Assembly (NCBI GenBank): GCA_913056365.1
Contig: CAJXLT010000001.1
Coordinates: forward strand, 806,001 to 870,000
Reading direction: 5' to 3'
Origin: an uncultured Paenibacillaceae bacterium
Lineage (GTDB): Bacteria; Bacillota; Bacilli; Paenibacillales; K13
DNA length: 64,000 bases
In this document: positions 1-64,000 of the stretch, one piece after another
How the letters are laid out: every line of letters begins with the position of its first letter
How positions within the stretch are numbered: position 1 is the stretch's first letter
Program-made: the position numbers and the translations under genes
The notes under the pieces: generated by a model
The model's database searches: none
Seen by the model: the letters and a program-made list of their open reading frames with translations, nothing else
Told to the model about the DNA's origin: nothing

Positions 1-969
1 TACAAGCTAGTTGCCGATCCGATCATCGAGCAATATAAGGATGATGTAGAGAAAGGCATTGTGTATGACCAAGATCCGTTGCATATGACTGTGAATGAGC
101 ATTCATCTGTCAAGCTCTATGTCAGTATGGGTCCAGAGCTGATGGAAGCGCCGGAGTTAGTCGGGAGCAATTGGAATGATGTGAGGCATGAGCTAAGATC
201 GTTCGGATTCGATCCGGAACGGGTGACGACAGAGGAGATATTCAGTGACGAAGATGTCGGCACGATCTTAGAGCAATCACCAGCTCCAGGTGTCAGCTTT
301 AATCCGAAAACCGATGACGTTCACTTTGTTATTAGCAAAGGCTTGGATACGTTCGAAATGCCGAATGTCGTGGGATATAAACAAGTTGAAGCGGAAAGCA
401 GATTGGAAAGATTCGGACTGGAATATGAAGTGAAGACCGGAACGGATTATTCCGTGCAGGAAGGCTTCGTTTACATGCAGCATCCATACAAGAGCGGCGA
501 TATGGTATCTGAAGGGGAGCAGATCACGATCTATGTGAGCGAAGGCTATCCCGATGATGCACTAATGCCGACCAAGGTCATTGATGTGGAACCGGAAGTA
601 GCAGGAGAAACTTCAACTGTCCGGATCGTCTATAGCGATGCTCGCGGGGAAGAGCGGGAATGGGACACGAGGGAAATCAAGCAGGCGGTAAGCTTACCGA
701 TTACCGTCGTCGTCTCCCCATCCGTTGATGCGATTATTAAGTATTATGTGAATGACAATTTCGGCGACAGCTATACCGTGACATATGAAGATGCACAGAA
801 ACAACAAGCGCCGCCGCCGAATGTGAGCGGTACGGAATCGACAGAGCCTGCTGTTCCGCAATCTGATGAATCTTCAACAAGTGATGCAACTGTAGATGAT
901 GAGTCTGCATCAGACGAGCCAGTACAGACATCGAACGAGCAATTGTCAGTGTCGGACGGTGCGAATTGA
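1..969 (+). CDS. prkC: Ser/Thr protein kinase PrkC, C-terminal PASTA part (5' end outside window)
   Basis: The reading frame is open from base 1, so this is the 3' part of a longer gene. The visible 322 codons hold the end of one PASTA repeat (codons about 1-48), two full PASTA repeats (about 50-115 and 118-181), then a beta-rich tail domain and a low-complexity Ser/Glu/Asp-rich end. PASTA repeats bind muropeptides outside the cell and activate the cytoplasmic kinase domain of PrkC/Stk1. The kinase and membrane segment would lie upstream of the window. The stop TGA overlaps the ATG of rsgA, the same neighbour as in Bacillus subtilis, which supports the PrkC call over a penicillin-binding protein. 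Confidence 0.88.
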   Translation, partial: YKLVADPIIEQYKDDVEKGIVYDQDPLHMTVNEHSSVKLYVSMGPELMEAPELVGSNWNDVRHELRSFGFDPERVTTEEIFSDEDVGTILEQSPAPGVSFNPKTDDVHFVISKGLDTFEMPNVVGYKQVEAESRLERFGLEYEVKTGTDYSVQEGFVYMQHPYKSGDMVSEGEQITIYVSEGYPDDALMPTKVIDVEPEVAGETSTVRIVYSDARGEEREWDTREIKQAVSLPITVVVSPSVDAIIKYYVNDNFGDSYTVTYEDAQKQQAPPPNVSGTESTEPAVPQSDESSTSDATVDDESASDEPVQTSNEQLSVSDGAN

Positions 970-1859
970 TGTCGGCCGGGAAGATTGTTAAGGCTCTGAG
1001 CGGCTACTATTATGTGCTGCTCGAGCAAGGCGGGCAAGTGATTCAATGTCGCGCGCGAGGTGTGTTCAAGAAACGTGGCATTACTCCGTTGGTAGGCGAT
1101 CATGTGAAGGTTGAGCTGAGCAACGACGAAGAAGGAACTGTGGTCGAAGTTATGCCTAGGAGCACGTTCTTGCTTCGTCCGCCTGTTGCCAATGTTGATT
1201 TGGCTGTGCTTGTGTTCTCGGTTACAGAGCCTGCGTTGAATTGGCAGCTGCTGGACAAATTTCTAGTCCATGTCGAGCATGCCGGTCTGGATGCTGTCAT
1301 CTGCTTGACGAAGACAGATTTGGCTAATGAGGATGAACAGCGGAAGCTGGAGCAGACGAAGCATATGTATGAGAAGATCGGCTATCCAGTGATGGAGACA
1401 AGCGCCCGTGCCGGTACAGGCTTGCGTATGCTGGAGGAAGCGATGCAGGGTGGAACTGCTGTCCTTGCAGGTCAGTCTGGTGTAGGCAAGTCTTCATTGA
1501 TCAATGCGCTGGTGCCCGGCAAGCAGATGGAGACTGGTGCAATCAGCATGAGACTGGGGAGAGGACGGCACACGACCCGGCATGTGGAGCTGATCCCGCT
1601 TGAAGCAGGCGGAGTCGTTGCGGATACACCGGGATTCAGCCAGCTTGATTTCGCGGCGGTGGAGACGGAGCAGCTGGGCAGTTGCTTCCGCGAATTTGTA
1701 CCGCTCGCGGAGCATTGCAAGTTCAGAGGCTGTCTGCATCGGAGCGAGCCGTCTTGCGCAGTGCGCGAAGCAGCGGAAACCGGTCAATTATTCAGCAGCC
1801 GTTACGCGCATTATGAGCTGTTCTATGATGAGTTGAAGGATAGGAAGCGGAGGTATTGA
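969..1859 (+). CDS. rsgA: Ribosome small-subunit-dependent GTPase RsgA
   Basis: A 296-residue circularly permuted GTPase that helps mature the 30S ribosomal subunit. The N-terminal part (about 1-65) is the OB-fold. The GTPase motifs come in permuted order: G4 TKTD near residue 113, then the P-loop GQSGVGKSS near 167, then G3 DTPG near 218. A C-terminal zinc site with Cys and His (about 238-262, containing CKFRGCLH) completes the family pattern. I chose the ATG at 969, which overlaps the prkC stop as TGATG; a TTG lies one codon earlier. The ribosome site is weak, so translation is probably coupled to prkC. Confidence 0.95.
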   Translation: MSAGKIVKALSGYYYVLLEQGGQVIQCRARGVFKKRGITPLVGDHVKVELSNDEEGTVVEVMPRSTFLLRPPVANVDLAVLVFSVTEPALNWQLLDKFLVHVEHAGLDAVICLTKTDLANEDEQRKLEQTKHMYEKIGYPVMETSARAGTGLRMLEEAMQGGTAVLAGQSGVGKSSLINALVPGKQMETGAISMRLGRGRHTTRHVELIPLEAGGVVADTPGFSQLDFAAVETEQLGSCFREFVPLAEHCKFRGCLHRSEPSCAVREAAETGQLFSSRYAHYELFYDELKDRKRRY

Positions 1860-1862
1860 TTT

Positions 1863-2537
1863 ATGCCAAATCTTAAGATAGCGCCATCGATTCTTTCAGC
1901 AGATTTTGCGAAGCTGGGGGACGAGGTGCGAACGGTGGAGCAAGGCGGTGCTGATTGGATACATGTCGATGTAATGGACGGTCACTTCGTACCAAATTTA
2001 ACATTCGGCGCACTTGTCGTAGAGGCGATACGCCCGCATACGAAGCTGCCGCTTGACGTACACCTGATGATCGAACGACCGGATGCTTATATTCCGGATT
2101 TCGCGCGTGCTGGCGCCGCAACGATTACCGTGCATGCGGAAGCATGTGCGCATCTTCACCGTACTGTTCACTTGATTCGGGATCAGGGCGCCAAGGCTGG
2201 CGTAGTGCTCAATCCGGCCACACCGCTCTCTATGATTGATTTCATTCTTCCGGACGTTGATCTCGTCCTCCTCATGACCGTGAATCCGGGATTCGGAGGA
2301 CAGCAATTTATCCATGAGGTCATTCCGAAAATTCGAGAATTGCGCCAACGATTAGATGAACGAGGTTTGACAGAGGTGGATATTGAAGTGGATGGAGGTA
2401 TTCATGACGGTACGGCCCAATTGGTAGCCGAGGCTGGGGCCAATGTGCTCGTTGCGGGGAATTATATTTTCGGATCGTCAGATCGCACGCAAGCAATTTA
2501 CAATTTGCGGCAAAGTGCTTCGGATTCCAAAGCTTAA
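1863..2537 (+). CDS. rpe: Ribulose-phosphate 3-epimerase
   Basis: A 224-residue cytoplasmic TIM-barrel enzyme that interconverts ribulose 5-phosphate and xylulose 5-phosphate in the pentose phosphate pathway. Family motifs are present: PSILSADF near the start, [12 protein letters not shown] (metal-binding His and catalytic Asp), [13 protein letters not shown] and the phosphate-binding DGGI. It follows rsgA after three bases and ends at a clear hairpin terminator, so it closes the prkC-rsgA-rpe operon. The length is normal for the family. Confidence 0.96.
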
Positions 2538-2571
2538 AATTGCATGATGCGTGTTGCAAGCGCATATACAT

Positions 2572-2606
2572 GATGACAAGGGTCGTTTTCTTGTCATCTT
2601 TTTTTT
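2572..2606 (+). terminator. Rho-independent terminator after rpe
   Basis: A perfect 9-base stem (GATGACAAG paired with CTTGTCATC) around a 9-base loop is followed directly by eight T residues. It sits 35 bases after the rpe stop. Confidence 0.85.
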
Positions 2607-2672
2607 CTTTCACTCTCTGGACACGGAGTGAATATACTGGCAACAGCTACTAAATCTCCGGGAGGGGTAGAG

Positions 2673-2756
2673 ATGAAGTTTTACACCTTTAAGCTGCCGA
2701 AGTTTCTGGGCGGGATGGTCAAAGCGATTCTGAATTCGTTCCAAAAAAACGGATAA
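2673..2756 (+). CDS. spoVM: Stage V sporulation protein SpoVM, 27 residues
   Basis: This very short gene encodes 27 residues starting MKFYTFKLPKFLGG. It is almost the same as the known 26-residue SpoVM of Bacillus, an amphipathic helix that marks the curved forespore membrane and anchors SpoIVA for coat and cortex assembly. The Shine-Dalgarno GGGAGGGG lies seven bases before the ATG. The place between rpe and rpmB matches Bacillales gene order. It is too short for usual gene-finding cutoffs and is easily missed. Confidence 0.95.
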   Translation: MKFYTFKLPKFLGGMVKAILNSFQKNG

Positions 2757-2790
2757 ACACCGACAAAAGCATAGTTCATTCAGACAAAGA

Positions 2791-2821
2791 AAAAAAGCAC
2801 CGCCGGAGCAGGTGCTTTTTG
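2791..2821. terminator. Bidirectional terminator between spoVM and rpmB
   Basis: A 10-base perfect stem, AAAAAGCACC paired with GGTGCTTTTT, lies between two convergent genes. It has A residues on one side and T residues on the other, so it can end transcripts from both spoVM (plus) and rpmB (minus). Confidence 0.85.
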
Positions 2822-2833
2822 TCTATAAACCCA

Positions 2834-3022
2834 TTAAGCGCGAGTTACTTTGCCTGATTTCAAGGCGCGGGTGCTCACGTATACGCGCTTCGGCTTGCCG
2901 TCAACCAGAATACGAACCTTCTGTACGTTGACACCCCAAGTACGTTTGGTTTTATTGTTCGCGTGGGACACGTTGTTCCCCCGTTTAGGAGCTTTACCTG
3001 TTACATAACATTTGCGAGACAT
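2834..3022 (-). CDS. rpmB: 50S ribosomal protein L28
   Basis: A 62-residue basic protein that begins [20 protein letters not shown], the standard start of bacterial L28, and ends with the conserved [11 protein letters not shown] region. It is a structural protein of the large ribosomal subunit. A strong GGGAGGTGG ribosome site precedes the ATG. It is transcribed opposite to its neighbours, as in other Bacillales. Only one of the Cys positions of the zinc-binding form is present, so this is the zinc-free type. Confidence 0.97.
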
Positions 3023-3327
3023 TGTCAGTCCACCTCCCGATCATTTCTTGCACACTCTAACTATATTACCATGAGCCGAACGACAGTGTCAACGGTTATG
3101 CCTTGGCGATCAGGTGCAAGCCTGAATGTGTTTGAAATACACGGATTTGGCCGACGCTAGGGTTAAGGGATGGGCAATGGGTAAGGAACGATTCAGCAAC
3201 ATTGCACAATTTGTCGATTCATGACGATGACGATCAAGTGACGTGCTACCTATGCTTTTCTTATGGAATTGATTATAGTACAATATATGTTAGTTTACGA
3301 TTCCTCTACAGAAGGAGCTGGTAACGA
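3023..3327. other. Divergent intergenic region between rpmB and the yloU-like gene
   Basis: This 305-base spacer separates two divergent genes and should hold both promoters. On the plus strand a TACAAT box at 3279-3284 lies about 45 bases before the yloU-like start, but no good -35 is visible at the right distance. I see no RNA gene or repeat here. Confidence 0.4.
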
Positions 3328-3687
3328 ATGCCGATCGAACAAGTGAATGAGAACGGGAAGATATTGATTTCCGATGAAGTGATCGAAGTGCTGGCCGGTT
3401 CAGCTGCACTAGATTGCTATGGCCTTGTAGGCATGGCAACGCGCAAACAACTTAAGGACGGCATCGCAGAAATGCTCGGCAGAGACAATCTTAGCCGAGG
3501 TGTAGAGGTGCGAAGGGATGCCGACGGCATTCATATAGATTTATACATAATCGTCAGTTATGGTACCAAAATTTCAGAAGTGGCTCATAATATTCAGGTG
3601 AAAGTAAAATATGTCTTGAGCGAAGTCGTTGGCTTGCAAGTAGGGGCGGTTCATATTTTTGTCCAAGGCGTTCGTGTCGCTCGATAA
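3328..3687 (+). CDS. Asp23/Gls24 family envelope stress protein (YloU-like)
   Basis: A 119-residue Asp23/Gls24 family protein, with the conserved ISDEVIEVLAGSAALDCYGLVG opening shortened here to its key residues (VIEVLAG and YGLVGM), and the later VSYGTKISEVA and VHIFVQGVRV motifs. Members are linked to cell-envelope homeostasis and, in Bacillales, sit next to the fatty-acid kinase gene. The ribosome site AGAAGGAGCTGG gives a well-spaced ATG. The stop lies 13 bases before the next start, so the pair is one operon. Confidence 0.9.
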   Translation: MPIEQVNENGKILISDEVIEVLAGSAALDCYGLVGMATRKQLKDGIAEMLGRDNLSRGVEVRRDADGIHIDLYIIVSYGTKISEVAHNIQVKVKYVLSEVVGLQVGAVHIFVQGVRVAR

Positions 3688-3700
3688 GGGGGGGAAACGT

Positions 3701-5434
3701 TTGAGTAAGCGCTTCATTGATGGATCAGATTTCGAACGAATGATTGCAGCGGCTGCTGCCCTTCTTAAGGAACAGGTCCAAACCGTTAACAACTTGAATG
3801 TGTTCCCTGTGCCAGATGGAGATACGGGGACGAATATGAATATGACGCTTCAATCAGGAGCGGAACAGCTGAAGCAGAGACAGTCGTCCGATCTAGGGAG
3901 AAGCGCGGAAGTGCTGTCCAAAGGTCTGCTTATGGGAGCGAGGGGGAATTCAGGCGTCATCCTCTCGCAGCTGTTCAGAGGATTTGCCAAAGGGGCAAGC
4001 GGTCTTCAGGAGATGAATACGGTACAGTTCGCCCAAGCTTTGCAGCAGGGTGTGGATACTGCCTATCAAGCAGTTGTTAAGCCTGTAGAAGGTACGATCC
4101 TAACTGTGGCCCGCGAATCGGCCAAGCATGCTGTTACGGTCGCACGAAGCACCGATGATTTCCATTCGTTTCTGGAGGAAGTGACGAGGAAGGCGCAGGA
4201 AGCATTGGCGCGTACGCCTGACATGCTGCCTGTTCTGAAGCAAGTAGGGGTGGTGGATTCTGGCGGGCAAGGCTTGGTGCATGTCTATGATGGATTTATG
4301 AACGGCTTGCGGCTCAGCTATGCGGAGGAATCACTGACTGTATCCACTTTGGCTGATACACCTGCAAGCAGTGAGCCTAATTTGTTCGTTGCCAGTCCGG
4401 TGCAGGATGTCGGCGCAGAAGCGGCTCAACGGCAATTGGACCCGAATGCTATAGCGTTTCCGTACGATATGGAGTTCTTCATTCGGATTCCAAGCGATAC
4501 AGAGCTGTTTCCGGAGGAGCAGCTGCGTCAACAGCTGGCAGCGATTGGTGACAGTGTGTTAGTCATTGCTGATGATGAATTCGTCAAAGTGCATGTGCAT
4601 ACGGATACTCCTGGTGAGGTATTCAATGTAGCCATTCGATATGGCGAACTTACAGGATTCCAGCTTGAGAATATGCGTGATCAACATCGGCGGTTGCTGC
4701 AGGATGATGAGCGGGATGCCGCTGTTGAAGGAGATCAGCCTGAAGTTGCACCCGAAGCGGTATTGCCAGATGAACGACGAGCATTCGGCATGATTGCGGT
4801 GGCGATGGGCAATGGGATTGCGGATATTTTCCAGAGCTTGGGCATTGATGTCGTGCTTACAGGCGGGCAGACGATGAACCCAAGTACCGAGGATATCGTA
4901 CAGGCCGTGGAAGAAGCTGACGCCGACACTGTATATGTGCTGCCGAATAATTCGAATATTATTTTGGCTGCGGAGCAGGCGAAGGAGCTCGCGAAGGCGA
5001 ATATTATTGTTATTCCGACGAAGACGATTGCGCAAGGGATGTCAGCAGCGCTCGCTTTCGAGGATGATGCTTCGGCAGAGGAGAATGAGAACAACATGCT
5101 GCAAGCGATGCAGCGTGTTCGCTCGGGTCAAATTACGAATGCTGTACGGGATACGCAGATGGAAGGTGTACAGATTCAAGAGGGCGATTTCATTGCGATT
5201 CTTGACGGCAAGATTGTGGCAGCAGAAGAACAACTCTACGAAGCGGGAAGGCAATTGCTCGACCGCATGCTGGAGCAAGGGGATGAAGTCGTTACGGTGC
5301 TTACCGGAGAGAATGCAGAAGACGGGTTGACAGCACAATTGTCCCAATATGTAAGCAAGCAGTATCCTTCAGCAGAGCTGGAAGTATTGCAGGGCGGGCA
5401 GCCGCTCTATCCGTATTTGATATCAGTGGAATAA
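3701..5434 (+). CDS. fakA: Fatty acid kinase catalytic subunit FakA (DAK2/YloV family)
   Basis: A 577-residue DhaL/DegV-associated kinase that phosphorylates fatty acids held by a FakB (DegV) partner, feeding phospholipid synthesis. The N-terminal DhaL-type ATP domain has VPDGDTGTNMN near residue 36, GARGNSGVILSQLF near 80 and DSGGQG near 186. The C-terminal half has the DAK1-like and EDD-type fold typical of YloV. I chose TTG at 3701 because a very strong AAGGGGGGG site lies six bases before it; the frame extends upstream to 3659 but would overlap the previous gene without a ribosome site. A DegV gene follows directly. Confidence 0.93.
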   Translation: MSKRFIDGSDFERMIAAAAALLKEQVQTVNNLNVFPVPDGDTGTNMNMTLQSGAEQLKQRQSSDLGRSAEVLSKGLLMGARGNSGVILSQLFRGFAKGASGLQEMNTVQFAQALQQGVDTAYQAVVKPVEGTILTVARESAKHAVTVARSTDDFHSFLEEVTRKAQEALARTPDMLPVLKQVGVVDSGGQGLVHVYDGFMNGLRLSYAEESLTVSTLADTPASSEPNLFVASPVQDVGAEAAQRQLDPNAIAFPYDMEFFIRIPSDTELFPEEQLRQQLAAIGDSVLVIADDEFVKVHVHTDTPGEVFNVAIRYGELTGFQLENMRDQHRRLLQDDERDAAVEGDQPEVAPEAVLPDERRAFGMIAVAMGNGIADIFQSLGIDVVLTGGQTMNPSTEDIVQAVEEADADTVYVLPNNSNIILAAEQAKELAKANIIVIPTKTIAQGMSAALAFEDDASAEENENNMLQAMQRVRSGQITNAVRDTQMEGVQIQEGDFIAILDGKIVAAEEQLYEAGRQLLDRMLEQGDEVVTVLTGENAEDGLTAQLSQYVSKQYPSAELEVLQGGQPLYPYLISVE

Positions 5435-5453
5435 CGTTGAGCGGGGTGATCGA

Positions 5454-6311
5454 ATGAGTAAAGTGCGAGTTGTAACAGATAGTACAGCGGATATTCCAGC
5501 AGAGACAAGGGAGAGCCTTGGCATTGAGATGGTACCACTGAAGGTGCATTTCGGTGAGGAGGCATACCGTGATTACTTGGATATTATGCCGGCGGAGTTC
5601 TATGGCAAGCTGAGAGAGGCTAAGGAATTGCCGACGACATCACAGCCTTCACCGGTCGATTTTTTGAATGTATATAAGCGGTTACTGGAAGAGGACCCAG
5701 AGACTGAAATTATTTCTGTTCATCTGTCATCTTCATTGAGCGGCACGTATCAATCGGCTGTATTGGCCAAATCACTGTTGGAGGATCAATCGAATATTAC
5801 AATTGTTGATTCCAAGTCGGCTTCCTATGGAATCGGCATTATCGTGGAGGAAATGGCGAAGGCCGCGCGTGACGGCAAGAGCAAGGAGGAGTGCCTTGCG
5901 CTATATGAACCGCTCCGGCAAGAGCCTCGGTTGTACTTCCTTGTAGATACGCTGGAGTACTTGCATAAGGGCGGCCGCATCGGTCGCGCTTCCGCGCTTG
6001 TCGGATCGCTGCTGCAAGTGAAGCCGATTCTATCCTTGGACGAGACAGGGACAATCTATTCGGTAGATAAGGTTCGCGGACAGCGCAAAGCGTTGGCCAG
6101 GATCGTCGATCTATTCGAGCAAGATTTGAAGGGCAAGTCGATTCAATTGACGATTGTGCATGCGGATGCGCGTGAAATAGCCGAGCTGGCAAGCGAGCTG
6201 ATTAAGGAACGGTTCGACGTTACCGATACCCGTTATGCGATGCTCGGACCGGTTATCGGGACACATGTCGGTCCCGGAACGATCGGCATATTCGCTGTTC
6301 CGGTGTCATGA
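5454..6311 (+). CDS. degV: DegV family fatty-acid-binding protein (FakB-type)
   Basis: A 285-residue DegV protein. The family opening VTDSTADIP is present, followed by the lipid head-group motifs TSQPSP and SSSLSGTYQSA, and a Gly-rich end. DegV/FakB proteins carry a single fatty acid and present it to FakA. Placement 20 bases behind fakA supports this pairing. The stop overlaps the recG start as ATGA, so translation is coupled. Confidence 0.93.
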   Translation: MSKVRVVTDSTADIPAETRESLGIEMVPLKVHFGEEAYRDYLDIMPAEFYGKLREAKELPTTSQPSPVDFLNVYKRLLEEDPETEIISVHLSSSLSGTYQSAVLAKSLLEDQSNITIVDSKSASYGIGIIVEEMAKAARDGKSKEECLALYEPLRQEPRLYFLVDTLEYLHKGGRIGRASALVGSLLQVKPILSLDETGTIYSVDKVRGQRKALARIVDLFEQDLKGKSIQLTIVHADAREIAELASELIKERFDVTDTRYAMLGPVIGTHVGPGTIGIFAVPVS

Positions 6312-8383
6312 GTGAATCGAAGCATACGGATTTGAATCTGCTTCCGGTACGACTAGTGCCGGGAGTCGGTCCTCAGAAGGCGGAGCATCTAGGGGCGCTT
6401 GGCATCGGTACAGTAGGTGAACTGCTGGAGTATTTTCCTTTTCGTTACGAGGATTATCGCTTGAAGCCGCTGGAGGAAGCGAAGGACGGAGAGAAAATTA
6501 CAGTAGCGGCAGCTGTATTCGCCGAGCCTAATCTCCAACGATATGGCCGCAACAAAACTCGTATGACCTGCAGAATGCTGGTGGACCGCGTGTTGATCAC
6601 AACCGTCTGGTTCAACCGGCATTTTCTGCGAGAACGTCTCACACCGGGTACCGATGTTGTGGTGACAGGGAAGTGGGACGCCAGAAGGCTGCAGCTTACT
6701 GTGGCGCAAGCAGAATTCGCCGGGGCGCAGCAAAGCACCCGTTCCGGCACTTTGCAGCCGGTATATTCCGTAGGCGGCGATGTGACACAGGGTTGGCTGC
6801 GCAAAACGATGCTTCAGGCGCTGGACCGCTTCGGCGATCAAGTAGCAGAGGTGTTGCCGGATGAGCTGCTGGCGAAGCACAAGCTGCTCTCCCGGAAGGA
6901 AGCGATTCGTACCGTTCATCGCCCTGAGGATGGCGAGGAAAGCCGGATTCAAGCTGGAAAGAGACGGATGGCCTACGAGGAATTGTTTCGCTTTCAATTG
7001 AAATTGCTGGCGTATAAGCAGCTGGTGAAACAACGATCAGAAGGATCCGCTAAGAAGTTGGAGCGGGAGAAGGTCCGAGCATTCGTCCGAGCATTGCCGT
7101 TCCGCTTAACCTCGGCGCAGAAGCAAGTGATTGCGGATATTCTAGAGGATCTTGAAGCGCCGAGCTGCATGAATCGGCTGTTGCAAGGTGATGTTGGCTC
7201 CGGCAAGACAGTAGTTGCAGCTACCGCTCTGTATGCTGCTGTGACAGCAGGATATCAAGGAGCAATGATGGCGCCTACGGAAATATTGGCTGAGCAGCAT
7301 GCTCGTTCGCTTAATCAGATGTTCGAGCCGTACGGTCTGCAGATCGGACTGCTTACCGGCAGCATGCCGGAGAAGCAGAAGCGGGATGTGCTCGGAGCCT
7401 TGCAGATGGGTCTGATCGATATTGCGATCGGCACACATGCACTCATTCAGGAACATGTACATTACCGGAACTTAGGTCTTGTCGTGACCGACGAACAGCA
7501 TCGCTTCGGCGTGCAGCAGCGTAGCGTATTGCGAAGGAAAGGTCTCGCGCCAGATGTGTTGACGATGACAGCAACACCTATTCCCCGGACTCTGGCAATT
7601 ACCGCATTCGGCGATATGGACGTATCCTCCTTACGGGAAATGCCCAAGGGGCGGAAGCCTATTCAGACGTACTGGGTGAAGAAGGACAAGCTGGAGAGGG
7701 TATGGGGCTATATACGCAAGGAAGTAGATGCGGGCAGGCAGGCATATGTCATCTGTCCATTGATTGAAGAGTCCGAGAAGCTGGATGTGCAGAATGCTAT
7801 TGAGCTTCATGCTCAGCTAGCGGTGCTCTTCGACGATCAGGAAGTGGGGCTGCTGCATGGACGTATGCGGTCAGACGACAAGGATCAGGTGATGCAGCAA
7901 TTTCACCAAGGCGCATGTTCGATCCTCGTCTCTACAACAGTCATTGAGGTTGGCGTTGATGTTCCGAACGCAACTGTTATGGTCATCTATGATGCGGATC
8001 GCTTCGGCTTGTCACAGTTGCACCAGCTGCGCGGCAGGGTAGGACGCGGCGAACATGCCTCGACCTGTGTGCTCGTTGCTGATCCGAAGTCGGACAACGG
8101 ACGGGAGCGTATGCAAGCGATGACAGAGACAGCAGACGGCTTCGAGATCGCTCGGCGCGACTTGGAGCTGCGGGGTCCGGGAGATTTCTTCGGGACGAAG
8201 CAGAGCGGCCTTCCTGAATTTCGCTTCTCCGATATTGTGCAGGACTATGAGCTGCTGGAGCAGGCTCGAGATGATGCGGCTGCGCTTATTCGCTCGCAGT
8301 CATTCTGGACGGATGCAGCGTATGCAAGCTTGCGCGACTATTTGCAGCGGGAGCAGATCATGCAAGGGGACTTGCTCGATTAG
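6308..8383 (+). CDS. recG: ATP-dependent DNA helicase RecG
   Basis: A 691-residue monomeric superfamily 2 helicase that regresses stalled replication forks and branch-migrates Holliday junctions. The N-terminal wedge/OB domain comes first (about 60-170). The helicase motifs follow: P-loop GDVGSGKT near residue 294, motif II DEQH near 394, motif III MTATPIPRT, and motif VI QLHQLRGRVGRG near 576. Length and motif order are normal. It starts inside the degV stop. Confidence 0.97.
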   Translation: MSESKHTDLNLLPVRLVPGVGPQKAEHLGALGIGTVGELLEYFPFRYEDYRLKPLEEAKDGEKITVAAAVFAEPNLQRYGRNKTRMTCRMLVDRVLITTVWFNRHFLRERLTPGTDVVVTGKWDARRLQLTVAQAEFAGAQQSTRSGTLQPVYSVGGDVTQGWLRKTMLQALDRFGDQVAEVLPDELLAKHKLLSRKEAIRTVHRPEDGEESRIQAGKRRMAYEELFRFQLKLLAYKQLVKQRSEGSAKKLEREKVRAFVRALPFRLTSAQKQVIADILEDLEAPSCMNRLLQGDVGSGKTVVAATALYAAVTAGYQGAMMAPTEILAEQHARSLNQMFEPYGLQIGLLTGSMPEKQKRDVLGALQMGLIDIAIGTHALIQEHVHYRNLGLVVTDEQHRFGVQQRSVLRRKGLAPDVLTMTATPIPRTLAITAFGDMDVSSLREMPKGRKPIQTYWVKKDKLERVWGYIRKEVDAGRQAYVICPLIEESEKLDVQNAIELHAQLAVLFDDQEVGLLHGRMRSDDKDQVMQQFHQGACSILVSTTVIEVGVDVPNATVMVIYDADRFGLSQLHQLRGRVGRGEHASTCVLVADPKSDNGRERMQAMTETADGFEIARRDLELRGPGDFFGTKQSGLPEFRFSDIVQDYELLEQARDDAAALIRSQSFWTDAAYASLRDYLQREQIMQGDLLD

Positions 8384-8396
8384 GGCGGCGTGAACG

Positions 8397-8426
8397 ACAC
8401 ATATTCTGCAGGACGCACATATACTA
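8397..8426 (+). promoter_or_regulatory. Putative mother-cell sigma (SigE/SigK-like) promoter
   Basis: CATATACTA at 8418-8426 fits the CATANNNTA pattern of the -10 element for the sporulation mother-cell sigma factors. An ATATT lies 12 bases upstream (8401-8405), close to but slightly nearer than the usual SigE -35 spacing. The next gene is a sporulation gene, which makes the match more credible. This is pattern reading only. Confidence 0.35.
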
Positions 8427-8461
8427 GAGACATACTGCGAACAAAGGGAGTGTGTCTGCAT

Positions 8462-8749
8462 ATGTCCTATATGAATTACGGCATTAAGCCGGAACTGGTA
8501 GAATTGGTGAAGTCCCGGCTCAAATCACCTGAGCGCAAAGAGAAGCTCAAGTTGTTGGTGAAGCCGTTGACGAAGCAGGATTTGCAGAACAAGCAAACCG
8601 TTGCGAAGCTAGTAGGAAGGGCGGCCAAGGTGCTGAACATCTCTGCGAGTGCAGCGGACCAAGAGCGCATCGTCAGCTTCATTCTTGACCAGCGGATTGA
8701 TCCTAAGAATACGTTGCACCTGATCAAGCTGTGGGGGATGTTTCGGTAA
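8462..8749 (+). CDS. Stage VI sporulation protein F-like (SpoVIF family)
   Basis: A 95-residue protein that starts MSYMNYGIKPELVELVK. It has the small helical layout of the SpoVIF family, in which a conserved block (here LTKQDLQNKQTVAKLVGRAA, then a segment ending in ILDQRIDPKN) forms most of the protein. In Bacillus, SpoVIF is a mother-cell coat-related factor. I chose ATG 8462 after AAAGGGAG; the frame runs further upstream to a GTG at 8390, which would place the putative sporulation promoter inside the gene. The family call is by recall of the motif pattern, so moderate. Confidence 0.65.
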   Translation: MSYMNYGIKPELVELVKSRLKSPERKEKLKLLVKPLTKQDLQNKQTVAKLVGRAAKVLNISASAADQERIVSFILDQRIDPKNTLHLIKLWGMFR

Positions 8750-8775
8750 TCGTCATTACCGTATGGTAGTAACTA

Positions 8776-8958
8776 TGACGGACATCGGTGACCGTCACAA
8801 GGTATATGAGGCGTGTTTAGACAATGTAACGGTCGCAGATGACCGTGAGTGCTGAATGACCGGTCAAAACGGTGGTTTTTTGCCGCTAATGGACATCAGC
8901 GACCGTTAAAAATCAAAAATGCACATTTTTTCGCTCTAATGGACAAGAGTGACCGTAA
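8776..8958. repeat. Four copies of a 22-base inverted repeat unit
   Basis: Four units of the form TAAYGGNC-N6-GACCGTNA occur at 8776-8797, 8827-8848, 8887-8908 and 8937-8958, spaced 50-60 bases apart. Each is a short inverted repeat with a 6-base loop, and the second copy (TAACGGTC / GACCGTGA) is the best paired. Sequence between copies is not conserved. They fill most of the spacer between the SpoVIF-like gene and the MoxR operon. They may be small mobile or structural repeats or binding sites; their role cannot be told from the sequence. Confidence 0.75.
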
Positions 8959-9021
8959 CAGTTTTCAACTTGTTGGTCGATCGGATGCTGCGAATTTTAC
9001 GCACATACGCCACTCCTTGTG

Positions 9022-9030
9022 TGTTATAAT
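9022..9030 (+). promoter_or_regulatory. Extended -10 promoter of the MoxR operon
   Basis: TGTTATAAT at 9022-9030 is a perfect TATAAT with the TGN extension. No good -35 is seen at 17 bases, which is usual for extended -10 promoters. It lies about 90 bases before the MoxR start. Confidence 0.5.
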
Positions 9031-9120
9031 TTGGTAGACAAGCCACATGGCTGTCTGGAATTGTTGCTGGCAACAGCTCGTACACGTTGCCAATACTGGA
9101 TGGAGAGGTGGAACGATTCG

Positions 9121-10086
9121 ATGATGCGCTTAGAAGATACGACACAACTTGTACAGCGTGTACGCGATAATGTAAACGCTGTTATGGTTGGTAAGGAAGC
9201 GGTAACGGATTACCTGCTTATTGCTCTCATTGCAGGCGGGCATGTGCTGCTGGATGATGTGCCGGGGACGGGCAAGACGATGACGGCCAAGACGTTCGCA
9301 GCTTCATTGGGCTGCTCTGTCAAGCGTGTGCAATTCACGGCAGATTTGCTGCCTTCCGATATTACGGGAATCAATATCTATAATCAACAAAGTAGCCAAT
9401 TCGAGTTGCGTCAAGGTCCTGTGTTCGCCAACATACTGCTCGCCGATGAGATTAACCGGGCTACGCCGCGCACGCAATCCAGCTTGCTGGAAGCGATGGA
9501 GGAGCGGCAAGTTACGATCGACGGGGATACATATAAGCTGCCGCTGCCGTTTCTCGTTATGGCCACACAGAATCCGCTTGACCAGCAGGGAACCTTTCCG
9601 TTGCCGGAAGCGCAGCTTGACCGCTTCCTTCTGAAGATTCCTTCCGGCTACCCGAATATGGAGCAGGAAGATACGATGCTGCAGCGATTCGCCTCTGATG
9701 ATCCATTGGCGTCCACGCAAGCGGTTACTACACCAGAACAGCTGATAGCCATGCAGCAGCTGATGAAGGAAGTCCATGTAAGCGCAGCGGTACGTCAATA
9801 CTTGCTCGCCATCGTGGACAAGACCCGCCACCATCCGGAATTGGCGTACGGCGTCAGTCCGCGCGGAAGCTTGCAGCTGTATCAGGCTGCACGTGCGCGT
9901 GCTATGATCGCAGGGCGTGATTATGTCGAACCGGATGATGTGAAGGCGCTTGTGGTGCCTGTATTCGCTCATCGCTTATCCATGGGCGACGGCTTGTCTG
10001 ACGATGGTGATATCCTTCGGGTGCTTGCGGACATTGTGCGTCAGGTTCCAGTGCCTACAGAGCTGGCGCAGCAAGAGAGCAGGTAG
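9121..10086 (+). CDS. MoxR-family AAA+ ATPase
   Basis: A 321-residue AAA+ ATPase of the MoxR group. Walker A DVPGTGKT is near residue 45, Walker B ADEINR near 108, and the family motif TPRTQSSLLEAMEE and the sensor region ATQNP follow. MoxR ATPases act as chaperones that help activate or assemble partner proteins, often through VWA or DUF58 partners. I chose ATG 9121 with the GGAGAGGTGG site upstream; the frame is open further back but without a ribosome site. It heads an operon with a DUF58 and a DUF4129 gene. Confidence 0.92.
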   Translation: MMRLEDTTQLVQRVRDNVNAVMVGKEAVTDYLLIALIAGGHVLLDDVPGTGKTMTAKTFAASLGCSVKRVQFTADLLPSDITGINIYNQQSSQFELRQGPVFANILLADEINRATPRTQSSLLEAMEERQVTIDGDTYKLPLPFLVMATQNPLDQQGTFPLPEAQLDRFLLKIPSGYPNMEQEDTMLQRFASDDPLASTQAVTTPEQLIAMQQLMKEVHVSAAVRQYLLAIVDKTRHHPELAYGVSPRGSLQLYQAARARAMIAGRDYVEPDDVKALVVPVFAHRLSMGDGLSDDGDILRVLADIVRQVPVPTELAQQESR

Positions 10087-10091
10087 CGCCG

Positions 10092-11165
10092 ATGGCTATT
10101 TTTTGGTTCGCGAGCGTGGTTATACTGCTGCTGCTCATACAAAACTTCATCTTCGCACGAATGGGTTTCAAGAAGCTGGACTATGCGCGAAGCTTCGACA
10201 AGCAGCGGGTATTCGCAGGAGATGCAGTCAAGATGACTGAGGTGATTACGAACCGCAGACGTATTCCGTTCCCCTACGTGCTAGTAGAATCGATGATGCC
10301 GGCATCGTTTCAGTTCGGCGGACAAAGCGATGTGTATCAGACAGTAGGAGAGAACCAGCAGCATCACCGCAGCTTGTTCGCCCTAAGAGGTCGTTATGAA
10401 ATTACTCGCAAATACGAGTTCACTTGTATGAAAAGAGGCGTCTACGATTTCCAATCCGTCACGCTCACCGCAGGTGACGCTATCGGGCTGAAGTCGCATG
10501 TGCACACACGTCCGACAGCCTATCGAATTACTGTATATCCGAAGCCGATAGCATTCCGCGAGCTACCGCTTGGTGCACGCAGCTGGCTGGAGAATGCGTT
10601 CAGCCGCGACAATGCGCTTCGGGAGAATCATTACCAAGTTAGCGGCGCAAGACCGTACCGGCCTGGCGATAGTGCAAGATGGATATCATGGAAGGCATCT
10701 GCGAAGTCTGGCGAGTGGATGGTTCACAAGCGCGAAAGCATACTCGATACGGAGCTGTGGATTATCTTGAATTTGCAAGATGACGAAGAGGTATGGAGCC
10801 GTTCGATGAACCCGGACAAGCTGGAGCGAGGGATTCGCTTCGCTGCTTCAGCTGCTGCCTATGCGGCTAAGAACGGGATTCGCACTGGATTCGCCTGCAA
10901 CGGCTCACTGCCTGGCGTGCGCGGGTTGGCGGAGGACCTGCCTGTTCGAAGCGGCCGTCAGCAATACGAGCACATTCTCGACAGGCTGGCCAACTTGCAT
11001 GCAGCGGTTGAAATGCCGATTGACAAAATGCTGACTGAACGTTCGACACACTATGCAGGTCACAACATACTTCTGATCAGTCCACTCATGACTAGTTCTC
11101 TGAAGCGCCGATTGTATGCACTAGGCAATCAAGGGAATGCGGTTCAATGGCTGCCGGTGAAGTAA
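10092..11165 (+). CDS. DUF58 domain protein
   Basis: A 357-residue protein with an N-terminal membrane segment (about 3-21) and the DUF58 signature YRPGDSARWISWKASA near residue 187. DUF58 proteins look like a degenerate VWA fold and almost always sit next to a MoxR ATPase. The gene begins five bases after the MoxR stop. The next frame overlaps or abuts its stop, so the three genes form one unit. The biochemical role of this pair is not settled in general. Confidence 0.9.
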   Translation: MAIFWFASVVILLLLIQNFIFARMGFKKLDYARSFDKQRVFAGDAVKMTEVITNRRRIPFPYVLVESMMPASFQFGGQSDVYQTVGENQQHHRSLFALRGRYEITRKYEFTCMKRGVYDFQSVTLTAGDAIGLKSHVHTRPTAYRITVYPKPIAFRELPLGARSWLENAFSRDNALRENHYQVSGARPYRPGDSARWISWKASAKSGEWMVHKRESILDTELWIILNLQDDEEVWSRSMNPDKLERGIRFAASAAAYAAKNGIRTGFACNGSLPGVRGLAEDLPVRSGRQQYEHILDRLANLHAAVEMPIDKMLTERSTHYAGHNILLISPLMTSSLKRRLYALGNQGNAVQWLPVK

Positions 11166-11182
11166 TGGGAGGGGATCATCGA

Positions 11183-12406
11183 ATGGATAAAGCTGCTGTC
11201 TCATGGAGACGTTCCTTTCAGACAGGTATCATCGAAAGTATCGCGATCCTCGCATTTCTGCCTTTCATCTTCATCGGAATGGGGAGTCCCTGGCTTGGTA
11301 TAGTTGTATTTGCGGCAGCGTGCGGTTTGTTCTACGCGCTTGGCGCATGGACAGCACCGAGAATGGTGCGAATTGTTCGATGGTTGGCTGTACTGCCGCT
11401 GCTGTACGGCATGTACTTGCTGACGGATGCTTACTCAGCTATTATTGTGAGCATTTATATGTTCTCCCGCGGCGGCAAGCACCAAGGGCAATGGCAATTT
11501 CTTTATTGGCTGGGAGGCTTTCTCTTCCATCTGGTCGTCCTGCTATGGGTCGTCCGGACACCTGCGGCATCCGATTATGTGTACTTGCTCTGGTGCAGCG
11601 CATTCGTATCGATTGCGCTGTTCCTATATAGCTTCCAGCGCCAGCTAGTTCGGGATGCGGCCGTCTATCATAAGCTGATTACTTCAGAGATATTGAAGGT
11701 CGGCTTGATTACCGTATCTGTCCTGCTTGGCGTCGCCCTCTTGCTGTCTGTGCTTACTTGGGTGTACGTGGGAGAGCGTATGGTAGGACCATTATCGAAT
11801 TTCGCAGACAGCTTCAAGGATTCGCTCACGAACAATCTAGGACCAGTCCTTCCAGAAAACTTGCCGTATCCGCAACAGGGAAATCCGCCACTGGAAGGCG
11901 AGGAGCTGTTGGAAGGGAATAAGTTTATTACGTTTATGTGGAATGTAATCGGCGGCTTCCTTGTGCCGGCATTCGTCTTGTTCATGATCGGATTCTTGCT
12001 CTATGCGAACCGGCGTGAGATTCGAGCGTTCTTCTTCACTTCATCAGAGGAGAAGGAGCGTGAGACGCTGCCGTTCACAGAAGAACAACGTTCGTTGGAC
12101 GATGATGAACAAACTGGCAATGTTGCGATACAGGCAGCGATTCGACGTGAGGAATGGGATCGCATGAACTATGTGCAGAAAGTACGAACGGTCTATCGCT
12201 TGCTCGTGCGACGCTGGACAGAGAACGGGAATTCAGTCCATCTGTATGATACACCTAAGGAGTTAGGCGCTCGCATGCAAGATGCCCGTTCATCGGCATT
12301 CATGGATTCGTATGCCAAGGTGAAGTATGCCCCGGAGGTTCGTGATCCCTTGGAGGACGAGGAGCTGGAAGCGTGGTTTGATCACTTGAACCGGCGGCGT
12401 TCCTAG
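11183..12406 (+). CDS. Multi-pass membrane protein with DUF4129 domain
   Basis: A 407-residue membrane protein. Several hydrophobic segments fill the first 180 residues, an extracytoplasmic stretch follows, another transmembrane helix lies near 255-275, and the cytoplasmic end carries a DUF4129 region (VRTVYRLLVRRW, then YDTPKELGARM). In many MoxR-DUF58 operons the third gene is a transglutaminase-like protein with a DUF4129 end. Here the transglutaminase core with its Cys-His-Asp triad is not visible. I chose ATG 11183 with GGGAGGGG eight bases upstream; ATGs at 11147 and 11165 are in frame but overlap the DUF58 gene. Confidence 0.8.
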   Translation: MDKAAVSWRRSFQTGIIESIAILAFLPFIFIGMGSPWLGIVVFAAACGLFYALGAWTAPRMVRIVRWLAVLPLLYGMYLLTDAYSAIIVSIYMFSRGGKHQGQWQFLYWLGGFLFHLVVLLWVVRTPAASDYVYLLWCSAFVSIALFLYSFQRQLVRDAAVYHKLITSEILKVGLITVSVLLGVALLLSVLTWVYVGERMVGPLSNFADSFKDSLTNNLGPVLPENLPYPQQGNPPLEGEELLEGNKFITFMWNVIGGFLVPAFVLFMIGFLLYANRREIRAFFFTSSEEKERETLPFTEEQRSLDDDEQTGNVAIQAAIRREEWDRMNYVQKVRTVYRLLVRRWTENGNSVHLYDTPKELGARMQDARSSAFMDSYAKVKYAPEVRDPLEDEELEAWFDHLNRRRS

Positions 12407-12554
12407 CATGTCGTCTCTTGGCTGAAGTGTAGGAAGTCACCGGGATAATCATCTGGAAGTGCGTTCCTGTCAGCTTGATCAGTTAGAGTAGACAGCCAAG
12501 CATGTAGTTGATACAATGCAGCAAGGATAGTAGCAGACGTGAAGGAGAGAGAGC

Positions 12555-13499
12555 ATGAGAGCGTATTTGGATTTGCTGCGCGATGTATTGGACAACGGTG
12601 TGCGCAAGGAGGATCGGACTGGAACCGGTACGATCTCCGTCTTCGGGCGGCAGCTGCGCTATAACTTGCAGGACGGATTCCCGCTGATGACGACGAAGCG
12701 CGTATCGTTCCGCCTAGTAGCGAGTGAATTGCTCTGGTTCTTGCGGGGAGATTCGAATATTCGTTACTTGCTTCAGCACAACAATTATATATGGAATGAA
12801 TGGGCATTTAAGAAATGGGTGGAGAGCCCGGAGTACTCGGGCCCAGATATGACTGATTTCGGGCTGCGCTCACAGCGGGATGAGGCATTCCGCCAGCAAT
12901 ATGAGAAGCAGATGGATGTGTTCATACAGCGTATATTGCAGGAGGATGAATTTGCTGCGCAATACGGAGAGCTCGGTCACATCTATGGCAAGCAGTGGCG
13001 GGCATGGCGCACCCAAACCGGTGAGACGATCGATCAATTGAAGGATGTTATCGCGATGATTCAGCATACACCGGATTCTCGGAGATTGATCGTATCGGCA
13101 TGGAATCCCGAGGATGTACCGACGATGGCATTGCCGCCTTGTCATACACTATTCCAATTTTATGTATCCGAAGGTAAGCTTTCGTGCCAGCTCTACCAGC
13201 GAAGCGCGGACATCTTCCTTGGCGTGCCGTTTAACATTGCCAGTTATGCATTATTGACGCACTTGATTGCGCGGGAGTGCGGGCTGGAAGCGGGTGAGTT
13301 CGTGCATACGTTGGGCGATGCGCATATATATACGAATCATCTGGCGCAAATTCAGGAGCAGTTGAAGCGTGAGGAGCGCACTTTGCCGACGTTGAAGCTG
13401 AATCCGGACATACGATCAGTGTTCGATTACGAGCTGGAAGATCTGAAGCTGGAGGGCTACGATCCTCATCCGTCCATCAAAGCGCCGATTGCGGTGTAG
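12555..13499 (+). CDS. thyA: Thymidylate synthase
   Basis: A 314-residue folate-dependent thymidylate synthase that makes dTMP from dUMP and methylene-tetrahydrofolate. The catalytic Cys is at about residue 196 in [11 protein letters not shown]. Substrate-binding motifs such as [17 protein letters not shown] and the C-terminal IKAPIAV are intact. The size fits the longer form with an inserted segment after the first 85 residues, as in lactobacilli. A GAAGGAGAGAG ribosome site precedes the ATG. The dihydrofolate reductase gene follows, as expected from the shared folate cycle. Confidence 0.97.
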
Positions 13500-13557
13500 C
13501 AGCTCAATTAGCAGTATGGATGACCCGTTAGATGAAGAGGAGAGGAAGTGATTACTC

Positions 13558-14043
13558 ATGATTTCAATGATATTCGCAATGGATCGCAACCGGACAATTG
13601 GTCAAGACAATAAGCTTCCTTGGCATTTGCCTGCTGACTTGAAGTATTTCAAGAAAGTCACTAGCGGATCAACGGTCATCATGGGGCGGCGAACGTATGA
13701 ATCTATCGGCAGACCCTTGCCGAACAGGCACAACATCGTGCTGACCACTGATCGCACTTATGTTGCTGAAGGGTGCGAGGTCATTCACGATGTGGAAGCG
13801 ATCCAATCCTATGCATCCGCACAAGAAGAAGTGTTCGTCATTGGCGGGGCGGGACTGTTCAGTCTCTTGCTGCCCTACGCTTCAAAGATGCACATCACTT
13901 GGATTAACGAAGCGTTCGAAGGTGATACGGTATTGCCGGAGTGGGACAGCAAGGAATGGAAGCTAGTATCGGAAACTCCCGGTATTCGGGATGCGAACAA
14001 TCCATATGATTACTCCTTTTGTATATACGAACGGATCAGCTAG
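13558..14043 (+). CDS. folA: Dihydrofolate reductase
   Basis: A 161-residue enzyme that regenerates tetrahydrofolate with NADPH, recycling the dihydrofolate made by thymidylate synthase. Motifs include IFAMDRNRTIG, the LPWHLPADLKYFK active-site region with its acidic residue Asp, and IMGRRTYESIGRPLP for cofactor binding. It follows thyA by 58 bases with a good GAGGAGAGG site. The length is typical of chromosomal enzymes. Confidence 0.97.
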   Translation: MISMIFAMDRNRTIGQDNKLPWHLPADLKYFKKVTSGSTVIMGRRTYESIGRPLPNRHNIVLTTDRTYVAEGCEVIHDVEAIQSYASAQEEVFVIGGAGLFSLLLPYASKMHITWINEAFEGDTVLPEWDSKEWKLVSETPGIRDANNPYDYSFCIYERIS

Positions 14044-14060
14044 TCAGGGAGGCGACCAAC

Positions 14061-14243
14061 ATGAGCAAGCGCAGAGCTGACATCGTACCGAACTGCCCGG
14101 TATGCGGATTTCAGATGAAGTGGTGGTTCGCGAAGTGGAAGTGCTTCAATTGCGGGCAGTGGAATGGCTGCTGCGGCGATGACACGAGCGACCCGGGCGG
14201 GCTCTGGCAGGAACCCGGTAAGCGAGACGACAAGCGTGAATGA
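14061..14243 (+). CDS. Small zinc-ribbon-like protein
   Basis: A 60-residue protein with two CxxC knuckles, CPVC near residue 12 and CFNC near 29, followed by a further CC pair. This is the layout of a small zinc ribbon. The ribosome site AGGGAGGCG gives ATG 14061. It follows folA by 17 bases and may share its transcript. I do not recognise a specific family, so the function is unknown. Confidence 0.7.
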   Translation: MSKRRADIVPNCPVCGFQMKWWFAKWKCFNCGQWNGCCGDDTSDPGGLWQEPGKRDDKRE

Positions 14244-14459
14244 CACGAGTTCGAGTAAGCAACAGTATCCGGGGCGTAAAAGAGTAGCGGTGGGGTGCGG
14301 AGAGTGTGACTGCGCCAGCTTATGCTGTTCAGATTATGACAAATCATCGGCTAGATAGGCATTTCGTCCCTTGTCAATTCGAACAAATGCCACTACCATA
14401 TAGATAGACAAGGCAGATGTCGGAGGGCAGCAGTATGAAATAGAAAGGTTGCGGCGCGC

Positions 14460-14927
14460 ATGAGTAAGACGATTGAAGCGATGCGGCGATCGATCAAGCA
14501 ACGGCAGATGCACAAGCTCGCGCTTATGGAGCCCGGGCGCGCATTGGATGTGCTTGTCGCTAGGTTTGTAGAAGGATTGCAGATCGAATGCAGATCGATA
14601 CCGGAGATGGGGCAAGATTACTGGATCAAGCCATTGTCTTCTGTACGAAGCGAGGACGGGGAATTGGAGCGAGTGCCTACGTACTCCACTACGATATATT
14701 CTGCTCACAACCTGTTGAACCGCTATGAGCAATGGCAGCTGCAAGGAGATACCGGAGCAGGGATTCGCGCAGAGCTGCACGGAAGCAGCGGAAGCATCGG
14801 TTCCTCTGGGCTGTGCCGGACGATCCCAGAGGCGATCAGCAAGGCAGCGATTGCGCTTAAGATCGCCGATAATCATCTAATTGAGGATTTACTGGAGGAT
14901 CACGAGGAAGCAACGGAACCTATATAG
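14460..14927 (+). CDS. Phage ABA-sandwich domain-like protein
   Basis: A 155-residue protein. The pattern GRALDVLVARFVEG near residue 26, then YSTTIYSAHNLLNR, then ISKAAIALK near 135 resembles the small phage ABA-sandwich domain family often found in Bacillus phages and prophages. No other phage genes are nearby. The N-terminal 22 residues are basic. The gene ends at its own terminator. The family call is by pattern memory; no function is known. Confidence 0.55.
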   Translation: MSKTIEAMRRSIKQRQMHKLALMEPGRALDVLVARFVEGLQIECRSIPEMGQDYWIKPLSSVRSEDGELERVPTYSTTIYSAHNLLNRYEQWQLQGDTGAGIRAELHGSSGSIGSSGLCRTIPEAISKAAIALKIADNHLIEDLLEDHEEATEPI

Positions 14928-14963
14928 AACGTCTTGTTCGGCTTATCGGACAGGGCGTTTTTT
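14928..14963 (+). terminator. Rho-independent terminator
   Basis: The stem AACGTCTTGTTCG pairs with CGGACAGGGCGTT, with a few G-U pairs, and is followed by a T-run. It lies directly after the stop at 14927. Confidence 0.7.
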
Positions 14964-15053
14964 ATTCGTGAGTCTACATGTGCATGAGACAGCAAGCAAG
15001 GATGTTTGCTATACTCATGAGTAGGAAAGATACGTAAGGGAGCGGACACTATC

Positions 15054-15701
15054 ATGCAGCAAACTACTAACAGAATATTGATCTTCGGGGGTGGTGAGCT
15101 GGATGAATGGGCTGTTAAGCTTATTCGCGAAAGCGATACGCTCGTAGGAGCTGATCGCGGGGCTTGGTTTCTCTTGTCTCAAGGCTACCGTCCGCACATA
15201 GCGATGGGTGATTTCGATTCTGTGTCGAGCGAGCAGATGGCGCACATTCGAGCGTGCGCGATGTCCTTCCGTGACTGTGATCCGATCATGAAGGATTATA
15301 CAGATTCTGAGCTAGCCTACATGTGGGCATTGGAGCAGAAGCCAGATGAAATCGTGCTGCTTGGTATGACGGGGACTCGGTTAGACCACACCTTAGCGAA
15401 CGTACAGCTTCTCAGACGCGGGCTGGAGGCACAGGTGCGTACTACGCTTCAGGATGCGCATAACCGAATCGCACTAACCGCCAGCAAGCTTGTGCTGACG
15501 GATGAAGGGTTTTCGTACATTTCCTTGTTGCCGTTGACAACCGAAGTTCACGGGGTAACGCTGGAAGGATTTCAGTATCCGTTGCAGGATGCCACGTTGA
15601 CGATGGGACATTCGCTGGCAGTCAGCAATAAGCTGATCGCACCCGAAGGATGTGTCACAGTGCGAACAGGCGAGATGCTCATCATTCAAAGCCGCGATTA
15701 A
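15054..15701 (+). CDS. thiN: Thiamine pyrophosphokinase
   Basis: A 215-residue enzyme that makes thiamine diphosphate from thiamine and ATP. Family motifs are GADRGAWFLLSQG, the metal-binding GDFDSVS near residue 63, KDYTDSELA, and the thiamine-binding GMTGTRLDHTLAN. The C-terminal beta domain follows. An AAGGGAGCGG site precedes the ATG. In Bacillus subtilis this gene lies between rpe and spoVM; here it is about 12 kb away. The 3' end overlaps the opposing HAD gene by four bases. Confidence 0.92.
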   Translation: MQQTTNRILIFGGGELDEWAVKLIRESDTLVGADRGAWFLLSQGYRPHIAMGDFDSVSSEQMAHIRACAMSFRDCDPIMKDYTDSELAYMWALEQKPDEIVLLGMTGTRLDHTLANVQLLRRGLEAQVRTTLQDAHNRIALTASKLVLTDEGFSYISLLPLTTEVHGVTLEGFQYPLQDATLTMGHSLAVSNKLIAPEGCVTVRTGEMLIIQSRD

Positions 15702-16432
15702 TCCGTACTATGAGCGTGAATAACGGAGGGCACTTCTGACAGGCTAGATACGGTTTCGAACACGCCGGCAGGCGTTGTATTCACGTTCACGACATTGTAT
15801 TGCCACTCTAGCTCTGCGGGGATGAACACGGCATGAATGCTGTTCTCTAACGCCGGCACGATATCCGTACGGAGCGAGTTGCCAACCATCCACGTTCGCG
15901 AACGCAGCCAATTCTCTTGTTCGATGATCTGGTTGAGGAATGCGCTGTTCTTGTGCGCAGTGACATGAATGCGATCGGCGAAGAACGCCTCTAATCCTAG
16001 TTGGTTCACTTTGCGCGATTGAATCTCTTCCACGCCACCCGTGTACAGGACAAGCTCATGACCGTCTCGCTGCAGACGTTCTAATGTCTCTATCATTCGC
16101 GGATAAGGCTCTATTGGCATGTCGTAGACTGATTTTGCGAGTGTTCGGTACGCTTTCTCCAGTGAGGGATCTGCTTCTGTACCCGATTCACGGCAATAAT
16201 AGCGGTACGTATCGACGAACGATTGGGGAAAGTGCTCTGTCGTAAATCCGTTCACATGGACAGAAGCGAGATCAAGCTCAAGCTGTTTCGCTTTCACTTC
16301 ACTTGCAGTGATGCCGGAATGAAAGCGATCGGATAAATCTGCGGTGAATTGCTCTATGATTTGGAAGAAATACTTGTTGCAGTGAACAAGGGTGTCGTCC
16401 AAGTCAAATATAATCGTTTGTTCGGCGATCAT
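15698..16432 (-). CDS. HAD family hydrolase
   Basis: A 244-residue haloacid dehalogenase-type phosphatase. Motif I IIFDLDDTLVHC gives the catalytic Asp pair near residues 10-12; the Ser/Thr motif II is in VLYTGG near 122; the Lys of motif III and the motif IV acid region MVGNSLRTDI near 177 complete the active site. A helical cap sits between motifs I and II, as in subfamily I enzymes. The substrate cannot be read from the sequence. It is convergent with thiN. Confidence 0.88.
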   Translation of the reverse strand: MIAEQTIIFDLDDTLVHCNKYFFQIIEQFTADLSDRFHSGITASEVKAKQLELDLASVHVNGFTTEHFPQSFVDTYRYYCRESGTEADPSLEKAYRTLAKSVYDMPIEPYPRMIETLERLQRDGHELVLYTGGVEEIQSRKVNQLGLEAFFADRIHVTAHKNSAFLNQIIEQENWLRSRTWMVGNSLRTDIVPALENSIHAVFIPAELEWQYNVVNVNTTPAGVFETVSSLSEVPSVIHAHSTD

Positions 16433-16781
16433 CAGTCACACTCTTTTCCTTATAAGTATAGGGTTTATGACAAGCAGTCTCATTTTACCCAATTGTGCCG
16501 GGCGGAATCAATATTTTTGTAGCACCTGTTGGAATGTTAGAGTATAATTAATAGAAACTGGCCTTCTACAGCCAATACATAGTTGAACGCATCCTTATGA
16601 TTGATGTTGCATTCATCCTGCTTATGCGTGGGTTCATTTTGGCGAGCGTATTATAGCAAGCCCTTACATGCGCTGTAAGCTGTATGGCAAGAAGCGTCGG
16701 TTGGTCTATGAAGCACGGTTATTCTTTTGTTTCACTTATATAAATATATTTATTGCAGCAGTAGGAAAGGAGTTTGCGACA
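16433..16781. other. Intergenic region before the 2-oxoacid oxidoreductase operon
   Basis: This spacer between divergent genes is about 350 bases. A TATAAT at 16544-16549 on the plus strand is the best -10 candidate for the oxidoreductase operon, leaving a leader of more than 200 bases. The leader shows no riboswitch motif that I recognise. The frame of the next gene is open back to 16668, but a proper ribosome site is only at 16764-16772. Confidence 0.35.
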
Positions 16782-17795
16782 ATGGCACAACAGCTTCCTA
16801 AGGTGAATGAACTAGGGTTTTTCGAAATTCGCCTGGAATCGATCGGCGGTTTGGGGGCCAATCTCGCTGGCAAGATGCTGGCAGAAGCCGGAGTAATGGG
16901 CGCAGGATTCAACGGGGTAAGCTTCTCATCCTATGGCTCCGAGAAGAAGGGGTCGCCGGTAAAAGCACACATTCGATTCTGTGATATGAGCACGAATATT
17001 CGGGATACATCCCCGGTAGAACGTCCTCATGTCGTTGGGATTTTTCATGAAAATCTCTCCAAGACGGTTAATGTAGTAAGCGGCATCTATGAAGACAGCA
17101 CCGTATTGGTTAACTCGACCAACAATCCGGAGCAATTGAAGGAGAAGATGAATCTGGTGGGCGGTACGATCGCTGTGATCGATGCCACGAATATTTCACT
17201 GGAAGAGAACAATCGTGTCAACATGGCCATGTTAGGCGCGTTATTCAGACTGTGCGACTTCTTGGACCCGCAAATTATGAAGGATGTTATCCGCAAGTCG
17301 CTGGAGAAGAAGTACCCGCAAGCTGTAGCACCGGCCATTCGCACCTTCGAGCGCGGCTACGATGAAGTGAAGTTTCAAACCTTCGCACTGCCTCAAGGCG
17401 TAGAGATGCCCGCATTCGTGCGTCAGGATACACCAGTGCTTGGCTATGAGACGCAGCCGATGGGCGGCACGATTGTGAATCCCGGCAACAGTGTGTTGAA
17501 GGATCTGAGTATCTCCCGTAGCGGGATGATGCCCGACTTCGACGAAGACAAGTGTATTCATTGCGCTGCATGTGACAATGTATGTCCGGATTTCTGCTTT
17601 GTATGGGACGAGGGAGCAGACAAGCGAGGACGTCCTCAGATGTTCCTGCAAGGAATTGACTATCAGTATTGCAAAGGCTGCTTGAAGTGTGTCATGGCTT
17701 GTCCGACCGAAGCGCTGTCTGATATTCGCGAGACAGAAGGCTATGCAGATGACAAACGGGTGGCGCATCGCCATAATTTTGCAGCAGGTGTATAA
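16782..17795 (+). CDS. 2-oxoacid:ferredoxin oxidoreductase, fused gamma and delta parts
   Basis: A 337-residue protein. Residues about 10-195 form the gamma-type domain (ESIGGLGANLAGKMLAEA and GFNGVSFSSYGSE). The C-terminal end is a ferredoxin with two 4Fe-4S motifs, CIHCAACDNVCPD near residue 257 and CKGCLKCVMACP near 296. The enzyme family oxidises 2-oxoacids to acyl-CoA and reduces ferredoxin, or runs in reverse. ATG 16782 is preferred because GGAAAGGAG lies at the right distance. The partner alpha/beta gene follows after 33 bases. Confidence 0.9.
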   Translation: MAQQLPKVNELGFFEIRLESIGGLGANLAGKMLAEAGVMGAGFNGVSFSSYGSEKKGSPVKAHIRFCDMSTNIRDTSPVERPHVVGIFHENLSKTVNVVSGIYEDSTVLVNSTNNPEQLKEKMNLVGGTIAVIDATNISLEENNRVNMAMLGALFRLCDFLDPQIMKDVIRKSLEKKYPQAVAPAIRTFERGYDEVKFQTFALPQGVEMPAFVRQDTPVLGYETQPMGGTIVNPGNSVLKDLSISRSGMMPDFDEDKCIHCAACDNVCPDFCFVWDEGADKRGRPQMFLQGIDYQYCKGCLKCVMACPTEALSDIRETEGYADDKRVAHRHNFAAGV

Positions 17796-17828
17796 AGAAT
17801 AACGATACGAAAGGCAGGGGACTGTGCA

Positions 17829-20135
17829 ATGGCAATTGAGATTCAGAAGGACAACCGCCTAGGTAATGTAGAACAGCGGATCGTATACGAATCAGGCAAT
17901 GAAATGGCGGCGTATGCAGCCCATCAGATTAATTATCACATTATGGGTTACTTCCCGATTTCACCGTCGACGGAAGTCGCGCAATTTCTTGATCTAATGA
18001 AAGCGAACGGCCAGCATGATATTAAGCTAATCCCGGCGGACGGTGAGCATGGATCAGCAGGTATATGCTACGGCGCATCCACTGCCGGAGGCCGTGTATT
18101 CAATGCAACGAGTGCCAACGGGTACTTGTATATGTTGGAGCAGATGCCGGTTCAATCCGGTACGCGCTTCCCAATGGTTATGAATTTGGTATGCCGTTCT
18201 GTGTCAGGTCCGCTTGATATTCACGGCGATCATTCCGATCTGTACTATGCGTTGAATACCGGCTGGCCGATCCTGATGAGCCGCGATCCGCAAGCAGTTT
18301 ACGATATGAACATTATGGCGCTAAAGCTTGCAGAGGACCCGGAAGTACGCTTGCCTGTTCTAGTTACACAGGACGGCTATTTCACCTCTCATCAGAAGCG
18401 CCGTGTCATGACAATTGCTGAGCGGGATGATGTATTGAAGTTCGTCGGCGAGCATCCGCCGCAAGGCTTCCCGGATACGCTCGACCGCAACAATCCGATA
18501 ACAGTCGGTCCATACATGAACGAGCCGGACTATATTAATAACTGCTATCAGCAATCGATGGCGATGTACAAGGCAGAGGAAGTGTATGACCGCATTCGCA
18601 AGGAATATGCAGATCTGACCGGCCGTGATTACCCGATTCTGGATATGTACCGGATGGAGGATGCGGACGTAGCTGTATTCCTGATGAACTCGGCATCCGA
18701 GATCATTAAGGATGTCGTCGATCAGCTTCGCGAGCAAGGTATTAAAGCCGGCTCGATCGCACCGAATATGATTCGTCCATTCCCGGCGAAGGCGATTGCC
18801 GAAGCATTGCGCAATGTGAAGGCGATCACAGTAGGCGATCGTGCAGATTCTTACGGCGGTCATGGCGGTAATATGGTGAATGAAATTAAGGCAGCGCTCT
18901 TCACCCATAATGTGAAGGATACGCTCGTCATTAGCCGCGTGTACGGCTTAGGCGGCAAGGACTTCTATGCCGAGGACGGTCATGCCTTGTTCGAGCTTGC
19001 TATTGACGCGATGAATAAGGGTGCAGTGGAGAAGCCGTTCGATTACCACGGTCATACACCTGGTGATCCTACGAAGAAGCCGGAGCGCGTATTGGAACCG
19101 ATGAAATATGAAGAATTGAACACAGGACTCATTACCGTAACACCTAATGAGGAGACCGGTAAGCTGAAGGTGAAGATTCCACCGCTGCGGGCATTGACGA
19201 AGAAGCCGAAGCGTATTGCGCCAGGGCACGGTGCTTGTCCGGGATGCGGTATCTTCTCAGGTCTGGAATTGTTCTTCAAGGGAATCGAGGGCGATATCGT
19301 GGCGCTCTTCCATACAGGATGCGCGATGGTTGTCACTACCGGCTATCCTTACTCGGCTCACAAAGCAACGTATATTCACAACTTGTTCCAGAATGGTGCC
19401 GCTACGCTGTCCGGCGTCGTAGAGATGTTCTGGCAGCGCAAGGAACGCGGCGAGCTGGATCATCTTGGCTTGCAGGATGATTTCACGTTCGTGATGATTA
19501 CCGGCGACGGCGGTATGGACATCGGCATGGGTCCTGCTATTGGCGCAGCGCTTCGCAATCATAGAATGATTATTCTCGAATATGACAATGAAGGCTACAT
19601 GAATACAGGTGCTCAGCTTTCCTATTCCACGCCAATGGGACACCGGACGTCTACTTCGAATGTCGGCAAATTCCAGGGCGGCAAAGTATTCCACCATAAG
19701 GACACTGCGCAAATTATGGCGGCAACGAATATTTCGTATGTGTTCACCGGTTCGGAATCCAATCCGCAGGACTTGCTGAAGAAGGCGGCCAAAGCCCAAT
19801 GGTATGCACAAAATGTAGGACTTGTATACGGAAAAATTCTAATCACTTGTCCGCTCAACTGGCTGTCGGATGACAAAGAAGGCACGTCCATCGTCAATTC
19901 TGCTGTAGACAGCTGTTTCTTCCCGCTGTATGAGATCGAGCAGGGCGTGACGACGATCACTTATGATCCTGAAGCGAAGGGCAAGCGGGTTCCGCTCTCT
20001 GATTGGTTGAAGATGATGGGCAAGACGAAGCATCTTGGTAAGCCAGAATATGAAGAGACGTTGCATTCGTTCCAAGCTGAAGTGGATCGCAGATGGACAC
20101 AGCTGAAAGCCAAGCACGAGCATCCTGCTTTGTAA
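17829..20135 (+). CDS. 2-oxoacid:ferredoxin oxidoreductase, fused alpha and beta parts
   Basis: A 768-residue fusion. The first part (about 20-430) is the alpha-type pyrimidine-binding and domain II region, with ISPSTEVAQFLD and the later GDRADSYGGHGG. The second part (about 455-750) is the thiamine-diphosphate beta subunit, with PGHGACPGCGIF near 464 and the cofactor-binding GDGGMDIGMG near 558. Together with the preceding gamma/delta protein it makes a complete two-polypeptide enzyme. The natural substrate (pyruvate, 2-oxoglutarate or branched) cannot be decided from motifs. A ribosome site AGGCAGGGG precedes it. Confidence 0.92.
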   Translation: MAIEIQKDNRLGNVEQRIVYESGNEMAAYAAHQINYHIMGYFPISPSTEVAQFLDLMKANGQHDIKLIPADGEHGSAGICYGASTAGGRVFNATSANGYLYMLEQMPVQSGTRFPMVMNLVCRSVSGPLDIHGDHSDLYYALNTGWPILMSRDPQAVYDMNIMALKLAEDPEVRLPVLVTQDGYFTSHQKRRVMTIAERDDVLKFVGEHPPQGFPDTLDRNNPITVGPYMNEPDYINNCYQQSMAMYKAEEVYDRIRKEYADLTGRDYPILDMYRMEDADVAVFLMNSASEIIKDVVDQLREQGIKAGSIAPNMIRPFPAKAIAEALRNVKAITVGDRADSYGGHGGNMVNEIKAALFTHNVKDTLVISRVYGLGGKDFYAEDGHALFELAIDAMNKGAVEKPFDYHGHTPGDPTKKPERVLEPMKYEELNTGLITVTPNEETGKLKVKIPPLRALTKKPKRIAPGHGACPGCGIFSGLELFFKGIEGDIVALFHTGCAMVVTTGYPYSAHKATYIHNLFQNGAATLSGVVEMFWQRKERGELDHLGLQDDFTFVMITGDGGMDIGMGPAIGAALRNHRMIILEYDNEGYMNTGAQLSYSTPMGHRTSTSNVGKFQGGKVFHHKDTAQIMAATNISYVFTGSESNPQDLLKKAAKAQWYAQNVGLVYGKILITCPLNWLSDDKEGTSIVNSAVDSCFFPLYEIEQGVTTITYDPEAKGKRVPLSDWLKMMGKTKHLGKPEYEETLHSFQAEVDRRWTQLKAKHEHPAL

Positions 20136-20147
20136 GGTTATACCGTG

Positions 20148-20438
20148 ATGCCATACGTATTGCAGAATGTAACTAGCGGTGAACTCTATGCTTGTATGCA
20201 GGTGAATCATTACGATCTAGGTTATTACGGGGTGAAGGCTTGGGATTCGCAGCAATCCGCTGAAGCCGATTGTGCGCAATGGCTCGGAGATGACAGTTTG
20301 ACAGGGGATTGGCAGGCGGTGCATGTAGAAGAACGCATACTGAAGCTGAGCAATGTCAAGCTGAAGAATAATCCGGCGTATGCCGTGCTGTTGTCAGGCG
20401 AGTCACTCCAAGCAATTCGCCGCGATGCAATCGACTGA
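20148..20438 (+). CDS. Conserved small protein of unknown function
   Basis: A 96-residue protein starting MPYVLQNVTSGELYACMQVN. It begins 12 bases after the oxidoreductase stop, so it probably shares that transcript. It has no membrane segment or signal peptide and looks like a compact alpha/beta domain. A GTG one codon earlier is an alternative start. I do not recognise a family. Confidence 0.65.
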   Translation: MPYVLQNVTSGELYACMQVNHYDLGYYGVKAWDSQQSAEADCAQWLGDDSLTGDWQAVHVEERILKLSNVKLKNNPAYAVLLSGESLQAIRRDAID

Positions 20439-20592
20439 ATGCTAGCTTCATCTCCTATACGCCGCTTGATTCCGCTCAACTTGATAGCGGATCAAGCGGC
20501 GTTTGGTTTGTTGATCGACAAGGTTATTCAAGCAGTGAAACGTGTATAATGATGAAGGAAGTGTAAATACGCATGACGGGGTGGATATTAGC

Positions 20593-21078
20593 GTGAATGC
20601 CGATTCTCTATGGAAACAGATTTCCGAAGCTACTACATTAGAAGAACGTACAGCTTTGAGAGAAGCTATCTTACAAGCAGGATATGGTTTGTTCTATGAC
20701 TGCTTGGAATTGATCAAAGCGTCGATCAAGCAATATGAGGACGCTGATGCCGAACGGATCGCCCAGCACTTGAAGCAAGCAGAAGCGGTCATACCTGATC
20801 CTGGGACGATCAGCCCATCGTGGTCGGACATCTGGGACAAGTACCGGCAGATGGTCGCTGCGAAGAACGAAGTGCTTCACCGGATTGCGCGCAACGAGCG
20901 CGAAGGTGAATGGCAAGTAATTCTGGACAACCCTTACAGCAATGATCCTATCGTCTGTTATCCGCATCTATCCTTCTTGGAAGGAGCGTACTTGTACAGT
21001 TATTTCCGCGCGGATCTGATGAAGAATGAGTATGTACGCTTGCAAAAAATCGTCACACTCGTACAGAGTGAAAATTAA
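20593..21078 (+). CDS. Conserved protein of unknown function
   Basis: A 161-residue soluble, mainly helical, acidic protein starting at GTG 20593 with GGGGTGG eight bases upstream. The frame is open back to a GTG at 20542, but that codon lies inside a TATAAT box at 20545-20550 that looks like the promoter -10, so the shorter form is more likely. The central part is rich in charged residues. No family is recognised. A Spo0E-like gene follows after 85 bases. Confidence 0.65.
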   Translation: MNADSLWKQISEATTLEERTALREAILQAGYGLFYDCLELIKASIKQYEDADAERIAQHLKQAEAVIPDPGTISPSWSDIWDKYRQMVAAKNEVLHRIARNEREGEWQVILDNPYSNDPIVCYPHLSFLEGAYLYSYFRADLMKNEYVRLQKIVTLVQSEN

Positions 21079-21163
21079 TCGTTCCCGACGAATTGTGACA
21101 GCTTCTGCAGCGTTCCTGCCATATACTTAGGTGGATTATGCATTGAAGGAGTTTTTGGGTATC

Positions 21164-21337
21164 ATGAGACCGTCCTATGCAACACGAAACAGCAAGATGA
21201 TCGATGATGAAATTGAGAGCTTGCGACAAAAGCTGGTTCAGGCTGTTCATGCGAATGGCAGCTTCATACACGACCAAGTACTGGATATAAGCCAGCAGCT
21301 GGACAGGCTGATCTTCGAGTTGCAGCAGTATAAATAG
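21164..21337 (+). CDS. Spo0E family sporulation regulator (aspartyl-phosphate phosphatase)
   Basis: A 57-residue protein whose core reads IDDEIESLRQKLVQA and later LDISQQLDRLIFE. This is the two-helix layout of Spo0E-type phosphatases, with the SQxLD signature. These remove phosphate from Spo0A and delay sporulation. The ATG at 21164 is preferred; AAGGAG lies 12 bases upstream, somewhat far. The GTG at 21131 in the same frame lacks a ribosome site. Confidence 0.82.
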   Translation: MRPSYATRNSKMIDDEIESLRQKLVQAVHANGSFIHDQVLDISQQLDRLIFELQQYK

Positions 21338-21560
21338 AACGCGGACTAGCAGTAGTATCAAGCGAGCGTAAGTAACTAAAGTGAAAGCGATGAACGATAA
21401 GTGTGAGGGTTGTCTGCAAGCTATGAGCTGCTTGCCGTCAGCCTTTTCTTGTATGCGTTGTAATGCTATCAGCTTCTTGTCCACCATCTTATTCATACGT
21501 TTAAGCCTAGTCACATTGGGCAAAAATAACAGAAACCTTGTATAAGATGGAGGATGGATG

Positions 21561-22136
21561 ATGAAACGTTGGATTGTAATAAGTACCGTATTGCTGATTA
21601 CAGCAGCCATATGGACTTGGTCGAATCAGCAGCATTCAGAAGAAGCATGGACGGAATTGGAACAGGCAGCTGCAGCGGGTGAGACGATCCATGTCGCGCT
21701 GATGAACCAAAAAGGCGAACAAGTGGGTAATGTGCATCTTAAGCAAATGAAGGATGGACTGGACGTGCACGTGAAGGCAGACCGATTGCCTGCAGGTGAA
21801 CATGCGTTGCATGTGCATGAGAGGGGTGTGTGCGAGACACCTGATTTCGAGTCTGCAGGAGGACATTTCAACCCAACCGATCGCATTCATGGGTTCTTGC
21901 AGGAGAAAGGACCACATGCCGGTGATCTCCCTAATTTTATGGTGAATGCAAGCGGACAAGCGGATGCTCGCTATATGACGAATCTGATTACGCTGGAGCC
22001 TGGCAAGAAGACTTCCTTGCTCAGCAAGTCAGGAACGGCAATCGTCATTCATGAGAAGGCTGACGACTACTTCACTGGACCGGCAGGGGATGCTGGCGCC
22101 CGGATTGCTTGCGGGGTCATTGCCGAGCCGAAATAA
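21561..22136 (+). CDS. sodC: Cu/Zn superoxide dismutase, membrane-anchored or secreted
   Basis: A 191-residue protein with an N-terminal hydrophobic segment (residues about 4-20) that acts as a signal or anchor. The SOD domain has the copper ligands HVHERG near residue 82, GGHFNP, the GPHAGDLPN zinc loop and a late VIHEK ligand, plus the PAGDAGARIACGVI end with a Cys pairing to the earlier GVC. It converts superoxide to peroxide outside the membrane. ATG 21561 fits the GGAGG site better than the adjacent ATG at 21558. All metal ligands I can align seem present, unlike some Bacillus YojM-type copies. Confidence 0.9.
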   Translation: MKRWIVISTVLLITAAIWTWSNQQHSEEAWTELEQAAAAGETIHVALMNQKGEQVGNVHLKQMKDGLDVHVKADRLPAGEHALHVHERGVCETPDFESAGGHFNPTDRIHGFLQEKGPHAGDLPNFMVNASGQADARYMTNLITLEPGKKTSLLSKSGTAIVIHEKADDYFTGPAGDAGARIACGVIAEPK

Positions 22137-22492
22137 TCCTGTGAACAACCTTGTCTGGAAGAATAGCTGTCGTCCCCCTTGTCACTGACACGGTTGTAGT
22201 AATGATTCAGCCGAGCTTGTAAATCTATCATGGATGGGCTGTTGGACGGCTCAGAGAGCGGTATATCCGTTGCAGCTGTGTGGAACGGCTGTTCCTTCTG
22301 AAAACTGCTTAAGGATAACCACATGCGAACATACACGATCATGAACAAACCGAACGATAATAGGGTGCACATCAAGAATACGATGCGCAGCCAGCTTACG
22401 GATATGTTCCAGACAGCGGCTGTTTCCGCACATACACCGAGTGCCCAACGGCGTGCAGGTGCCGGTTGAATGGCAATCTGGTTGCGTAGCAT
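22067..22492 (-). CDS. PspC-domain-like small membrane protein
   Basis: A 141-residue protein. Residues 12-60 resemble a PspC domain: WALGVCAETAAVWNISVSW, then LRIVFLMCTLLSFGLFMIVY as a transmembrane segment. The C-terminal half is hydrophilic and low in conservation features. A TAGGGGGTT site lies upstream of the ATG. The 3' end overlaps the end of sodC by 70 bases in the opposite direction, so the last residues may be recently extended. PspC proteins act in envelope stress or as anti-sigma partners, but no partner is seen here. Confidence 0.65.
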   Translation of the reverse strand: MLRNQIAIQPAPARRWALGVCAETAAVWNISVSWLRIVFLMCTLLSFGLFMIVYVRMWLSLSSFQKEQPFHTAATDIPLSEPSNSPSMIDLQARLNHYYNRVSDKGDDSYSSRQGCSQDYFGSAMTPQAIRAPASPAGPVK

Positions 22493-22605
22493 AAGGAAGA
22501 ACCCCCTAGTAGTTTAGTATCGCGTATAGTTCTATTGTAGAGGATATTGAAGCAAAGCTGTACAGACCGCAGTATGTTTCTATAGCCAGACTAAGGTCTA
22601 GGATT

Positions 22606-22625
22606 AATCAGTCTGCAGACTGATT
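22606..22625. repeat. Perfect 20-base palindrome
   Basis: AATCAGTCTGCAGACTGATT is a perfect inverted repeat without a loop, between the PspC-like gene and the YtkA-like lipoprotein gene. It has no following T-run, so it is more like an operator for a dimeric repressor than a terminator. No regulator gene is adjacent. Confidence 0.5.
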
Positions 22626-22696
22626 GTGGATGTTGTGTTATTACGCATATGTGAAGTTGAATGAGAGGTATAAGCCGGCTCTTATCGGACCCGGCT

Positions 22697-22725
22697 TTGC
22701 TTTTGTTGATCGGGCGCGGTATACT
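22697..22725 (+). promoter_or_regulatory. Promoter of the YtkA-like lipoprotein gene
   Basis: TTGCTT at 22697-22702 and TATACT at 22720-22725 are separated by 17 bases. The start codon is 24 bases downstream. A hairpin (AAGCCGG with CCGGCTT, 22672-22697) lies just upstream and may end antisense or upstream transcripts. Confidence 0.45.
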
Positions 22726-22748
22726 GTTGCCTATGTGAGGTGAATCGA

Positions 22749-23162
22749 ATGACGAAGCGGATGACATTTCGTTGTGTTGGAATGCTGCTCATGGTGTTCG
22801 TGATTGCAGGCTGCAGCAATGCTGGCAGCAACCATAACAGTCACGGAGGAGCTCCGACTGGAAGCTTGATCGAGGTAGCCATCACGACACAGCCGCAGTC
22901 GGTTCAAGCCGGTCAAGAGGTTGTCTTGCAAGCAGAGATTACGCAGGACGGTGACAAGGTCGACGATGCAGATGAGGTTATGTTCGAGGTGCGCAGATCA
23001 GGCTCCGATGACAGCGCCATGCTGCTAGGTGAGCATGCTGGTGAAGGGTTGTATACGGTCACACATACGTTCGCTGATGCGGCAACGTATTTCGTTACCG
23101 CGCATGCAACAGCAAGAGGGATGCACAATATGCCGACTCTTGAGTTAGACGTATCCGAATGA
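22749..23162 (+). CDS. YtkA/FixH-like domain lipoprotein
   Basis: A 137-residue secreted lipoprotein. The signal peptide ends in the lipobox VIAGC with the lipid-accepting Cys near residue 21. The mature part has a beta-sandwich pattern of the YtkA-like type (QPQSVQAGQEVVLQAEITQ, then GLYTVTHTFADAATYFVTAH). Such proteins are often linked to copper or respiratory functions, but that role is not proven. A His-rich linker (NHNSHGG) follows the lipobox. GAGGTG lies six bases before ATG 22749. Confidence 0.78.
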   Translation: MTKRMTFRCVGMLLMVFVIAGCSNAGSNHNSHGGAPTGSLIEVAITTQPQSVQAGQEVVLQAEITQDGDKVDDADEVMFEVRRSGSDDSAMLLGEHAGEGLYTVTHTFADAATYFVTAHATARGMHNMPTLELDVSE

Positions 23163-23320
23163 ATGTCTAGATCTGACGCATGAAGAGGGATCGCTCGCGC
23201 AAGCGCATAGGCTTGCCGTCCAGCGGTCCCTTTTTACTTGCGGGATACGGAATTGCCCCTAGTCATGAAAGCGGTTGCGATGTACAATAGAGCCTAATAA
23301 GGAAAGGAGTAAGATGCAGT

Positions 23321-25621
23321 ATGGGGAAGACCAAGCATACAGGTCCGGTCCGATTGCCGAAGAGACCCGATCCTTCACTATGGGCAGGGGTTATGCCGTT
23401 CGGATTGGGCAAGACGAAGCCGCGCCATCTTCGTGATACTGCGAAGGCAGCTTGGCATAATCGAGATCGCTTGGCATACGCTTACCGTATTTTGTCCAAA
23501 GGCGTGTGTGATGGATGCGCGCTAGGCGTGGCGGGGTTGCAAGACCAGACGCTGAAAGGACCGCATCTGTGTACGACGCGCTTGAACGTACTCCGCTTGA
23601 ATACGATGCCGGAGATGGGGGGAGAGTGGGTTCACGCAGACATCGAGCAGCTGCAGAAGCTGAGCAGCGCGGAGCTGCGTGAGCTTGGGCGCATTCCGTA
23701 TCCGTTGCAGCGCAAAGCTGGGGAGCGAAAGTTCACCAGAATCAGTTGGGATGAAGCGATGAATCGCATTGCAGAGGCTATTCGTACGTTCGGACCGAAG
23801 CGCACAGCGATGTATTTGACTGCGCGCGGGATCACGAACGAATCTTACTATACAGCTGCCAAGGCAGCAAGGTTGATCGGAACGAATCATATCGACAACG
23901 CTTCGCGTATTTGCCATGCTCCGTCCAAGACAGCGCTCAAGCGCTCTGTAGGCATTGCCGCATCGAGCTGTTCCTACAAGGATTGGATCGGTACCGATGT
24001 GCTCGTATTCTGGGGAAGCGTCGCCGCGAACAATCAGCCGGTATCTACGAAATATATGTACGCAGCTAAGCGCAAAGGTACGAAGATCATTGTCATCAAC
24101 CCGTATAAAGAACCGGCGATGGACAATTATTGGGTGCCGTCGATTCCTGAATCTGCGCTGTTCGGAACGAAGCTTGCAGACGACTTCTATCAAGTGAACA
24201 TCGGCGGCGATATTGCGCTAATGAACGGGATTATGAAGCGGTGGTTCGAGATGGAACAAGCCGAAACAGGTTCCGCCATCGATTGGTCATTCGTAGAGGA
24301 GCATGTTGAAGGGGTGGAATCCCTTCGCGAGCATCTAGCTCAGCAGGATTGGGCATTACTCGAACAGTCATCCGGCGTAAGCCGGGCGCGCATACATGAA
24401 CTGGCGCAATTACTTGCACACGCTCGTTCAGCGGTGTTCATCTGGAGTATGGGGCTGACCCAGCACCACTTCGGTACAGACAATATATCGCAAGTGGCGA
24501 ACCTCGCTCTGCTGCGCGGGTTTCTCGGGAGGGAGCATTGCGGTCTGATGCCGATTCGCGGTCATAGTGGCGTGCAAGGCGCTGGTGAGATGGGGGCAGA
24601 TCCCTACGCGTTGCCTGGCGGAGATAGTACAGCGGACAATCGCGATCGATTGGCGCAGTTATGGGGATTTGAGCTACCGGAGTGGCAAGGGCTGCCGATC
24701 GGGACTAGCCTGGAGCATGCACTGCTGCCGGATGAAGATGAGCACAAGCTGCAGGTGCTGTATACGTCTGGCGGCAATTTCCTCGAGACGATGCCGAACC
24801 CGGCATTTGCACGCACATGTCTGGAGCAGGTGAGCTTGCGTGTGCATCAAGATATCGTCTTCAATCAATCTACCTTGGTAGAGGCTAGAGAGGATGTTAT
24901 AGTACTTCCAGCGATGACGCGTTATGAACAGCCCGGCGGAGGAACCTCTACTTCTACGGAACGAATGGTATACTTCTCTCCAGAGATTCCAGGGCCTCGC
25001 GTGCAGGAAGCGCGCGCCGAATGGGAAATTTACGTAGATCTCGCGTCACGTGTCGTACCGGAGAAGGCTCATCTGATTCAATTCGCGAATGCGCAGGAAA
25101 TCCGGGATGAAATCGCTCGCTCGGTTCCGTATTATGACGGCATTCAGCACTTGAAGAAGGCGGGCGATGTGTTTCAGTGGGGCGGCGCTTGGTTGTGCGA
25201 GGATGGCGTCTGCCCGACTCCAACGGGTAAGGGGCAGCTAATACCCGTTGCGTTACCGGAGCTGCGCAAGCCGGAAGGGGAGTTCTATGTGACAACTCGC
25301 CGCGGCAAGCAGTTCAACTCGATGATCTATGGAGAGAAGGACCCGTTCAACGATGCGGACCGCTACGATATTCTCATGCATAAGCGTGATGCGCGTCAGC
25401 TAGGTGTAGAGGATGGAACGTCGGTCGTGCTGGACAATGCTAACGGTTCATTCCAAGGGAAGGTGAAGCTTGCCGATGTGAAGCCGGGCAATTTGCAAGT
25501 GCATTGGCCTGAAGGCAATTGTCTGATGCCGAATGGGGTATTCGAGCGATTCGCAGCAATTCCGGAATATAATACGTCTGTGAAGCTGCGCTTGTGCGAG
25601 GAGAGCGAAGCTAATGCATGA
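23321..25621 (+). CDS. Molybdopterin oxidoreductase, FdhF/YdeP family
   Basis: A 766-residue protein of the DMSO-reductase superfamily, YdeP/formate-dehydrogenase-like group. An N-terminal Cys cluster (CDGCALGV near residue 62, then HLCTTRL) may hold an iron-sulfur centre. The molybdenum ligand region reads RICHAPSKTAL near 197, with Cys rather than selenocysteine. Later parts show VFIWSMGLTQHHFGTDN and the C-terminal molybdopterin-dinucleotide-binding barrel. The immediately following fdhD supports a formate-dehydrogenase-like enzyme needing sulfuration of its cofactor. The true substrate is uncertain, since YdeP members are poorly defined. No quinone or cytochrome subunit is next to it. Confidence 0.87.
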   Translation: MGKTKHTGPVRLPKRPDPSLWAGVMPFGLGKTKPRHLRDTAKAAWHNRDRLAYAYRILSKGVCDGCALGVAGLQDQTLKGPHLCTTRLNVLRLNTMPEMGGEWVHADIEQLQKLSSAELRELGRIPYPLQRKAGERKFTRISWDEAMNRIAEAIRTFGPKRTAMYLTARGITNESYYTAAKAARLIGTNHIDNASRICHAPSKTALKRSVGIAASSCSYKDWIGTDVLVFWGSVAANNQPVSTKYMYAAKRKGTKIIVINPYKEPAMDNYWVPSIPESALFGTKLADDFYQVNIGGDIALMNGIMKRWFEMEQAETGSAIDWSFVEEHVEGVESLREHLAQQDWALLEQSSGVSRARIHELAQLLAHARSAVFIWSMGLTQHHFGTDNISQVANLALLRGFLGREHCGLMPIRGHSGVQGAGEMGADPYALPGGDSTADNRDRLAQLWGFELPEWQGLPIGTSLEHALLPDEDEHKLQVLYTSGGNFLETMPNPAFARTCLEQVSLRVHQDIVFNQSTLVEAREDVIVLPAMTRYEQPGGGTSTSTERMVYFSPEIPGPRVQEARAEWEIYVDLASRVVPEKAHLIQFANAQEIRDEIARSVPYYDGIQHLKKAGDVFQWGGAWLCEDGVCPTPTGKGQLIPVALPELRKPEGEFYVTTRRGKQFNSMIYGEKDPFNDADRYDILMHKRDARQLGVEDGTSVVLDNANGSFQGKVKLADVKPGNLQVHWPEGNCLMPNGVFERFAAIPEYNTSVKLRLCEESEANA

Positions 25622-26465
25622 CGAACGAAACGTGAATAAGGAAGCAGGCCAGGAAGAACGGTATGAACAAGGGCTGAAGAGCTGGTCGGCAGTAAGATGG
25701 TCTGGAGCTGGCAGCGCCAACGTCTCGGAGGTCATTGCTGAGGAAATGCCGCTCACGATCCATGTGAACGGGCAGGAATTTGCCACAGTGCTGTGCAGTC
25801 CGGTAGGATTAGAGCCGCTCGTATACGGCTTTCTTGCTTCTGAAGGCTTGATTCGCACAGCAGATGAAGTCAAGCAAGTACGTATCGATCGGTTACGGGG
25901 CATAGCAGATGTGACGCTGTACGCTGCGTTATCGCCCGATGCTGCGTCATCGACGAAGCGATTTATCGGTTCGTGCTGCGGCAAGAGCCGTGAGTTTTAC
26001 TTCCAACACGATGCTCGGACGGCCAAGACGTACACCCGTACTTTACGCATCTCTGCCGAAGCGTGCTATCGGCTAATCGATTGGCTGCATACGAATTCCG
26101 ACGGCTTCGCCATGAGCGGAGGGCTGCACAATGCGGGACTGTGCACAGTCGGCGAAGGACTGTTCACCCATTGCGATATTGGCCGTCATAATGCGTTGGA
26201 CAAATTATACGGCACATGCTTACTCGAGCGAATTCCAGTTGGAGACAAAGTGATCGTATTCAGCGGAAGATTGTCTTCTGAGGTTATCTTGAAGGCAGCC
26301 AAGATTGGTGTCGGCGCTATCATCACGAAGTCTGCTCCTACAGACCTGGCCTTGCGTCTCGCTGATGATTTGGGCATAACTGCTGTTGGTTTTGCCCGAA
26401 GCGGCAAGATGAATGTGTATACGCATCATTCGCGGATTGTTTCCAATCAGGACATGGTGAAATAA
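25614..26465 (+). CDS. fdhD: Formate dehydrogenase accessory sulfurtransferase FdhD
   Basis: A 283-residue protein that moves sulfur from a cysteine desulfurase to the molybdenum cofactor of formate dehydrogenase-like enzymes. The key double-Cys motif is in GSCCGKS near residue 118. SGGLHNAGL and the DIGRHNALDK motif near 185 also match the family. It overlaps the oxidoreductase gene by eight bases, which ties the two functions together. Confidence 0.93.
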   Translation: MHDERNVNKEAGQEERYEQGLKSWSAVRWSGAGSANVSEVIAEEMPLTIHVNGQEFATVLCSPVGLEPLVYGFLASEGLIRTADEVKQVRIDRLRGIADVTLYAALSPDAASSTKRFIGSCCGKSREFYFQHDARTAKTYTRTLRISAEACYRLIDWLHTNSDGFAMSGGLHNAGLCTVGEGLFTHCDIGRHNALDKLYGTCLLERIPVGDKVIVFSGRLSSEVILKAAKIGVGAIITKSAPTDLALRLADDLGITAVGFARSGKMNVYTHHSRIVSNQDMVK

Positions 26466-26469
26466 ATGA

Positions 26470-26498
26470 TTGCCACACTGATCTGATCGTGATACAGT
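26470..26498 (+). promoter_or_regulatory. Promoter of the cobalamin riboswitch transcript
   Basis: TTGCCA at 26470-26475 and TACAGT at 26493-26498 are separated by 17 bases. Transcription would start a few bases later, just before the riboswitch. Confidence 0.5.
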
Positions 26499-26514
26499 GA
26501 TAGTCATACAAGTG

Positions 26515-26725
26515 CATATTCGCTTGGGAAGCGCCTGACACAACCGTCAGGCTGCAAGAAGGGAAACCGGTGAGAATCCGGTGCAGCCCCCCGCTACTGT
26601 AAGCGCGGATGAAATTGTCGCAAGCCACTGGCCGATAACGCCGGGAAGGGACAAGAGTAAGAGGAAGCGCGAAGCCAGGAGACCTGCTTATCAAGCGTCA
26701 GCAAACCGATTCTTCGGGTGGGAAG
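26515..26725 (+). ncRNA. Cobalamin (B12) riboswitch aptamer
   Basis: The region holds the strongly conserved aptamer blocks: GGGAAACCGGTGAGAATCCG, then GCAGCCCCCGC-type text followed by TACTGTAAGC, and the B12 box AAGCCAGGAGACCTGC near 26673-26688. Paired arms around GCCTGAC and GTCAGGC at the front form P2-like stems. It lies upstream of cobO, the first gene of the cobalamin locus, and a terminator hairpin sits downstream, so it likely acts by B12-dependent transcription termination. The edges are approximate. Confidence 0.93.
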
Positions 26726-26798
26726 AAGGAAGGTGTTCACAGTCGTACAATTCTTGCAGCACATGTTACGTGCATGCAGGTCCAAGGTGCATACTGCG

Positions 26799-26830
26799 GC
26801 CTCTGTCCCTCGTTGACGGAGGCTTTTTTT
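26799..26830 (+). terminator. Riboswitch expression-platform terminator
   Basis: GCCTCTGTC pairs with GACGGAGGC around a short loop and is followed by seven T residues. It lies about 110 bases after the B12 box and about 50 before cobO, the place expected for the regulated terminator. Confidence 0.85.
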
Positions 26831-26878
26831 GGTTGGTTGAACTTGAGCGTGAAGTGTATGATGAAAGGGGAAAGCTGA

Positions 26879-27433
26879 GTGAATACAGAGAAGGAAGCAT
26901 TGCGCAGAGGGATGACGTTGACATATACGGGCAACGGCAAAGGGAAGACGACCGCTGCAGTCGGACTAGCTGTCCGCGCAGCAGGTCGAGGCATGAAGGT
27001 TCGCATGATTCAATTTATTAAATCACCGGAACGTACATATGGAGAGAAGCTGGCACTGGTTAAGCTCGGCATTGATGTGCTGCCAATGGGTGTAGGGTTT
27101 ACTTGGCGCAAGACACCGGATGAGCATCGGCAGGCGTTGCAGGCTGCTTGGCAGGAAGCGCAGCGAACGGTCATGAGCGGTGCATATGATCTGGTCATCT
27201 GGGATGAGATTCACAATGCGCTCGCGATTGACCGCTTCCCGATCGCGGATGTGCTGCCGATCGAAGAAGTGTTAACTGTAATCCGCAGTCGTCCTTCCCA
27301 TGTTCACCTTGTCATGACTGGGCGGAATGCTCATAGCGATGTGAGGGCCGCCTCCGATCTCGTATCGGTCATTGAGCCTGAGAAGCATTATTATGAAGAA
27401 GGAGTTCAAGCTATACGAGGGCTGGAATTTTAG
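26879..27433 (+). CDS. cobO: Cob(I)yrinic acid a,c-diamide adenosyltransferase
   Basis: A 184-residue CobO/BtuR-type ATP:corrinoid adenosyltransferase that attaches the 5'-deoxyadenosyl group to cobalt. The P-loop is in YTGNGKGKTTAAVGLAVRA near residue 15. The family motifs IQFIKSPERTYGE, VIWDEIHNALAI and TGRNAH are present. The start is GTG with the strong AAAGGGGAAAG site before it. It is the first gene under the riboswitch. Confidence 0.93.
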   Translation: MNTEKEALRRGMTLTYTGNGKGKTTAAVGLAVRAAGRGMKVRMIQFIKSPERTYGEKLALVKLGIDVLPMGVGFTWRKTPDEHRQALQAAWQEAQRTVMSGAYDLVIWDEIHNALAIDRFPIADVLPIEEVLTVIRSRPSHVHLVMTGRNAHSDVRAASDLVSVIEPEKHYYEEGVQAIRGLEF

Positions 27434-27438
27434 GAAGG

Positions 27439-29028
27439 ATGAGCACGCTGGTGAAGGAGAGCAACATAGCGTACAGCAACACCGCTCCAAGAGCGCTGCC
27501 GCTCATGGTTCAAGGGACGCATTCCGATGTCGGCAAGAGCGTGTTAGTAGCTGGCTTGTGTCGGTTATTTGCAAGGAAGGGCTTGCGAACGGCACCGTAT
27601 AAGTCGCAAAATATGGCATTGAATTCTTATGTAACAGCAGACGGCAAGGAGATCGGAAGAGCGCAAGGGGTACAAGCCGAGGCCGCGGGGATCGAAGCGA
27701 CGACGGATATGAATCCGATTCTGATTAAGCCGAGCGGCGATATGGAGTCCCAGATTATTGTCCACGGCGTTCCGCGTAATCATATGCGTGCGGGACAATA
27801 TCGCGACCAATTCTATGAGGAAGGGTTGCGAATTGTTACGGAAGCCTATGAGCGGTTAGCTGTGCAATACGAGCGTATTGTCATAGAGGGAGCGGGTTCG
27901 CCTGCTGAGATTAATCTGAACGACCGCGAGCTCGTTAACATGCGCATCGCAAGAATGGCAGGCGCGCCCGTTCTATTAGTCGGCGATATCGATCGCGGAG
28001 GTGTATTCGCGAGTCTGGTCGGCACCCTTCAGTTGCTGGAGCCGGACGAACGGGAGCGGGTGGCCGGCTTCATTATTAATAAGTTTCGAGGAGACGTACG
28101 TCTGCTGGAGCCTGGATTGGACTGGCTGGAAAGCTACACAGGCAAGCCGGTGCTAGGCGTTGTTCCGCATCTGGACGGCATTGGTATTGAATCAGAGGAT
28201 TCCGTGGCGTTAGACCGCTACAGTCGTGTTCCACAAGCGGACAAGCCGATTCAAATCGCGATCATTCGGCTTCCGTCTATTTCGAACTTTACAGATTTCG
28301 ATCCGTTGCTGGAGGAGCCGGATTGCCATGTTCGCTTGGTAGAGACAGCAGCACAGCTTGGCGAACCTGATGTTATTATGTTGCCTGGCAGCAAAAATAC
28401 GATTCGCGACCTGCGGTACTTACAGGAGAGCGGACTGTTCCAAGCAATCGAACGCTGCCGTAAGTATGTGAATCCGTGGCTGATTGGGATATGCGGCGGG
28501 TTTCAAATGATGGGCTGCACGGTAGCGGATGAAGACAACGTTGAATCTGTAGAAGGGAGCCGCGCTGGCTTCGGTTGGTTTGCCATGCATACAAGCTGGC
28601 AACGGGACAAGGTTACGGTTCGGGCAGAAGGCGAAGTCAGACTCGGGCATGAATCTTTCCCCGTTCACGGGTATGAGATTCATCATGGCTGGACGCAGTA
28701 CAGGGAAGGTGCCCCCTTCAGTCAGTTAAGAAGAATGAATCCTCAGCACGCGCCTTCGCCTGCAGTTCGCGATGGCATACTGGATGAGCAGCAGAAGCTG
28801 CTCGGCACTTATTTACACGGCGTGTTTCATAACGATGCCTTCCGTGCAGCATGGCTGAACAGAATAAGGGAATCGAAAGGACTCCAACCGATACACGATC
28901 GACCAAGCTCGACTGCGCTTAGAGAGGACGCTTATGATCGATTAGCCGACGTGCTTGAAGAGCAGTTGGATATGGAGAGAATCGAGCAGATATTAGCAGC
29001 AGGAGCTGCTAGCAGGTATTCGAATTAA
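27439..29028 (+). CDS. cobQ: Cobyric acid synthase
   Basis: A 529-residue glutamine-dependent amidase that adds four amide groups to adenosyl-cobyrinic acid a,c-diamide. The N-terminal ATP-binding part has QGTHSDVGKSVLVAGLCRLF and KSQNMALNSY. The C-terminal glutaminase has its Cys in GICGGFQMMG near residue 351 and the His region YEIHHGWT, then GTYLHGVFHND. The start is unclear: ATG 27439 touches its GGAAGG site, while GTG 27451 is better spaced. It follows cobO by a few bases. Confidence 0.93.
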   Translation: MSTLVKESNIAYSNTAPRALPLMVQGTHSDVGKSVLVAGLCRLFARKGLRTAPYKSQNMALNSYVTADGKEIGRAQGVQAEAAGIEATTDMNPILIKPSGDMESQIIVHGVPRNHMRAGQYRDQFYEEGLRIVTEAYERLAVQYERIVIEGAGSPAEINLNDRELVNMRIARMAGAPVLLVGDIDRGGVFASLVGTLQLLEPDERERVAGFIINKFRGDVRLLEPGLDWLESYTGKPVLGVVPHLDGIGIESEDSVALDRYSRVPQADKPIQIAIIRLPSISNFTDFDPLLEEPDCHVRLVETAAQLGEPDVIMLPGSKNTIRDLRYLQESGLFQAIERCRKYVNPWLIGICGGFQMMGCTVADEDNVESVEGSRAGFGWFAMHTSWQRDKVTVRAEGEVRLGHESFPVHGYEIHHGWTQYREGAPFSQLRRMNPQHAPSPAVRDGILDEQQKLLGTYLHGVFHNDAFRAAWLNRIRESKGLQPIHDRPSSTALREDAYDRLADVLEEQLDMERIEQILAAGAASRYSN

Positions 29029-29046
29029 AGGAGCTGGAGAGATCGA

Positions 29047-30123
29047 ATGGAACAAGCAGTGAATAAGCTTACAGACATTTGTGCGCGAATTAGCAGCCTC
29101 AATCCGGAGAGTGCTAAGCTAGCGAGGCAGCGCCTGGACCGACTTACGAAGCCGCCGGGAAGCTTGGGACGATTAGAGGATGTCGTCCTGCAGCTGGCGG
29201 GAATAACGGGGCAGCCATTGCCACAAGTATTTCCTCCCGGCATTGCCGTATTCGCCGGTGATCATGGGATCGTAGCCGAAGGGGTGTCTGCATTTCCGCA
29301 GGAAGTGACCGGGCAGATGGTTCGCAACTTTGTAGCAGGCGGTGCAGCAATTAATGTTTTTGCCCGTCAGCATAGCGCCTTGCTGGAAGTTGTAGATGTC
29401 GGAACGGCGGCGGATTTGTCAGACGTGCAAGGCATTCAGCATCGTCGGGTAAGGGAAGGAACCGGCAATATGCTGCAAGAGGATGCGATGAGCCGGCAAC
29501 AAGCGATCGAAGCGATCGAAGCAGGGATAGAAAGCGCAAATAAGCTAATCCAAGCCGGTGCTCGTTGTATCATTCCCGGAGAGATGGGCATCGGGAATAC
29601 GACTAGCAGCACAGCGATTACTGCGGTTATAACAGGCCGCTCGGTAGAGCAATTAACCGGTACGGGGACAGGTATTTCTGCAGAGGCGAAGAAGCATAAA
29701 GCTGCATTGATTCAACGCGCAATTGAAGAGCGGAAGCCGAATGCTGAGGACGCGCTTGATGTATTGTGCAAGGTAGGCGGGCTGGAGATTGCTGCTATGA
29801 CTGGCGCTATACTAGCAGCTGCGGCACATCGCGTTCCCGTGCTGCTGGACGGATTCATATGCGGTGCGGCCACGATGCTGGCCGTACGGCTGGCTGGCGG
29901 TGTGCGCGACTATTTGATCGCAGGACACCGTTCGCAGGAGCCGGGACATCAAGCAGTATTGGACTGGCTTGAGCTTGAGCCCTTGCTCGATATGAATCTT
30001 AGACTTGGAGAAGGAAGCGGTGCGGCTGTAGCATTCCCGTTGCTGGAATCAGCTGTTCGTATGCTTGCAGAGATGGCTACCTTCGACAGCGCCGGCGTAT
30101 CGGACGCAGAGGCAGGTAGTTAG
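29047..30123 (+). CDS. cobT: Nicotinate-nucleotide:dimethylbenzimidazole phosphoribosyltransferase
   Basis: A 358-residue enzyme that makes alpha-ribazole phosphate for the lower ligand of cobalamin. Conserved motifs are FAGDHGIVAEGVSAFPQEVT near residue 70, GEMGIGNTTSS near 178, LDGFICGAA and AGHRSQEPGH near 300; a Glu near the C terminus is the usual catalytic base. AAAGGAGCTGG precedes the ATG. It is the third gene of the riboswitch operon. Confidence 0.95.
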   Translation: MEQAVNKLTDICARISSLNPESAKLARQRLDRLTKPPGSLGRLEDVVLQLAGITGQPLPQVFPPGIAVFAGDHGIVAEGVSAFPQEVTGQMVRNFVAGGAAINVFARQHSALLEVVDVGTAADLSDVQGIQHRRVREGTGNMLQEDAMSRQQAIEAIEAGIESANKLIQAGARCIIPGEMGIGNTTSSTAITAVITGRSVEQLTGTGTGISAEAKKHKAALIQRAIEERKPNAEDALDVLCKVGGLEIAAMTGAILAAAAHRVPVLLDGFICGAATMLAVRLAGGVRDYLIAGHRSQEPGHQAVLDWLELEPLLDMNLRLGEGSGAAVAFPLLESAVRMLAEMATFDSAGVSDAEAGS

Positions 30124-30210
30124 AGACAGGTCGGGCAGGATGGTTGAACGGCATCTTATCTGGTAGATAGAAGGTACACATTTAGACAATACAACGAAGG
30201 ATGGATGAAC

Positions 30211-31239
30211 ATGCAGAAGAATTGGATGAAGTTGGGAGTAAGCTTACTGACGCTTATTATGATCATTGGCGTGCTGGCTGGATGCAGTACGAACAGCGGC
30301 AATGCAGGCAATGTCCCATTGAACGATAACGGGAACAGCGCTGTCGAGAAGCAGGAACCTGCTGGACAGGAATCAGCTGGGGATATGCAATCGATTGAAG
30401 CATTCCCTGCGGTATTCATAGATGGCAGCGGTGAAGAAATTACAATTGAGGAGCAACCAGAGACGATCGTATCCTTGTTAGCGAGCAATACGGAAATTGC
30501 GTATGCGCTTGGACTTGGTGAGAAGATTATAGGTGTGTCAGATTTCTGCAACTATCCAACAGCTGTGGAAGAGAAGGAGAAGCTCGGTGGTCAAGATATG
30601 AATGTGGAGCGGATCCTTGAGCTGCAGCCGGACATGGCGCTCGTCTCACAATTCCATTACAATTCTCATGCGGATATATTGGAGACGTTTCGAATGGCAG
30701 GTATCGATGTCGTGGTAGCCGGGGATGCGAAGTCGTTCGAAGACGCTTACGAGACGATTCGTATGTTCGGTCAAGCTACAGGCACGCTGGATAAGGCGGA
30801 GGTAATTGTCGCGAATATGAAGGAACGTCTGGCTGAGGTAGTGCAACGGACGAAAGATGTAAGTGAACCGAAGCGTATTTGGGTTGAGGTATCGCCTGCG
30901 CCGGATATTTTTACAACAGGTCAGAACACATTCTTGCATGAGATGATCGAGACGATCAACGCTGTGAATGTAGCAGGTGATCAGACAGGATGGGTCAAAA
31001 TGACAGAGGAAGAAATTGTAACGCTCATGCCGGATGTCATCGTTACGACTTACGGCTACTATGTAGACAATCCAGCTGATGGTGTCTATGCAAGAGAAGG
31101 ATGGGCGAACATACCGGCCGTCTTGAATGAGCAAATATATGATGTAGACAGTGACAAAGTTACGCGCCCTGGACCTCGTCTTATTGACGGTGTCGAAGAG
31201 CTTGCTCGGGTTATATATCCGGAGCAGTTCACTCCTTGA
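30211..31239 (+). CDS. btuF: Cobalamin/corrinoid ABC transporter substrate-binding lipoprotein
   Basis: A 342-residue lipoprotein. The signal peptide ends at the lipobox VLAGC near residue 26 and is followed by an Asn/Ser/Gly linker. The rest is a class III periplasmic-binding fold of the BtuF/FepB group, with ETIVSLLASNTEIAYALGLG, then a long connecting helix and PDVIVTTYGYY. It would capture corrinoids outside the membrane and hand them to the next two genes. ATG 30211 fits the GAAGG site better than ATG 30205. Assignment to corrinoids rests on the neighbours. Confidence 0.88.
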   Translation: MQKNWMKLGVSLLTLIMIIGVLAGCSTNSGNAGNVPLNDNGNSAVEKQEPAGQESAGDMQSIEAFPAVFIDGSGEEITIEEQPETIVSLLASNTEIAYALGLGEKIIGVSDFCNYPTAVEEKEKLGGQDMNVERILELQPDMALVSQFHYNSHADILETFRMAGIDVVVAGDAKSFEDAYETIRMFGQATGTLDKAEVIVANMKERLAEVVQRTKDVSEPKRIWVEVSPAPDIFTTGQNTFLHEMIETINAVNVAGDQTGWVKMTEEEIVTLMPDVIVTTYGYYVDNPADGVYAREGWANIPAVLNEQIYDVDSDKVTRPGPRLIDGVEELARVIYPEQFTP

Positions 31240-31250
31240 GGCAGACGAAG

Positions 31251-32294
31251 ATGAACAGAAAGGTATGGCTATGGTATATTTTCGCAGGAGGGATTGCCGT
31301 CGGCGCGTCTCTCCTTGGCTTGCTGGCTAGCAGTGTCATGGTTTCGCCTGAAACAGTATTTGCGATTCTAGCCAAGCATGTGCTTCGATGGACCTGGCAG
31401 GCCGATATTCCGATCAGTCTAGATTTGATTATCTGGAATATTCGCGCGCCGCGTGTCGTGCTTGGCTTGCTGATCGGCGCTTCTCTATCTCTCGCTGGAG
31501 CAGCGTTCCAGGGATTGCTGCGCAATCCGCTGGCAGATCCATATATTATTGGCGTTTCATCGGGCGCATCATTAGGGGCCGTTATCGTTCTGTTTTTTCA
31601 GTTTTCCTTATGGGGGCTAGGCGCGTTCACACTGCCGATAACGGCCATAATCGGCGGATTTGTCGCCTTGGTGCTCGTCTTCGGCATGACACACCTGTCC
31701 AGTCGGAGCTTAGCTGTGGAGACGATTATTTTATCCGGTGTCATTATGACGTCCTTCATGAGTGCGATCGTATCCTTAATCATTGCGCTAAGTCAGCGGG
31801 AGGATATGAGTCAAATCTTGTACTGGCTCATGGGCAATGTCGGCATGCGGGGATGGAGCTATGTGCAGCTGCTACTGCCATTCGCACTCGTAGGCGCCTT
31901 GCTGCTGCTCATACATGTCCGGGAGCTGAATGCACTCGCGCTAGGCGAATCTTCGGCTGAGCACTTGGGCGTTAACGTAAGAAGGAAGAAAGCGCTTATT
32001 TTGATAGGGGCGTCGTTATTGACAGGTGCTTCCGTTGCAGTTTCCGGTGCGATTGGCTTCGTCGGACTTGTGATCCCTCATCTGGTACGGCTTGTTACGG
32101 GACCCGATCACCGCCATGTATTGCCGTTGTCTATGTTGATAGGGGGCGCCTACCTAGTATTAGCAGACTTGCTCGCACGCACCGTTATATCGCCAAGAGA
32201 GCTGCCGATCGGTGTCATAACGGCGTTAATCGGCGCACCGGTGTTTGCTTTCTTGCTTATTCGACAGCAGGCTGGAAGGAGGGGACGCGGATGA
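31251..32294 (+). CDS. btuC: FecCD/BtuC family ABC transporter permease
   Basis: A 347-residue membrane protein with about ten hydrophobic segments and the family motifs RAPRVVLGLLIGASLSLAG and GLVIPHLVRLVTGPDHR (the loop contacting the ATPase). It forms the channel of the corrinoid importer. ATG 31251 follows GAGG at a good distance; a TTG at 31236 is less likely because it overlaps the previous stop region. Its stop overlaps the next start as ATGA. Confidence 0.93.
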   Translation: MNRKVWLWYIFAGGIAVGASLLGLLASSVMVSPETVFAILAKHVLRWTWQADIPISLDLIIWNIRAPRVVLGLLIGASLSLAGAAFQGLLRNPLADPYIIGVSSGASLGAVIVLFFQFSLWGLGAFTLPITAIIGGFVALVLVFGMTHLSSRSLAVETIILSGVIMTSFMSAIVSLIIALSQREDMSQILYWLMGNVGMRGWSYVQLLLPFALVGALLLLIHVRELNALALGESSAEHLGVNVRRKKALILIGASLLTGASVAVSGAIGFVGLVIPHLVRLVTGPDHRHVLPLSMLIGGAYLVLADLLARTVISPRELPIGVITALIGAPVFAFLLIRQQAGRRGRG

Positions 32295-33766
32295 TCCGTC
32301 TAACAGGAATATCTGGAGGCTATGACACAGACCGACCAATCGTTCATGACGTATCGATATTTGCTGATGCTGGCACATTCTTCGCACTGCTTGGACCGAA
32401 TGGAAGCGGCAAATCGACCTTGTTCAAGCTCATGACAGGTGTGCTGAAATCAACTTCCGGCACGATTGCACTGAACGGCTCTCCGCTGTCCGACTACTCA
32501 TCGATAGAGCGAGCGCGGCTGATTGCTGTACTGGCGCAGGAGGAGCAGGTTGCCTTCGACTTCACTGTTGAGGAGATCGTTATGCTTGGCCGCTATCCGC
32601 ATCAGACAGGACTGCTGAAATCTGCATCGCGTACAGATTCAGCTGCGGTAGAGGAAGCGATGCGCACGACGAACGTGCTTCCTTACCGCTACCGCTCCTT
32701 CCGCGAGCTTAGCGGAGGTGAGAAGCAACGTGTGCTGCTGGCGAAAGCGCTGGCACAGGAACCGAAGCTGCTGCTGCTGGACGAGCCGACGAATCATCTT
32801 GATGTTCGCCATACTTATGAGATGCTCGATCTGCTGCGCGCGAAGCAGCGCAAGGATGGACTGACAGTTGTAGCGATTCTGCACGATCTGAATGTAGCGG
32901 CCCTGTACGCAGATCGAGTAGCGCTGCTTCGCGAAGGACGTATCGTAGAGCAAGGGGATGTCAGCGTGCTGCGGGACGGTTCTTCGATCGAACGGGTATA
33001 CGGTGTGCGTGCGATTGCGCAGTATCATCCGTTGTTGCCCAAGCCGCAGTGGTTCATGACGCCAAAACCCGACACGGATGTCCCGAAGCTTGCGCCATTC
33101 GGCGAATCGTACAGATTAACTCAGAACGATCGGCTCATTCATCTCATGTTCGAGCGACCGCTTCGTACGATCTCGAACGGCGTGAATGGTGAAGGATTGC
33201 AATGGATTCGTCATTTTTGCAACTTTCATGTGGACAAGGATTACCATTGCCCGGACCCTGTAGCGGATATTCGCAGCTGGATGGAGGAGTTGGGCATTCC
33301 GTTCGAGCAGGCTGTCGGTATGATGACAGCTGTGAAGCTGAATGATATGGCTGTCGTCGAAGACGAGACAGGTCCATATAAAGTGTTGGCAGTAGTTACA
33401 GCAGGCGTAACGAATGCAGTCGACATTGCCAATGATCGCATGCCTGAACCTGTTACGACTCCAGGTACCATTAATACGATGGTCTTCACAGATGCGCATT
33501 TGACTGACGGCGCTTTAGTGAACGCCTGCCTGACCGTCACCGAAGCGAAGGTTAAGGCATTGTTGGACATGGACGTGTGCGATCCCAACTCGCATACGAT
33601 TGCAACCGGCACATCAACAGACAGCTTGCTTATTGCCGCAACGCAGCAGGGGGAGCCGACACCGTATGCAGGCTCGGGCACGATGATTGGGAAGCTGCTT
33701 GGCCGAACGGCGTATCGGGCAACCCGGATTGCGTTGGAGCAATACCTCAGGCGTACACTTAGTTAA
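32291..33766 (+). CDS. btuD: BtuD-CbiZ fusion: ABC ATPase plus adenosylcobinamide amidohydrolase
   Basis: A 491-residue fusion. Residues 1-250 are an ABC ATPase: Walker A GPNGSGKST near 36, signature LSGGEKQR near 140, Walker B LLLLDEPTNHLD near 160. Residues about 290-490 match the CbiZ amidohydrolase: VTAGVTNAVDIANDRM, PGTINTMVFTDAHLTDGALV and the late GTSTDSLLIAA. CbiZ removes the aminopropanol arm from adenosylcobinamide or pseudo-cobalamin to return it to cobyric acid. The fusion lets imported corrinoids be remodelled at once. A similar fusion is known from Bacillus YvrA-type proteins. Confidence 0.92.
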   Translation: MIRLTGISGGYDTDRPIVHDVSIFADAGTFFALLGPNGSGKSTLFKLMTGVLKSTSGTIALNGSPLSDYSSIERARLIAVLAQEEQVAFDFTVEEIVMLGRYPHQTGLLKSASRTDSAAVEEAMRTTNVLPYRYRSFRELSGGEKQRVLLAKALAQEPKLLLLDEPTNHLDVRHTYEMLDLLRAKQRKDGLTVVAILHDLNVAALYADRVALLREGRIVEQGDVSVLRDGSSIERVYGVRAIAQYHPLLPKPQWFMTPKPDTDVPKLAPFGESYRLTQNDRLIHLMFERPLRTISNGVNGEGLQWIRHFCNFHVDKDYHCPDPVADIRSWMEELGIPFEQAVGMMTAVKLNDMAVVEDETGPYKVLAVVTAGVTNAVDIANDRMPEPVTTPGTINTMVFTDAHLTDGALVNACLTVTEAKVKALLDMDVCDPNSHTIATGTSTDSLLIAATQQGEPTPYAGSGTMIGKLLGRTAYRATRIALEQYLRRTLS

Positions 33767-33794
33767 TGTGTTGATCACAGCTTAATCGTGGATA

Positions 33795-33826
33795 ACAATG
33801 AAGGAGGCATATGCCTCCTTCATTGT
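33795..33826. repeat. Perfect 32-base palindrome between btuD-cbiZ and cbiB
   Basis: ACAATGAAGGAGGCAT is followed directly by its reverse complement ATGCCTCCTTCATTGT. The left arm contains an AAGGAGG followed by ATATG, a decoy ribosome site buried in the stem. There is no T-run on the plus strand. It may end or pause transcription, or act as an operator. Confidence 0.7.
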
Positions 33827-33856
33827 GTGCGTGATGATAGGAAAGGAGTATGCAGC

Positions 33857-34900
33857 TTGTATGGTTATTTTGTCGGAGAATCCTACTTAGCCAATGCTGG
33901 AGCCGCAATCGGTGCGGCCGGAACGATGCTGCTCTTGCTCGGCGGAGCCGCTGTGTTGGATTTGCTGATTGGCGATCCGCGCCGCATGCCGCATCCAGTG
34001 GTCTATATGGGAAAGCTGATCGCATTCATGGAGTCACGCTGGAATCAAGGGACTGCAGTAAGCAAGCGAAGGTTGGGGCTAGCAATGGCAATTGTAGTGC
34101 CGGCAGCTGTGTTCCTGCTTAGCTGGTTCGTCGTGTTCGCTTGCTACCGGCTGTCAATCTGGACAGGCTTCGCGGCAGAAGTGCTGCTCATCTATAGTGC
34201 GATTGCGATGCGCGGCTTGGCTGACGCTGCCGAGCAAGTGCGGAAGCCGCTGACAGAAGGGAAGTTGTCCAGAGCAAGGCGAGCCTTGGCGATGATCGTG
34301 GGCAGAGATACAGATGACCTGCAACAACCAGATATTGTGCGCGGCACGATCGAAACAGTCGCAGAGAACACATCAGATGGCGTGATTGCTCCGTTGTTCT
34401 GGGCGATTATTGGCGGTGCGCCTGCTGCGATGGCCTATCGTGCGATCAATACGCTCGATTCTATGGTAGGCTATAAGAATGAGCGCTATATAGATTACGG
34501 ACGCGCCTCCGCTAAGTTGGACGATGCTGTTAACTGGGTTCCGGCACGCATGACAGCAATATGTATGTGGCTTGGCGGTGTGCTGTTCGCATTGTGCACG
34601 GCAGGCAGGATGCAGCTTCGCCTCGGTCGCGCTTGGTCAATCGTGCTGCGCGATGCGCCTAAGCATCCGAGCCCGAACAGCGGCTGGCCGGAGGCGATGG
34701 CCGCTGCGCTGCTAGGCATTCAGCTCGGCGGCCGCAATACGTATCAGGGTGTCATATCCAACCGTGCGTTCATGGGTGAGCCTCTGAACCTGTGCACATC
34801 TGTGCATATACAGCGAACAGTTTGGCTCATGCATGGCGCTTGGCTCGTATTTCTCGTACTTGCTGCAAGCGTAGCAGGGCTAGTAGTTGGAACCTTATAG
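33857..34900 (+). CDS. cbiB: Adenosylcobinamide-phosphate synthase CbiB
   Basis: A 347-residue membrane protein that joins aminopropanol (or its phosphate) to cobyric acid. Motifs are GDPRRMPHPVVYMGKLI near residue 35, ENTSDGVIAPLFWA near 175 and NTLDSMVGYKNERY near 202, with several hydrophobic helices. I chose TTG 33857, which has AAAGGAG eight bases upstream; the frame is open back to a GTG at 33788, but that would run through the 32-base palindrome. A TTG start in an operon of this type is not rare in Firmicutes. Confidence 0.9.
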   Translation: MYGYFVGESYLANAGAAIGAAGTMLLLLGGAAVLDLLIGDPRRMPHPVVYMGKLIAFMESRWNQGTAVSKRRLGLAMAIVVPAAVFLLSWFVVFACYRLSIWTGFAAEVLLIYSAIAMRGLADAAEQVRKPLTEGKLSRARRALAMIVGRDTDDLQQPDIVRGTIETVAENTSDGVIAPLFWAIIGGAPAAMAYRAINTLDSMVGYKNERYIDYGRASAKLDDAVNWVPARMTAICMWLGGVLFALCTAGRMQLRLGRAWSIVLRDAPKHPSPNSGWPEAMAAALLGIQLGGRNTYQGVISNRAFMGEPLNLCTSVHIQRTVWLMHGAWLVFLVLAASVAGLVVGTL

Positions 34901-34977
34901 TCTGAACGAATACATAGTTGAATAATCGGCAAGTGCAGACAAGGCATCCTCTGCGCTTGTCCTGAGGAGGATGTATC

Positions 34978-36081
34978 TTGAAATGGCCGAAGCATGGCGG
35001 ACAGCCGCAACGCATACGACAACTGTTCAGTCTATCTGAAGAACAGACATTGCTTGACTTCAGCGCCAATATTAATCCGCTTGGCCCTCCTGAAGCAGTC
35101 CGTCGCTTATGGCCGACCTTGCTGGAGCGCACCCTGACCTATCCGGATATGGACTATTCGGATGCTGTTGAGGCTATTGCCAGGCATAGTGGGGTGATGC
35201 CTGAACAGGTATTGTTGACGAACGGGGGGGCAGAGGCAATCTTCCTCGCTGCTCGGCTGTTGACAGGAGGGACGGCATTGGTCGTGCATCCGACGTTCGC
35301 CGAGTATGAGCAAGCATGCGCACATTACCGGGTTCATGTGCAATTGCTTATCGCTGATCCGGAGCAGCCGTTCCCGGAGGAGGAAGTAATGCAACGGATG
35401 GAAGCGGTCGATGGCATGTTCCTGTGCAGGCCGAACAATCCGGACGGTACGCTACTCCCAAGAGACAGCATCATTCGTATTCTGCAAAGCGCACTGCGCA
35501 CGAACACCTTGTTGATCGTGGATGAGGCGTTTATCGATTTTGCCTTAGAGCCTTCAGCTTCACTCGCGCCCTTGCTGCATGAATATCCGAATCTGATTCT
35601 GACCCGTTCATTGACGAAGATGTATGCGTTACCTGGGCTTCGTATCGGCTACGCACTTGCCGGTACCGAGCATATTCAGGCGATGGCCGCGCAGCGGTTG
35701 CCGTGGAGTGTGAATACACCTGCTGCTCTGCTTACGCCAGAGCTGTTGAGGGATGAAGCATTCGCAATACGTACGAGACGATGGCTGCGCGAAGAGATTG
35801 CTTGGTTGAAGCCTCGTCTGCAGCAGATGCACTTCACGATGTCGGCGACGTGCACGAACTTTTACTTGCTTCGAGATTCAGTTGCACCGTCTGTGGACAA
35901 GCTCTATCCATTTCTACTGCAGGGTGGCATCCTTCCGCGTCATACGCATACATTCCCTGGGCTCAGAGGCGCTGCACTGCGTCTTGCTGTTCGTTCTCGT
36001 AATGAGAATGAGCGATTGCTGGAGCGTCTGGCGGCATGGCAGGCATCGGGTTCAGACGGTGCAGGAGTGAATAACCAATGA
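34978..36081 (+). CDS. cobD: Threonine-phosphate decarboxylase (CobD-type PLP enzyme)
   Basis: A 367-residue class I/II aminotransferase-fold enzyme that turns threonine phosphate into aminopropanol phosphate for cobinamide. Features include DFSANINPLGPPEAV near residue 22, DEAFIDFA near 181 and the PLP lysine in SLTKMYALPGLRIGY near 212. TTG 34978 follows GAGGAGG. A possible stem (CATCCTC with GAGGATG) covers this ribosome site. It could also be a histidinol-phosphate aminotransferase relative, but the cobalamin context settles the call. Confidence 0.9.
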   Translation: MKWPKHGGQPQRIRQLFSLSEEQTLLDFSANINPLGPPEAVRRLWPTLLERTLTYPDMDYSDAVEAIARHSGVMPEQVLLTNGGAEAIFLAARLLTGGTALVVHPTFAEYEQACAHYRVHVQLLIADPEQPFPEEEVMQRMEAVDGMFLCRPNNPDGTLLPRDSIIRILQSALRTNTLLIVDEAFIDFALEPSASLAPLLHEYPNLILTRSLTKMYALPGLRIGYALAGTEHIQAMAAQRLPWSVNTPAALLTPELLRDEAFAIRTRRWLREEIAWLKPRLQQMHFTMSATCTNFYLLRDSVAPSVDKLYPFLLQGGILPRHTHTFPGLRGAALRLAVRSRNENERLLERLAAWQASGSDGAGVNNQ

Positions 36082-36626
36082 TTGCCTTCATTACAGGCGG
36101 AGCGCGTTCGGGTAAGAGTGAGCTCGCAGAGCAATTGGCGTTGGAGTGGAGGACTCAAGCATCCTATGAAGCGCCAACAGTTCTATATATTGCAACGGCC
36201 GTGCGTACAGACGAAGAGATGGAAGAGCGCATCCATGCGCATCTCGAGCGGAGAGGATCGGTGTGGGAGACATGTGAGCTTCGGGCAGCCTCAGACCTGG
36301 TCAGCGTTCTGCAACGCTTGCAGCCGCAGCAGACAATTATGCTGGACTGCATGACGATATGGTTGAGCCGGATGCTGTTCGAGGAACGCATAGAGCCGTC
36401 CGATATTGATGCTTGCTGGAGCGAATGTCTGCAGCTTATTCATGAGCGGCAGCTAGCGGCTGTCATCGTGTCCAATGATTTGAATGAAGGCATGCCTGCG
36501 GGCGATGCGTGGACAAGTCTATACATCTATTGGTTAGAACAGCTGCACAGACAGACTATAGCGCATGCTGATCTTGCTATACAAGCTGTTGCAGGTATGC
36601 CGCTCGTCTGGAAAGGAGAGCTATGA
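36078..36626 (+). CDS. cobU: Adenosylcobinamide kinase/guanylyltransferase CobU
   Basis: A 182-residue CobU-type protein. The P-loop GGARSGKS is near residue 6. The region around the active-site His reads TDEEMEERIHAHLERRGSVW near 43-62, with the Trp expected after it. The C-terminal block keeps VSNDLNEG and AGMPLVWKG, but the usual RxxRDxxGxxNQ segment is replaced by unrelated residues. CobU phosphorylates adenosylcobinamide and then transfers GMP. It overlaps cobD and cobS by ATGA junctions. A second CobU-like gene two genes downstream has the missing segment. Confidence 0.88.
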   Translation: MIAFITGGARSGKSELAEQLALEWRTQASYEAPTVLYIATAVRTDEEMEERIHAHLERRGSVWETCELRAASDLVSVLQRLQPQQTIMLDCMTIWLSRMLFEERIEPSDIDACWSECLQLIHERQLAAVIVSNDLNEGMPAGDAWTSLYIYWLEQLHRQTIAHADLAIQAVAGMPLVWKGEL

Positions 36627-37399
36627 TCAAATTATCGCTGCAAGGTCTGCTCGTTGCCTTGCAATTCATCACCCGCTTGCCAATCCCGTATCGGGGTGAA
36701 TGGTCGGCACGTGTACTGCGGGCTGCCTTGTTCGCTTATGTGCCAATCGGGCTGCTAATTGGCGGCATACTCGCAGCCGTCGCGGTATCTGGTTCTCTCT
36801 ACTTGCCGCGTCTCGTACTGGATCTCACAATGCTCACTGTGTGGATCGGATTGACGGGAGGGCTTCATCTTGACGGCTGGATGGATGCGGCGGATGCTGC
36901 CGCATCGCAAGGCGATCTGGAACGTCGTCGTTCCATTATGAAGGACCCGCATGCGGGGAGCTTCGCTGTATTGGCGCTCGTCATGCTCTTGGGCTGGAAG
37001 CTCGTACTCATCGACACGCTGCTGCAAGCTGTACAGCAGTATGAACTTGGCTTGCAAGTGGCAATATGGCTGTTCGTCCCCGCTTCTGCCAGATTCGCTG
37101 CGCTCATTCTTATGCGAGCTGTGCAGCCATTCAAGCAGGAAGGGCTTGGCTGGCTATGGAGTCGACAAGCGACGGGCAGTGTGCTCATTGTCTCCAGCTT
37201 ATGGCTGTTGCTGCTGCTAGTCTGGCAGCCTATTGTCCTGTATCCGCTTGCGGCAATGGGTCTGTTGCTAGTCTGGTATACAAGGTGGTGCAGGCGGCAA
37301 TTCGGTGGAATGAACGGTGATCTTACCGGTGCGCTCATCGAGGGAACGGAGCTGGCTAGCTTGGCAGCGGCTGTCATTGGATTACTTATTCTAGGTTAA
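36623..37399 (+). CDS. cobS: Cobalamin synthase (adenosylcobinamide-GDP ribazoletransferase)
   Basis: A 258-residue membrane enzyme that joins adenosylcobinamide-GDP with alpha-ribazole (phosphate), the last assembly step. The Asp-rich motif GGLHLDGWMDAADA near residue 73-87 is the metal-binding site. FITRLPIP near the start and about six hydrophobic helices are typical. It starts inside the cobU stop codon, so translation is coupled. Confidence 0.93.
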   Translation: MIKLSLQGLLVALQFITRLPIPYRGEWSARVLRAALFAYVPIGLLIGGILAAVAVSGSLYLPRLVLDLTMLTVWIGLTGGLHLDGWMDAADAAASQGDLERRRSIMKDPHAGSFAVLALVMLLGWKLVLIDTLLQAVQQYELGLQVAIWLFVPASARFAALILMRAVQPFKQEGLGWLWSRQATGSVLIVSSLWLLLLLVWQPIVLYPLAAMGLLLVWYTRWCRRQFGGMNGDLTGALIEGTELASLAAAVIGLLILG

Positions 37400-37423
37400 G
37401 TCATTATAAGGGAGGGGTTCAGA

Positions 37424-37921
37424 TTGCTGATGATTGCCGGAGGCGCCTATGCAGGGAAGCGCCGCTACTTGCGCAGCCGCGAATCGCATGTGCATTGGCA
37501 TAGCGCCTATGATGGGAAGCAATGGAGTGACTGGCAGACAGCATGGGAGCAGGCGATCGCAACATCGTCCATACTTGTACTGGAAGGTTTGGAACTATGG
37601 ATCGCTGAGGCATTGAAGCAAGGACATTCAGCTGATGCCGTGCGCAAGGAATACCGAGCTGTGCTTCACGAGCTTAAGCAACTGGAAGATGTAAGGCGAG
37701 AAGAAGCGAATGATTCCGCATCGCACGACCATCACGTCGCCATACTGATGCTGGAGATGGGACGAGGGATCGTCCCGATGCAAGCGAATGAGCGAGCGTT
37801 ACGGGATACGGCAGGCTGGCTTCAGCAGGATGCAGCCAGCCTCAGCAGTGAAGCCGTATATATATGGCACGGATTACCCCGTGTGATGAAGCAGACTCTC
37901 GTCAATCCCGAGCTCGACTAA
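37424..37921 (+). CDS. Divergent second CobU-like protein
   Basis: A 165-residue protein with a TTG start after AGGGAGGGG. It opens with LMIAGGAYAGKRRYL, a P-loop-like GGxxxGK in which the usual Ser/Thr after Lys is Arg. Its C-terminal block MGRGIVPMQANERALRDTAG, then WLQQDAASLSSEAVYIWHGLP, closely follows the CobU pattern GxGIVPxxxxxRxxRDxxGxxNQ. The middle part with the active-site His seems lost. It is probably not active alone and may pair with the first CobU. The 3' end overlaps the opposite BtuF-like gene by 48 bases. Confidence 0.7.
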   Translation: MLMIAGGAYAGKRRYLRSRESHVHWHSAYDGKQWSDWQTAWEQAIATSSILVLEGLELWIAEALKQGHSADAVRKEYRAVLHELKQLEDVRREEANDSASHDHHVAILMLEMGRGIVPMQANERALRDTAGWLQQDAASLSSEAVYIWHGLPRVMKQTLVNPELD

Positions 37922-38722
37922 CAGCGGATCACGCCCATCGAACGGCGGATATACGTCTGGATGCAGCTGAGCGGCTGCTTTGGCCAAGCCTGTCAGCAAG
38001 CGCGGTGACGGCCGGCAGAACAACGGCTCGTCCAACACATAGATGCGCTGATTGCGAATGGCCGATATGGCTTGCGCTTGATCCCGCGCGATGACGATTT
38101 CAGGTGATACCTTGTCCTGATGCACACCTACCCATACGAGATGAATGATGTCCGGATTCCGTTTGATAACTTCCTCCCATGTCGTCTTGACACTCGCTTC
38201 CGCATGATCGGCGAACACATTCTCCGCACCTGCAAGCTCACTTATTTCGGTCAGCCAATTCCCGCCTCCGGGGGTGAACACCGGCTTCGGCCACCATTCC
38301 CAATATATCTTCGGACGGTCGCTAACCGCGCATGCCAGTTTCTGGTATCGGTTGATCAGCCGATCGAACGCCTCTACGGCAAGCTTAGCGCGATCCATTA
38401 CGCCCAAATCCTCTCCTACCGCCAGCAGATTGCTGCGAATCTCTTGCAGTGATTTCGGATGGTACACCTTGTGGGTCAGACCTCTTGCTTGCAATCCTTC
38501 AATATTGCGCTCCATGCCAGGTACAGACAGCGAGGCCAGAATGTAATCAGGCTTAGCAGCTTCGAGTCGATCGAGATCGATAGACATATCTGAGCCGAGC
38601 CGTACGGCATCCTGTCTCACTGCGGGCCAGTCGGAATAGTCGTCAAGCGCGACAATACGATCTTGCAGCCCTAAATAAGTCAATAGTTCGGTGTTGCTTG
38701 GACATAAGGAAGCAATGCGCAT
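37874..38722 (-). CDS. BtuF-like cobalamin-binding protein without signal peptide
   Basis: A 282-residue protein of the BtuF/FepB fold, starting MRIASLCPSNTELLTYLGL. It holds DRIVALDDYSDWP near residue 22, PDYILASLSVPGMERNIEGL and PDIIHLVWVGVHQDKV. No hydrophobic signal peptide or lipobox is visible, so it would stay in the cytoplasm or need another anchor. Neighbours suggest corrinoid binding. It is convergent with the CobU-like gene, and its start has only a weak AAAGGTTG site. Confidence 0.82.
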   Translation of the reverse strand: MRIASLCPSNTELLTYLGLQDRIVALDDYSDWPAVRQDAVRLGSDMSIDLDRLEAAKPDYILASLSVPGMERNIEGLQARGLTHKVYHPKSLQEIRSNLLAVGEDLGVMDRAKLAVEAFDRLINRYQKLACAVSDRPKIYWEWWPKPVFTPGGGNWLTEISELAGAENVFADHAEASVKTTWEEVIKRNPDIIHLVWVGVHQDKVSPEIVIARDQAQAISAIRNQRIYVLDEPLFCRPSPRLLTGLAKAAAQLHPDVYPPFDGRDPLLVELGIDESLLHHTG

Positions 38723-38928
38723 ATGTCATGAACACAACCTTTCTGCTCATATGATTCTTCTATTCTAGCACATCGCTTCAACTAGGGTATGCATAGGAAG
38801 TGTGTGATGTTCTCATACTTGTGTGCAAGAAGTATCTTCACAGGCTGATTGCAACATGCTCTTTTGCGCACATCCGAACTGGTGTACAATACGATCAGGG
38901 ACTAGTTCCAGTGACAGGAGTTGAATAG

Positions 38929-39663
38929 ATGCTAGTAATCAAGCAACTGCATAAGAGCTATGAGAATAAGCCGATATTGAAGGGGATTGATTTCGCTGTA
39001 GCCGAAGGGGAGTTTATATGCCTGATCGGTGCAAGCGGCAGCGGCAAGACGACATTGTTCCGTTGTCTGGCCTTGCAGGAGCGCTGGGATCGCGGTCAGT
39101 ACTTGTACAAGGGCAATGATCTTGTTAAGCTGAACCCGCTTGCCCGCTGGTGGCAGCGCAGAGACTGGGCGTACATAGAAGAGAAGGCTGTCATGAATCC
39201 GAACAAAACCGCGCTGCAGAACATTCTTGCTAGCCGGACGAAGTATATCCCGTTCTGGCGCAGACTGATCGGCAAGCCAGGTGTGGATGAGCACGTATTC
39301 GCTATGGATTACTTGGAGAAGGTCGGTCTGCTCGAGCAAGCGAAGCGGAAAACCGGAAAGCTGAGCGGCGGTGAGAAGCAGCGAGTAGCGATCGCCAAAT
39401 CACTCGTGCAAGGCGCACAAATTGTATTCACAGATGAGCCGGTGTCGGGACTGGATCCGCGTTCTGCTGAACGCGTCATGCAGGATTTGAAACGGATGAA
39501 TGAACAACAGAAGGTGACCGTACTATGTATCATGCATCAGGTGGATCTTGCAGAGAAGTTCGCTGATCGCATATTGGGAATGGCGGATGGCAAGATCGTA
39601 CTGGATGTGCGCGGCAGAAGGTTAACGGGTCATGAGAAACGATCTGTAATCGGCATAGAATGA
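38929..39663 (+). CDS. ABC transporter ATP-binding protein, PhnC-like
   Basis: A 244-residue ABC ATPase with Walker A GASGSGKTT near residue 32, signature LSGGEKQR near 145, and Walker B VFTDEPVSGLDP near 165. The middle LNPLARWWQRRDWAYIEEKAV part and overall order resemble phosphonate-type PhnC ATPases. No permease or binding protein is adjacent, so it may serve partners elsewhere or have another role. A CAGGAG site precedes the ATG. Confidence 0.85.
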   Translation: MLVIKQLHKSYENKPILKGIDFAVAEGEFICLIGASGSGKTTLFRCLALQERWDRGQYLYKGNDLVKLNPLARWWQRRDWAYIEEKAVMNPNKTALQNILASRTKYIPFWRRLIGKPGVDEHVFAMDYLEKVGLLEQAKRKTGKLSGGEKQRVAIAKSLVQGAQIVFTDEPVSGLDPRSAERVMQDLKRMNEQQKVTVLCIMHQVDLAEKFADRILGMADGKIVLDVRGRRLTGHEKRSVIGIE

Positions 39664-39698
39664 TGGAAGCGCAAGGTGATGTGAAGGAGGATATATAG

Positions 39699-40430
39699 AT
39701 GCTGGCTCATACACCGCTTGTGTTCGCCCATCGCGGCGCATCTGCTGATGCGCCGGAGAATACGATGGCTGCATTCCGGCTTGCGGCAGAACAAGGAGCT
39801 GACGGATTGGAGCTCGATGTCCACATGAGCCGTGACGGTCAATTGGTCGTCATTCACGATGAGACATTGCAGCGGACAACACGCGCAAGCGGACTCGTCG
39901 TGCAGCGGACAGCGGCCGAGCTGAGCAGTGTGGATGCCGGCAAGCGATTTCCCGCATACAAGGGAGAGCCGGTTCCGAAGCTCGAGGAAGTGTTGGAGCT
40001 TGTCAGAGATGCCGGCTTACAGGTGAATATTGAGCTGAAGAGCGGACGAACACCCTACCTTGGCATGGAGAAAGAAGCTGTCAGGCTCGTTCGCCGATTC
40101 GGACTGGAATCGTGTACGGTGTTCTCCTCATTCGCCCACACAAGGTTGAGTAAGCTGAAGGAACTCGCACCAGAGATTGAAACAGCCGTATTGTTCAAGC
40201 ACAGCATCCCGAATCTGTCGGCATACGTTCGTTCGCTTGGCGCCGGTTCGCTTCATCCGCACTATCGTATTGTTACGCCGGACCTGATCGAAACTGCGCG
40301 TCAGTTAGGCTTGTCGGTCCGACCGTACACAGTAGACAAACCGAAAGTTATGCAACGCATGGCAGAGCTTGGCGCAGATGCGCTGATTACGAATGTGCCT
40401 GCTGTTATGCGAAGAGTTATAGGCGTATAA
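39699..40430 (+). CDS. Glycerophosphodiester phosphodiesterase (GDPD)
   Basis: A 243-residue cytoplasmic TIM-barrel phosphodiesterase that splits glycerophosphodiesters into glycerol 3-phosphate and an alcohol. Motifs are HRGASADAPENTMAAF near residue 11, the metal-binding GLELDVHMSRDGQLVVIHDE, and VNIELKS. No signal peptide is present, which fits the UgpQ-like cytosolic form. GAAGGAGG gives a strong start. It follows the ABC ATPase by 35 bases. Confidence 0.93.
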   Translation: MLAHTPLVFAHRGASADAPENTMAAFRLAAEQGADGLELDVHMSRDGQLVVIHDETLQRTTRASGLVVQRTAAELSSVDAGKRFPAYKGEPVPKLEEVLELVRDAGLQVNIELKSGRTPYLGMEKEAVRLVRRFGLESCTVFSSFAHTRLSKLKELAPEIETAVLFKHSIPNLSAYVRSLGAGSLHPHYRIVTPDLIETARQLGLSVRPYTVDKPKVMQRMAELGADALITNVPAVMRRVIGV

Positions 40431-40458
40431 TGATGTGACAGGAACAGGAGGGAATGAA

Positions 40459-41448
40459 GTGACGTTGCAAGCTGAGCATCATGCAGAGAAAGTTATTGAA
40501 GTAGATCGACTAATGAAGTCCTATGGTTCGTTCCAAGCGGTGAACGGGGTTTCCTTCACGGTAAGAAAAGGTGAAATCTTCGGACTTCTCGGTCCGAATG
40601 GCGCAGGCAAAACAACGACGATGGAGATGATCGAAGGGCTGCGCAAGCCGGACAGCGGCTCAGCAGTCGTGGCTGGCTATGATACGAGGACGCAGCTCAA
40701 TGAGGTGAAGAGTGTAATTGGCGTGCAGCTGCAATCTACATCCTTGTTCGAGCTGCTGAAGGTGAAGGAAATTATGCGTATGTACGCGAGCTTCTTCAAG
40801 CATACATTGCCTATCGAGCCATTGCTGGAACGCATGATTCTAACGGAGAAGTCGAACAGTCGGATTAAGAACTTATCGGGCGGTCAGAAGCAACGGCTAG
40901 CTATTGCGCTTGCCTTGTTGAATGATCCGCAAGTTATTTTCCTCGATGAACCGACGACAGGTCTCGATCCGCAGGCCCGCAGGACGTTGTGGGACATTGT
41001 GCTTGGATTGAAGGAGCAAGGCAGAACGATTGTGCTTAGTACGCATTATATGGATGAAGCGCACGTATTGTGCGACCGTATTTGTTTAATGGATCAAGGG
41101 CAGGTCATTGCGCTGGATACGCCTGCTGCACTCGTGCGCAGCTTGCAATCGGAAAGCGCGATTGAATTTCGATTGGCTGACGAGAATGGCTTCGCGCTAA
41201 CGGCCGCGATAGAGGATGCGGATAAGCAGCAGCTGTCCGCATGGTTGAGTGGTGTGAGCGGTGTGAAGCAGGTGGATTTCCGCAAGGATACGATCGTGTT
41301 GTACACCGACAATCTGCAGGAAGCACTCATCGGGTTTATTCGTGAGTCGAGCGAGCGCAAGCTAAGCTTCTCAGACTTGCAGACGAGGACTTCTTCGTTG
41401 GAGGATGTATTTATTCATATGACAGGAAGGAGCCTGCGGGAAGCATGA
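40459..41448 (+). CDS. ABC-2 type exporter, ATP-binding protein
   Basis: A 329-residue ATPase of the DrrA/CcmA-like group. Walker A GPNGAGKTTT is near residue 49, signature LSGGQKQRLAIALALL near 143, Walker B VIFLDEPTTGLDP near 163, and the H-loop STHYMDEAH. The C-terminal third is the extension of drug or polymer exporters. GTG 40459 with AGGAGG six bases upstream is preferred over the GTG at 40435. The permease gene overlaps by ATGA. Confidence 0.92.
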   Translation: MTLQAEHHAEKVIEVDRLMKSYGSFQAVNGVSFTVRKGEIFGLLGPNGAGKTTTMEMIEGLRKPDSGSAVVAGYDTRTQLNEVKSVIGVQLQSTSLFELLKVKEIMRMYASFFKHTLPIEPLLERMILTEKSNSRIKNLSGGQKQRLAIALALLNDPQVIFLDEPTTGLDPQARRTLWDIVLGLKEQGRTIVLSTHYMDEAHVLCDRICLMDQGQVIALDTPAALVRSLQSESAIEFRLADENGFALTAAIEDADKQQLSAWLSGVSGVKQVDFRKDTIVLYTDNLQEALIGFIRESSERKLSFSDLQTRTSSLEDVFIHMTGRSLREA

Positions 41449-42539
41449 AAGCCTATTTGCAATTAACTTGGTCGCAATTACTCGTATTCTCACGCAATCG
41501 CGCAGTTATTTTTTTCAGTTTAATATTTCCGATCTTTCTGATGCTTGCTTTAGGATCTTTTCTCGGTGCGGGTGGGAGCGTGCAGGTGCAAGGTTATGTC
41601 GTGGATGAAGACGGCACGCCGGCTTCCGCAGCATTAGCGGAGGAGCTTCTCGGTCATAGCTTGTTGCAAGTGGAGCTGAATGGGCAGCTGAGCGAAGCAG
41701 AGGAGCTTGTTCGTCAAGACGAAGGCGATCTGATTGTGATCATCCCGGCTGGATATGGGGCAGAGCTAGCGAAGGGAACAGCGTCAGAAGCCCGCGTGCA
41801 GGTGCTGTACGATGATACGAGCAGTAATGCGCAGAGCTTGGGCGTGCAGGCAGTTCAGCAAGCGGCAGACACTGTCAGCAAGCAGGAGGTTGATTATACG
41901 CCAGTCATATCCGTCGCAGCGGACGGGATGGAAGGGCTCGATCTTCGTTATGTGGATTTTCTAGTGCCCGGTATCGTTGCGATGATGATTATGAATGCGA
42001 ATTTGAACGGTGTGGCAGGTCAAATCTCAGCTTGGCGCGAACGCGGTATATTGCGGCGGATGCAAAGCACGACGTTGAAGCCATGGCAATTTATTGCCGG
42101 TCAAATTACGGCGCGGCTGCTGCTTAACGGCTCCCAAGCGCTGATCGTGCTGTTGGTCGGGTTTCTCGTATTTGACACACAGGTGAACGGCAATTGGTTA
42201 GAGCTGATTTTGTTCGTTATATTGGGCACATTGACGTTCATGGCGATCGGATTTATAATCGCGGGCTTGGCCAAAAATCCGGAAAGCGCAGGTCCGATTG
42301 CCGGGTTCATCTCATTCCCGCTCTTGTTCCTTGGCGGCATTTTCTTCCCGATTAGCAATATGCCCGGATGGCTGCAGCCGGTCGTAGAGCTTATTCCAAT
42401 CGCTCACTTGACTACCGCAATGCGTGAAGTGATGAATATCGGCAGCGGCTTGGCGACACTGTGGCCAGAAGCGCTGCTGCTGACCAGCTGGATGACGGTG
42501 GCGTTCATTATCGCCAGTCTGACCTTCAAATGGGAGTAA
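41445..42539 (+). CDS. ABC-2 type exporter, permease
   Basis: A 364-residue membrane protein. One helix lies near residues 20-40, then a long extracytoplasmic domain (about 45-175), then five helices to the end with the ABC-2 pattern around FISFPLLFLGGIFFPI. It forms the channel of the exporter with the ATPase before it. The substrate is unknown; lipids, drugs or peptides are possible. Its start overlaps the ATPase stop. Confidence 0.92.
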   Translation: MKAYLQLTWSQLLVFSRNRAVIFFSLIFPIFLMLALGSFLGAGGSVQVQGYVVDEDGTPASAALAEELLGHSLLQVELNGQLSEAEELVRQDEGDLIVIIPAGYGAELAKGTASEARVQVLYDDTSSNAQSLGVQAVQQAADTVSKQEVDYTPVISVAADGMEGLDLRYVDFLVPGIVAMMIMNANLNGVAGQISAWRERGILRRMQSTTLKPWQFIAGQITARLLLNGSQALIVLLVGFLVFDTQVNGNWLELILFVILGTLTFMAIGFIIAGLAKNPESAGPIAGFISFPLLFLGGIFFPISNMPGWLQPVVELIPIAHLTTAMREVMNIGSGLATLWPEALLLTSWMTVAFIIASLTFKWE

Positions 42540-42596
42540 ATGATTCCAGTCCACACTCCGATATAGAAGTTATAGCATAACGGAGGAGGAAGCCGT

Positions 42597-44216
42597 GTGG
42601 AAACTGGCAATCAACCAGTGGAGCCGCGTACCGGTCTGCCGGAGCCTGCGGGTGAGGATGAGCTGCAGTTCTGGAAGAAATATTTGGTCGAGCACCCGGA
42701 CAGCAAGATGGCATGGTATTTGCTTGGCAAAGCCTATGATCGCCAGCAGCAGCCTGGCAAGGCGAACTATTGTTATGTACAGGCAGGCGACGTGTACCGT
42801 GCGTACGAGAAGAAGTCGATCGCCATGGACGCAGAGTCTGAACAAGTAGAAGTAGTACAATTGGATCAACGAGTCGAACCGACTGGACGCTCTGGTAAGT
42901 CTAGGCGGACCGTTGTGAGCGTGATAGTATTTGTCGTACTGCTGTCGTTCCTCGCAGCAAGCGCAGTGCGTGATGCATCATTCCCTGGTGAGACCGATCC
43001 GCCCGGCATAGAAGATGCGCAGCAGCCGACAGACGAGGATGAGCAATCTGGGGCTGATGAGACGCCTGTATGGATCGATCCGTCAGATGATGTGGAGAAG
43101 GAGCTGCCAACGCCGCCAGTGGTGCGGCAAACAGGATGGTCGGTGCAATATATGGACAGCGATCGTTCGCAGGATGAGCAATTTCGGGCAGATGCTGCGG
43201 CAGCAGTGGGCGGCATGCTTGTTCATTCCGATAACTCGTCCCAAGAGAATTACCTAGTTCATGCCGGATCTATAGCGGCAGGGAATCGGCAATGGATCGA
43301 ATGGCGCAACGGGATGAATGTGCTAGTAGCGATCGATAAGCCTGCTAGATCGGGTGTAAGTCGTGTACACCATTATGATGAATGGCTGTGTGAATGTTCG
43401 CCGACAGCTACACCTGCACGAATTACTGAGGCTGTGCTTGATTGGCAGGCGGCACAAGAAGAGCTGTTAGTTGCCATGTCTGCTGCGGAACATTATCGGC
43501 AACGCAATGGAGGGACTCTTGAGAACCCGCAACAGTTGACTGCGGATTATCCGCGCAACGCATTATCCGGTTTGACTGCTCTGATGGCAGACGAATTAGA
43601 TCAATCACAGCCAGTTAGAATGGATGATACACCACAGTTATCTTATTTTCCATACAAAGCGCTTCTGCAATTCCCGACTATGACGGATGAACCTTCCGAT
43701 CCGGACGGATTACCGGATGTGTCGCTCGTGACAGGAACGCAAGGAGTAGAGGATGATGAAGCGGGTCTTATATGGGATCAGCCGCTTGAGATTATCGTCG
43801 ATACGTCTACACATAAGCTCGCAGTGGTGAGCGGTTCCGTGATGCTCCGTAATTATTCGGTCGGACTCGGCGGCGAGCGGACACCGCACGGTGAATTTAC
43901 GATAAGCGAGAAGGTGCGCAATCCGAACGGCCGGGATGACGGCGACTTCGGCAGCAGAGGTATGACGCTCTCCGACACATTGTACGCGATACATGGGACG
44001 AATGAGCCGGAGAGCATCGGCAAGGATGAATCACTTGGTTGTGTAAGGATGACGAAGGAAGATGTGGAAGAGCTGTTCGACATGGTTCCGTTAGGTACGA
44101 AAGTGACGATAACCGATAACGTACTGCCCGATCACGAGATCGTTCCTGTTGAGCGATTCGGACTTCCTTCTGAAGCGCAAGAGACGAATGATGCTAAGGT
44201 TTACAAGTGGTTGTGA
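42597..44216 (+). CDS. L,D-transpeptidase (YkuD domain) with N-terminal cytoplasmic region
   Basis: A 539-residue type II membrane protein. The first 100 residues are cytoplasmic and TPR-like (FWKKYLVEHPDSKMAWYLLG). A transmembrane helix spans about 103-125. An acidic linker and a long extracellular part follow. The YkuD catalytic domain is near 395-510, with YAIHGTNEPESIG near 463 and the active-site Cys in SLGCVRM near 480. L,D-transpeptidases form 3-3 peptidoglycan crosslinks or attach proteins. The start is GTG after GGAGGAGG. A hairpin terminator follows. Confidence 0.9.
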   Translation: METGNQPVEPRTGLPEPAGEDELQFWKKYLVEHPDSKMAWYLLGKAYDRQQQPGKANYCYVQAGDVYRAYEKKSIAMDAESEQVEVVQLDQRVEPTGRSGKSRRTVVSVIVFVVLLSFLAASAVRDASFPGETDPPGIEDAQQPTDEDEQSGADETPVWIDPSDDVEKELPTPPVVRQTGWSVQYMDSDRSQDEQFRADAAAAVGGMLVHSDNSSQENYLVHAGSIAAGNRQWIEWRNGMNVLVAIDKPARSGVSRVHHYDEWLCECSPTATPARITEAVLDWQAAQEELLVAMSAAEHYRQRNGGTLENPQQLTADYPRNALSGLTALMADELDQSQPVRMDDTPQLSYFPYKALLQFPTMTDEPSDPDGLPDVSLVTGTQGVEDDEAGLIWDQPLEIIVDTSTHKLAVVSGSVMLRNYSVGLGGERTPHGEFTISEKVRNPNGRDDGDFGSRGMTLSDTLYAIHGTNEPESIGKDESLGCVRMTKEDVEELFDMVPLGTKVTITDNVLPDHEIVPVERFGLPSEAQETNDAKVYKWL

Positions 44217-44232
44217 TTGTAGGAGCATGATT

Positions 44233-44296
44233 GAAAAGACGCCTCCTGTGATGCTGTTGCAATCAGTATCCGTCCTAAGGGAGGCCTCTTTTCATT
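44233..44296. terminator. Terminator after the L,D-transpeptidase gene
   Basis: GAAAAGACGCCTCC pairs with GGGAGGCCTCTTTTC across a loop of about 32 bases. The stem ends in A and T tracts, so it may work in both directions. It marks the left border of the AT-rich island. Confidence 0.65.
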
Positions 44297-44391
44297 TCCC
44301 CTCGCATATTCGTCTTGGTCATTATATCGTTCAATCTTAGGACAGCTTAATGTGAGGTAAAGGTCGTGTTGTGGCACATGAAAACTGAATA

Positions 44392-44428
44392 TTGACAGAT
44401 GAAAGATTTCCGTGTATTTTACTATAAT
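44392..44428 (+). promoter_or_regulatory. Promoter before the secreted repeat protein
   Basis: TTGACA at 44392-44397 is followed 17 bases later by TATTTT at 44415-44420, and a TATAAT lies at 44423-44428. Either could be the -10. The leader of about 170 bases before the start codon shows no known RNA motif. Confidence 0.4.
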
Positions 44429-44602
44429 GTAACATATTCCACCAAGTGTTTCTTCGTATATTGAATACCTCTTCAGATTAATACTCACCATTTGTACTCC
44501 TAAGTGTTCAGACATTCTAAATTCTCATGTAGTTAGCATCATAGTTCCGCATCAAAGTTAAGTGCAGCTTTCGAACAAATTAATTGAAAGGAGAAGTATC
44601 AC

Positions 44603-47600
44603 GTGAATAAATTTTTGAAAATTACAAAAATTATTTCTGTATTTAGTGTACTAATGCTTACGCTGGAATGGGGCGGAGCCGATGTTGGAAGGATTCTTGC
44701 GAACAACGAGGAGACTCTCACGCAGCAACCTGATATTACGACTGCTGAATATTCGGGAGATAATGAATCTAATCTTGGAGTCCTGCATACTTCTCCACAG
44801 AACGGTACAACTAATGTCACTGTTACGAATGCTGTCTATCTTGCTTTCGACCAGCACATTCAGTCTGGTGAAGGATTCGATCAAATCACATTCAAGTCAG
44901 ATGATGAGGACATCCGTTATTCAGCTACCATCACAGAGCATGAATTGCATATCATCCCTGAAGATCAATTGCAGTATGCGAGTACCTACTCCTTGTACAT
45001 ACCCACTAACGCGATTGCAGATTTATCGGGAAATTATTTGTCTGTACCGTTCTTACTTGACTTTACAACAGAAGATTCTCCATTGCATGTAGTTTCTACG
45101 AATCCAACCAATGGCGAGATGGAATTTCCGTTTGATCAGGAGGTAATCATAACTTTTAATAAATCTGTTCATAGTAGTGATAACTTTTCGTTAATGACCT
45201 TTAAGCAAGAGGATAAACTAGTTTCAGCATCATACACCGTACAGGATAATCATCTGATTGTTACTCCGGAATTTGGTTTGTCACCGAATGCGACTTACTC
45301 TATTAATCTTCCAGAGGATGCTGTTCAAGATAATTCCGGTAGCTCCAATTCGAATTTTTCATTTGCCTTTACAACTTCTGACGATACCTATGAACCGAAC
45401 AACAGCGAAGAAACAGCCTATGGGATCACTACTGGAAACCAATATATATCATCCATTTCCGAGCCGTGGGAATCCGATTACTATGTTTTTACGGCTGACG
45501 AAAGTGGGGATGTGACCGTTACAGTAAAGGTTCCTGACAACTGCAATTACGACGTGAGAGTAGAATCCATGGACAAGCAACTTCGCATGACGAGCCATCA
45601 AGGAACAGGGGAAGAGGAAGAACTCACCTTCCGAGTGATTGCAGGGGAGACATACCATATTGCCGTATATGACGCGTATTCCTCCGTACATGATTCGGTC
45701 AAGTATACACTGGACGTCAGTGGGATTACCCCACCTATTAACGATACATTCGAACCTAATGACCGTATCAGCGAAGCATACGAAGTGCAAGCAGGGAATA
45801 TCTATGAATCCGCTATCAGCGCTGTTGGCGATAAGGATTATTATATGTTTACTGCTCCTGAGAGTGGTGCGGTGAAGCTGGATCTCACTCCGGCATCAGG
45901 GGGAAGGTATCAGACGACCTTGATCAATGAGTCGACAGGTCTGTCCTATAAATCTGCAACATCCTATGGAGAAGCAAGTTCCCTGCATTTCTATGCCCAA
46001 GAAGGAGATACTTACACGATTCTAGTAGATGGCAACAATCGCTACACAAGCGAGTATGTGCTGCAAATAGGTAGCGTAGATTCCAATATAGTGGACACGT
46101 ATGAAACTAATGATGGAACGCCATATGAAGTAGAGCCGGGACAAAGCTATTCTTCGTACCTGTCTGTGCCGAACGATAGGGATAACTATACGTTCACCCC
46201 TTCGGTTAGCGGTAATATCGCGGTGGATCTAATCGTCCCAGCAGACAAGAATTACGATCTGTTTATGTCGAGTGTTGCCAAGTCAGACAGAAGTGAATCA
46301 GGTCGAGGAGAGCCAGAGCGCATCGAGATGTCTGTACAGGCGGGAACGTCCTATACGATAGAGGTAAGTGGCGGACCGGTGAGCGAAGAGAGTTATGGAG
46401 AAGAAACCTACCTGTTGCAATTGAGTGAAATCGAGACGGGGTATGCAGACAGTTATGAGCCGAACAACACCCTTGGGCAGGCGTATGTCATTGAACCAGC
46501 TACAGATTACGAAGCATTAATCCCACTGCCTTACGATCAGGATTATTACACCTTCACACCTGAGGAGGAAGGGATAGGCCGAGTAACTTTAATTGTGCCT
46601 GAACAAGTGAATTACGACGTGGGAATTGTTGAAGAGGACTATAGAACAATAGCAAGAGGTACACGAGACCAAGGCGAGAAGGAAGAAGTGTTCTTTAGAT
46701 TCAAAGCCGGAACGAAATATACCATCCAGATACATGGATCAAGTGCTACGGAGGATCATGGTCCAATCCCGTATCAGTTCCGGTTGGAGCTGTCATCGAA
46801 TGTTGATAGATATGAGAATAATGATTTGATAGAAGCAGCAATTCCGATAGAGAGAGGAATACACTATGAGTCTTATCTTGCCGTACAGGGGGATATAGAT
46901 TACTTCAAGTATGAGGCGGAAATGGATGCGGAGCTAACGTTAAGTTATGCCATGCCAGAGGGCAACAATTACCTGATGGAAATCTATAATGCAGCAGGAA
47001 ACCGCGTATGGTGGACCATATCAGAAGACGATATTAAGATTCCTACTGAAATAGGAGAAGTTTACTATATCAAGGTATATGGATTGAGCGAAGACGATCA
47101 TGGAGACGATCCTTATGTATTCAAGCTTGGATATACATTGGATATTCCGCAGAATTTGCACATTTCGAATCATTTTGGTTCATCGGCAACATTGAGTTGG
47201 GACGCACTAGATGATAGTTGGGGAAGCGTTACTTACGATGTGTATAGAGATGATGTGTATCTGTTGTCAACGACGCACACCATGATTGAACTGGACGGGC
47301 TGAATAGTGGGGCAATGACAGCATTTACTCTTAAGGCAGGAAATGCAATCGATTTTGATTCACCTGCAAGTAGCGCTGTTCATGTGTTGGAGTTTGGAGA
47401 TGATCTGACACCACCATCCAAACCTACCATTCAATTAACACCAACTGATGAATGGGCTAACGGCGATGTGGAGGTCGTTGTACAACATGGTGAAGATGCG
47501 TACAGCGGAGTTTTCAAAAGCCAATACAAAATTGGCATAGATGGAACTTGGACAGATTACAATGAACCTCTGGCTATTGGCAACGAGGGAGAGACAAGGA

Positions 47601-49633
47601 TATATGCTCGAACCCTCGATAATGCAGGGAATAGTAGTGAAGAAGCAACCGCCACTGTCAAAATTGATCAAACGGCACCAACCCAACCAATCATTACATT
47701 AAGTGCGAGTGATTGGACGAATGAAGCTGTAACTGTGAGCATCGCTTCTGGGAATGATAGTGGCAGCGGAGTTCAGAACTCCCAGTACAAGCTTGGTGCA
47801 GAAGGGACTTGGATCGACTATACGGAGGCTATTACGATTAGCACAGAAGGAGAGACAGAGGTCTTCGCCCGCACTTTGGACTACGTTGGGAATGTAAGTG
47901 AAGCTGTAACCGCCACAGTGAGAATCGACCAGACCACTCCTACGCAACCAACGATATCATTAAGCACAAGTGAGTGGACGAACGAGGGAGTAGTAGTGAT
48001 AGTTTCGTCCGGCACTGATAGCGGCAGCGGCGTGTTGAAAACCGAGTACAAGCATGGTGAAGAAGGAACTTGGACGACCTATACTGATTCATTCCCGATA
48101 GGTACTGAGGGTGAATCCATAGTCTATGCAAGGACAATAGATATTGCAGGAAATGCGAGCGAAGAATCCACCGCGGTAGCTAAAGTAGATCGCACTGCGC
48201 CAACGGAATCCATAATTACTTTGAGTGCGAATGATTGGACGAACGAAGCTGTAACAGTAAGCATCGCTTCTGGGACTGATAGTGGCAGTGGAGTTCAGAA
48301 CTCCCAGTATAAGCTTGGTGCAGGAGGGACTTGGACCGACTATACGGAGGCTATTACGATTAGCACACAAGGAGAGACAGAGGTCTTCGCCCGCACTTTG
48401 GACTATGTTGGGAATGTAAGTGAAGAAGCAACCGCCACATTGAGAATTGATCAGACTGCTCCAACGCAGCCAACGATAGCGTTGAGTACAAGTGAGTGGA
48501 CAAGCGAGGAAGTGATAGTTTCCATCGCAGCGGGAGAAGACATTGGCAGCGGTACGCTTGTAGCCCAATACAAGCTTGGCGTAGAAGGGCCATGGTCGGA
48601 CTACATTGCTCCATTCTCGATTAGCACTGACGGTGAATCCATAGTTTACGCAAGGGCGGTGGATATTGCAGGAAATATCAGCGGAGAAGCCACCGCGTTA
48701 GCTAAAGTAGATCGCACTGCGCCAACGAAACCAGTCATTACTTTAAGTTCAGATGATTGGACGAATGAAGCAGTAACAGTAAACATCGCTTCTGGAACAG
48801 ACAGTGGCAGCGGCGTACTGACATCCCAATACAAGCTTGGCGCAGAAGGGGCATGGACGACCTATACTGAGGCTATCTCGATTAACACAGAAGGCGAGAC
48901 TGTGGTTTTCGCACGCACAATTGACATCGTTGGGAATCTGAGTGAAGAAGCAACAGTCACAGTGAGAATCGACCAGACCGCTCCAACACAGCCAACGATA
49001 GCATTAAGTACAAGCGAGTGGACGAGCGAAGACGTTATTGTGACGATCACACCAGGCCAAGATAGTGGAAGTGGTGTATGGAAATCGCAGTACAAGCTTG
49101 GGGAAGGTGGAGAATGGACGAACTACATTGCACCGTTTACGATAAACGAAGAAGGCGAGGCAATGATCTATGCTCGAACCCTTGATCATACCGGTAAAGT
49201 GAGTAACGAAACGTCTGCTTTAGTCAAAATTGATCGCACACTTCCATCCGTGCCTATCGACGTCACACTAGTTCAAATTTCCGAAGACAATCTTCGTATG
49301 AAATGGAAGCACGCGACGGATAACGTTGGCTTACTCGGGTACAGAGTATATAACGGAACAACGTTACTTGGTTTGGTTGAAGAGACCGAGGTGAATTTAA
49401 CTGGTATAGTGGGCGCATCCTCTTATCAGTTTTCAGTTAAAGCTGTTGATGAGGCGGGTAACGAATCAGCTCCAAGCAATAGGGTGCGATTTACTACCTA
49501 CCGACAACCAATCTATTATTACGACCCTCAGGGTTCAGGACAGCTTCAGCGCGTTGAGTACGAAGATGGCACCATTGTGCGATTCGAATATGATCCTAAT
49601 GGTAATTTAATAAGGACATATTATGAGGATTAA
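44603..49633 (+). CDS. Giant secreted Ig-like/PPC/FN3 repeat protein with a C-terminal YD motif
   Basis: A 1676-residue exported protein; GTG start after GAAAGGAG. A signal peptide covers about the first 33 residues. Then come two SbsA-type Ig-like domains (about 58-152 and 156-252), five PPC-type domains each opening with a (D)xYExND-like motif (starting near 260, 380, 496, 615 and 733), an FN3 domain (about 847-935), seven tandem Ig-like repeats of about 86 residues (937-1546), a second FN3 (1548-1632) and a short YD segment (VEYEDGTIVRFEYDPNGNL). Repeats alternate between two subtypes. There is no catalytic domain. It is probably a surface or matrix protein that works with the RHS toxin 47 bases downstream; this link is inferred. 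Confidence 0.88.
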   Translation: MNKFLKITKIISVFSVLMLTLEWGGADVGRILANNEETLTQQPDITTAEYSGDNESNLGVLHTSPQNGTTNVTVTNAVYLAFDQHIQSGEGFDQITFKSDDEDIRYSATITEHELHIIPEDQLQYASTYSLYIPTNAIADLSGNYLSVPFLLDFTTEDSPLHVVSTNPTNGEMEFPFDQEVIITFNKSVHSSDNFSLMTFKQEDKLVSASYTVQDNHLIVTPEFGLSPNATYSINLPEDAVQDNSGSSNSNFSFAFTTSDDTYEPNNSEETAYGITTGNQYISSISEPWESDYYVFTADESGDVTVTVKVPDNCNYDVRVESMDKQLRMTSHQGTGEEEELTFRVIAGETYHIAVYDAYSSVHDSVKYTLDVSGITPPINDTFEPNDRISEAYEVQAGNIYESAISAVGDKDYYMFTAPESGAVKLDLTPASGGRYQTTLINESTGLSYKSATSYGEASSLHFYAQEGDTYTILVDGNNRYTSEYVLQIGSVDSNIVDTYETNDGTPYEVEPGQSYSSYLSVPNDRDNYTFTPSVSGNIAVDLIVPADKNYDLFMSSVAKSDRSESGRGEPERIEMSVQAGTSYTIEVSGGPVSEESYGEETYLLQLSEIETGYADSYEPNNTLGQAYVIEPATDYEALIPLPYDQDYYTFTPEEEGIGRVTLIVPEQVNYDVGIVEEDYRTIARGTRDQGEKEEVFFRFKAGTKYTIQIHGSSATEDHGPIPYQFRLELSSNVDRYENNDLIEAAIPIERGIHYESYLAVQGDIDYFKYEAEMDAELTLSYAMPEGNNYLMEIYNAAGNRVWWTISEDDIKIPTEIGEVYYIKVYGLSEDDHGDDPYVFKLGYTLDIPQNLHISNHFGSSATLSWDALDDSWGSVTYDVYRDDVYLLSTTHTMIELDGLNSGAMTAFTLKAGNAIDFDSPASSAVHVLEFGDDLTPPSKPTIQLTPTDEWANGDVEVVVQHGEDAYSGVFKSQYKIGIDGTWTDYNEPLAIGNEGETRIYARTLDNAGNSSEEATATVKIDQTAPTQPIITLSASDWTNEAVTVSIASGNDSGSGVQNSQYKLGAEGTWIDYTEAITISTEGETEVFARTLDYVGNVSEAVTATVRIDQTTPTQPTISLSTSEWTNEGVVVIVSSGTDSGSGVLKTEYKHGEEGTWTTYTDSFPIGTEGESIVYARTIDIAGNASEESTAVAKVDRTAPTESIITLSANDWTNEAVTVSIASGTDSGSGVQNSQYKLGAGGTWTDYTEAITISTQGETEVFARTLDYVGNVSEEATATLRIDQTAPTQPTIALSTSEWTSEEVIVSIAAGEDIGSGTLVAQYKLGVEGPWSDYIAPFSISTDGESIVYARAVDIAGNISGEATALAKVDRTAPTKPVITLSSDDWTNEAVTVNIASGTDSGSGVLTSQYKLGAEGAWTTYTEAISINTEGETVVFARTIDIVGNLSEEATVTVRIDQTAPTQPTIALSTSEWTSEDVIVTITPGQDSGSGVWKSQYKLGEGGEWTNYIAPFTINEEGEAMIYARTLDHTGKVSNETSALVKIDRTLPSVPIDVTLVQISEDNLRMKWKHATDNVGLLGYRVYNGTTLLGLVEETEVNLTGIVGASSYQFSVKAVDEAGNESAPSNRVRFTTYRQPIYYYDPQGSGQLQRVEYEDGTIVRFEYDPNGNLIRTYYED
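47413..49240 (+). repeat. Seven tandem ~258-base coding repeats
   Basis: Inside the giant secreted protein, seven units of about 258 bases (86 residues) follow one another. Units 2, 4 and 6 (opening ITLSAxDWTNEAVTV) are more like each other than like units 3, 5 and 7 (opening TIALSTSEWTSEEVIV). This points to duplication of a two-unit block of about 516 bases. Repeated DNA of this kind invites copy-number change and assembly errors. Confidence 0.9.
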
Positions 49634-49679
49634 TATAACAGACTCACTTTACATGTAATGAGAGGAGAAAATAAGAGTT

Positions 49680-52600
49680 ATGAAAAAATTAGCTGCGAGT
49701 CTCTTAACTTTCGTTATCATACTGGTTGGAACATTACCTTCTTCTACTTTGGCTTCCGAAGGAGAGGCAATGTTAATAGGGAACAAGAACGAGGTAACTG
49801 AACAGCCTCTGGATATAGTGGACTTGTATACAACCCCAGAACTAGAAAGCCTTCATCGAGGATCGGAAATACTTACACTTGATTGGATGGCATCCAATTT
49901 CCATGTGCCTAAGGAATTATTGCGTGAGCAATTGAATAAGGGGTACCCGCTTACAGCACTGTATAAAGCATTACAGAAACATGGAATAAGTGCGGATCAA
50001 CTGCAGGCAGAGCTGGCAATGCTTCATCCTGAAGTAGAGAGTCAACGCGAGGAGTTGGAATCTTCCTTGCTATTGGAGCAGCAGCATGCCACTGAAGATA
50101 ATTCAAGAGAAGGAATAGAGCGAATAGAATATAAAAATAAGAATGAACATGAGAAAAAGAAGTTGGAAGCAGACAAGCTGATTGCGGAAGATACGCATGG
50201 GCAAATTGAGCTATTCCTGGAATCTCCAAACACTTCAGAGCTAGCGAGGTCAAGTTTTTCAACCACGTCTACGGATGAACCTCAGTTGCCTAATCTTGCT
50301 GAAAACTATGATCAAGGTGCTGCTAATCGAATGCATATGACAGCCAATCATGCACCCTTCTCTATCTCGAACGGCAGTGAGCAAATATCGAATCTGAGTG
50401 GTGATCTGAGTACAAGAGTAACAGATATGACCTTGCCGGGCAGGAACGGATTATCATTCTCGTTGAATCGTGTATACAATAGTGCGGATGCAAAGTATTT
50501 CGAGAATCATGCCAAGTATAGGGAATATCAATTGAAGTGGTTTTACCCTGTTGTGAGGTTGATTATAGAGAGGGTGGATGAAAACGGTATACACCACTCA
50601 TCTGGACTGCAGCCAGTAATATTTGGACTGGAGAAGGAATATGTCGATTTTGAGGGTATCACCTGGGAATTCAATGCCCCTTCTATTCCAGTATATGAGT
50701 ATGCGGATGAACACAGGCTTTATGAAGTTGCACAAGAACAAATGCAAGAAAAGGCTGATTCTAATGAACTAGTCTTCCAAGATTACAGGGAAGCCTTTGG
50801 AGTGAAATTATATTATTATATGTACCCAACAGGACAGGTTTTGGAGGTGCCTTATGAGCATCAGACCGTAAAATCGGGATATGAAAACAAGGCGAATCAA
50901 TCGTTCTCAGAAGAGAAAAGATTCCCCTTAGGAAAAGGGTGGTCTTGGGAAATCCCCTATATCAAAACGCAGGATGGTAAGAAATATCTCTCACTTGCCG
51001 GGGTAGGTACTTATGAAATTTCATCGGGCAATCAGTTGGTTGGCTATCCATGGGAAGACCTCACTTTATCTAACGACGCTACGGTCACTGTGAATGGAAA
51101 GAGTTCCAGTTATGTATTGCGTTCCATTCAGGGGATTAGCCACTACTTCTCAACTAATGGAAAACTCATTCGTAAAGCAGATGCCTATGGCAATACGATT
51201 GATTTCCATTATGCGAATGTGTCACCGTATGGAGAGGTATTAACGAAGGTGACAGATGCTTTGCAGAATGAGATTTCCATCACATACAGCATAGAAGAAG
51301 TGAAGATCACTTCTGGTGATCGCGAAGTGACGTATCATAAATCCATGGCACCGCTAGACAAGGAATTCCTAAGTGCAGTGACCGATGTCGAGGGCCGGGA
51401 TACCGTCTATCAATACAGGTTGGAACAAAATAATTTTAATTTACTCGGGTCTGATTATGATAATGGCGATAATTATGTCTTGCTCTTGACTAAAGTCTAC
51501 CATCCGACCGGAGCTCGCAGCGTTTATACGTATTCTTCATACAGACAACGGATTGGAGAAGAAGCCACGGATACGAAATGGTACGTCACTGAAAGAGAGG
51601 ACGTTGTCGATTATACGGACGGCAATCAGGAAAAGGGGAATCGGATAACCTTCACGCATTCGGGGTTCCCTGAATCAACCTATGGTACTGATACTACATT
51701 CTCAACAACGGCGAACAATGGTCTGACTTCAGTGACTTATCAATATAAGAAAGATCACATTGACGAAGAGACTCCAGCTGTGTTCTATACTACTCGTATT
51801 ACAGAAACAGGTGGAGGGACCACTCGCACAACAACGCAAGAATATGATGAGGTACGACGGCTGCCTATCCCTATCCAATCCACTACACAATATGAAAGTG
51901 GCAGCTCGCAGTCTCAGGAGATTACATCCAGCGCTACTTACGATGATTATGGTAATATATTGACATCGACTGATCCGCTAAGAACGATCGACTACACATA
52001 TGATACGACTACGCACCTGTTGAAGTCCGTACGTGAACCTGTGAACGCGAATCAATCAAGATTCACTGTCTATGACAGGAATGCGCAAGGAGATATCAGT
52101 CGTATGGCTGTATACGAGAACGCTGCTTCAGGGACCTTAATGCAAGAAGTGAGCTTCGGCAGAGACGCACATGGCAATGTGACACAAGTGACTATCCAAG
52201 ACGATGCGAGAGATTCAGTAATGAACTATGAATATAACACCCAGCAGTATAATGGGGGGTTCCCTACCAAACAAACCGTCAGCGTAACACAAGCCGATGG
52301 AACTTCCCATACAATCACACAAACCATGGAATATAACAAGTTGACTGGACAAGTGACGAAGTTCACAGACGGGAATGGGAACCCTACTAGTATCAAGTAC
52401 GACAAACTAGGAAGAGTCACGGAGCAGACTTTGCCGGATCAGAGCAATCTGAGCGTGGCGTATGATGACATCGCAAATTCAGTTACCGTGACGGATATGA
52501 CCAATCAGGTGACCGAATCGTATTACAATCCTTTTGGCTGGTTAAGATATGAAACAATGGGACTGGGCTATGCATCTTATGGCTATGATACTCATGGAAG

Positions 52601-55457
52601 ACGGACATGGAGCGAAGATGCGAAACGAAATCGTACGCAGTATCAGTATGATAATTGGGGCCGCATTGTTCGCATGACGCATGCCGACGGTAGCTATACC
52701 CAAACACAGTATGATGATACTGGCTTTAGCACAACGAGTGTGGATGAGGACGGGAAGAGACTACGCGAAATATATGACCTGATGGGCAGAGTCATCCGAA
52801 CGGAGGAGGTATCCTCTACAGGTACTAAGATTCTATCCAGTCAGCATTATGATTTAGCAGGGAATCTCACCAGTACAACAGACGCAGCTGGGAATACGAC
52901 CACATACACCTATGATGTGGTTGGAAGGTTGATTGCAGTTACGGATGCAGAGGGAAATACAACCCGTTACCACTATAGTAAGATCAATGATTTGCGTGAA
53001 ATTGTATATCCGGATAACCGTTCACGGACTATGCAGCATGATGAGTTGGGGCGGCAGATCAAACTAGTGACACCGCAAGGATTGGTAGAACAATATGTGT
53101 ATGATGGGAACGGAAATCTCACGCAATATGTCGATCAGAAGAATCAAATAACAGATTATAATTACAATTCGCGGAATTTTCTTATCAGCAGTCATACGAA
53201 TGAAGATACAGTAAATTATACGTATGATGCCGGGGGAGAGCGTTTATCCATGACAGATTCAACCGGTGATACGCTGTATGATTATTATGAATCAACGAGC
53301 CGACTAGCATCTATCACATATCCTGATGGCACTATGATAACATTTAACTATGATGTACAGAATATGACAGATCGATATATTCTTGAGGATTCACGTGTTA
53401 CCTATCAATATGATAATCGGAATCGACTCAATGATATTGTCATACAGGGTCATGATCGATTGGAAGGGGATACCTGGTATATACGAGATTTAGGGCGGCT
53501 ACAAATGTCCTATAATCAGGATAGCACTTTTGATGATTGGATTTATAACGAGGGGACGATAAATAAACAGTATGTGTATGATGGATTTAACCTGTCCTCA
53601 CTCTCGTATACAAGATCAGATCAAACTGAGATTGCCTCGTTTGCCTACGGGTATGACAGTAATCGAAATATCAGCTATCGAGATGAGAATGGCGAATCCG
53701 GTCACTTCACCTATGATGAATTGAATCGGATTAAAACCTCTAGTCCTTTTAACGAAACGTACGACTATGATGTTCGCGGGAACAGAATGAAATTGCAAAG
53801 TGACTTAGCGCCGACCATACAACCTAAATCGTATGTGTATGACTCCAGAGATCGACTCATACAGGTGACGATGGAAGATGGCAATGTTATTGAATATCGA
53901 TATAATGGTGATGGGCTGTTATATGAGAGATCCGATTCCAGTGAGACAAAGCGGTACTATTATGACGAGCAAGGAAGATTGTTCCGAGAAGGAATTGTAC
54001 AAAGCAACGGGGAAGTAGAATTAACAGCTAGGTATATTTACGGAGAGCAAGGTATTGGCTTGATAGCCCGACATGATGCCCCAACAGACTCTGTCCAATA
54101 TTATATTCGTAACGGTCATGGTGATGTGACAGGGGTCGTAGATTGGGAAGGGGACCCGATCAATGAATATTCGTATGACATCTGGGGAAATCCACTGAGT
54201 ACGGTCGAACATTTAGAAAATCCGTTCCGTTATTCTGGTGAGTATTGGGACGAGACAACAGGATTGCAGTATTTGAGAGCCCGCTGGTATGATCCATCCT
54301 TGGGGCGATTTATTAATGAAGATAGCTATGAGGGGGATATTGCTAATCCGCTGACGCTCAATCTTTATACCTATGTGCATAACAATCCGTTGATCTTCAT
54401 TGACCCATCAGGACATGCTGCGGCTTGTACTTCCGAGAGTTCGTGCATTGCTTATTATAAGAGCTTGAATCCAATCACTGGGGCAGATGGCTTGGATCAT
54501 TTAATGAATCAGCATGCCCTTGAACAAATCTTATGGAATACCGAGTTAATGAGTGGCAGTGACTTGGCATACAGGGATTATCTAAATTCCGAGAACAACC
54601 GAATCCGAAATAATGCTTGTTCCTACTTTGACTGTAGTGCAGGCACTGCGTCGTTTAGTGGTGAGGAAAATGGCTATCAGAAGATTACATTCGCTACCAC
54701 AGACGGTGAAGCAGAATATCTTTTAACGAGTGCTGGAATGATCGTATGCAATTGTTTTACAGCGGGAACAGTCGTACAAACCGATGAAGGGGAAAAATCT
54801 ATAGAAGACATTCAATTGGGCGATCGGGTACTGGCTAAAAATGATGAAACGGGCGAAATGTCCTACCAGAAAGTAGACATGCTTTTTGAAAGGCATGTCA
54901 GTGAAACTTATAACATCACTGTGAGTGATGAGGTGATTACGACAACCGCCGAACATCCATTTTGGATTGCCGGAAAAGGTTGGGTGAAAGCCAAAGAACT
55001 GCAAATAGGAGATACACTTGTAACATCAGATAGTAGCCTACTGCCAATTGAAGACATTGTGGTTAAACAGGAGCAAACCACCGTATACAATTTCCGAGTT
55101 GAGAACTTCCATACGTATTTTGTTTCGAACTTAGGCATATGGACTCATAACGAAGATTTTTGCGGACTGTCCAGAAACGAAGCCTATCGAAAAGCAAAAA
55201 GAGATGCGGGAATCCCAATGTCTACACAACCAGTCAAGATTGGTCATGTCTGGGATACTGAAAGAAGAAATGTCTTCGAATTTGATGTGAATGGCACTAA
55301 GAAATATGTTGTCCAGCACCTATGGAGCAATCAAGGGCAGGATGCCCATTTCCACGTCGCTGAGCCAAACAAAGCCGGGCAAACCCCATGGGTAAAAGGC
55401 GCAAGATACATTGTGCCAGCAAATGTGATGAGGCACTACTACTACAATAGCAAGTAG
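49680..55457 (+). CDS. RHS-repeat polymorphic toxin with Hint domain and C-terminal toxin
   Basis: A 1925-residue exported protein. A signal peptide covers about 1-27. An N-terminal region with a charged helical stretch (about 125-165) leads into the RHS entry domain and many YD repeats (about 220-1500). The RHS core-associated region, YSGEYWDETTGLQYLRARWY and DPSLGRFINEDSY, ends with DPSGH near 1577. A linker follows, then a Hint domain that starts with Cys near 1690-1692 (CNCFTAGTVV), has TTAEHPFW, and ends in THNED near His1823-Asn1824. The last about 100 residues are the toxin. The RHS shell encloses the toxin, and Hint should release it by self-cleavage. The toxin class is not assigned. 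It sits in an AT-rich island with its immunity gene downstream. Confidence 0.93.
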   Translation: MKKLAASLLTFVIILVGTLPSSTLASEGEAMLIGNKNEVTEQPLDIVDLYTTPELESLHRGSEILTLDWMASNFHVPKELLREQLNKGYPLTALYKALQKHGISADQLQAELAMLHPEVESQREELESSLLLEQQHATEDNSREGIERIEYKNKNEHEKKKLEADKLIAEDTHGQIELFLESPNTSELARSSFSTTSTDEPQLPNLAENYDQGAANRMHMTANHAPFSISNGSEQISNLSGDLSTRVTDMTLPGRNGLSFSLNRVYNSADAKYFENHAKYREYQLKWFYPVVRLIIERVDENGIHHSSGLQPVIFGLEKEYVDFEGITWEFNAPSIPVYEYADEHRLYEVAQEQMQEKADSNELVFQDYREAFGVKLYYYMYPTGQVLEVPYEHQTVKSGYENKANQSFSEEKRFPLGKGWSWEIPYIKTQDGKKYLSLAGVGTYEISSGNQLVGYPWEDLTLSNDATVTVNGKSSSYVLRSIQGISHYFSTNGKLIRKADAYGNTIDFHYANVSPYGEVLTKVTDALQNEISITYSIEEVKITSGDREVTYHKSMAPLDKEFLSAVTDVEGRDTVYQYRLEQNNFNLLGSDYDNGDNYVLLLTKVYHPTGARSVYTYSSYRQRIGEEATDTKWYVTEREDVVDYTDGNQEKGNRITFTHSGFPESTYGTDTTFSTTANNGLTSVTYQYKKDHIDEETPAVFYTTRITETGGGTTRTTTQEYDEVRRLPIPIQSTTQYESGSSQSQEITSSATYDDYGNILTSTDPLRTIDYTYDTTTHLLKSVREPVNANQSRFTVYDRNAQGDISRMAVYENAASGTLMQEVSFGRDAHGNVTQVTIQDDARDSVMNYEYNTQQYNGGFPTKQTVSVTQADGTSHTITQTMEYNKLTGQVTKFTDGNGNPTSIKYDKLGRVTEQTLPDQSNLSVAYDDIANSVTVTDMTNQVTESYYNPFGWLRYETMGLGYASYGYDTHGRRTWSEDAKRNRTQYQYDNWGRIVRMTHADGSYTQTQYDDTGFSTTSVDEDGKRLREIYDLMGRVIRTEEVSSTGTKILSSQHYDLAGNLTSTTDAAGNTTTYTYDVVGRLIAVTDAEGNTTRYHYSKINDLREIVYPDNRSRTMQHDELGRQIKLVTPQGLVEQYVYDGNGNLTQYVDQKNQITDYNYNSRNFLISSHTNEDTVNYTYDAGGERLSMTDSTGDTLYDYYESTSRLASITYPDGTMITFNYDVQNMTDRYILEDSRVTYQYDNRNRLNDIVIQGHDRLEGDTWYIRDLGRLQMSYNQDSTFDDWIYNEGTINKQYVYDGFNLSSLSYTRSDQTEIASFAYGYDSNRNISYRDENGESGHFTYDELNRIKTSSPFNETYDYDVRGNRMKLQSDLAPTIQPKSYVYDSRDRLIQVTMEDGNVIEYRYNGDGLLYERSDSSETKRYYYDEQGRLFREGIVQSNGEVELTARYIYGEQGIGLIARHDAPTDSVQYYIRNGHGDVTGVVDWEGDPINEYSYDIWGNPLSTVEHLENPFRYSGEYWDETTGLQYLRARWYDPSLGRFINEDSYEGDIANPLTLNLYTYVHNNPLIFIDPSGHAAACTSESSCIAYYKSLNPITGADGLDHLMNQHALEQILWNTELMSGSDLAYRDYLNSENNRIRNNACSYFDCSAGTASFSGEENGYQKITFATTDGEAEYLLTSAGMIVCNCFTAGTVVQTDEGEKSIEDIQLGDRVLAKNDETGEMSYQKVDMLFERHVSETYNITVSDEVITTTAEHPFWIAGKGWVKAKELQIGDTLVTSDSSLLPIEDIVVKQEQTTVYNFRVENFHTYFVSNLGIWTHNEDFCGLSRNEAYRKAKRDAGIPMSTQPVKIGHVWDTERRNVFEFDVNGTKKYVVQHLWSNQGQDAHFHVAEPNKAGQTPWVKGARYIVPANVMRHYYYNSK

Positions 55458-55466
55458 GTGTTCAAA

Positions 55467-55934
55467 GTGGAAACAAGAAGCAGATTAGAGGAATTGAAAC
55501 AAAAGACCAAAGTGAAAAACACACGCCAAGAACTGATTCATAAATTCAACCAGATTGGCCTATCCATATCTCTCAGTTCGTTTCTGGATGTTCACTACAG
55601 CCAAGAACTGGCGGGTAGAATTTATCACAAACTGGACGAGATCGAGAGTTCTGAACAAATACCGGGTTTCGAGATGGTGTTTCAAAAACTACTAGAGATG
55701 CAGAGTTTGTATAGCAATAAGAATGAAAGCATAGTGGCTCTATATCCTTATGAAAGTATGAATGCAGGTGCTATCAGCCTAAAGCTTTCGGAATTTTGGG
55801 ATCACCTAGAAAAGATATTGGAGATCATCTACTTCAACACAGGTAACAATCATCTTTTAATTGTTGACCAGGCATTGGAATTCGGCATTTGTGCTATTGC
55901 TTACGAGGATTACTTTACAATAACAAACTGGTAG
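55467..55934 (+). CDS. Candidate immunity protein for the RHS toxin
   Basis: A 155-residue soluble protein without signal peptide, starting METRSRLEELKQ at GTG 55467; a GTG at 55458 in the same frame is closer to the toxin stop. It follows the toxin gene by about ten bases, the place where immunity genes of polymorphic toxins lie. It is mainly helical with an acidic surface pattern (YPYESMNAGAISLKLSEFWD). I do not recognise its family. The immunity role is inferred from position and size. A hairpin follows its stop. Confidence 0.75.
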   Translation: METRSRLEELKQKTKVKNTRQELIHKFNQIGLSISLSSFLDVHYSQELAGRIYHKLDEIESSEQIPGFEMVFQKLLEMQSLYSNKNESIVALYPYESMNAGAISLKLSEFWDHLEKILEIIYFNTGNNHLLIVDQALEFGICAIAYEDYFTITNW

Positions 55935-55941
55935 TACAGAG

Positions 55942-55980
55942 TACCCACAATACGCTTCAATTCCGTATTGTGGGTATCTT
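55942..55980 (+). terminator. Hairpin terminator after the first immunity gene
   Basis: TACCCACAATACG pairs perfectly with CGTATTGTGGGTA (13 bases) around a 9-base loop, followed by TCTTTATAT. The T-run is imperfect. Confidence 0.6.
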
Positions 55981-56104
55981 TATATCCTTTCCTTCCCAGC
56001 ACAACCCCAGAAGCCCGTCCCCCCCCCCTTTTTTTTCTTCTCTGGTCTACTCAAGATGCTTTCTTTCTTAGGTCAATCCCACTCCACACTTCGCGGGGCA
56101 AGTA
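55981..56104. other. Spacer with a C-run followed by a T-run
   Basis: A run of about ten C residues and about eight T residues lies at about 56019-56037. It is in non-coding sequence. No gene is supported here. Confidence 0.6.
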
Positions 56105-56430
56105 CCCCCTAATGATCTAACTGTGCGCCTTCTGCAAGGACAGGGATCATTCTTAAGTTTTTTGACATTGTAAGCCGCTGCGCTTCGCGACCATGCGAAC
56201 CAATGCAATAAAAACTTGACACCTCGCGGGCAACCTTCCGAAATGACCCAAACTCATGCCTACGGCGAGTACACGGATCATTCTGATGATTTGGGTGTGG
56301 AAAGCGGCTCCGCTTTGCGACCGAGCGACCTCACGCCCTTTGATCTGCTTAGATGTCCAACCAACTTACCTTGATTCGTGCCACCGGCAGGCCATGAATT
56401 AGAACTTCCTCCTCCCCTATTTTGAACCCC
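56105..56430. repeat. Non-coding element, copy A, behind the first immunity gene
   Basis: This copy shares long stretches with copy B at 58241-58659. Matches include CCTCGCGGGCAAC, AAACTCATGCC, ACGGATCATT, GAAAGCGGCTCCGCTTTGCG and GAGCGAC, in the same order. It contains a short hairpin (AAAGCGG / CCGCTTT). Two half-units inside the element also resemble each other. No reading frame is conserved between copies, so it is likely an RNA gene, a recombination site or a small mobile element. Confidence 0.75.
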
Positions 56431-56886
56431 TGTGAGTATGCCTAAGAAGTCATATTCCGTCTAATAAATAAACGCATTTACCACAAGTTGACGTCCTGCT
56501 AGAGCGGCTCGTTGTCTTCAAGTTTCTACTCACTGGGGAAAACATACGCTATCGAACAACCAAATGAGTCGGTAATAGATAATACATTTATTCACGAATA
56601 ATCCTTTGCTTTTTCGAATCATAGGCAAAGCAAGTTTTGAACTGTCCCTCCAATTCTTCAAGGGTCTACTTATAGAGGGCTTTATAATCAGAGATATCCA
56701 GCAATCGTTTATGGGTTTTCAAATATCGATTTTATTTGAGGTATTTCCCTAACCATAATGATATAATTATCTAGTGTGTGTCTTGTTAAAATATGAAATT
56801 AAAACATTTCATTCTTTGGTTCCTAAATACTGTATAAATCCTTTTGAGTAATAATATTTTTTAGGTGAGATAGTTATGAAGGTGAG
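56431..56886. other. Non-coding AT-rich stretch
   Basis: About 450 AT-rich bases between repeat copy A and the decayed RHS tip. No open frame with a ribosome site, RNA motif or repeat that I can support is seen. Confidence 0.5.
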
Positions 56887-57544
56887 ATGGAAAACCCACT
56901 ATCTTTGATCCTTTACACGTACGTTTATAACAACTCATTAATTTATGCCGACCCTACAGGTCATTGGTGTACTTCTGCTGACGGCATGTGGTCGCATCCG
57001 GGCGGCTGTAAGGCGGTGCAGGGGGTAGAGAGGTATTTGGGGATGTAGGTACTTCCTGATACATTGACGACAGCATTAGTATTAACTTCGGTAGAAATAT
57101 CATTGAGAACCAACAGGGATTTCGGATGCTCTCATTGGATGTACTTATGACAGCCAGTGTGCAGGCTTTGTAACTGGGGGAGTTACTAGCGCAGCCAATG
57201 GAGTCAAAGAAGGGGTTCAGGCTATTGGTATAGGCACTGCTCGGGTTTGGAATTGGAACAAAGAAATTGCGAGCGGCAAGTCGAAGCCTAATCCAGGTAT
57301 AGAATTCAATCCGTATGGTTTAAGGGTATAAACAGGAGTCGATCCCAATACACTTGTTCCAGCTAAAGACCTCAAGAATTTAACGAATATTCCTGGCGGG
57401 GCACAGAGAGTAACCAATGCCGCAAAGCATGGCGCTGATAAGCAAATTATTGTGGATAGAAACGGAAAAATCCTCGATGGCCATCATAGAGTATACGATG
57501 CGATCAGGAAAGGGCGAACCGTGGATATACAAATTGGATATTAA
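56887..57544 (+). pseudogene. Decayed RHS tip with a ParB-fold-like toxin end
   Basis: Translation starts with NPLSLILYTYVYNNSLIYAD and then PTGHW, which matches the RHS core end of the intact gene (NPLTLNLYTYVHNNPLIFID, then PSGH). After that the frame breaks: stops near 57046 and 57057, then a shift near 57123 into a frame reading DALIGCTYDSQCAGFVTGGV, a TAA near 57329, and finally a clean 71-codon end with VPAKDLKNLTNIPGGAQRV and DGHHRVYDAIRKGR. That end looks like a ParB/sulfiredoxin-fold nuclease toxin with its GHHR motif. It has no RHS shell or signal peptide, so it is a displaced toxin tip. The candidate immunity gene follows after about 15 bases. Confidence 0.85.
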
Positions 57545-57559
57545 TAATGGGTGGTTGCG

Positions 57560-58108
57560 ATGGAGAATAAAACACTTTCAAGTCTATTAAATGACTTGCA
57601 TAAAATCATTGTATTTGCACGTTATCTGGTCAGTAGCAACTATGAGAAGGATGCGGTAATCGAGATTCTACAAACCATCGAAGGAACACTAACTGGCGTT
57701 TCTAACAGGCAGGAGTATGAACGCGCCGCATTTATCGAACGGATTCTTGAAGAGGTTAGCGGTGATCAATCGGTAATGGAGCTCTTTTCCGACTCATTGC
57801 GAGATCCAGAATACAGCGAGATCACGGATAATGAATCAGAGATCATGAAATATCTTCCCGTTATAAATGAAGTGACGAAGGAAGCAAGAATGAATTACAA
57901 TAAGGGCAATGCCGAAAAATCGCATGATTTGCTTGATTGCATCCACAACCTTCCGGTGTTATTGCTTAACAAGAAACACTGGAAATCCAAAGTGTTTTGG
58001 AGAACGAGCATGAAGCATTACAGGGAGAAATGGCAGGATGACGATTTTTTGGTTCAAGAGGAACAGAGATTAGCTCCACAACCATTGTTCAAGAGATGGA
58101 TGAGCTAA
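57560..58108 (+). CDS. Candidate immunity protein of the displaced toxin tip
   Basis: A 182-residue helical, acidic, soluble protein starting MENKTLSSLLNDLHKIIVFA. ATG 57560 has GGGTGG at a suitable distance; GTG 57551 is an alternative. It is intact although the toxin before it is broken, which is common for orphan immunity genes. Position behind a ParB-like toxin end suggests it neutralises that toxin. I do not recognise the family. Confidence 0.75.
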   Translation: MENKTLSSLLNDLHKIIVFARYLVSSNYEKDAVIEILQTIEGTLTGVSNRQEYERAAFIERILEEVSGDQSVMELFSDSLRDPEYSEITDNESEIMKYLPVINEVTKEARMNYNKGNAEKSHDLLDCIHNLPVLLLNKKHWKSKVFWRTSMKHYREKWQDDDFLVQEEQRLAPQPLFKRWMS

Positions 58109-58125
58109 GACTAAGACGAAACGTC

Positions 58126-58163
58126 GCCACAAGCGAGCGTATGCTCCTTGTGGCTTTCTTTTG
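58126..58163 (+). terminator. Terminator after the second immunity gene
   Basis: GCCACAAG pairs with CTTGTGGC around a 13-base loop and is followed by TTTCTTTTGTT. Confidence 0.7.
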
Positions 58164-58240
58164 TTGCCGAACGCTGGACGGGAAATCTATCGCATAATAG
58201 CCGGTCTATTCATGCGCTTCTCGATATGAAGCGCTAATAC

Positions 58241-58659
58241 CTCCCGAATGATTGGTTTTATGCCTATGGCGAGGATACAGATCATTCGTAAGCTTTTGGC
58301 GTTGTAAGCCGCTGCGCTGCGCGATCGAGCGTACCAACGCCATGATACTGCCGCAGGCGGATAAGCCAATAACGCTGCCGTATTTGTCCGGCATCTTGCA
58401 TGTTTGACGCCTCGCGGGCAACCCTTCCAATGATCCAAACTCATGCCAAAGGCAAGAACACGGATCATTATGATGATCTTTGTTCTGGAAAGCGGCTCCG
58501 CTTTGCGACAGAGCGACTCCACGCCCTAAATCTTTACCGCCGTAGCTTGTCCGGCAGTCACTTGTTCTGGGTCTTGCTTCGCTGAACAACCAACAAACCT
58601 TACTTTCCGTGCCACAGGCACGCCCATGAATTTGAATTTCCCCCGCTTTGAATTCATCC
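58241..58659. repeat. Non-coding element, copy B, behind the second immunity gene
   Basis: This is the longer copy of the element also found at 56105-56430. It keeps the shared blocks in order (CCTCGCGGGCAAC, CATGCC, CGGATCATTATGATGAT, GAAAGCGGCTCCGCTTTGCG) and has a more complete first half-unit (ACAGATCATTCGTAAGC, then GTAAGCCGCTGCGC). It also has about 90 extra bases around 58330-58400. A long minus-strand open frame covers it but is not shared with copy A. Confidence 0.75.
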
Positions 58660-58686
58660 AAAAGTTGACAATTTCTACAAGAACAC

Positions 58687-58715
58687 TTGTGCGTATTCCT
58701 TTTAATTGTTAGAAT
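58687..58715 (+). promoter_or_regulatory. Promoter of the small peptide gene
   Basis: TTGTGC at 58687-58692 and TAGAAT at 58710-58715 are separated by 17 bases. The start codon is about 40 bases downstream. Confidence 0.45.
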
Positions 58716-58757
58716 ATATTTGTAATTCACTTTTTGCTAATAAGGGAGGTGAAATCT

Positions 58758-58907
58758 ATGGCAGTAAAACATATTCCAACTGATATTGTTCATAGTGGAA
58801 CTACAGGCGGAACAACTGGTTGTGGAACTAATACCAATGAACATTCTGATCATTGGGTAAATACTAGTTCTAGCATTACTTGCAATAAAAATGGTTGTAA
58901 AAATTAA
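58758..58907 (+). CDS. 49-residue Thr/Ser/Cys-rich peptide, possible RiPP or secreted effector precursor
   Basis: This short gene starts MAVKHIPTDIVHSGTTGG and ends SITCNKNGCKN. The AGGGAGGTGA ribosome site is very strong and well spaced. A promoter lies before it and a near-perfect terminator after it, so it is a single-gene transcript. The peptide has three Cys (residues 22, 42, 47) and many Thr/Ser in its second half, and a Gly-Gly near residue 17-18 that could be a leader cut site. This is the look of a lanthipeptide-like precursor. No modification enzyme or exporter is next to it, so the class is uncertain. Confidence 0.72.
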   Translation: MAVKHIPTDIVHSGTTGGTTGCGTNTNEHSDHWVNTSSSITCNKNGCKN

Positions 58908-58913
58908 TAATTC

Positions 58914-58962
58914 AAAACAAATAACCGTTCATCTATTAATTTAGAACGGTTATTTGTTTTAA
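58914..58962. terminator. Strong terminator after the small peptide gene
   Basis: AAAACAAATAACCGTTC pairs perfectly with GAACGGTTATTTGTTTT (17 bases) around a 13-base loop. The stem starts with A residues and ends with T residues. Confidence 0.85.
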
Positions 58963-59167
58963 ATAAATGTGTCCCCACTTTATAAACATCAATCCAGAGT
59001 AACTCATGAATTTTCTCAGAGTGATTTTTGGAGAAGAGAGATAATGAATTGAACTACATAACCCGGTGCCAAATTGAAGAATAACAAGGGGCATTATCCT
59101 TGAATTTTGATCGAGTCATCATCTTTTTTTCGTCTTGCTTTTAAGAAGGCTAAATGAGGAGGTTAAT

Positions 59168-60157
59168 TTGAATTTGATGAAGTCAATAGTTCAATTTGAA
59201 ATTTGTCAGAAAAGCCAAAATACTATTTCCGTAAACAATATTAATTACTATACGGATGTTTTCAGGTTACTACTCAATAGGAAAGTATTTCTGCTTGAAG
59301 ATTTATTAGCATTAGACCGACTGTCTGAATATGAAGAATCGTTTCATGAAATTTTACCGGGCATAGATCTCAGGATCATATGTGATAATAAAGTGAAAAA
59401 GTGGTATAAAATTCTTAAGAACTTAAATGCGTCAATTTCTCTTGAATTACGTGTAAGGAACAAAAGGGATCGGATTTCCATTCGATATGACGATATGTAT
59501 ATCAAGTTTGAATTTTCGAATTCTGAACACGAAAGAGAACGTTCTTTTGAAGGAACCAGCCCCACAAGAGCATCATATGTGAATGTTCAACAAATAAAAA
59601 AGTACCCCTCTCTTTTAACCGGGGACGCACGAAAATGTGCTGTATGGAGATGGTTTGGAAGCCATAAATTGATTGATGTTTGGGCGGACTACTCACCATT
59701 TACTGTCCGTGAAATGCTCACATTAACATCGGAACGTCAAGAGTTTTTGGAATTGTGTCGAAAATCCGAACACTGTGGATCATTATTAAGGAAATTTGAA
59801 ACCAATACCTATAAAGAAGATGTACCCGATTACGATCAAATACAGTTGGCCAATTGCAATGGAGAGCTCGAAGCAGAAGAAGGTAAGCATCGGACATGCA
59901 TTGTTAAAAGATTTAAGATACCAAAGGTGTATGCCTTGGTATATGATGTAATAGAAAAAGAGACAGGCAGAGTCGAAGATCCATTTACATTTGCGTCAAG
60001 GACAAATAAGCAAGCTGCACATGTGTTGCAGGAATACTACGAAAGCTTTTACCGTATAGGATTGAATAAGGAACAAATAACTTATGCTGTTGAAAATGGA
60101 CTTAGAGGAGCAGAACTATTCGACCATATCAATAAATGCCAAAAGTTCGAGGTGTGA
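59168..60157 (+). CDS. Unknown protein with a ParB-like GKHR motif
   Basis: A 329-residue soluble protein. The start is uncertain: GAGGAGGT precedes TTG 59168, TTG 59174 and ATG 59177. Residues about 225-255 read LANCNGELEAEEGKHRTCIV, then KRFKIPKVYALV, which resembles the ParB/sulfiredoxin-fold pattern with a GxHR motif that binds or hydrolyses nucleotides. The rest is unassigned, with a mixed helical and beta pattern and no membrane segment. It overlaps or abuts the FRG gene, so the two probably act together. The sequence is clearly AT-richer than the core genes. Confidence 0.7.
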   Translation: MNLMKSIVQFEICQKSQNTISVNNINYYTDVFRLLLNRKVFLLEDLLALDRLSEYEESFHEILPGIDLRIICDNKVKKWYKILKNLNASISLELRVRNKRDRISIRYDDMYIKFEFSNSEHERERSFEGTSPTRASYVNVQQIKKYPSLLTGDARKCAVWRWFGSHKLIDVWADYSPFTVREMLTLTSERQEFLELCRKSEHCGSLLRKFETNTYKEDVPDYDQIQLANCNGELEAEEGKHRTCIVKRFKIPKVYALVYDVIEKETGRVEDPFTFASRTNKQAAHVLQEYYESFYRIGLNKEQITYAVENGLRGAELFDHINKCQKFEV

Positions 60158-60162
60158 AAAAG

Positions 60163-61251
60163 TTGAAAAAAGAGCAGTTAGAAGCGAATATGCAAGTCAC
60201 TTCCTTGGCGGAATTTATATCAGCTATTTCCTTATACCCGTCAGATCGTTTTCTTTTTCGTGGTGAAAATGCTTATTATGCAGAACGAGTATCCGCTTCA
60301 TTCAGACCTTTTGATGGAAGCTGGCACAGTAAAAAGGACCACCCGTTTATTGAATTGTCAAAACGATTTTATGATGAAGTGGCACACAGGATTAGCGAGT
60401 TCGAACGAGCCCATTTCATTGCTTTTTCACAGCATCATGGAATTCCAACAAACTTATTGGATATTACATCATCGCCTTTAATAGCGTTATACTTTGCGTG
60501 TTTGGAAAATGAGAAAGGGGATAGAAACCAAAGAGATCAATACGGCTATGTCTACATCTTTGATGATGACTACGTGGATATTACTTCTATATTGGAAAAA
60601 TACCCGAATGAAAATGTGCTCGATTTACTGACGAGTGATAACTCAGAAATTCTGTCGATATGGACAAAATTGTTCGAGCAGTACCGTTCCAGACACTTAG
60701 CATCGTTCAATGCTTGTTTTGACCTATTAGTGGATAGTCTAAAACACTACTTTCAGCTTGATGAAGATGTATTGCTTGCATTGGACGACTGCGAAGATAC
60801 TTTTGGTTACGACCAGAAATACCTTAATATTATCTCTGCTTTCAACGGAAACCATGAACATATTATGCCTATTAATCTGTATGATGGAAATGCGGAAAGT
60901 TTTGCGTTCATGTGCTTACTCAGAACGTTTTTTATGAAGGCAAAAAACTATCAAGAACCAATTCATGGGGTGACTTTTTTGCCCAATTTGTATTATAAAC
61001 CCTTGCTAGTTTTTGAACGTGGGAGGAATCAGCACAGTAGTTTTATGTATCAGGCTTATCTATCATACACAGAACAAGTATATAATTATTATGTTCTAAT
61101 GAAACAACGAATTCACCATAAGATATGCATTCGTATTGAGAACAAGGATAAGATTTTAAGGGATTTAGACAATATTGGAATCAACCGAAAAACGATATTT
61201 AGTGATTTTGATAATATTGCCAACTATATATGCCTGCAATATAACCAGTAA
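60163..61251 (+). CDS. FRG domain-containing protein
   Basis: A 362-residue soluble protein. The FRG signature appears as RFLFRGENAYYAERVSASFR near residue 28, and the strongly conserved second half FSQHHGIPTNLLDITSSPLI near 90-110 is followed by ALYFA. The C-terminal 200 residues are unassigned. TTG 60163 has GAGGTG eight bases upstream; ATG 60136 and GTG 60154 in the same frame would overlap the previous gene. FRG proteins are widespread in phages and genomic islands, and their biochemical role is poorly known. Tight linkage with the preceding gene suggests a two-gene system. Confidence 0.82.
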   Translation: MKKEQLEANMQVTSLAEFISAISLYPSDRFLFRGENAYYAERVSASFRPFDGSWHSKKDHPFIELSKRFYDEVAHRISEFERAHFIAFSQHHGIPTNLLDITSSPLIALYFACLENEKGDRNQRDQYGYVYIFDDDYVDITSILEKYPNENVLDLLTSDNSEILSIWTKLFEQYRSRHLASFNACFDLLVDSLKHYFQLDEDVLLALDDCEDTFGYDQKYLNIISAFNGNHEHIMPINLYDGNAESFAFMCLLRTFFMKAKNYQEPIHGVTFLPNLYYKPLLVFERGRNQHSSFMYQAYLSYTEQVYNYYVLMKQRIHHKICIRIENKDKILRDLDNIGINRKTIFSDFDNIANYICLQYNQ

Positions 61252-61447
61252 CCGCTATTAGAAACTTGGTTTTTGTTCGCTATTACAGGCTATATATCAA
61301 TAATCTGGACTAAAGTTGTTTTACATGGCTAAGAGCCATATTCAGAAATTGATGATGAAATCCTTTGATCTGAAAAGAATATGAAATCTCTTTTTATTGA
61401 ATTTGGGATAGAATAACAAATATCCTTTTTACGATTAAAATGTGTGA
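61252..61447. other. Non-coding AT-rich spacer
   Basis: About 200 AT-rich bases after the FRG gene. No terminator with a good T-run, gene or repeat could be supported. Confidence 0.5.
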
Positions 61448-61706
61448 CCTTTAGATTCCGCTTCGAGATCACTCAATACTGGCAAGAGCGCTACGTACGA
61501 TGTACTTGGTAGGCTTGTATCTGTGAGATCCGCTTGACAAGCGGACATCATACAAGTATAGCTTGGCTAACCAATTAACGGGAATTAAATATCCAGATCA
61601 GAACAAATTGATGAAGGAGTATGATCAGATAGGCCAATTAATTCGCAGGGTTGACCCATCTGGTGCTGTAGATACGTACACATACAATATGAAGCGTAGA
61701 GAATGA
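61448..61706 (+). pseudogene. Fragment of RHS/YD repeats at the right end of the island
   Basis: The translation reads TGKSATYDVLGRLVSVRSA then a stop, and after a frame change YSLANQLTGIKYPDQNKLMK, EYDQIGQLIRRVDPSGAVDT and YTYN, ending at a TGA near 61704. These are RHS YD repeats like those of the intact gene at 49680-55457. There is no start or ribosome site. It is a leftover of a second RHS gene and marks the border with the core genes. Confidence 0.85.
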
Positions 61707-61734
61707 TAAGCAAGACAGCTAGGAGAGAATCGAG

Positions 61735-62616
61735 ATGAATGTACAGAAGTTTTGCCAGCATCCGGCAGGAATGCTCGTGACAGCGATGGTTGCAACGTTG
61801 TTATGGGGGAGTGCCTTTCCTGTCATTAAGCTTAGTTATTCAGCCTTGGCGATTGCACCGGATGAGATCTATGAGCAGATCGTATTTGCCGGTTACCGCT
61901 TCCTATTGGCTGGTGTCATGATCTATATGATGATGATCGTTACTGGACGAAGTCTTAGGCTGAAATCAGGAACAATCGGAACCGTTATCCTCATCGGATT
62001 CGTCCTGACATTCCTGCAATACATAGCGTTCTATATCGGTCTGAGCCGAAGCTTCGGCTTCATGGGAGCCATCATTAGCGGGATGATTTCGTTGTTCCAG
62101 CTATTGTTGGCTCAGTTCTGGTTTCGCAACGACCGGCTGAACTGGCGCAGCGGAATCGGACTGCTGCTTGGATTCAGCGGATTGTTCGTATTGTTCGCAG
62201 ATCGACAGAGCGGGATTTCATTCGGATGGGGAGAAGCGTTGCTAATCGGGTCTGCACTGTTCTGCGCGATTGGCAACCTTCTGTCTAAGTCTGCGGCAAA
62301 GCAGCTGACAGTGTTCGCCATGAACAGTCATCAGATGGTAATCGGACTGTTCCCGCTTGACTTCCAATGGAAGTCACTGTTGTATCTAGTGCTGCTCGCG
62401 TTCGTATCCGCTGCCTCGTTCATCCTGTGGCACACCTTGATGAAGTATAATGATGTCGGTCGCGTATCTATGTTCCTCTTCATGATTCCGTTGTTCGGCA
62501 GCGGCTGGTCCGCATTATTGTTGGATGAAGTGCTGCATGCTTCTGCCCTGGCAGCGCTTGTGCTGATCAGCTTCGGCATTATTCTCGCACATCGCAAGCG
62601 CAGTGCTGCTTCATAG
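61735..62616 (+). CDS. EamA/DMT family transporter
   Basis: A 293-residue membrane protein with about ten hydrophobic helices in two repeats, as in drug/metabolite transporters of the EamA type. The opening MVATLLWGSAFPVIKLSYS is the usual first helix, and ILWHTLMKYNDVGRVSMFLF is the matching second-half motif. The substrate is unknown. AGGAGAGAA precedes the ATG. Base composition returns to that of the core. Confidence 0.92.
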   Translation: MNVQKFCQHPAGMLVTAMVATLLWGSAFPVIKLSYSALAIAPDEIYEQIVFAGYRFLLAGVMIYMMMIVTGRSLRLKSGTIGTVILIGFVLTFLQYIAFYIGLSRSFGFMGAIISGMISLFQLLLAQFWFRNDRLNWRSGIGLLLGFSGLFVLFADRQSGISFGWGEALLIGSALFCAIGNLLSKSAAKQLTVFAMNSHQMVIGLFPLDFQWKSLLYLVLLAFVSAASFILWHTLMKYNDVGRVSMFLFMIPLFGSGWSALLLDEVLHASALAALVLISFGIILAHRKRSAAS

Positions 62617-62721
62617 GCAAGATAAGTTCAAGAGAACGGTTAAACTTAGTCGTGCTTGGGTTGTGTGCACAATGATACAGCACATATTATGATCGAGCGT
62701 CGCGGCAGCAGGCCAGCTTGA

Positions 62722-62928
62722 TTAATCAGGCCAGCCGTTCAAGATGACAGCGAAGATTACACAGGATATTATCGCAATCAAGACCGATATAATACCCGAT
62801 AAGCGGCGGCCTTGGAACAAACGAACGATACCGAAACTAGTAGAAGATAAAATAAGCATAATAAATAAGGCAGTTGTGATGAAAAATGGTGCTGAAACAT
62901 CCGTAATATCTGTTAAACCCAACTTCAT
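62722..62928 (-). CDS. Small membrane protein of unknown function
   Basis: A 68-residue protein with two hydrophobic segments (about 12-30 and 44-64) joined by a basic loop (RLFQGRRLSG). GAAAGGATGA lies directly before the ATG and supports a real gene. It is alone on the minus strand. No family is recognised. Confidence 0.65.
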   Translation of the reverse strand: MKLGLTDITDVSAPFFITTALFIMLILSSTSFGIVRLFQGRRLSGIISVLIAIISCVIFAVILNGWPD

Positions 62929-63107
62929 TCATCCTTTCGTTATGGCGGAATTTATAATTGCTGGTTCTATTGTAGCTTGTCCGCACAGGTTGGACAAGTT
63001 CAGCTCATGCGGACAGCCGAACATAAGCGCTTCGGTCGTTATTCGTTGACTTGACTACTCAGGTATAATGGAGGGAACACAACCTTGATCGCTTGGGAGG
63101 GATCGGT

Positions 63108-63503
63108 ATGCTATACGACTTCTTGAAAATCAAATCGATCGCCGGGGAGCTGAAGCTGTCGCATAAGAAGCGCGAGTTCGGCATTACCGTCTCGACAGAG
63201 GAATTGATTGTGCAGAAGCCGCATGTCAATTATCATGTCCGCCTTGCCGATATTACGCAGATCGTACCGTATCGTCCGGAGAAAGGTCTCAATCCGTTCC
63301 GTCAGATGCGCAAGGACTTAGATGGACGAGCTGTGACAGCTGTACATGAGGGCGGTGATCATTATATCTTTCACGTATCCAGCGCAGTCATGCATAACCG
63401 AAGCGGGAACTTCGATCTGGGAGCATGCCGTATGATTATACCGGTGAAGCCGGATGTGTTGAAGGAGATCGGAAAGTACGGGGGTCTGCTTGTCATTGCA
63501 TAA
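63108..63503 (+). CDS. Conserved protein of unknown function
   Basis: A 131-residue soluble protein starting MLYDFLKIKSIAGELKLSHK. It has a beta-rich pattern resembling a small PH-like or barrel domain (EFGITVSTEELIVQ, then YHVRLADITQIVPYRP). ATG 63108 follows TTGGGAGGG. A TATAAT box at 63064-63069 is a likely -10. No family is recognised with confidence. Confidence 0.7.
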   Translation: MLYDFLKIKSIAGELKLSHKKREFGITVSTEELIVQKPHVNYHVRLADITQIVPYRPEKGLNPFRQMRKDLDGRAVTAVHEGGDHYIFHVSSAVMHNRSGNFDLGACRMIIPVKPDVLKEIGKYGGLLVIA

Positions 63504-63558
63504 GCAGGCCCCCTGTGTGTGAATAGAGTAGCTAGTGAGTATGCGAACACGGTTGGGC

Positions 63559-63846
63559 TTAGGCTTCGAGAAGCTTGAAGGCGATCTCATCGTCTATGCA
63601 GCTGACTTCTAGTGAATACCCTTGAACGTACCATTCGTCATGCGGGTCTAGGTAGAATGTAATGCCTTCTACTGTGGCAGACAAGGTACTGTCGCCGCAC
63701 ATGCCCTTCGCAATGCCAAGCGAGAAATTCGGATGCGCTGAACTGCTTCCGTACAGCTTGACATACAGACACAGCTGATCGCCTTCTTGCAAATCCATCT
63801 CTTCCTTATAGAACCTAGCTGCTTCCGGTGTAACATGAAGCTTCAT
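63559..63846 (-). CDS. HesB/YneR-like iron-sulfur-assembly-fold protein
   Basis: A 95-residue protein starting MKLHVTPEAARFYKEEMDLQ. The opening (VTPEAA) and the beta-rich rest (GITFYLDPHDEWYVQGYSLE) match the HesB/IscA fold of the YneR type. The three Cys of true A-type scaffolds are not in the usual places, so iron-sulfur binding is doubtful. AAGGAG lies nine bases before ATG 63846; the frame is open to a TTG at 63855. Confidence 0.8.
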   Translation of the reverse strand: MKLHVTPEAARFYKEEMDLQEGDQLCLYVKLYGSSSAHPNFSLGIAKGMCGDSTLSATVEGITFYLDPHDEWYVQGYSLEVSCIDDEIAFKLLEA

Positions 63847-63872
63847 TCGTACCAACTCCTTCGCACGATTGT

Positions 63873-64000
63873 CTATTGTAAAGGCTGTACGGCATTGGGG
63901 AGCGGATGCTTCTCATCTGTCTGCACGAGCTGTTGCTTCGGCATCCAATCCTGCATGCTTTCCACCTCTTCAATGAACTGACTGATTGCTGTCTCGTAAG
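63873..64000 (-). CDS. C-terminal end of an unknown protein (cut by window edge)
   Basis: On the minus strand a frame is open from the window edge to a TAG at 63873-63875. The visible 42 residues read YETAISQFIEEVESMQDWMP and then a hydrophilic Gln/Pro-rich end. It lies 26 bases before the HesB-like gene on the same strand, so the two may be an operon. The family cannot be told from this part. Confidence 0.5.
   Translation of the reverse strand, partial: YETAISQFIEEVESMQDWMPKQQLVQTDEKHPLPNAVQPLQ

Follow-up and report, generated by a model that had tools for sequence, protein, structure and literature searches.

Overlapping genes at the edge of an RHS island

The window analyzed here, a 64,000-nt stretch of DNA from an uncultured Paenibacillaceae bacterium, carries near its 3' end two genes on the same strand that a first-pass annotation had described as an abutting pair encoding a ParB-like-motif protein and an FRG-domain protein. 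Both reading frames were located; rather than abutting, they overlap by 22 nt, an arrangement that suggests translational coupling. Both genes are real, since homologs of each keep conserved positions across hundreds of residues, and the ATG assigned to gene 2 matches the N termini of its relatives in the alignment. The main features of the locus are the following.

44205..61713, no strand: island of ∼17.5 kb that includes an RHS locus and the gene pair, replaced by other sequence at this site in the congener G001
49680-55457, + strand: RHS gene upstream of the pair, 1925-aa product
59156..59162, + strand: Shine-Dalgarno sequence GAGGAGG of gene 1, identified from the sequence, 5 nt ahead of the TTG at 59168
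59168..60157, + strand: gene 1 (ParB-like protein), 329 aa, TTG start at 59168
60136..60157, + strand: overlap of the gene 1 and gene 2 frames, 22 nt
60136..61251, + strand: gene 2 (FRG protein), 371 aa, ATG start at 60136
61560..61706, + strand: remnant of RHS YD repeats shortly 3' of the pair, translation SLANQLTGIKYPDQNKLMKEYDQIGQLIRRVDPSGAVDTYTYNMKRRE*

The location in a toxin island and the AT-rich composition, both pointed out previously, were borne out. The pair region contains 36 to 39% G+C versus 50 to 55% over the greater part of the window's first 43 kb. The window flanks at 35219-44204 and 61714-63890 align to a single contig of the congener G001, and the segment between 44.2 and 61.7 kb does not, which places the pair at the 3' edge of a ∼17.5-kb island. 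At the corresponding site, G001 carries ∼3.4 kb of other genes instead of the island; its RHS homolog is on a different contig, and no match to gene 1 or gene 2 was found in this genome. In the 1925-aa RHS protein of the island, an intein-like (HINT) segment is present, and the C-terminal domain is short. Directly behind the RHS gene is a gene of the YxiF family (PF24715, 5.1e-19), and the two, which span 49680-55934 (+ strand), likely represent a toxin-immunity arrangement. No RNA families were found near the gene pair, and a promoter scan detected fewer sites than in shuffled sequences.

The ParB-like protein

The family of gene 1 is rare and has no library model. The following motif was located in the protein.

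59876..59914, + strand: ParB-like GxHR motif EEGKHRTCIVKRF, gene 1 residues 237-249

Searches of gene 1 against Pfam, NCBIfam, PADLOC, and PHROGs retrieved nothing above chance, and none of the seven family members matched Pfam, including ParB_N (PF02195). The earlier interpretation of the motif as ParB-like was corroborated by profile comparison: the top PDB match of the family profile is ParB (E = 0.014), and the hhalign score of the family against ParB is 29.6, compared with a maximum of 20.0 over 60 column shuffles, 13.8 for the reversed alignment, and 14.5 to 16.5 for other families. From the combination of the PDB match and a score above the shuffled controls, a ParB-like core in gene 1 is probable. 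The profile aligns to the N-terminal (CTPase) domain of ParB (PF02195) over the GxHR/GERR block and the following strand, and the alignment continues weakly into the helix-turn-helix region; gene 1 differs from ParB in that GKHR replaces GERR. Within the motif, H241, R242, C244, K247, and R248 are invariant in seven relatives. The structure model of gene 1, built from two sequences, reached a pLDDT of 36, too low for a fold call.

A similar short acidic-G-x-[HQ]-R motif occurs in DndB/DGQHR (PF14072) proteins and in GmrS DUF262 proteins of the ParB/Srx fold; the DGQHR and DGQQR motifs of DndB/GmrS-type proteins have been described (PMC4619093). A closest relationship of gene 1 to DndB was considered and rejected, with a profile score of 16.9, at the level of the controls, and no DndB, GmrS, or DpdB matches to gene 1 were obtained in PADLOC or Pfam. 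ParB/Srx proteins of conflict systems have been proposed to function as NTPases or nucleases (PMC4619093, PMC10853773).

The family consists of seven members, namely, gene 1, its relative in Paenibacillus sp. MZ04-78.2, and five distant ones, with carriers in 3 of the 392 genomes of the order sample and 5 of the 398 of the phylum sample (the genus and family samples comprised two genomes only). No relatives were found in viral contigs, phages, or plasmids, and within-class searches around two of the distant matches yielded no further members. The Paenibacillus sp. MZ04-78.2 protein is the closest relative (62 to 63% identity), and its gene comes immediately after a type I restriction locus. 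Where the ParB-like gene follows such a locus, two genes of 554 and 351 aa come next (L002:7099-9825); they gave no PADLOC or significant Pfam match and are possibly uncharacterized island genes.

The FRG protein and its relatives

The assignment of gene 2 to the FRG proteins in the first-pass annotation is well founded: the match to PF08867 scores 59.2 bits (E = 7.8e-16; curated cutoff, 25). Gene 2 also matches many PADLOC models of PDC-S15 (best E = 9.8e-33) and aligns over residues 11-369, that is, its whole length, to phrog_24967 (1.5e-86), an unnamed phage family. With no important difference from the PF08867, PDC-S15, and PHROG 24967 families, gene 2 is, by these profile matches, a further member of the known defense candidate PDC-S15, which has been termed uncharacterized (PMC12482510). 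Three segments can be delineated.

60247..60522, + strand: FRG Pfam segment, with R42-G43 and QHHGIPTNLLDITSSPLIALYF, residues 38-129
60598..60960, + strand: helical insert inside the ART-like unit, ∼residues 155-275, approximate limits from the secondary structure of the model
61012..61236, + strand: conserved C-terminal FRG block, residues 293-367, FERGRNQ..F.YQ ... ILRDLDNIGIN...IF.D.DNIANYI

Conservation was assessed in two alignments of eight sequences each, in both of which the FRG motifs RG, QHHGxPTxxxD, and RxxxQxxxF are all present in gene 2. The residues invariant in both alignments are R42, G43, Q99-G102, P104, T105, and D109, and, in the C-terminal block, R295, Q299, F303, Q306, G348, and D359. 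Because the block RxxNQxxxFxxQ ... GIN...D.DN.A.YI is conserved together with FRG, the end of the protein previously called long and unassigned belongs to the FRG unit and consists of the helical insert and this block. In the fold search, helical PDB matches to the gene 2 model were restricted to residues ∼160-275.

Structure prediction, suggested as a follow-up in the first-pass annotation, gave a moderate-confidence model of gene 2 from eight sequences (mean pLDDT, 66; pTM, 0.67), the best fold matches of which are almost all ARTs (Z ∼5). Foldseek alone detected no match to this model with E below 0.1; after re-ranking with VIA-align, the top ten matches were all ART enzymes or toxins with Z scores of 4.6 to 5.2. 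The ARTs at the top of the list, at Z of ∼4 to 5, include the TreTu/TreX Rhs toxins, Arr, and classical ART toxins, and a Z of ∼5 is under the level at which the tool is usually trusted and is weak by itself. A direct search of PDB sequences with gene 1 or gene 2 gave only chance-level matches, and the FRG profile had no match in PDB. An ART fold of gene 2 is likely because a single family dominates the top fold matches and because a published classification (PMC9503650) counts Frg among the members of the ART superfamily and regards it as a potential NADase with an antiviral role, a proposal that partly answers the earlier statement that FRG proteins are without a settled role. The predicted domain differs from the ARTs in being split by the helical insert and in having no clear catalytic glutamate, with the invariant Q299 found in the C-terminal block. 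Judging from the first aligned residues, and provided that the first strand contains no gap, R42 would correspond to the Arg/His with which several ARTs bind NAD.

Relatives of gene 2 were found in 31 of the 392 genomes of the order-level sample, and the neighborhoods of FRG genes were inspected in seven Paenibacillales loci of 13 to 16 kb, 10 viral contigs, and other loci. Most FRG relatives are found near known defense genes or in prophages. For example, GajA (1.6e-253) and GajB (2.5e-170) of Gabija lie directly upstream of FRG in two orthologous loci, and on a Cetobacterium plasmid, hsdR-hsdM-hsdS are followed by FRG. Other FRG relatives are located beside ABC-3C HNH and DUF2326 genes and, on viral contigs, beside SIR2-like and TIR genes; a TOTE primase-helicase and an HSDR_N protein are further neighbors. 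In lactococcal phages, including TP901-1, the FRG gene is placed after the endolysin. The TP901-1 gene is annotated in two parts, ORF54 and ORF55 (L015:4130-5191), and the related contig L065 contains a single intact FRG frame of 394 aa. A second Paenibacillales FRG gene (L050:1607-14545) is located between RHS genes, with a recombinase and IS-like genes nearby. Apart from the endolysin common to two lactococcal phages, no neighbor family recurs across independent FRG loci, which therefore fits a stand-alone cargo gene. The proposed role in phage defense thus stays plausible for the FRG protein, given its neighborhoods and the PDC-S15 match, and is not supported for the two genes as a paired unit. 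The presence of this FRG subfamily beside defense systems in Paenibacillales, on a fusobacterial plasmid, and in prophages makes the PDC-S15 candidate worthy of an assay.

Probable independence of the two genes

An FRG gene adjoins a member of the gene 1 family in one of the seven genomes, the present one only, and the adjacency is absent at all six of the other ParB-like loci. Any FRG gene at all was detected in two of the seven genomes, that of Paenibacillus MZ04-78.2 being on another contig; none was found in the five other genomes. From the side of FRG, no ParB-like gene was observed in the seven Paenibacillales neighborhoods (13 to 16 kb), the 10 viral contigs, or the other loci examined. 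The first-pass annotation had put forward a single phage-defense or toxin-antitoxin unit and had named the lack of conserved pairing in other genomes as evidence that would speak against it; no conserved pairing was found, and with no second adjacent pair, a conserved two-gene system is unsupported. In the literature searched, no description of a combination of a ParB-like protein with an FRG-type ART was found. What was supposed to be a new pair thus becomes two separate questions, one on an FRG defense candidate and the other on a rare ParB-like family.

We consider it fairly probable that the two island genes are mobile independently of each other and came together in a single operon in this lineage, the FRG protein being a stand-alone ART effector and gene 1 a separate entity; as neighbors they look like the product of chance during assembly of the island. 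Under this explanation, phage infection would trigger the FRG protein, which would then consume NAD+ or modify a target and so stop the cell, that is, cause abortive infection; gene 2 is probably an NAD-consuming effector of this kind. The ParB-like core of gene 1 would bind nucleotides, and the protein would probably be an NTP-binding nuclease or a regulator acting alone. Several observations sit less easily with independence: the 22-nt overlap is typical of operons and would suit functional coupling, and the gene 1 family is rare, so that pairing was judged on six other loci, few enough to leave room for a pairing specific to this lineage. The ART part of the explanation, in turn, has to accommodate a pLDDT of 66, a Z of ∼5, and the lack of an obvious equivalent of the catalytic glutamate.

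The bracketing of the pair by an RHS gene and an RHS remnant, together with the position of the FRG relative at L050 between RHS genes, would be expected if both genes were orphan cargo, toxin or immunity genes left behind by RHS tip exchange and unrelated to phage defense. However, most FRG relatives are outside RHS loci, beside defense genes or in prophages, and no RHS gene was recognized near the relatives of gene 1, so that this origin seems unlikely. It is distinctly unlikely that the two genes are a recently assembled defense system with coupled translation, the ParB-like protein acting as a sensor of phage nucleotides or DNA, or as an enzyme that cleaves them, and the FRG ART shutting the cell down: the 22-nt overlap on the same strand, the occurrence of both families near restriction genes, and the presence of ParB/Srx proteins and ARTs in conflict systems (PMC9503650, PMC10853773) are all compatible with such a system, but no second example of the pair exists at the loci searched. 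A more specific version is quite improbable, namely, that the pair forms an immune unit of two components peculiar to this lineage, the ParB-like nucleotide-binding protein controlling or feeding the FRG-type ART effector via coupled translation. Least of all do we expect a toxin-antitoxin pair of an FRG ART toxin and a ParB-like antitoxin or regulator: the genes overlap, and ART-fold toxins, such as RES and DarT, do occur in toxin-antitoxin pairs, but FRG relatives have neither a ParB-like partner nor any common neighbor, and in five of the six other ParB-like genomes, which show no FRG gene, a dedicated antitoxin would therefore have no target.

Upstream of the pair, an additional ORF of 49 aa (MAVKHIPTDIVHSGTTGGTTGCGTNTNEHSDHWVNTSSSITCNKNGCKN; 58758-58907, + strand) was noticed; its ribosome-binding site is strong, and an inverted repeat lies past its stop codon. 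Its product had no Pfam match, is rich in Cys, Ser, and Thr, and in this composition resembles a lanthipeptide-type precursor.
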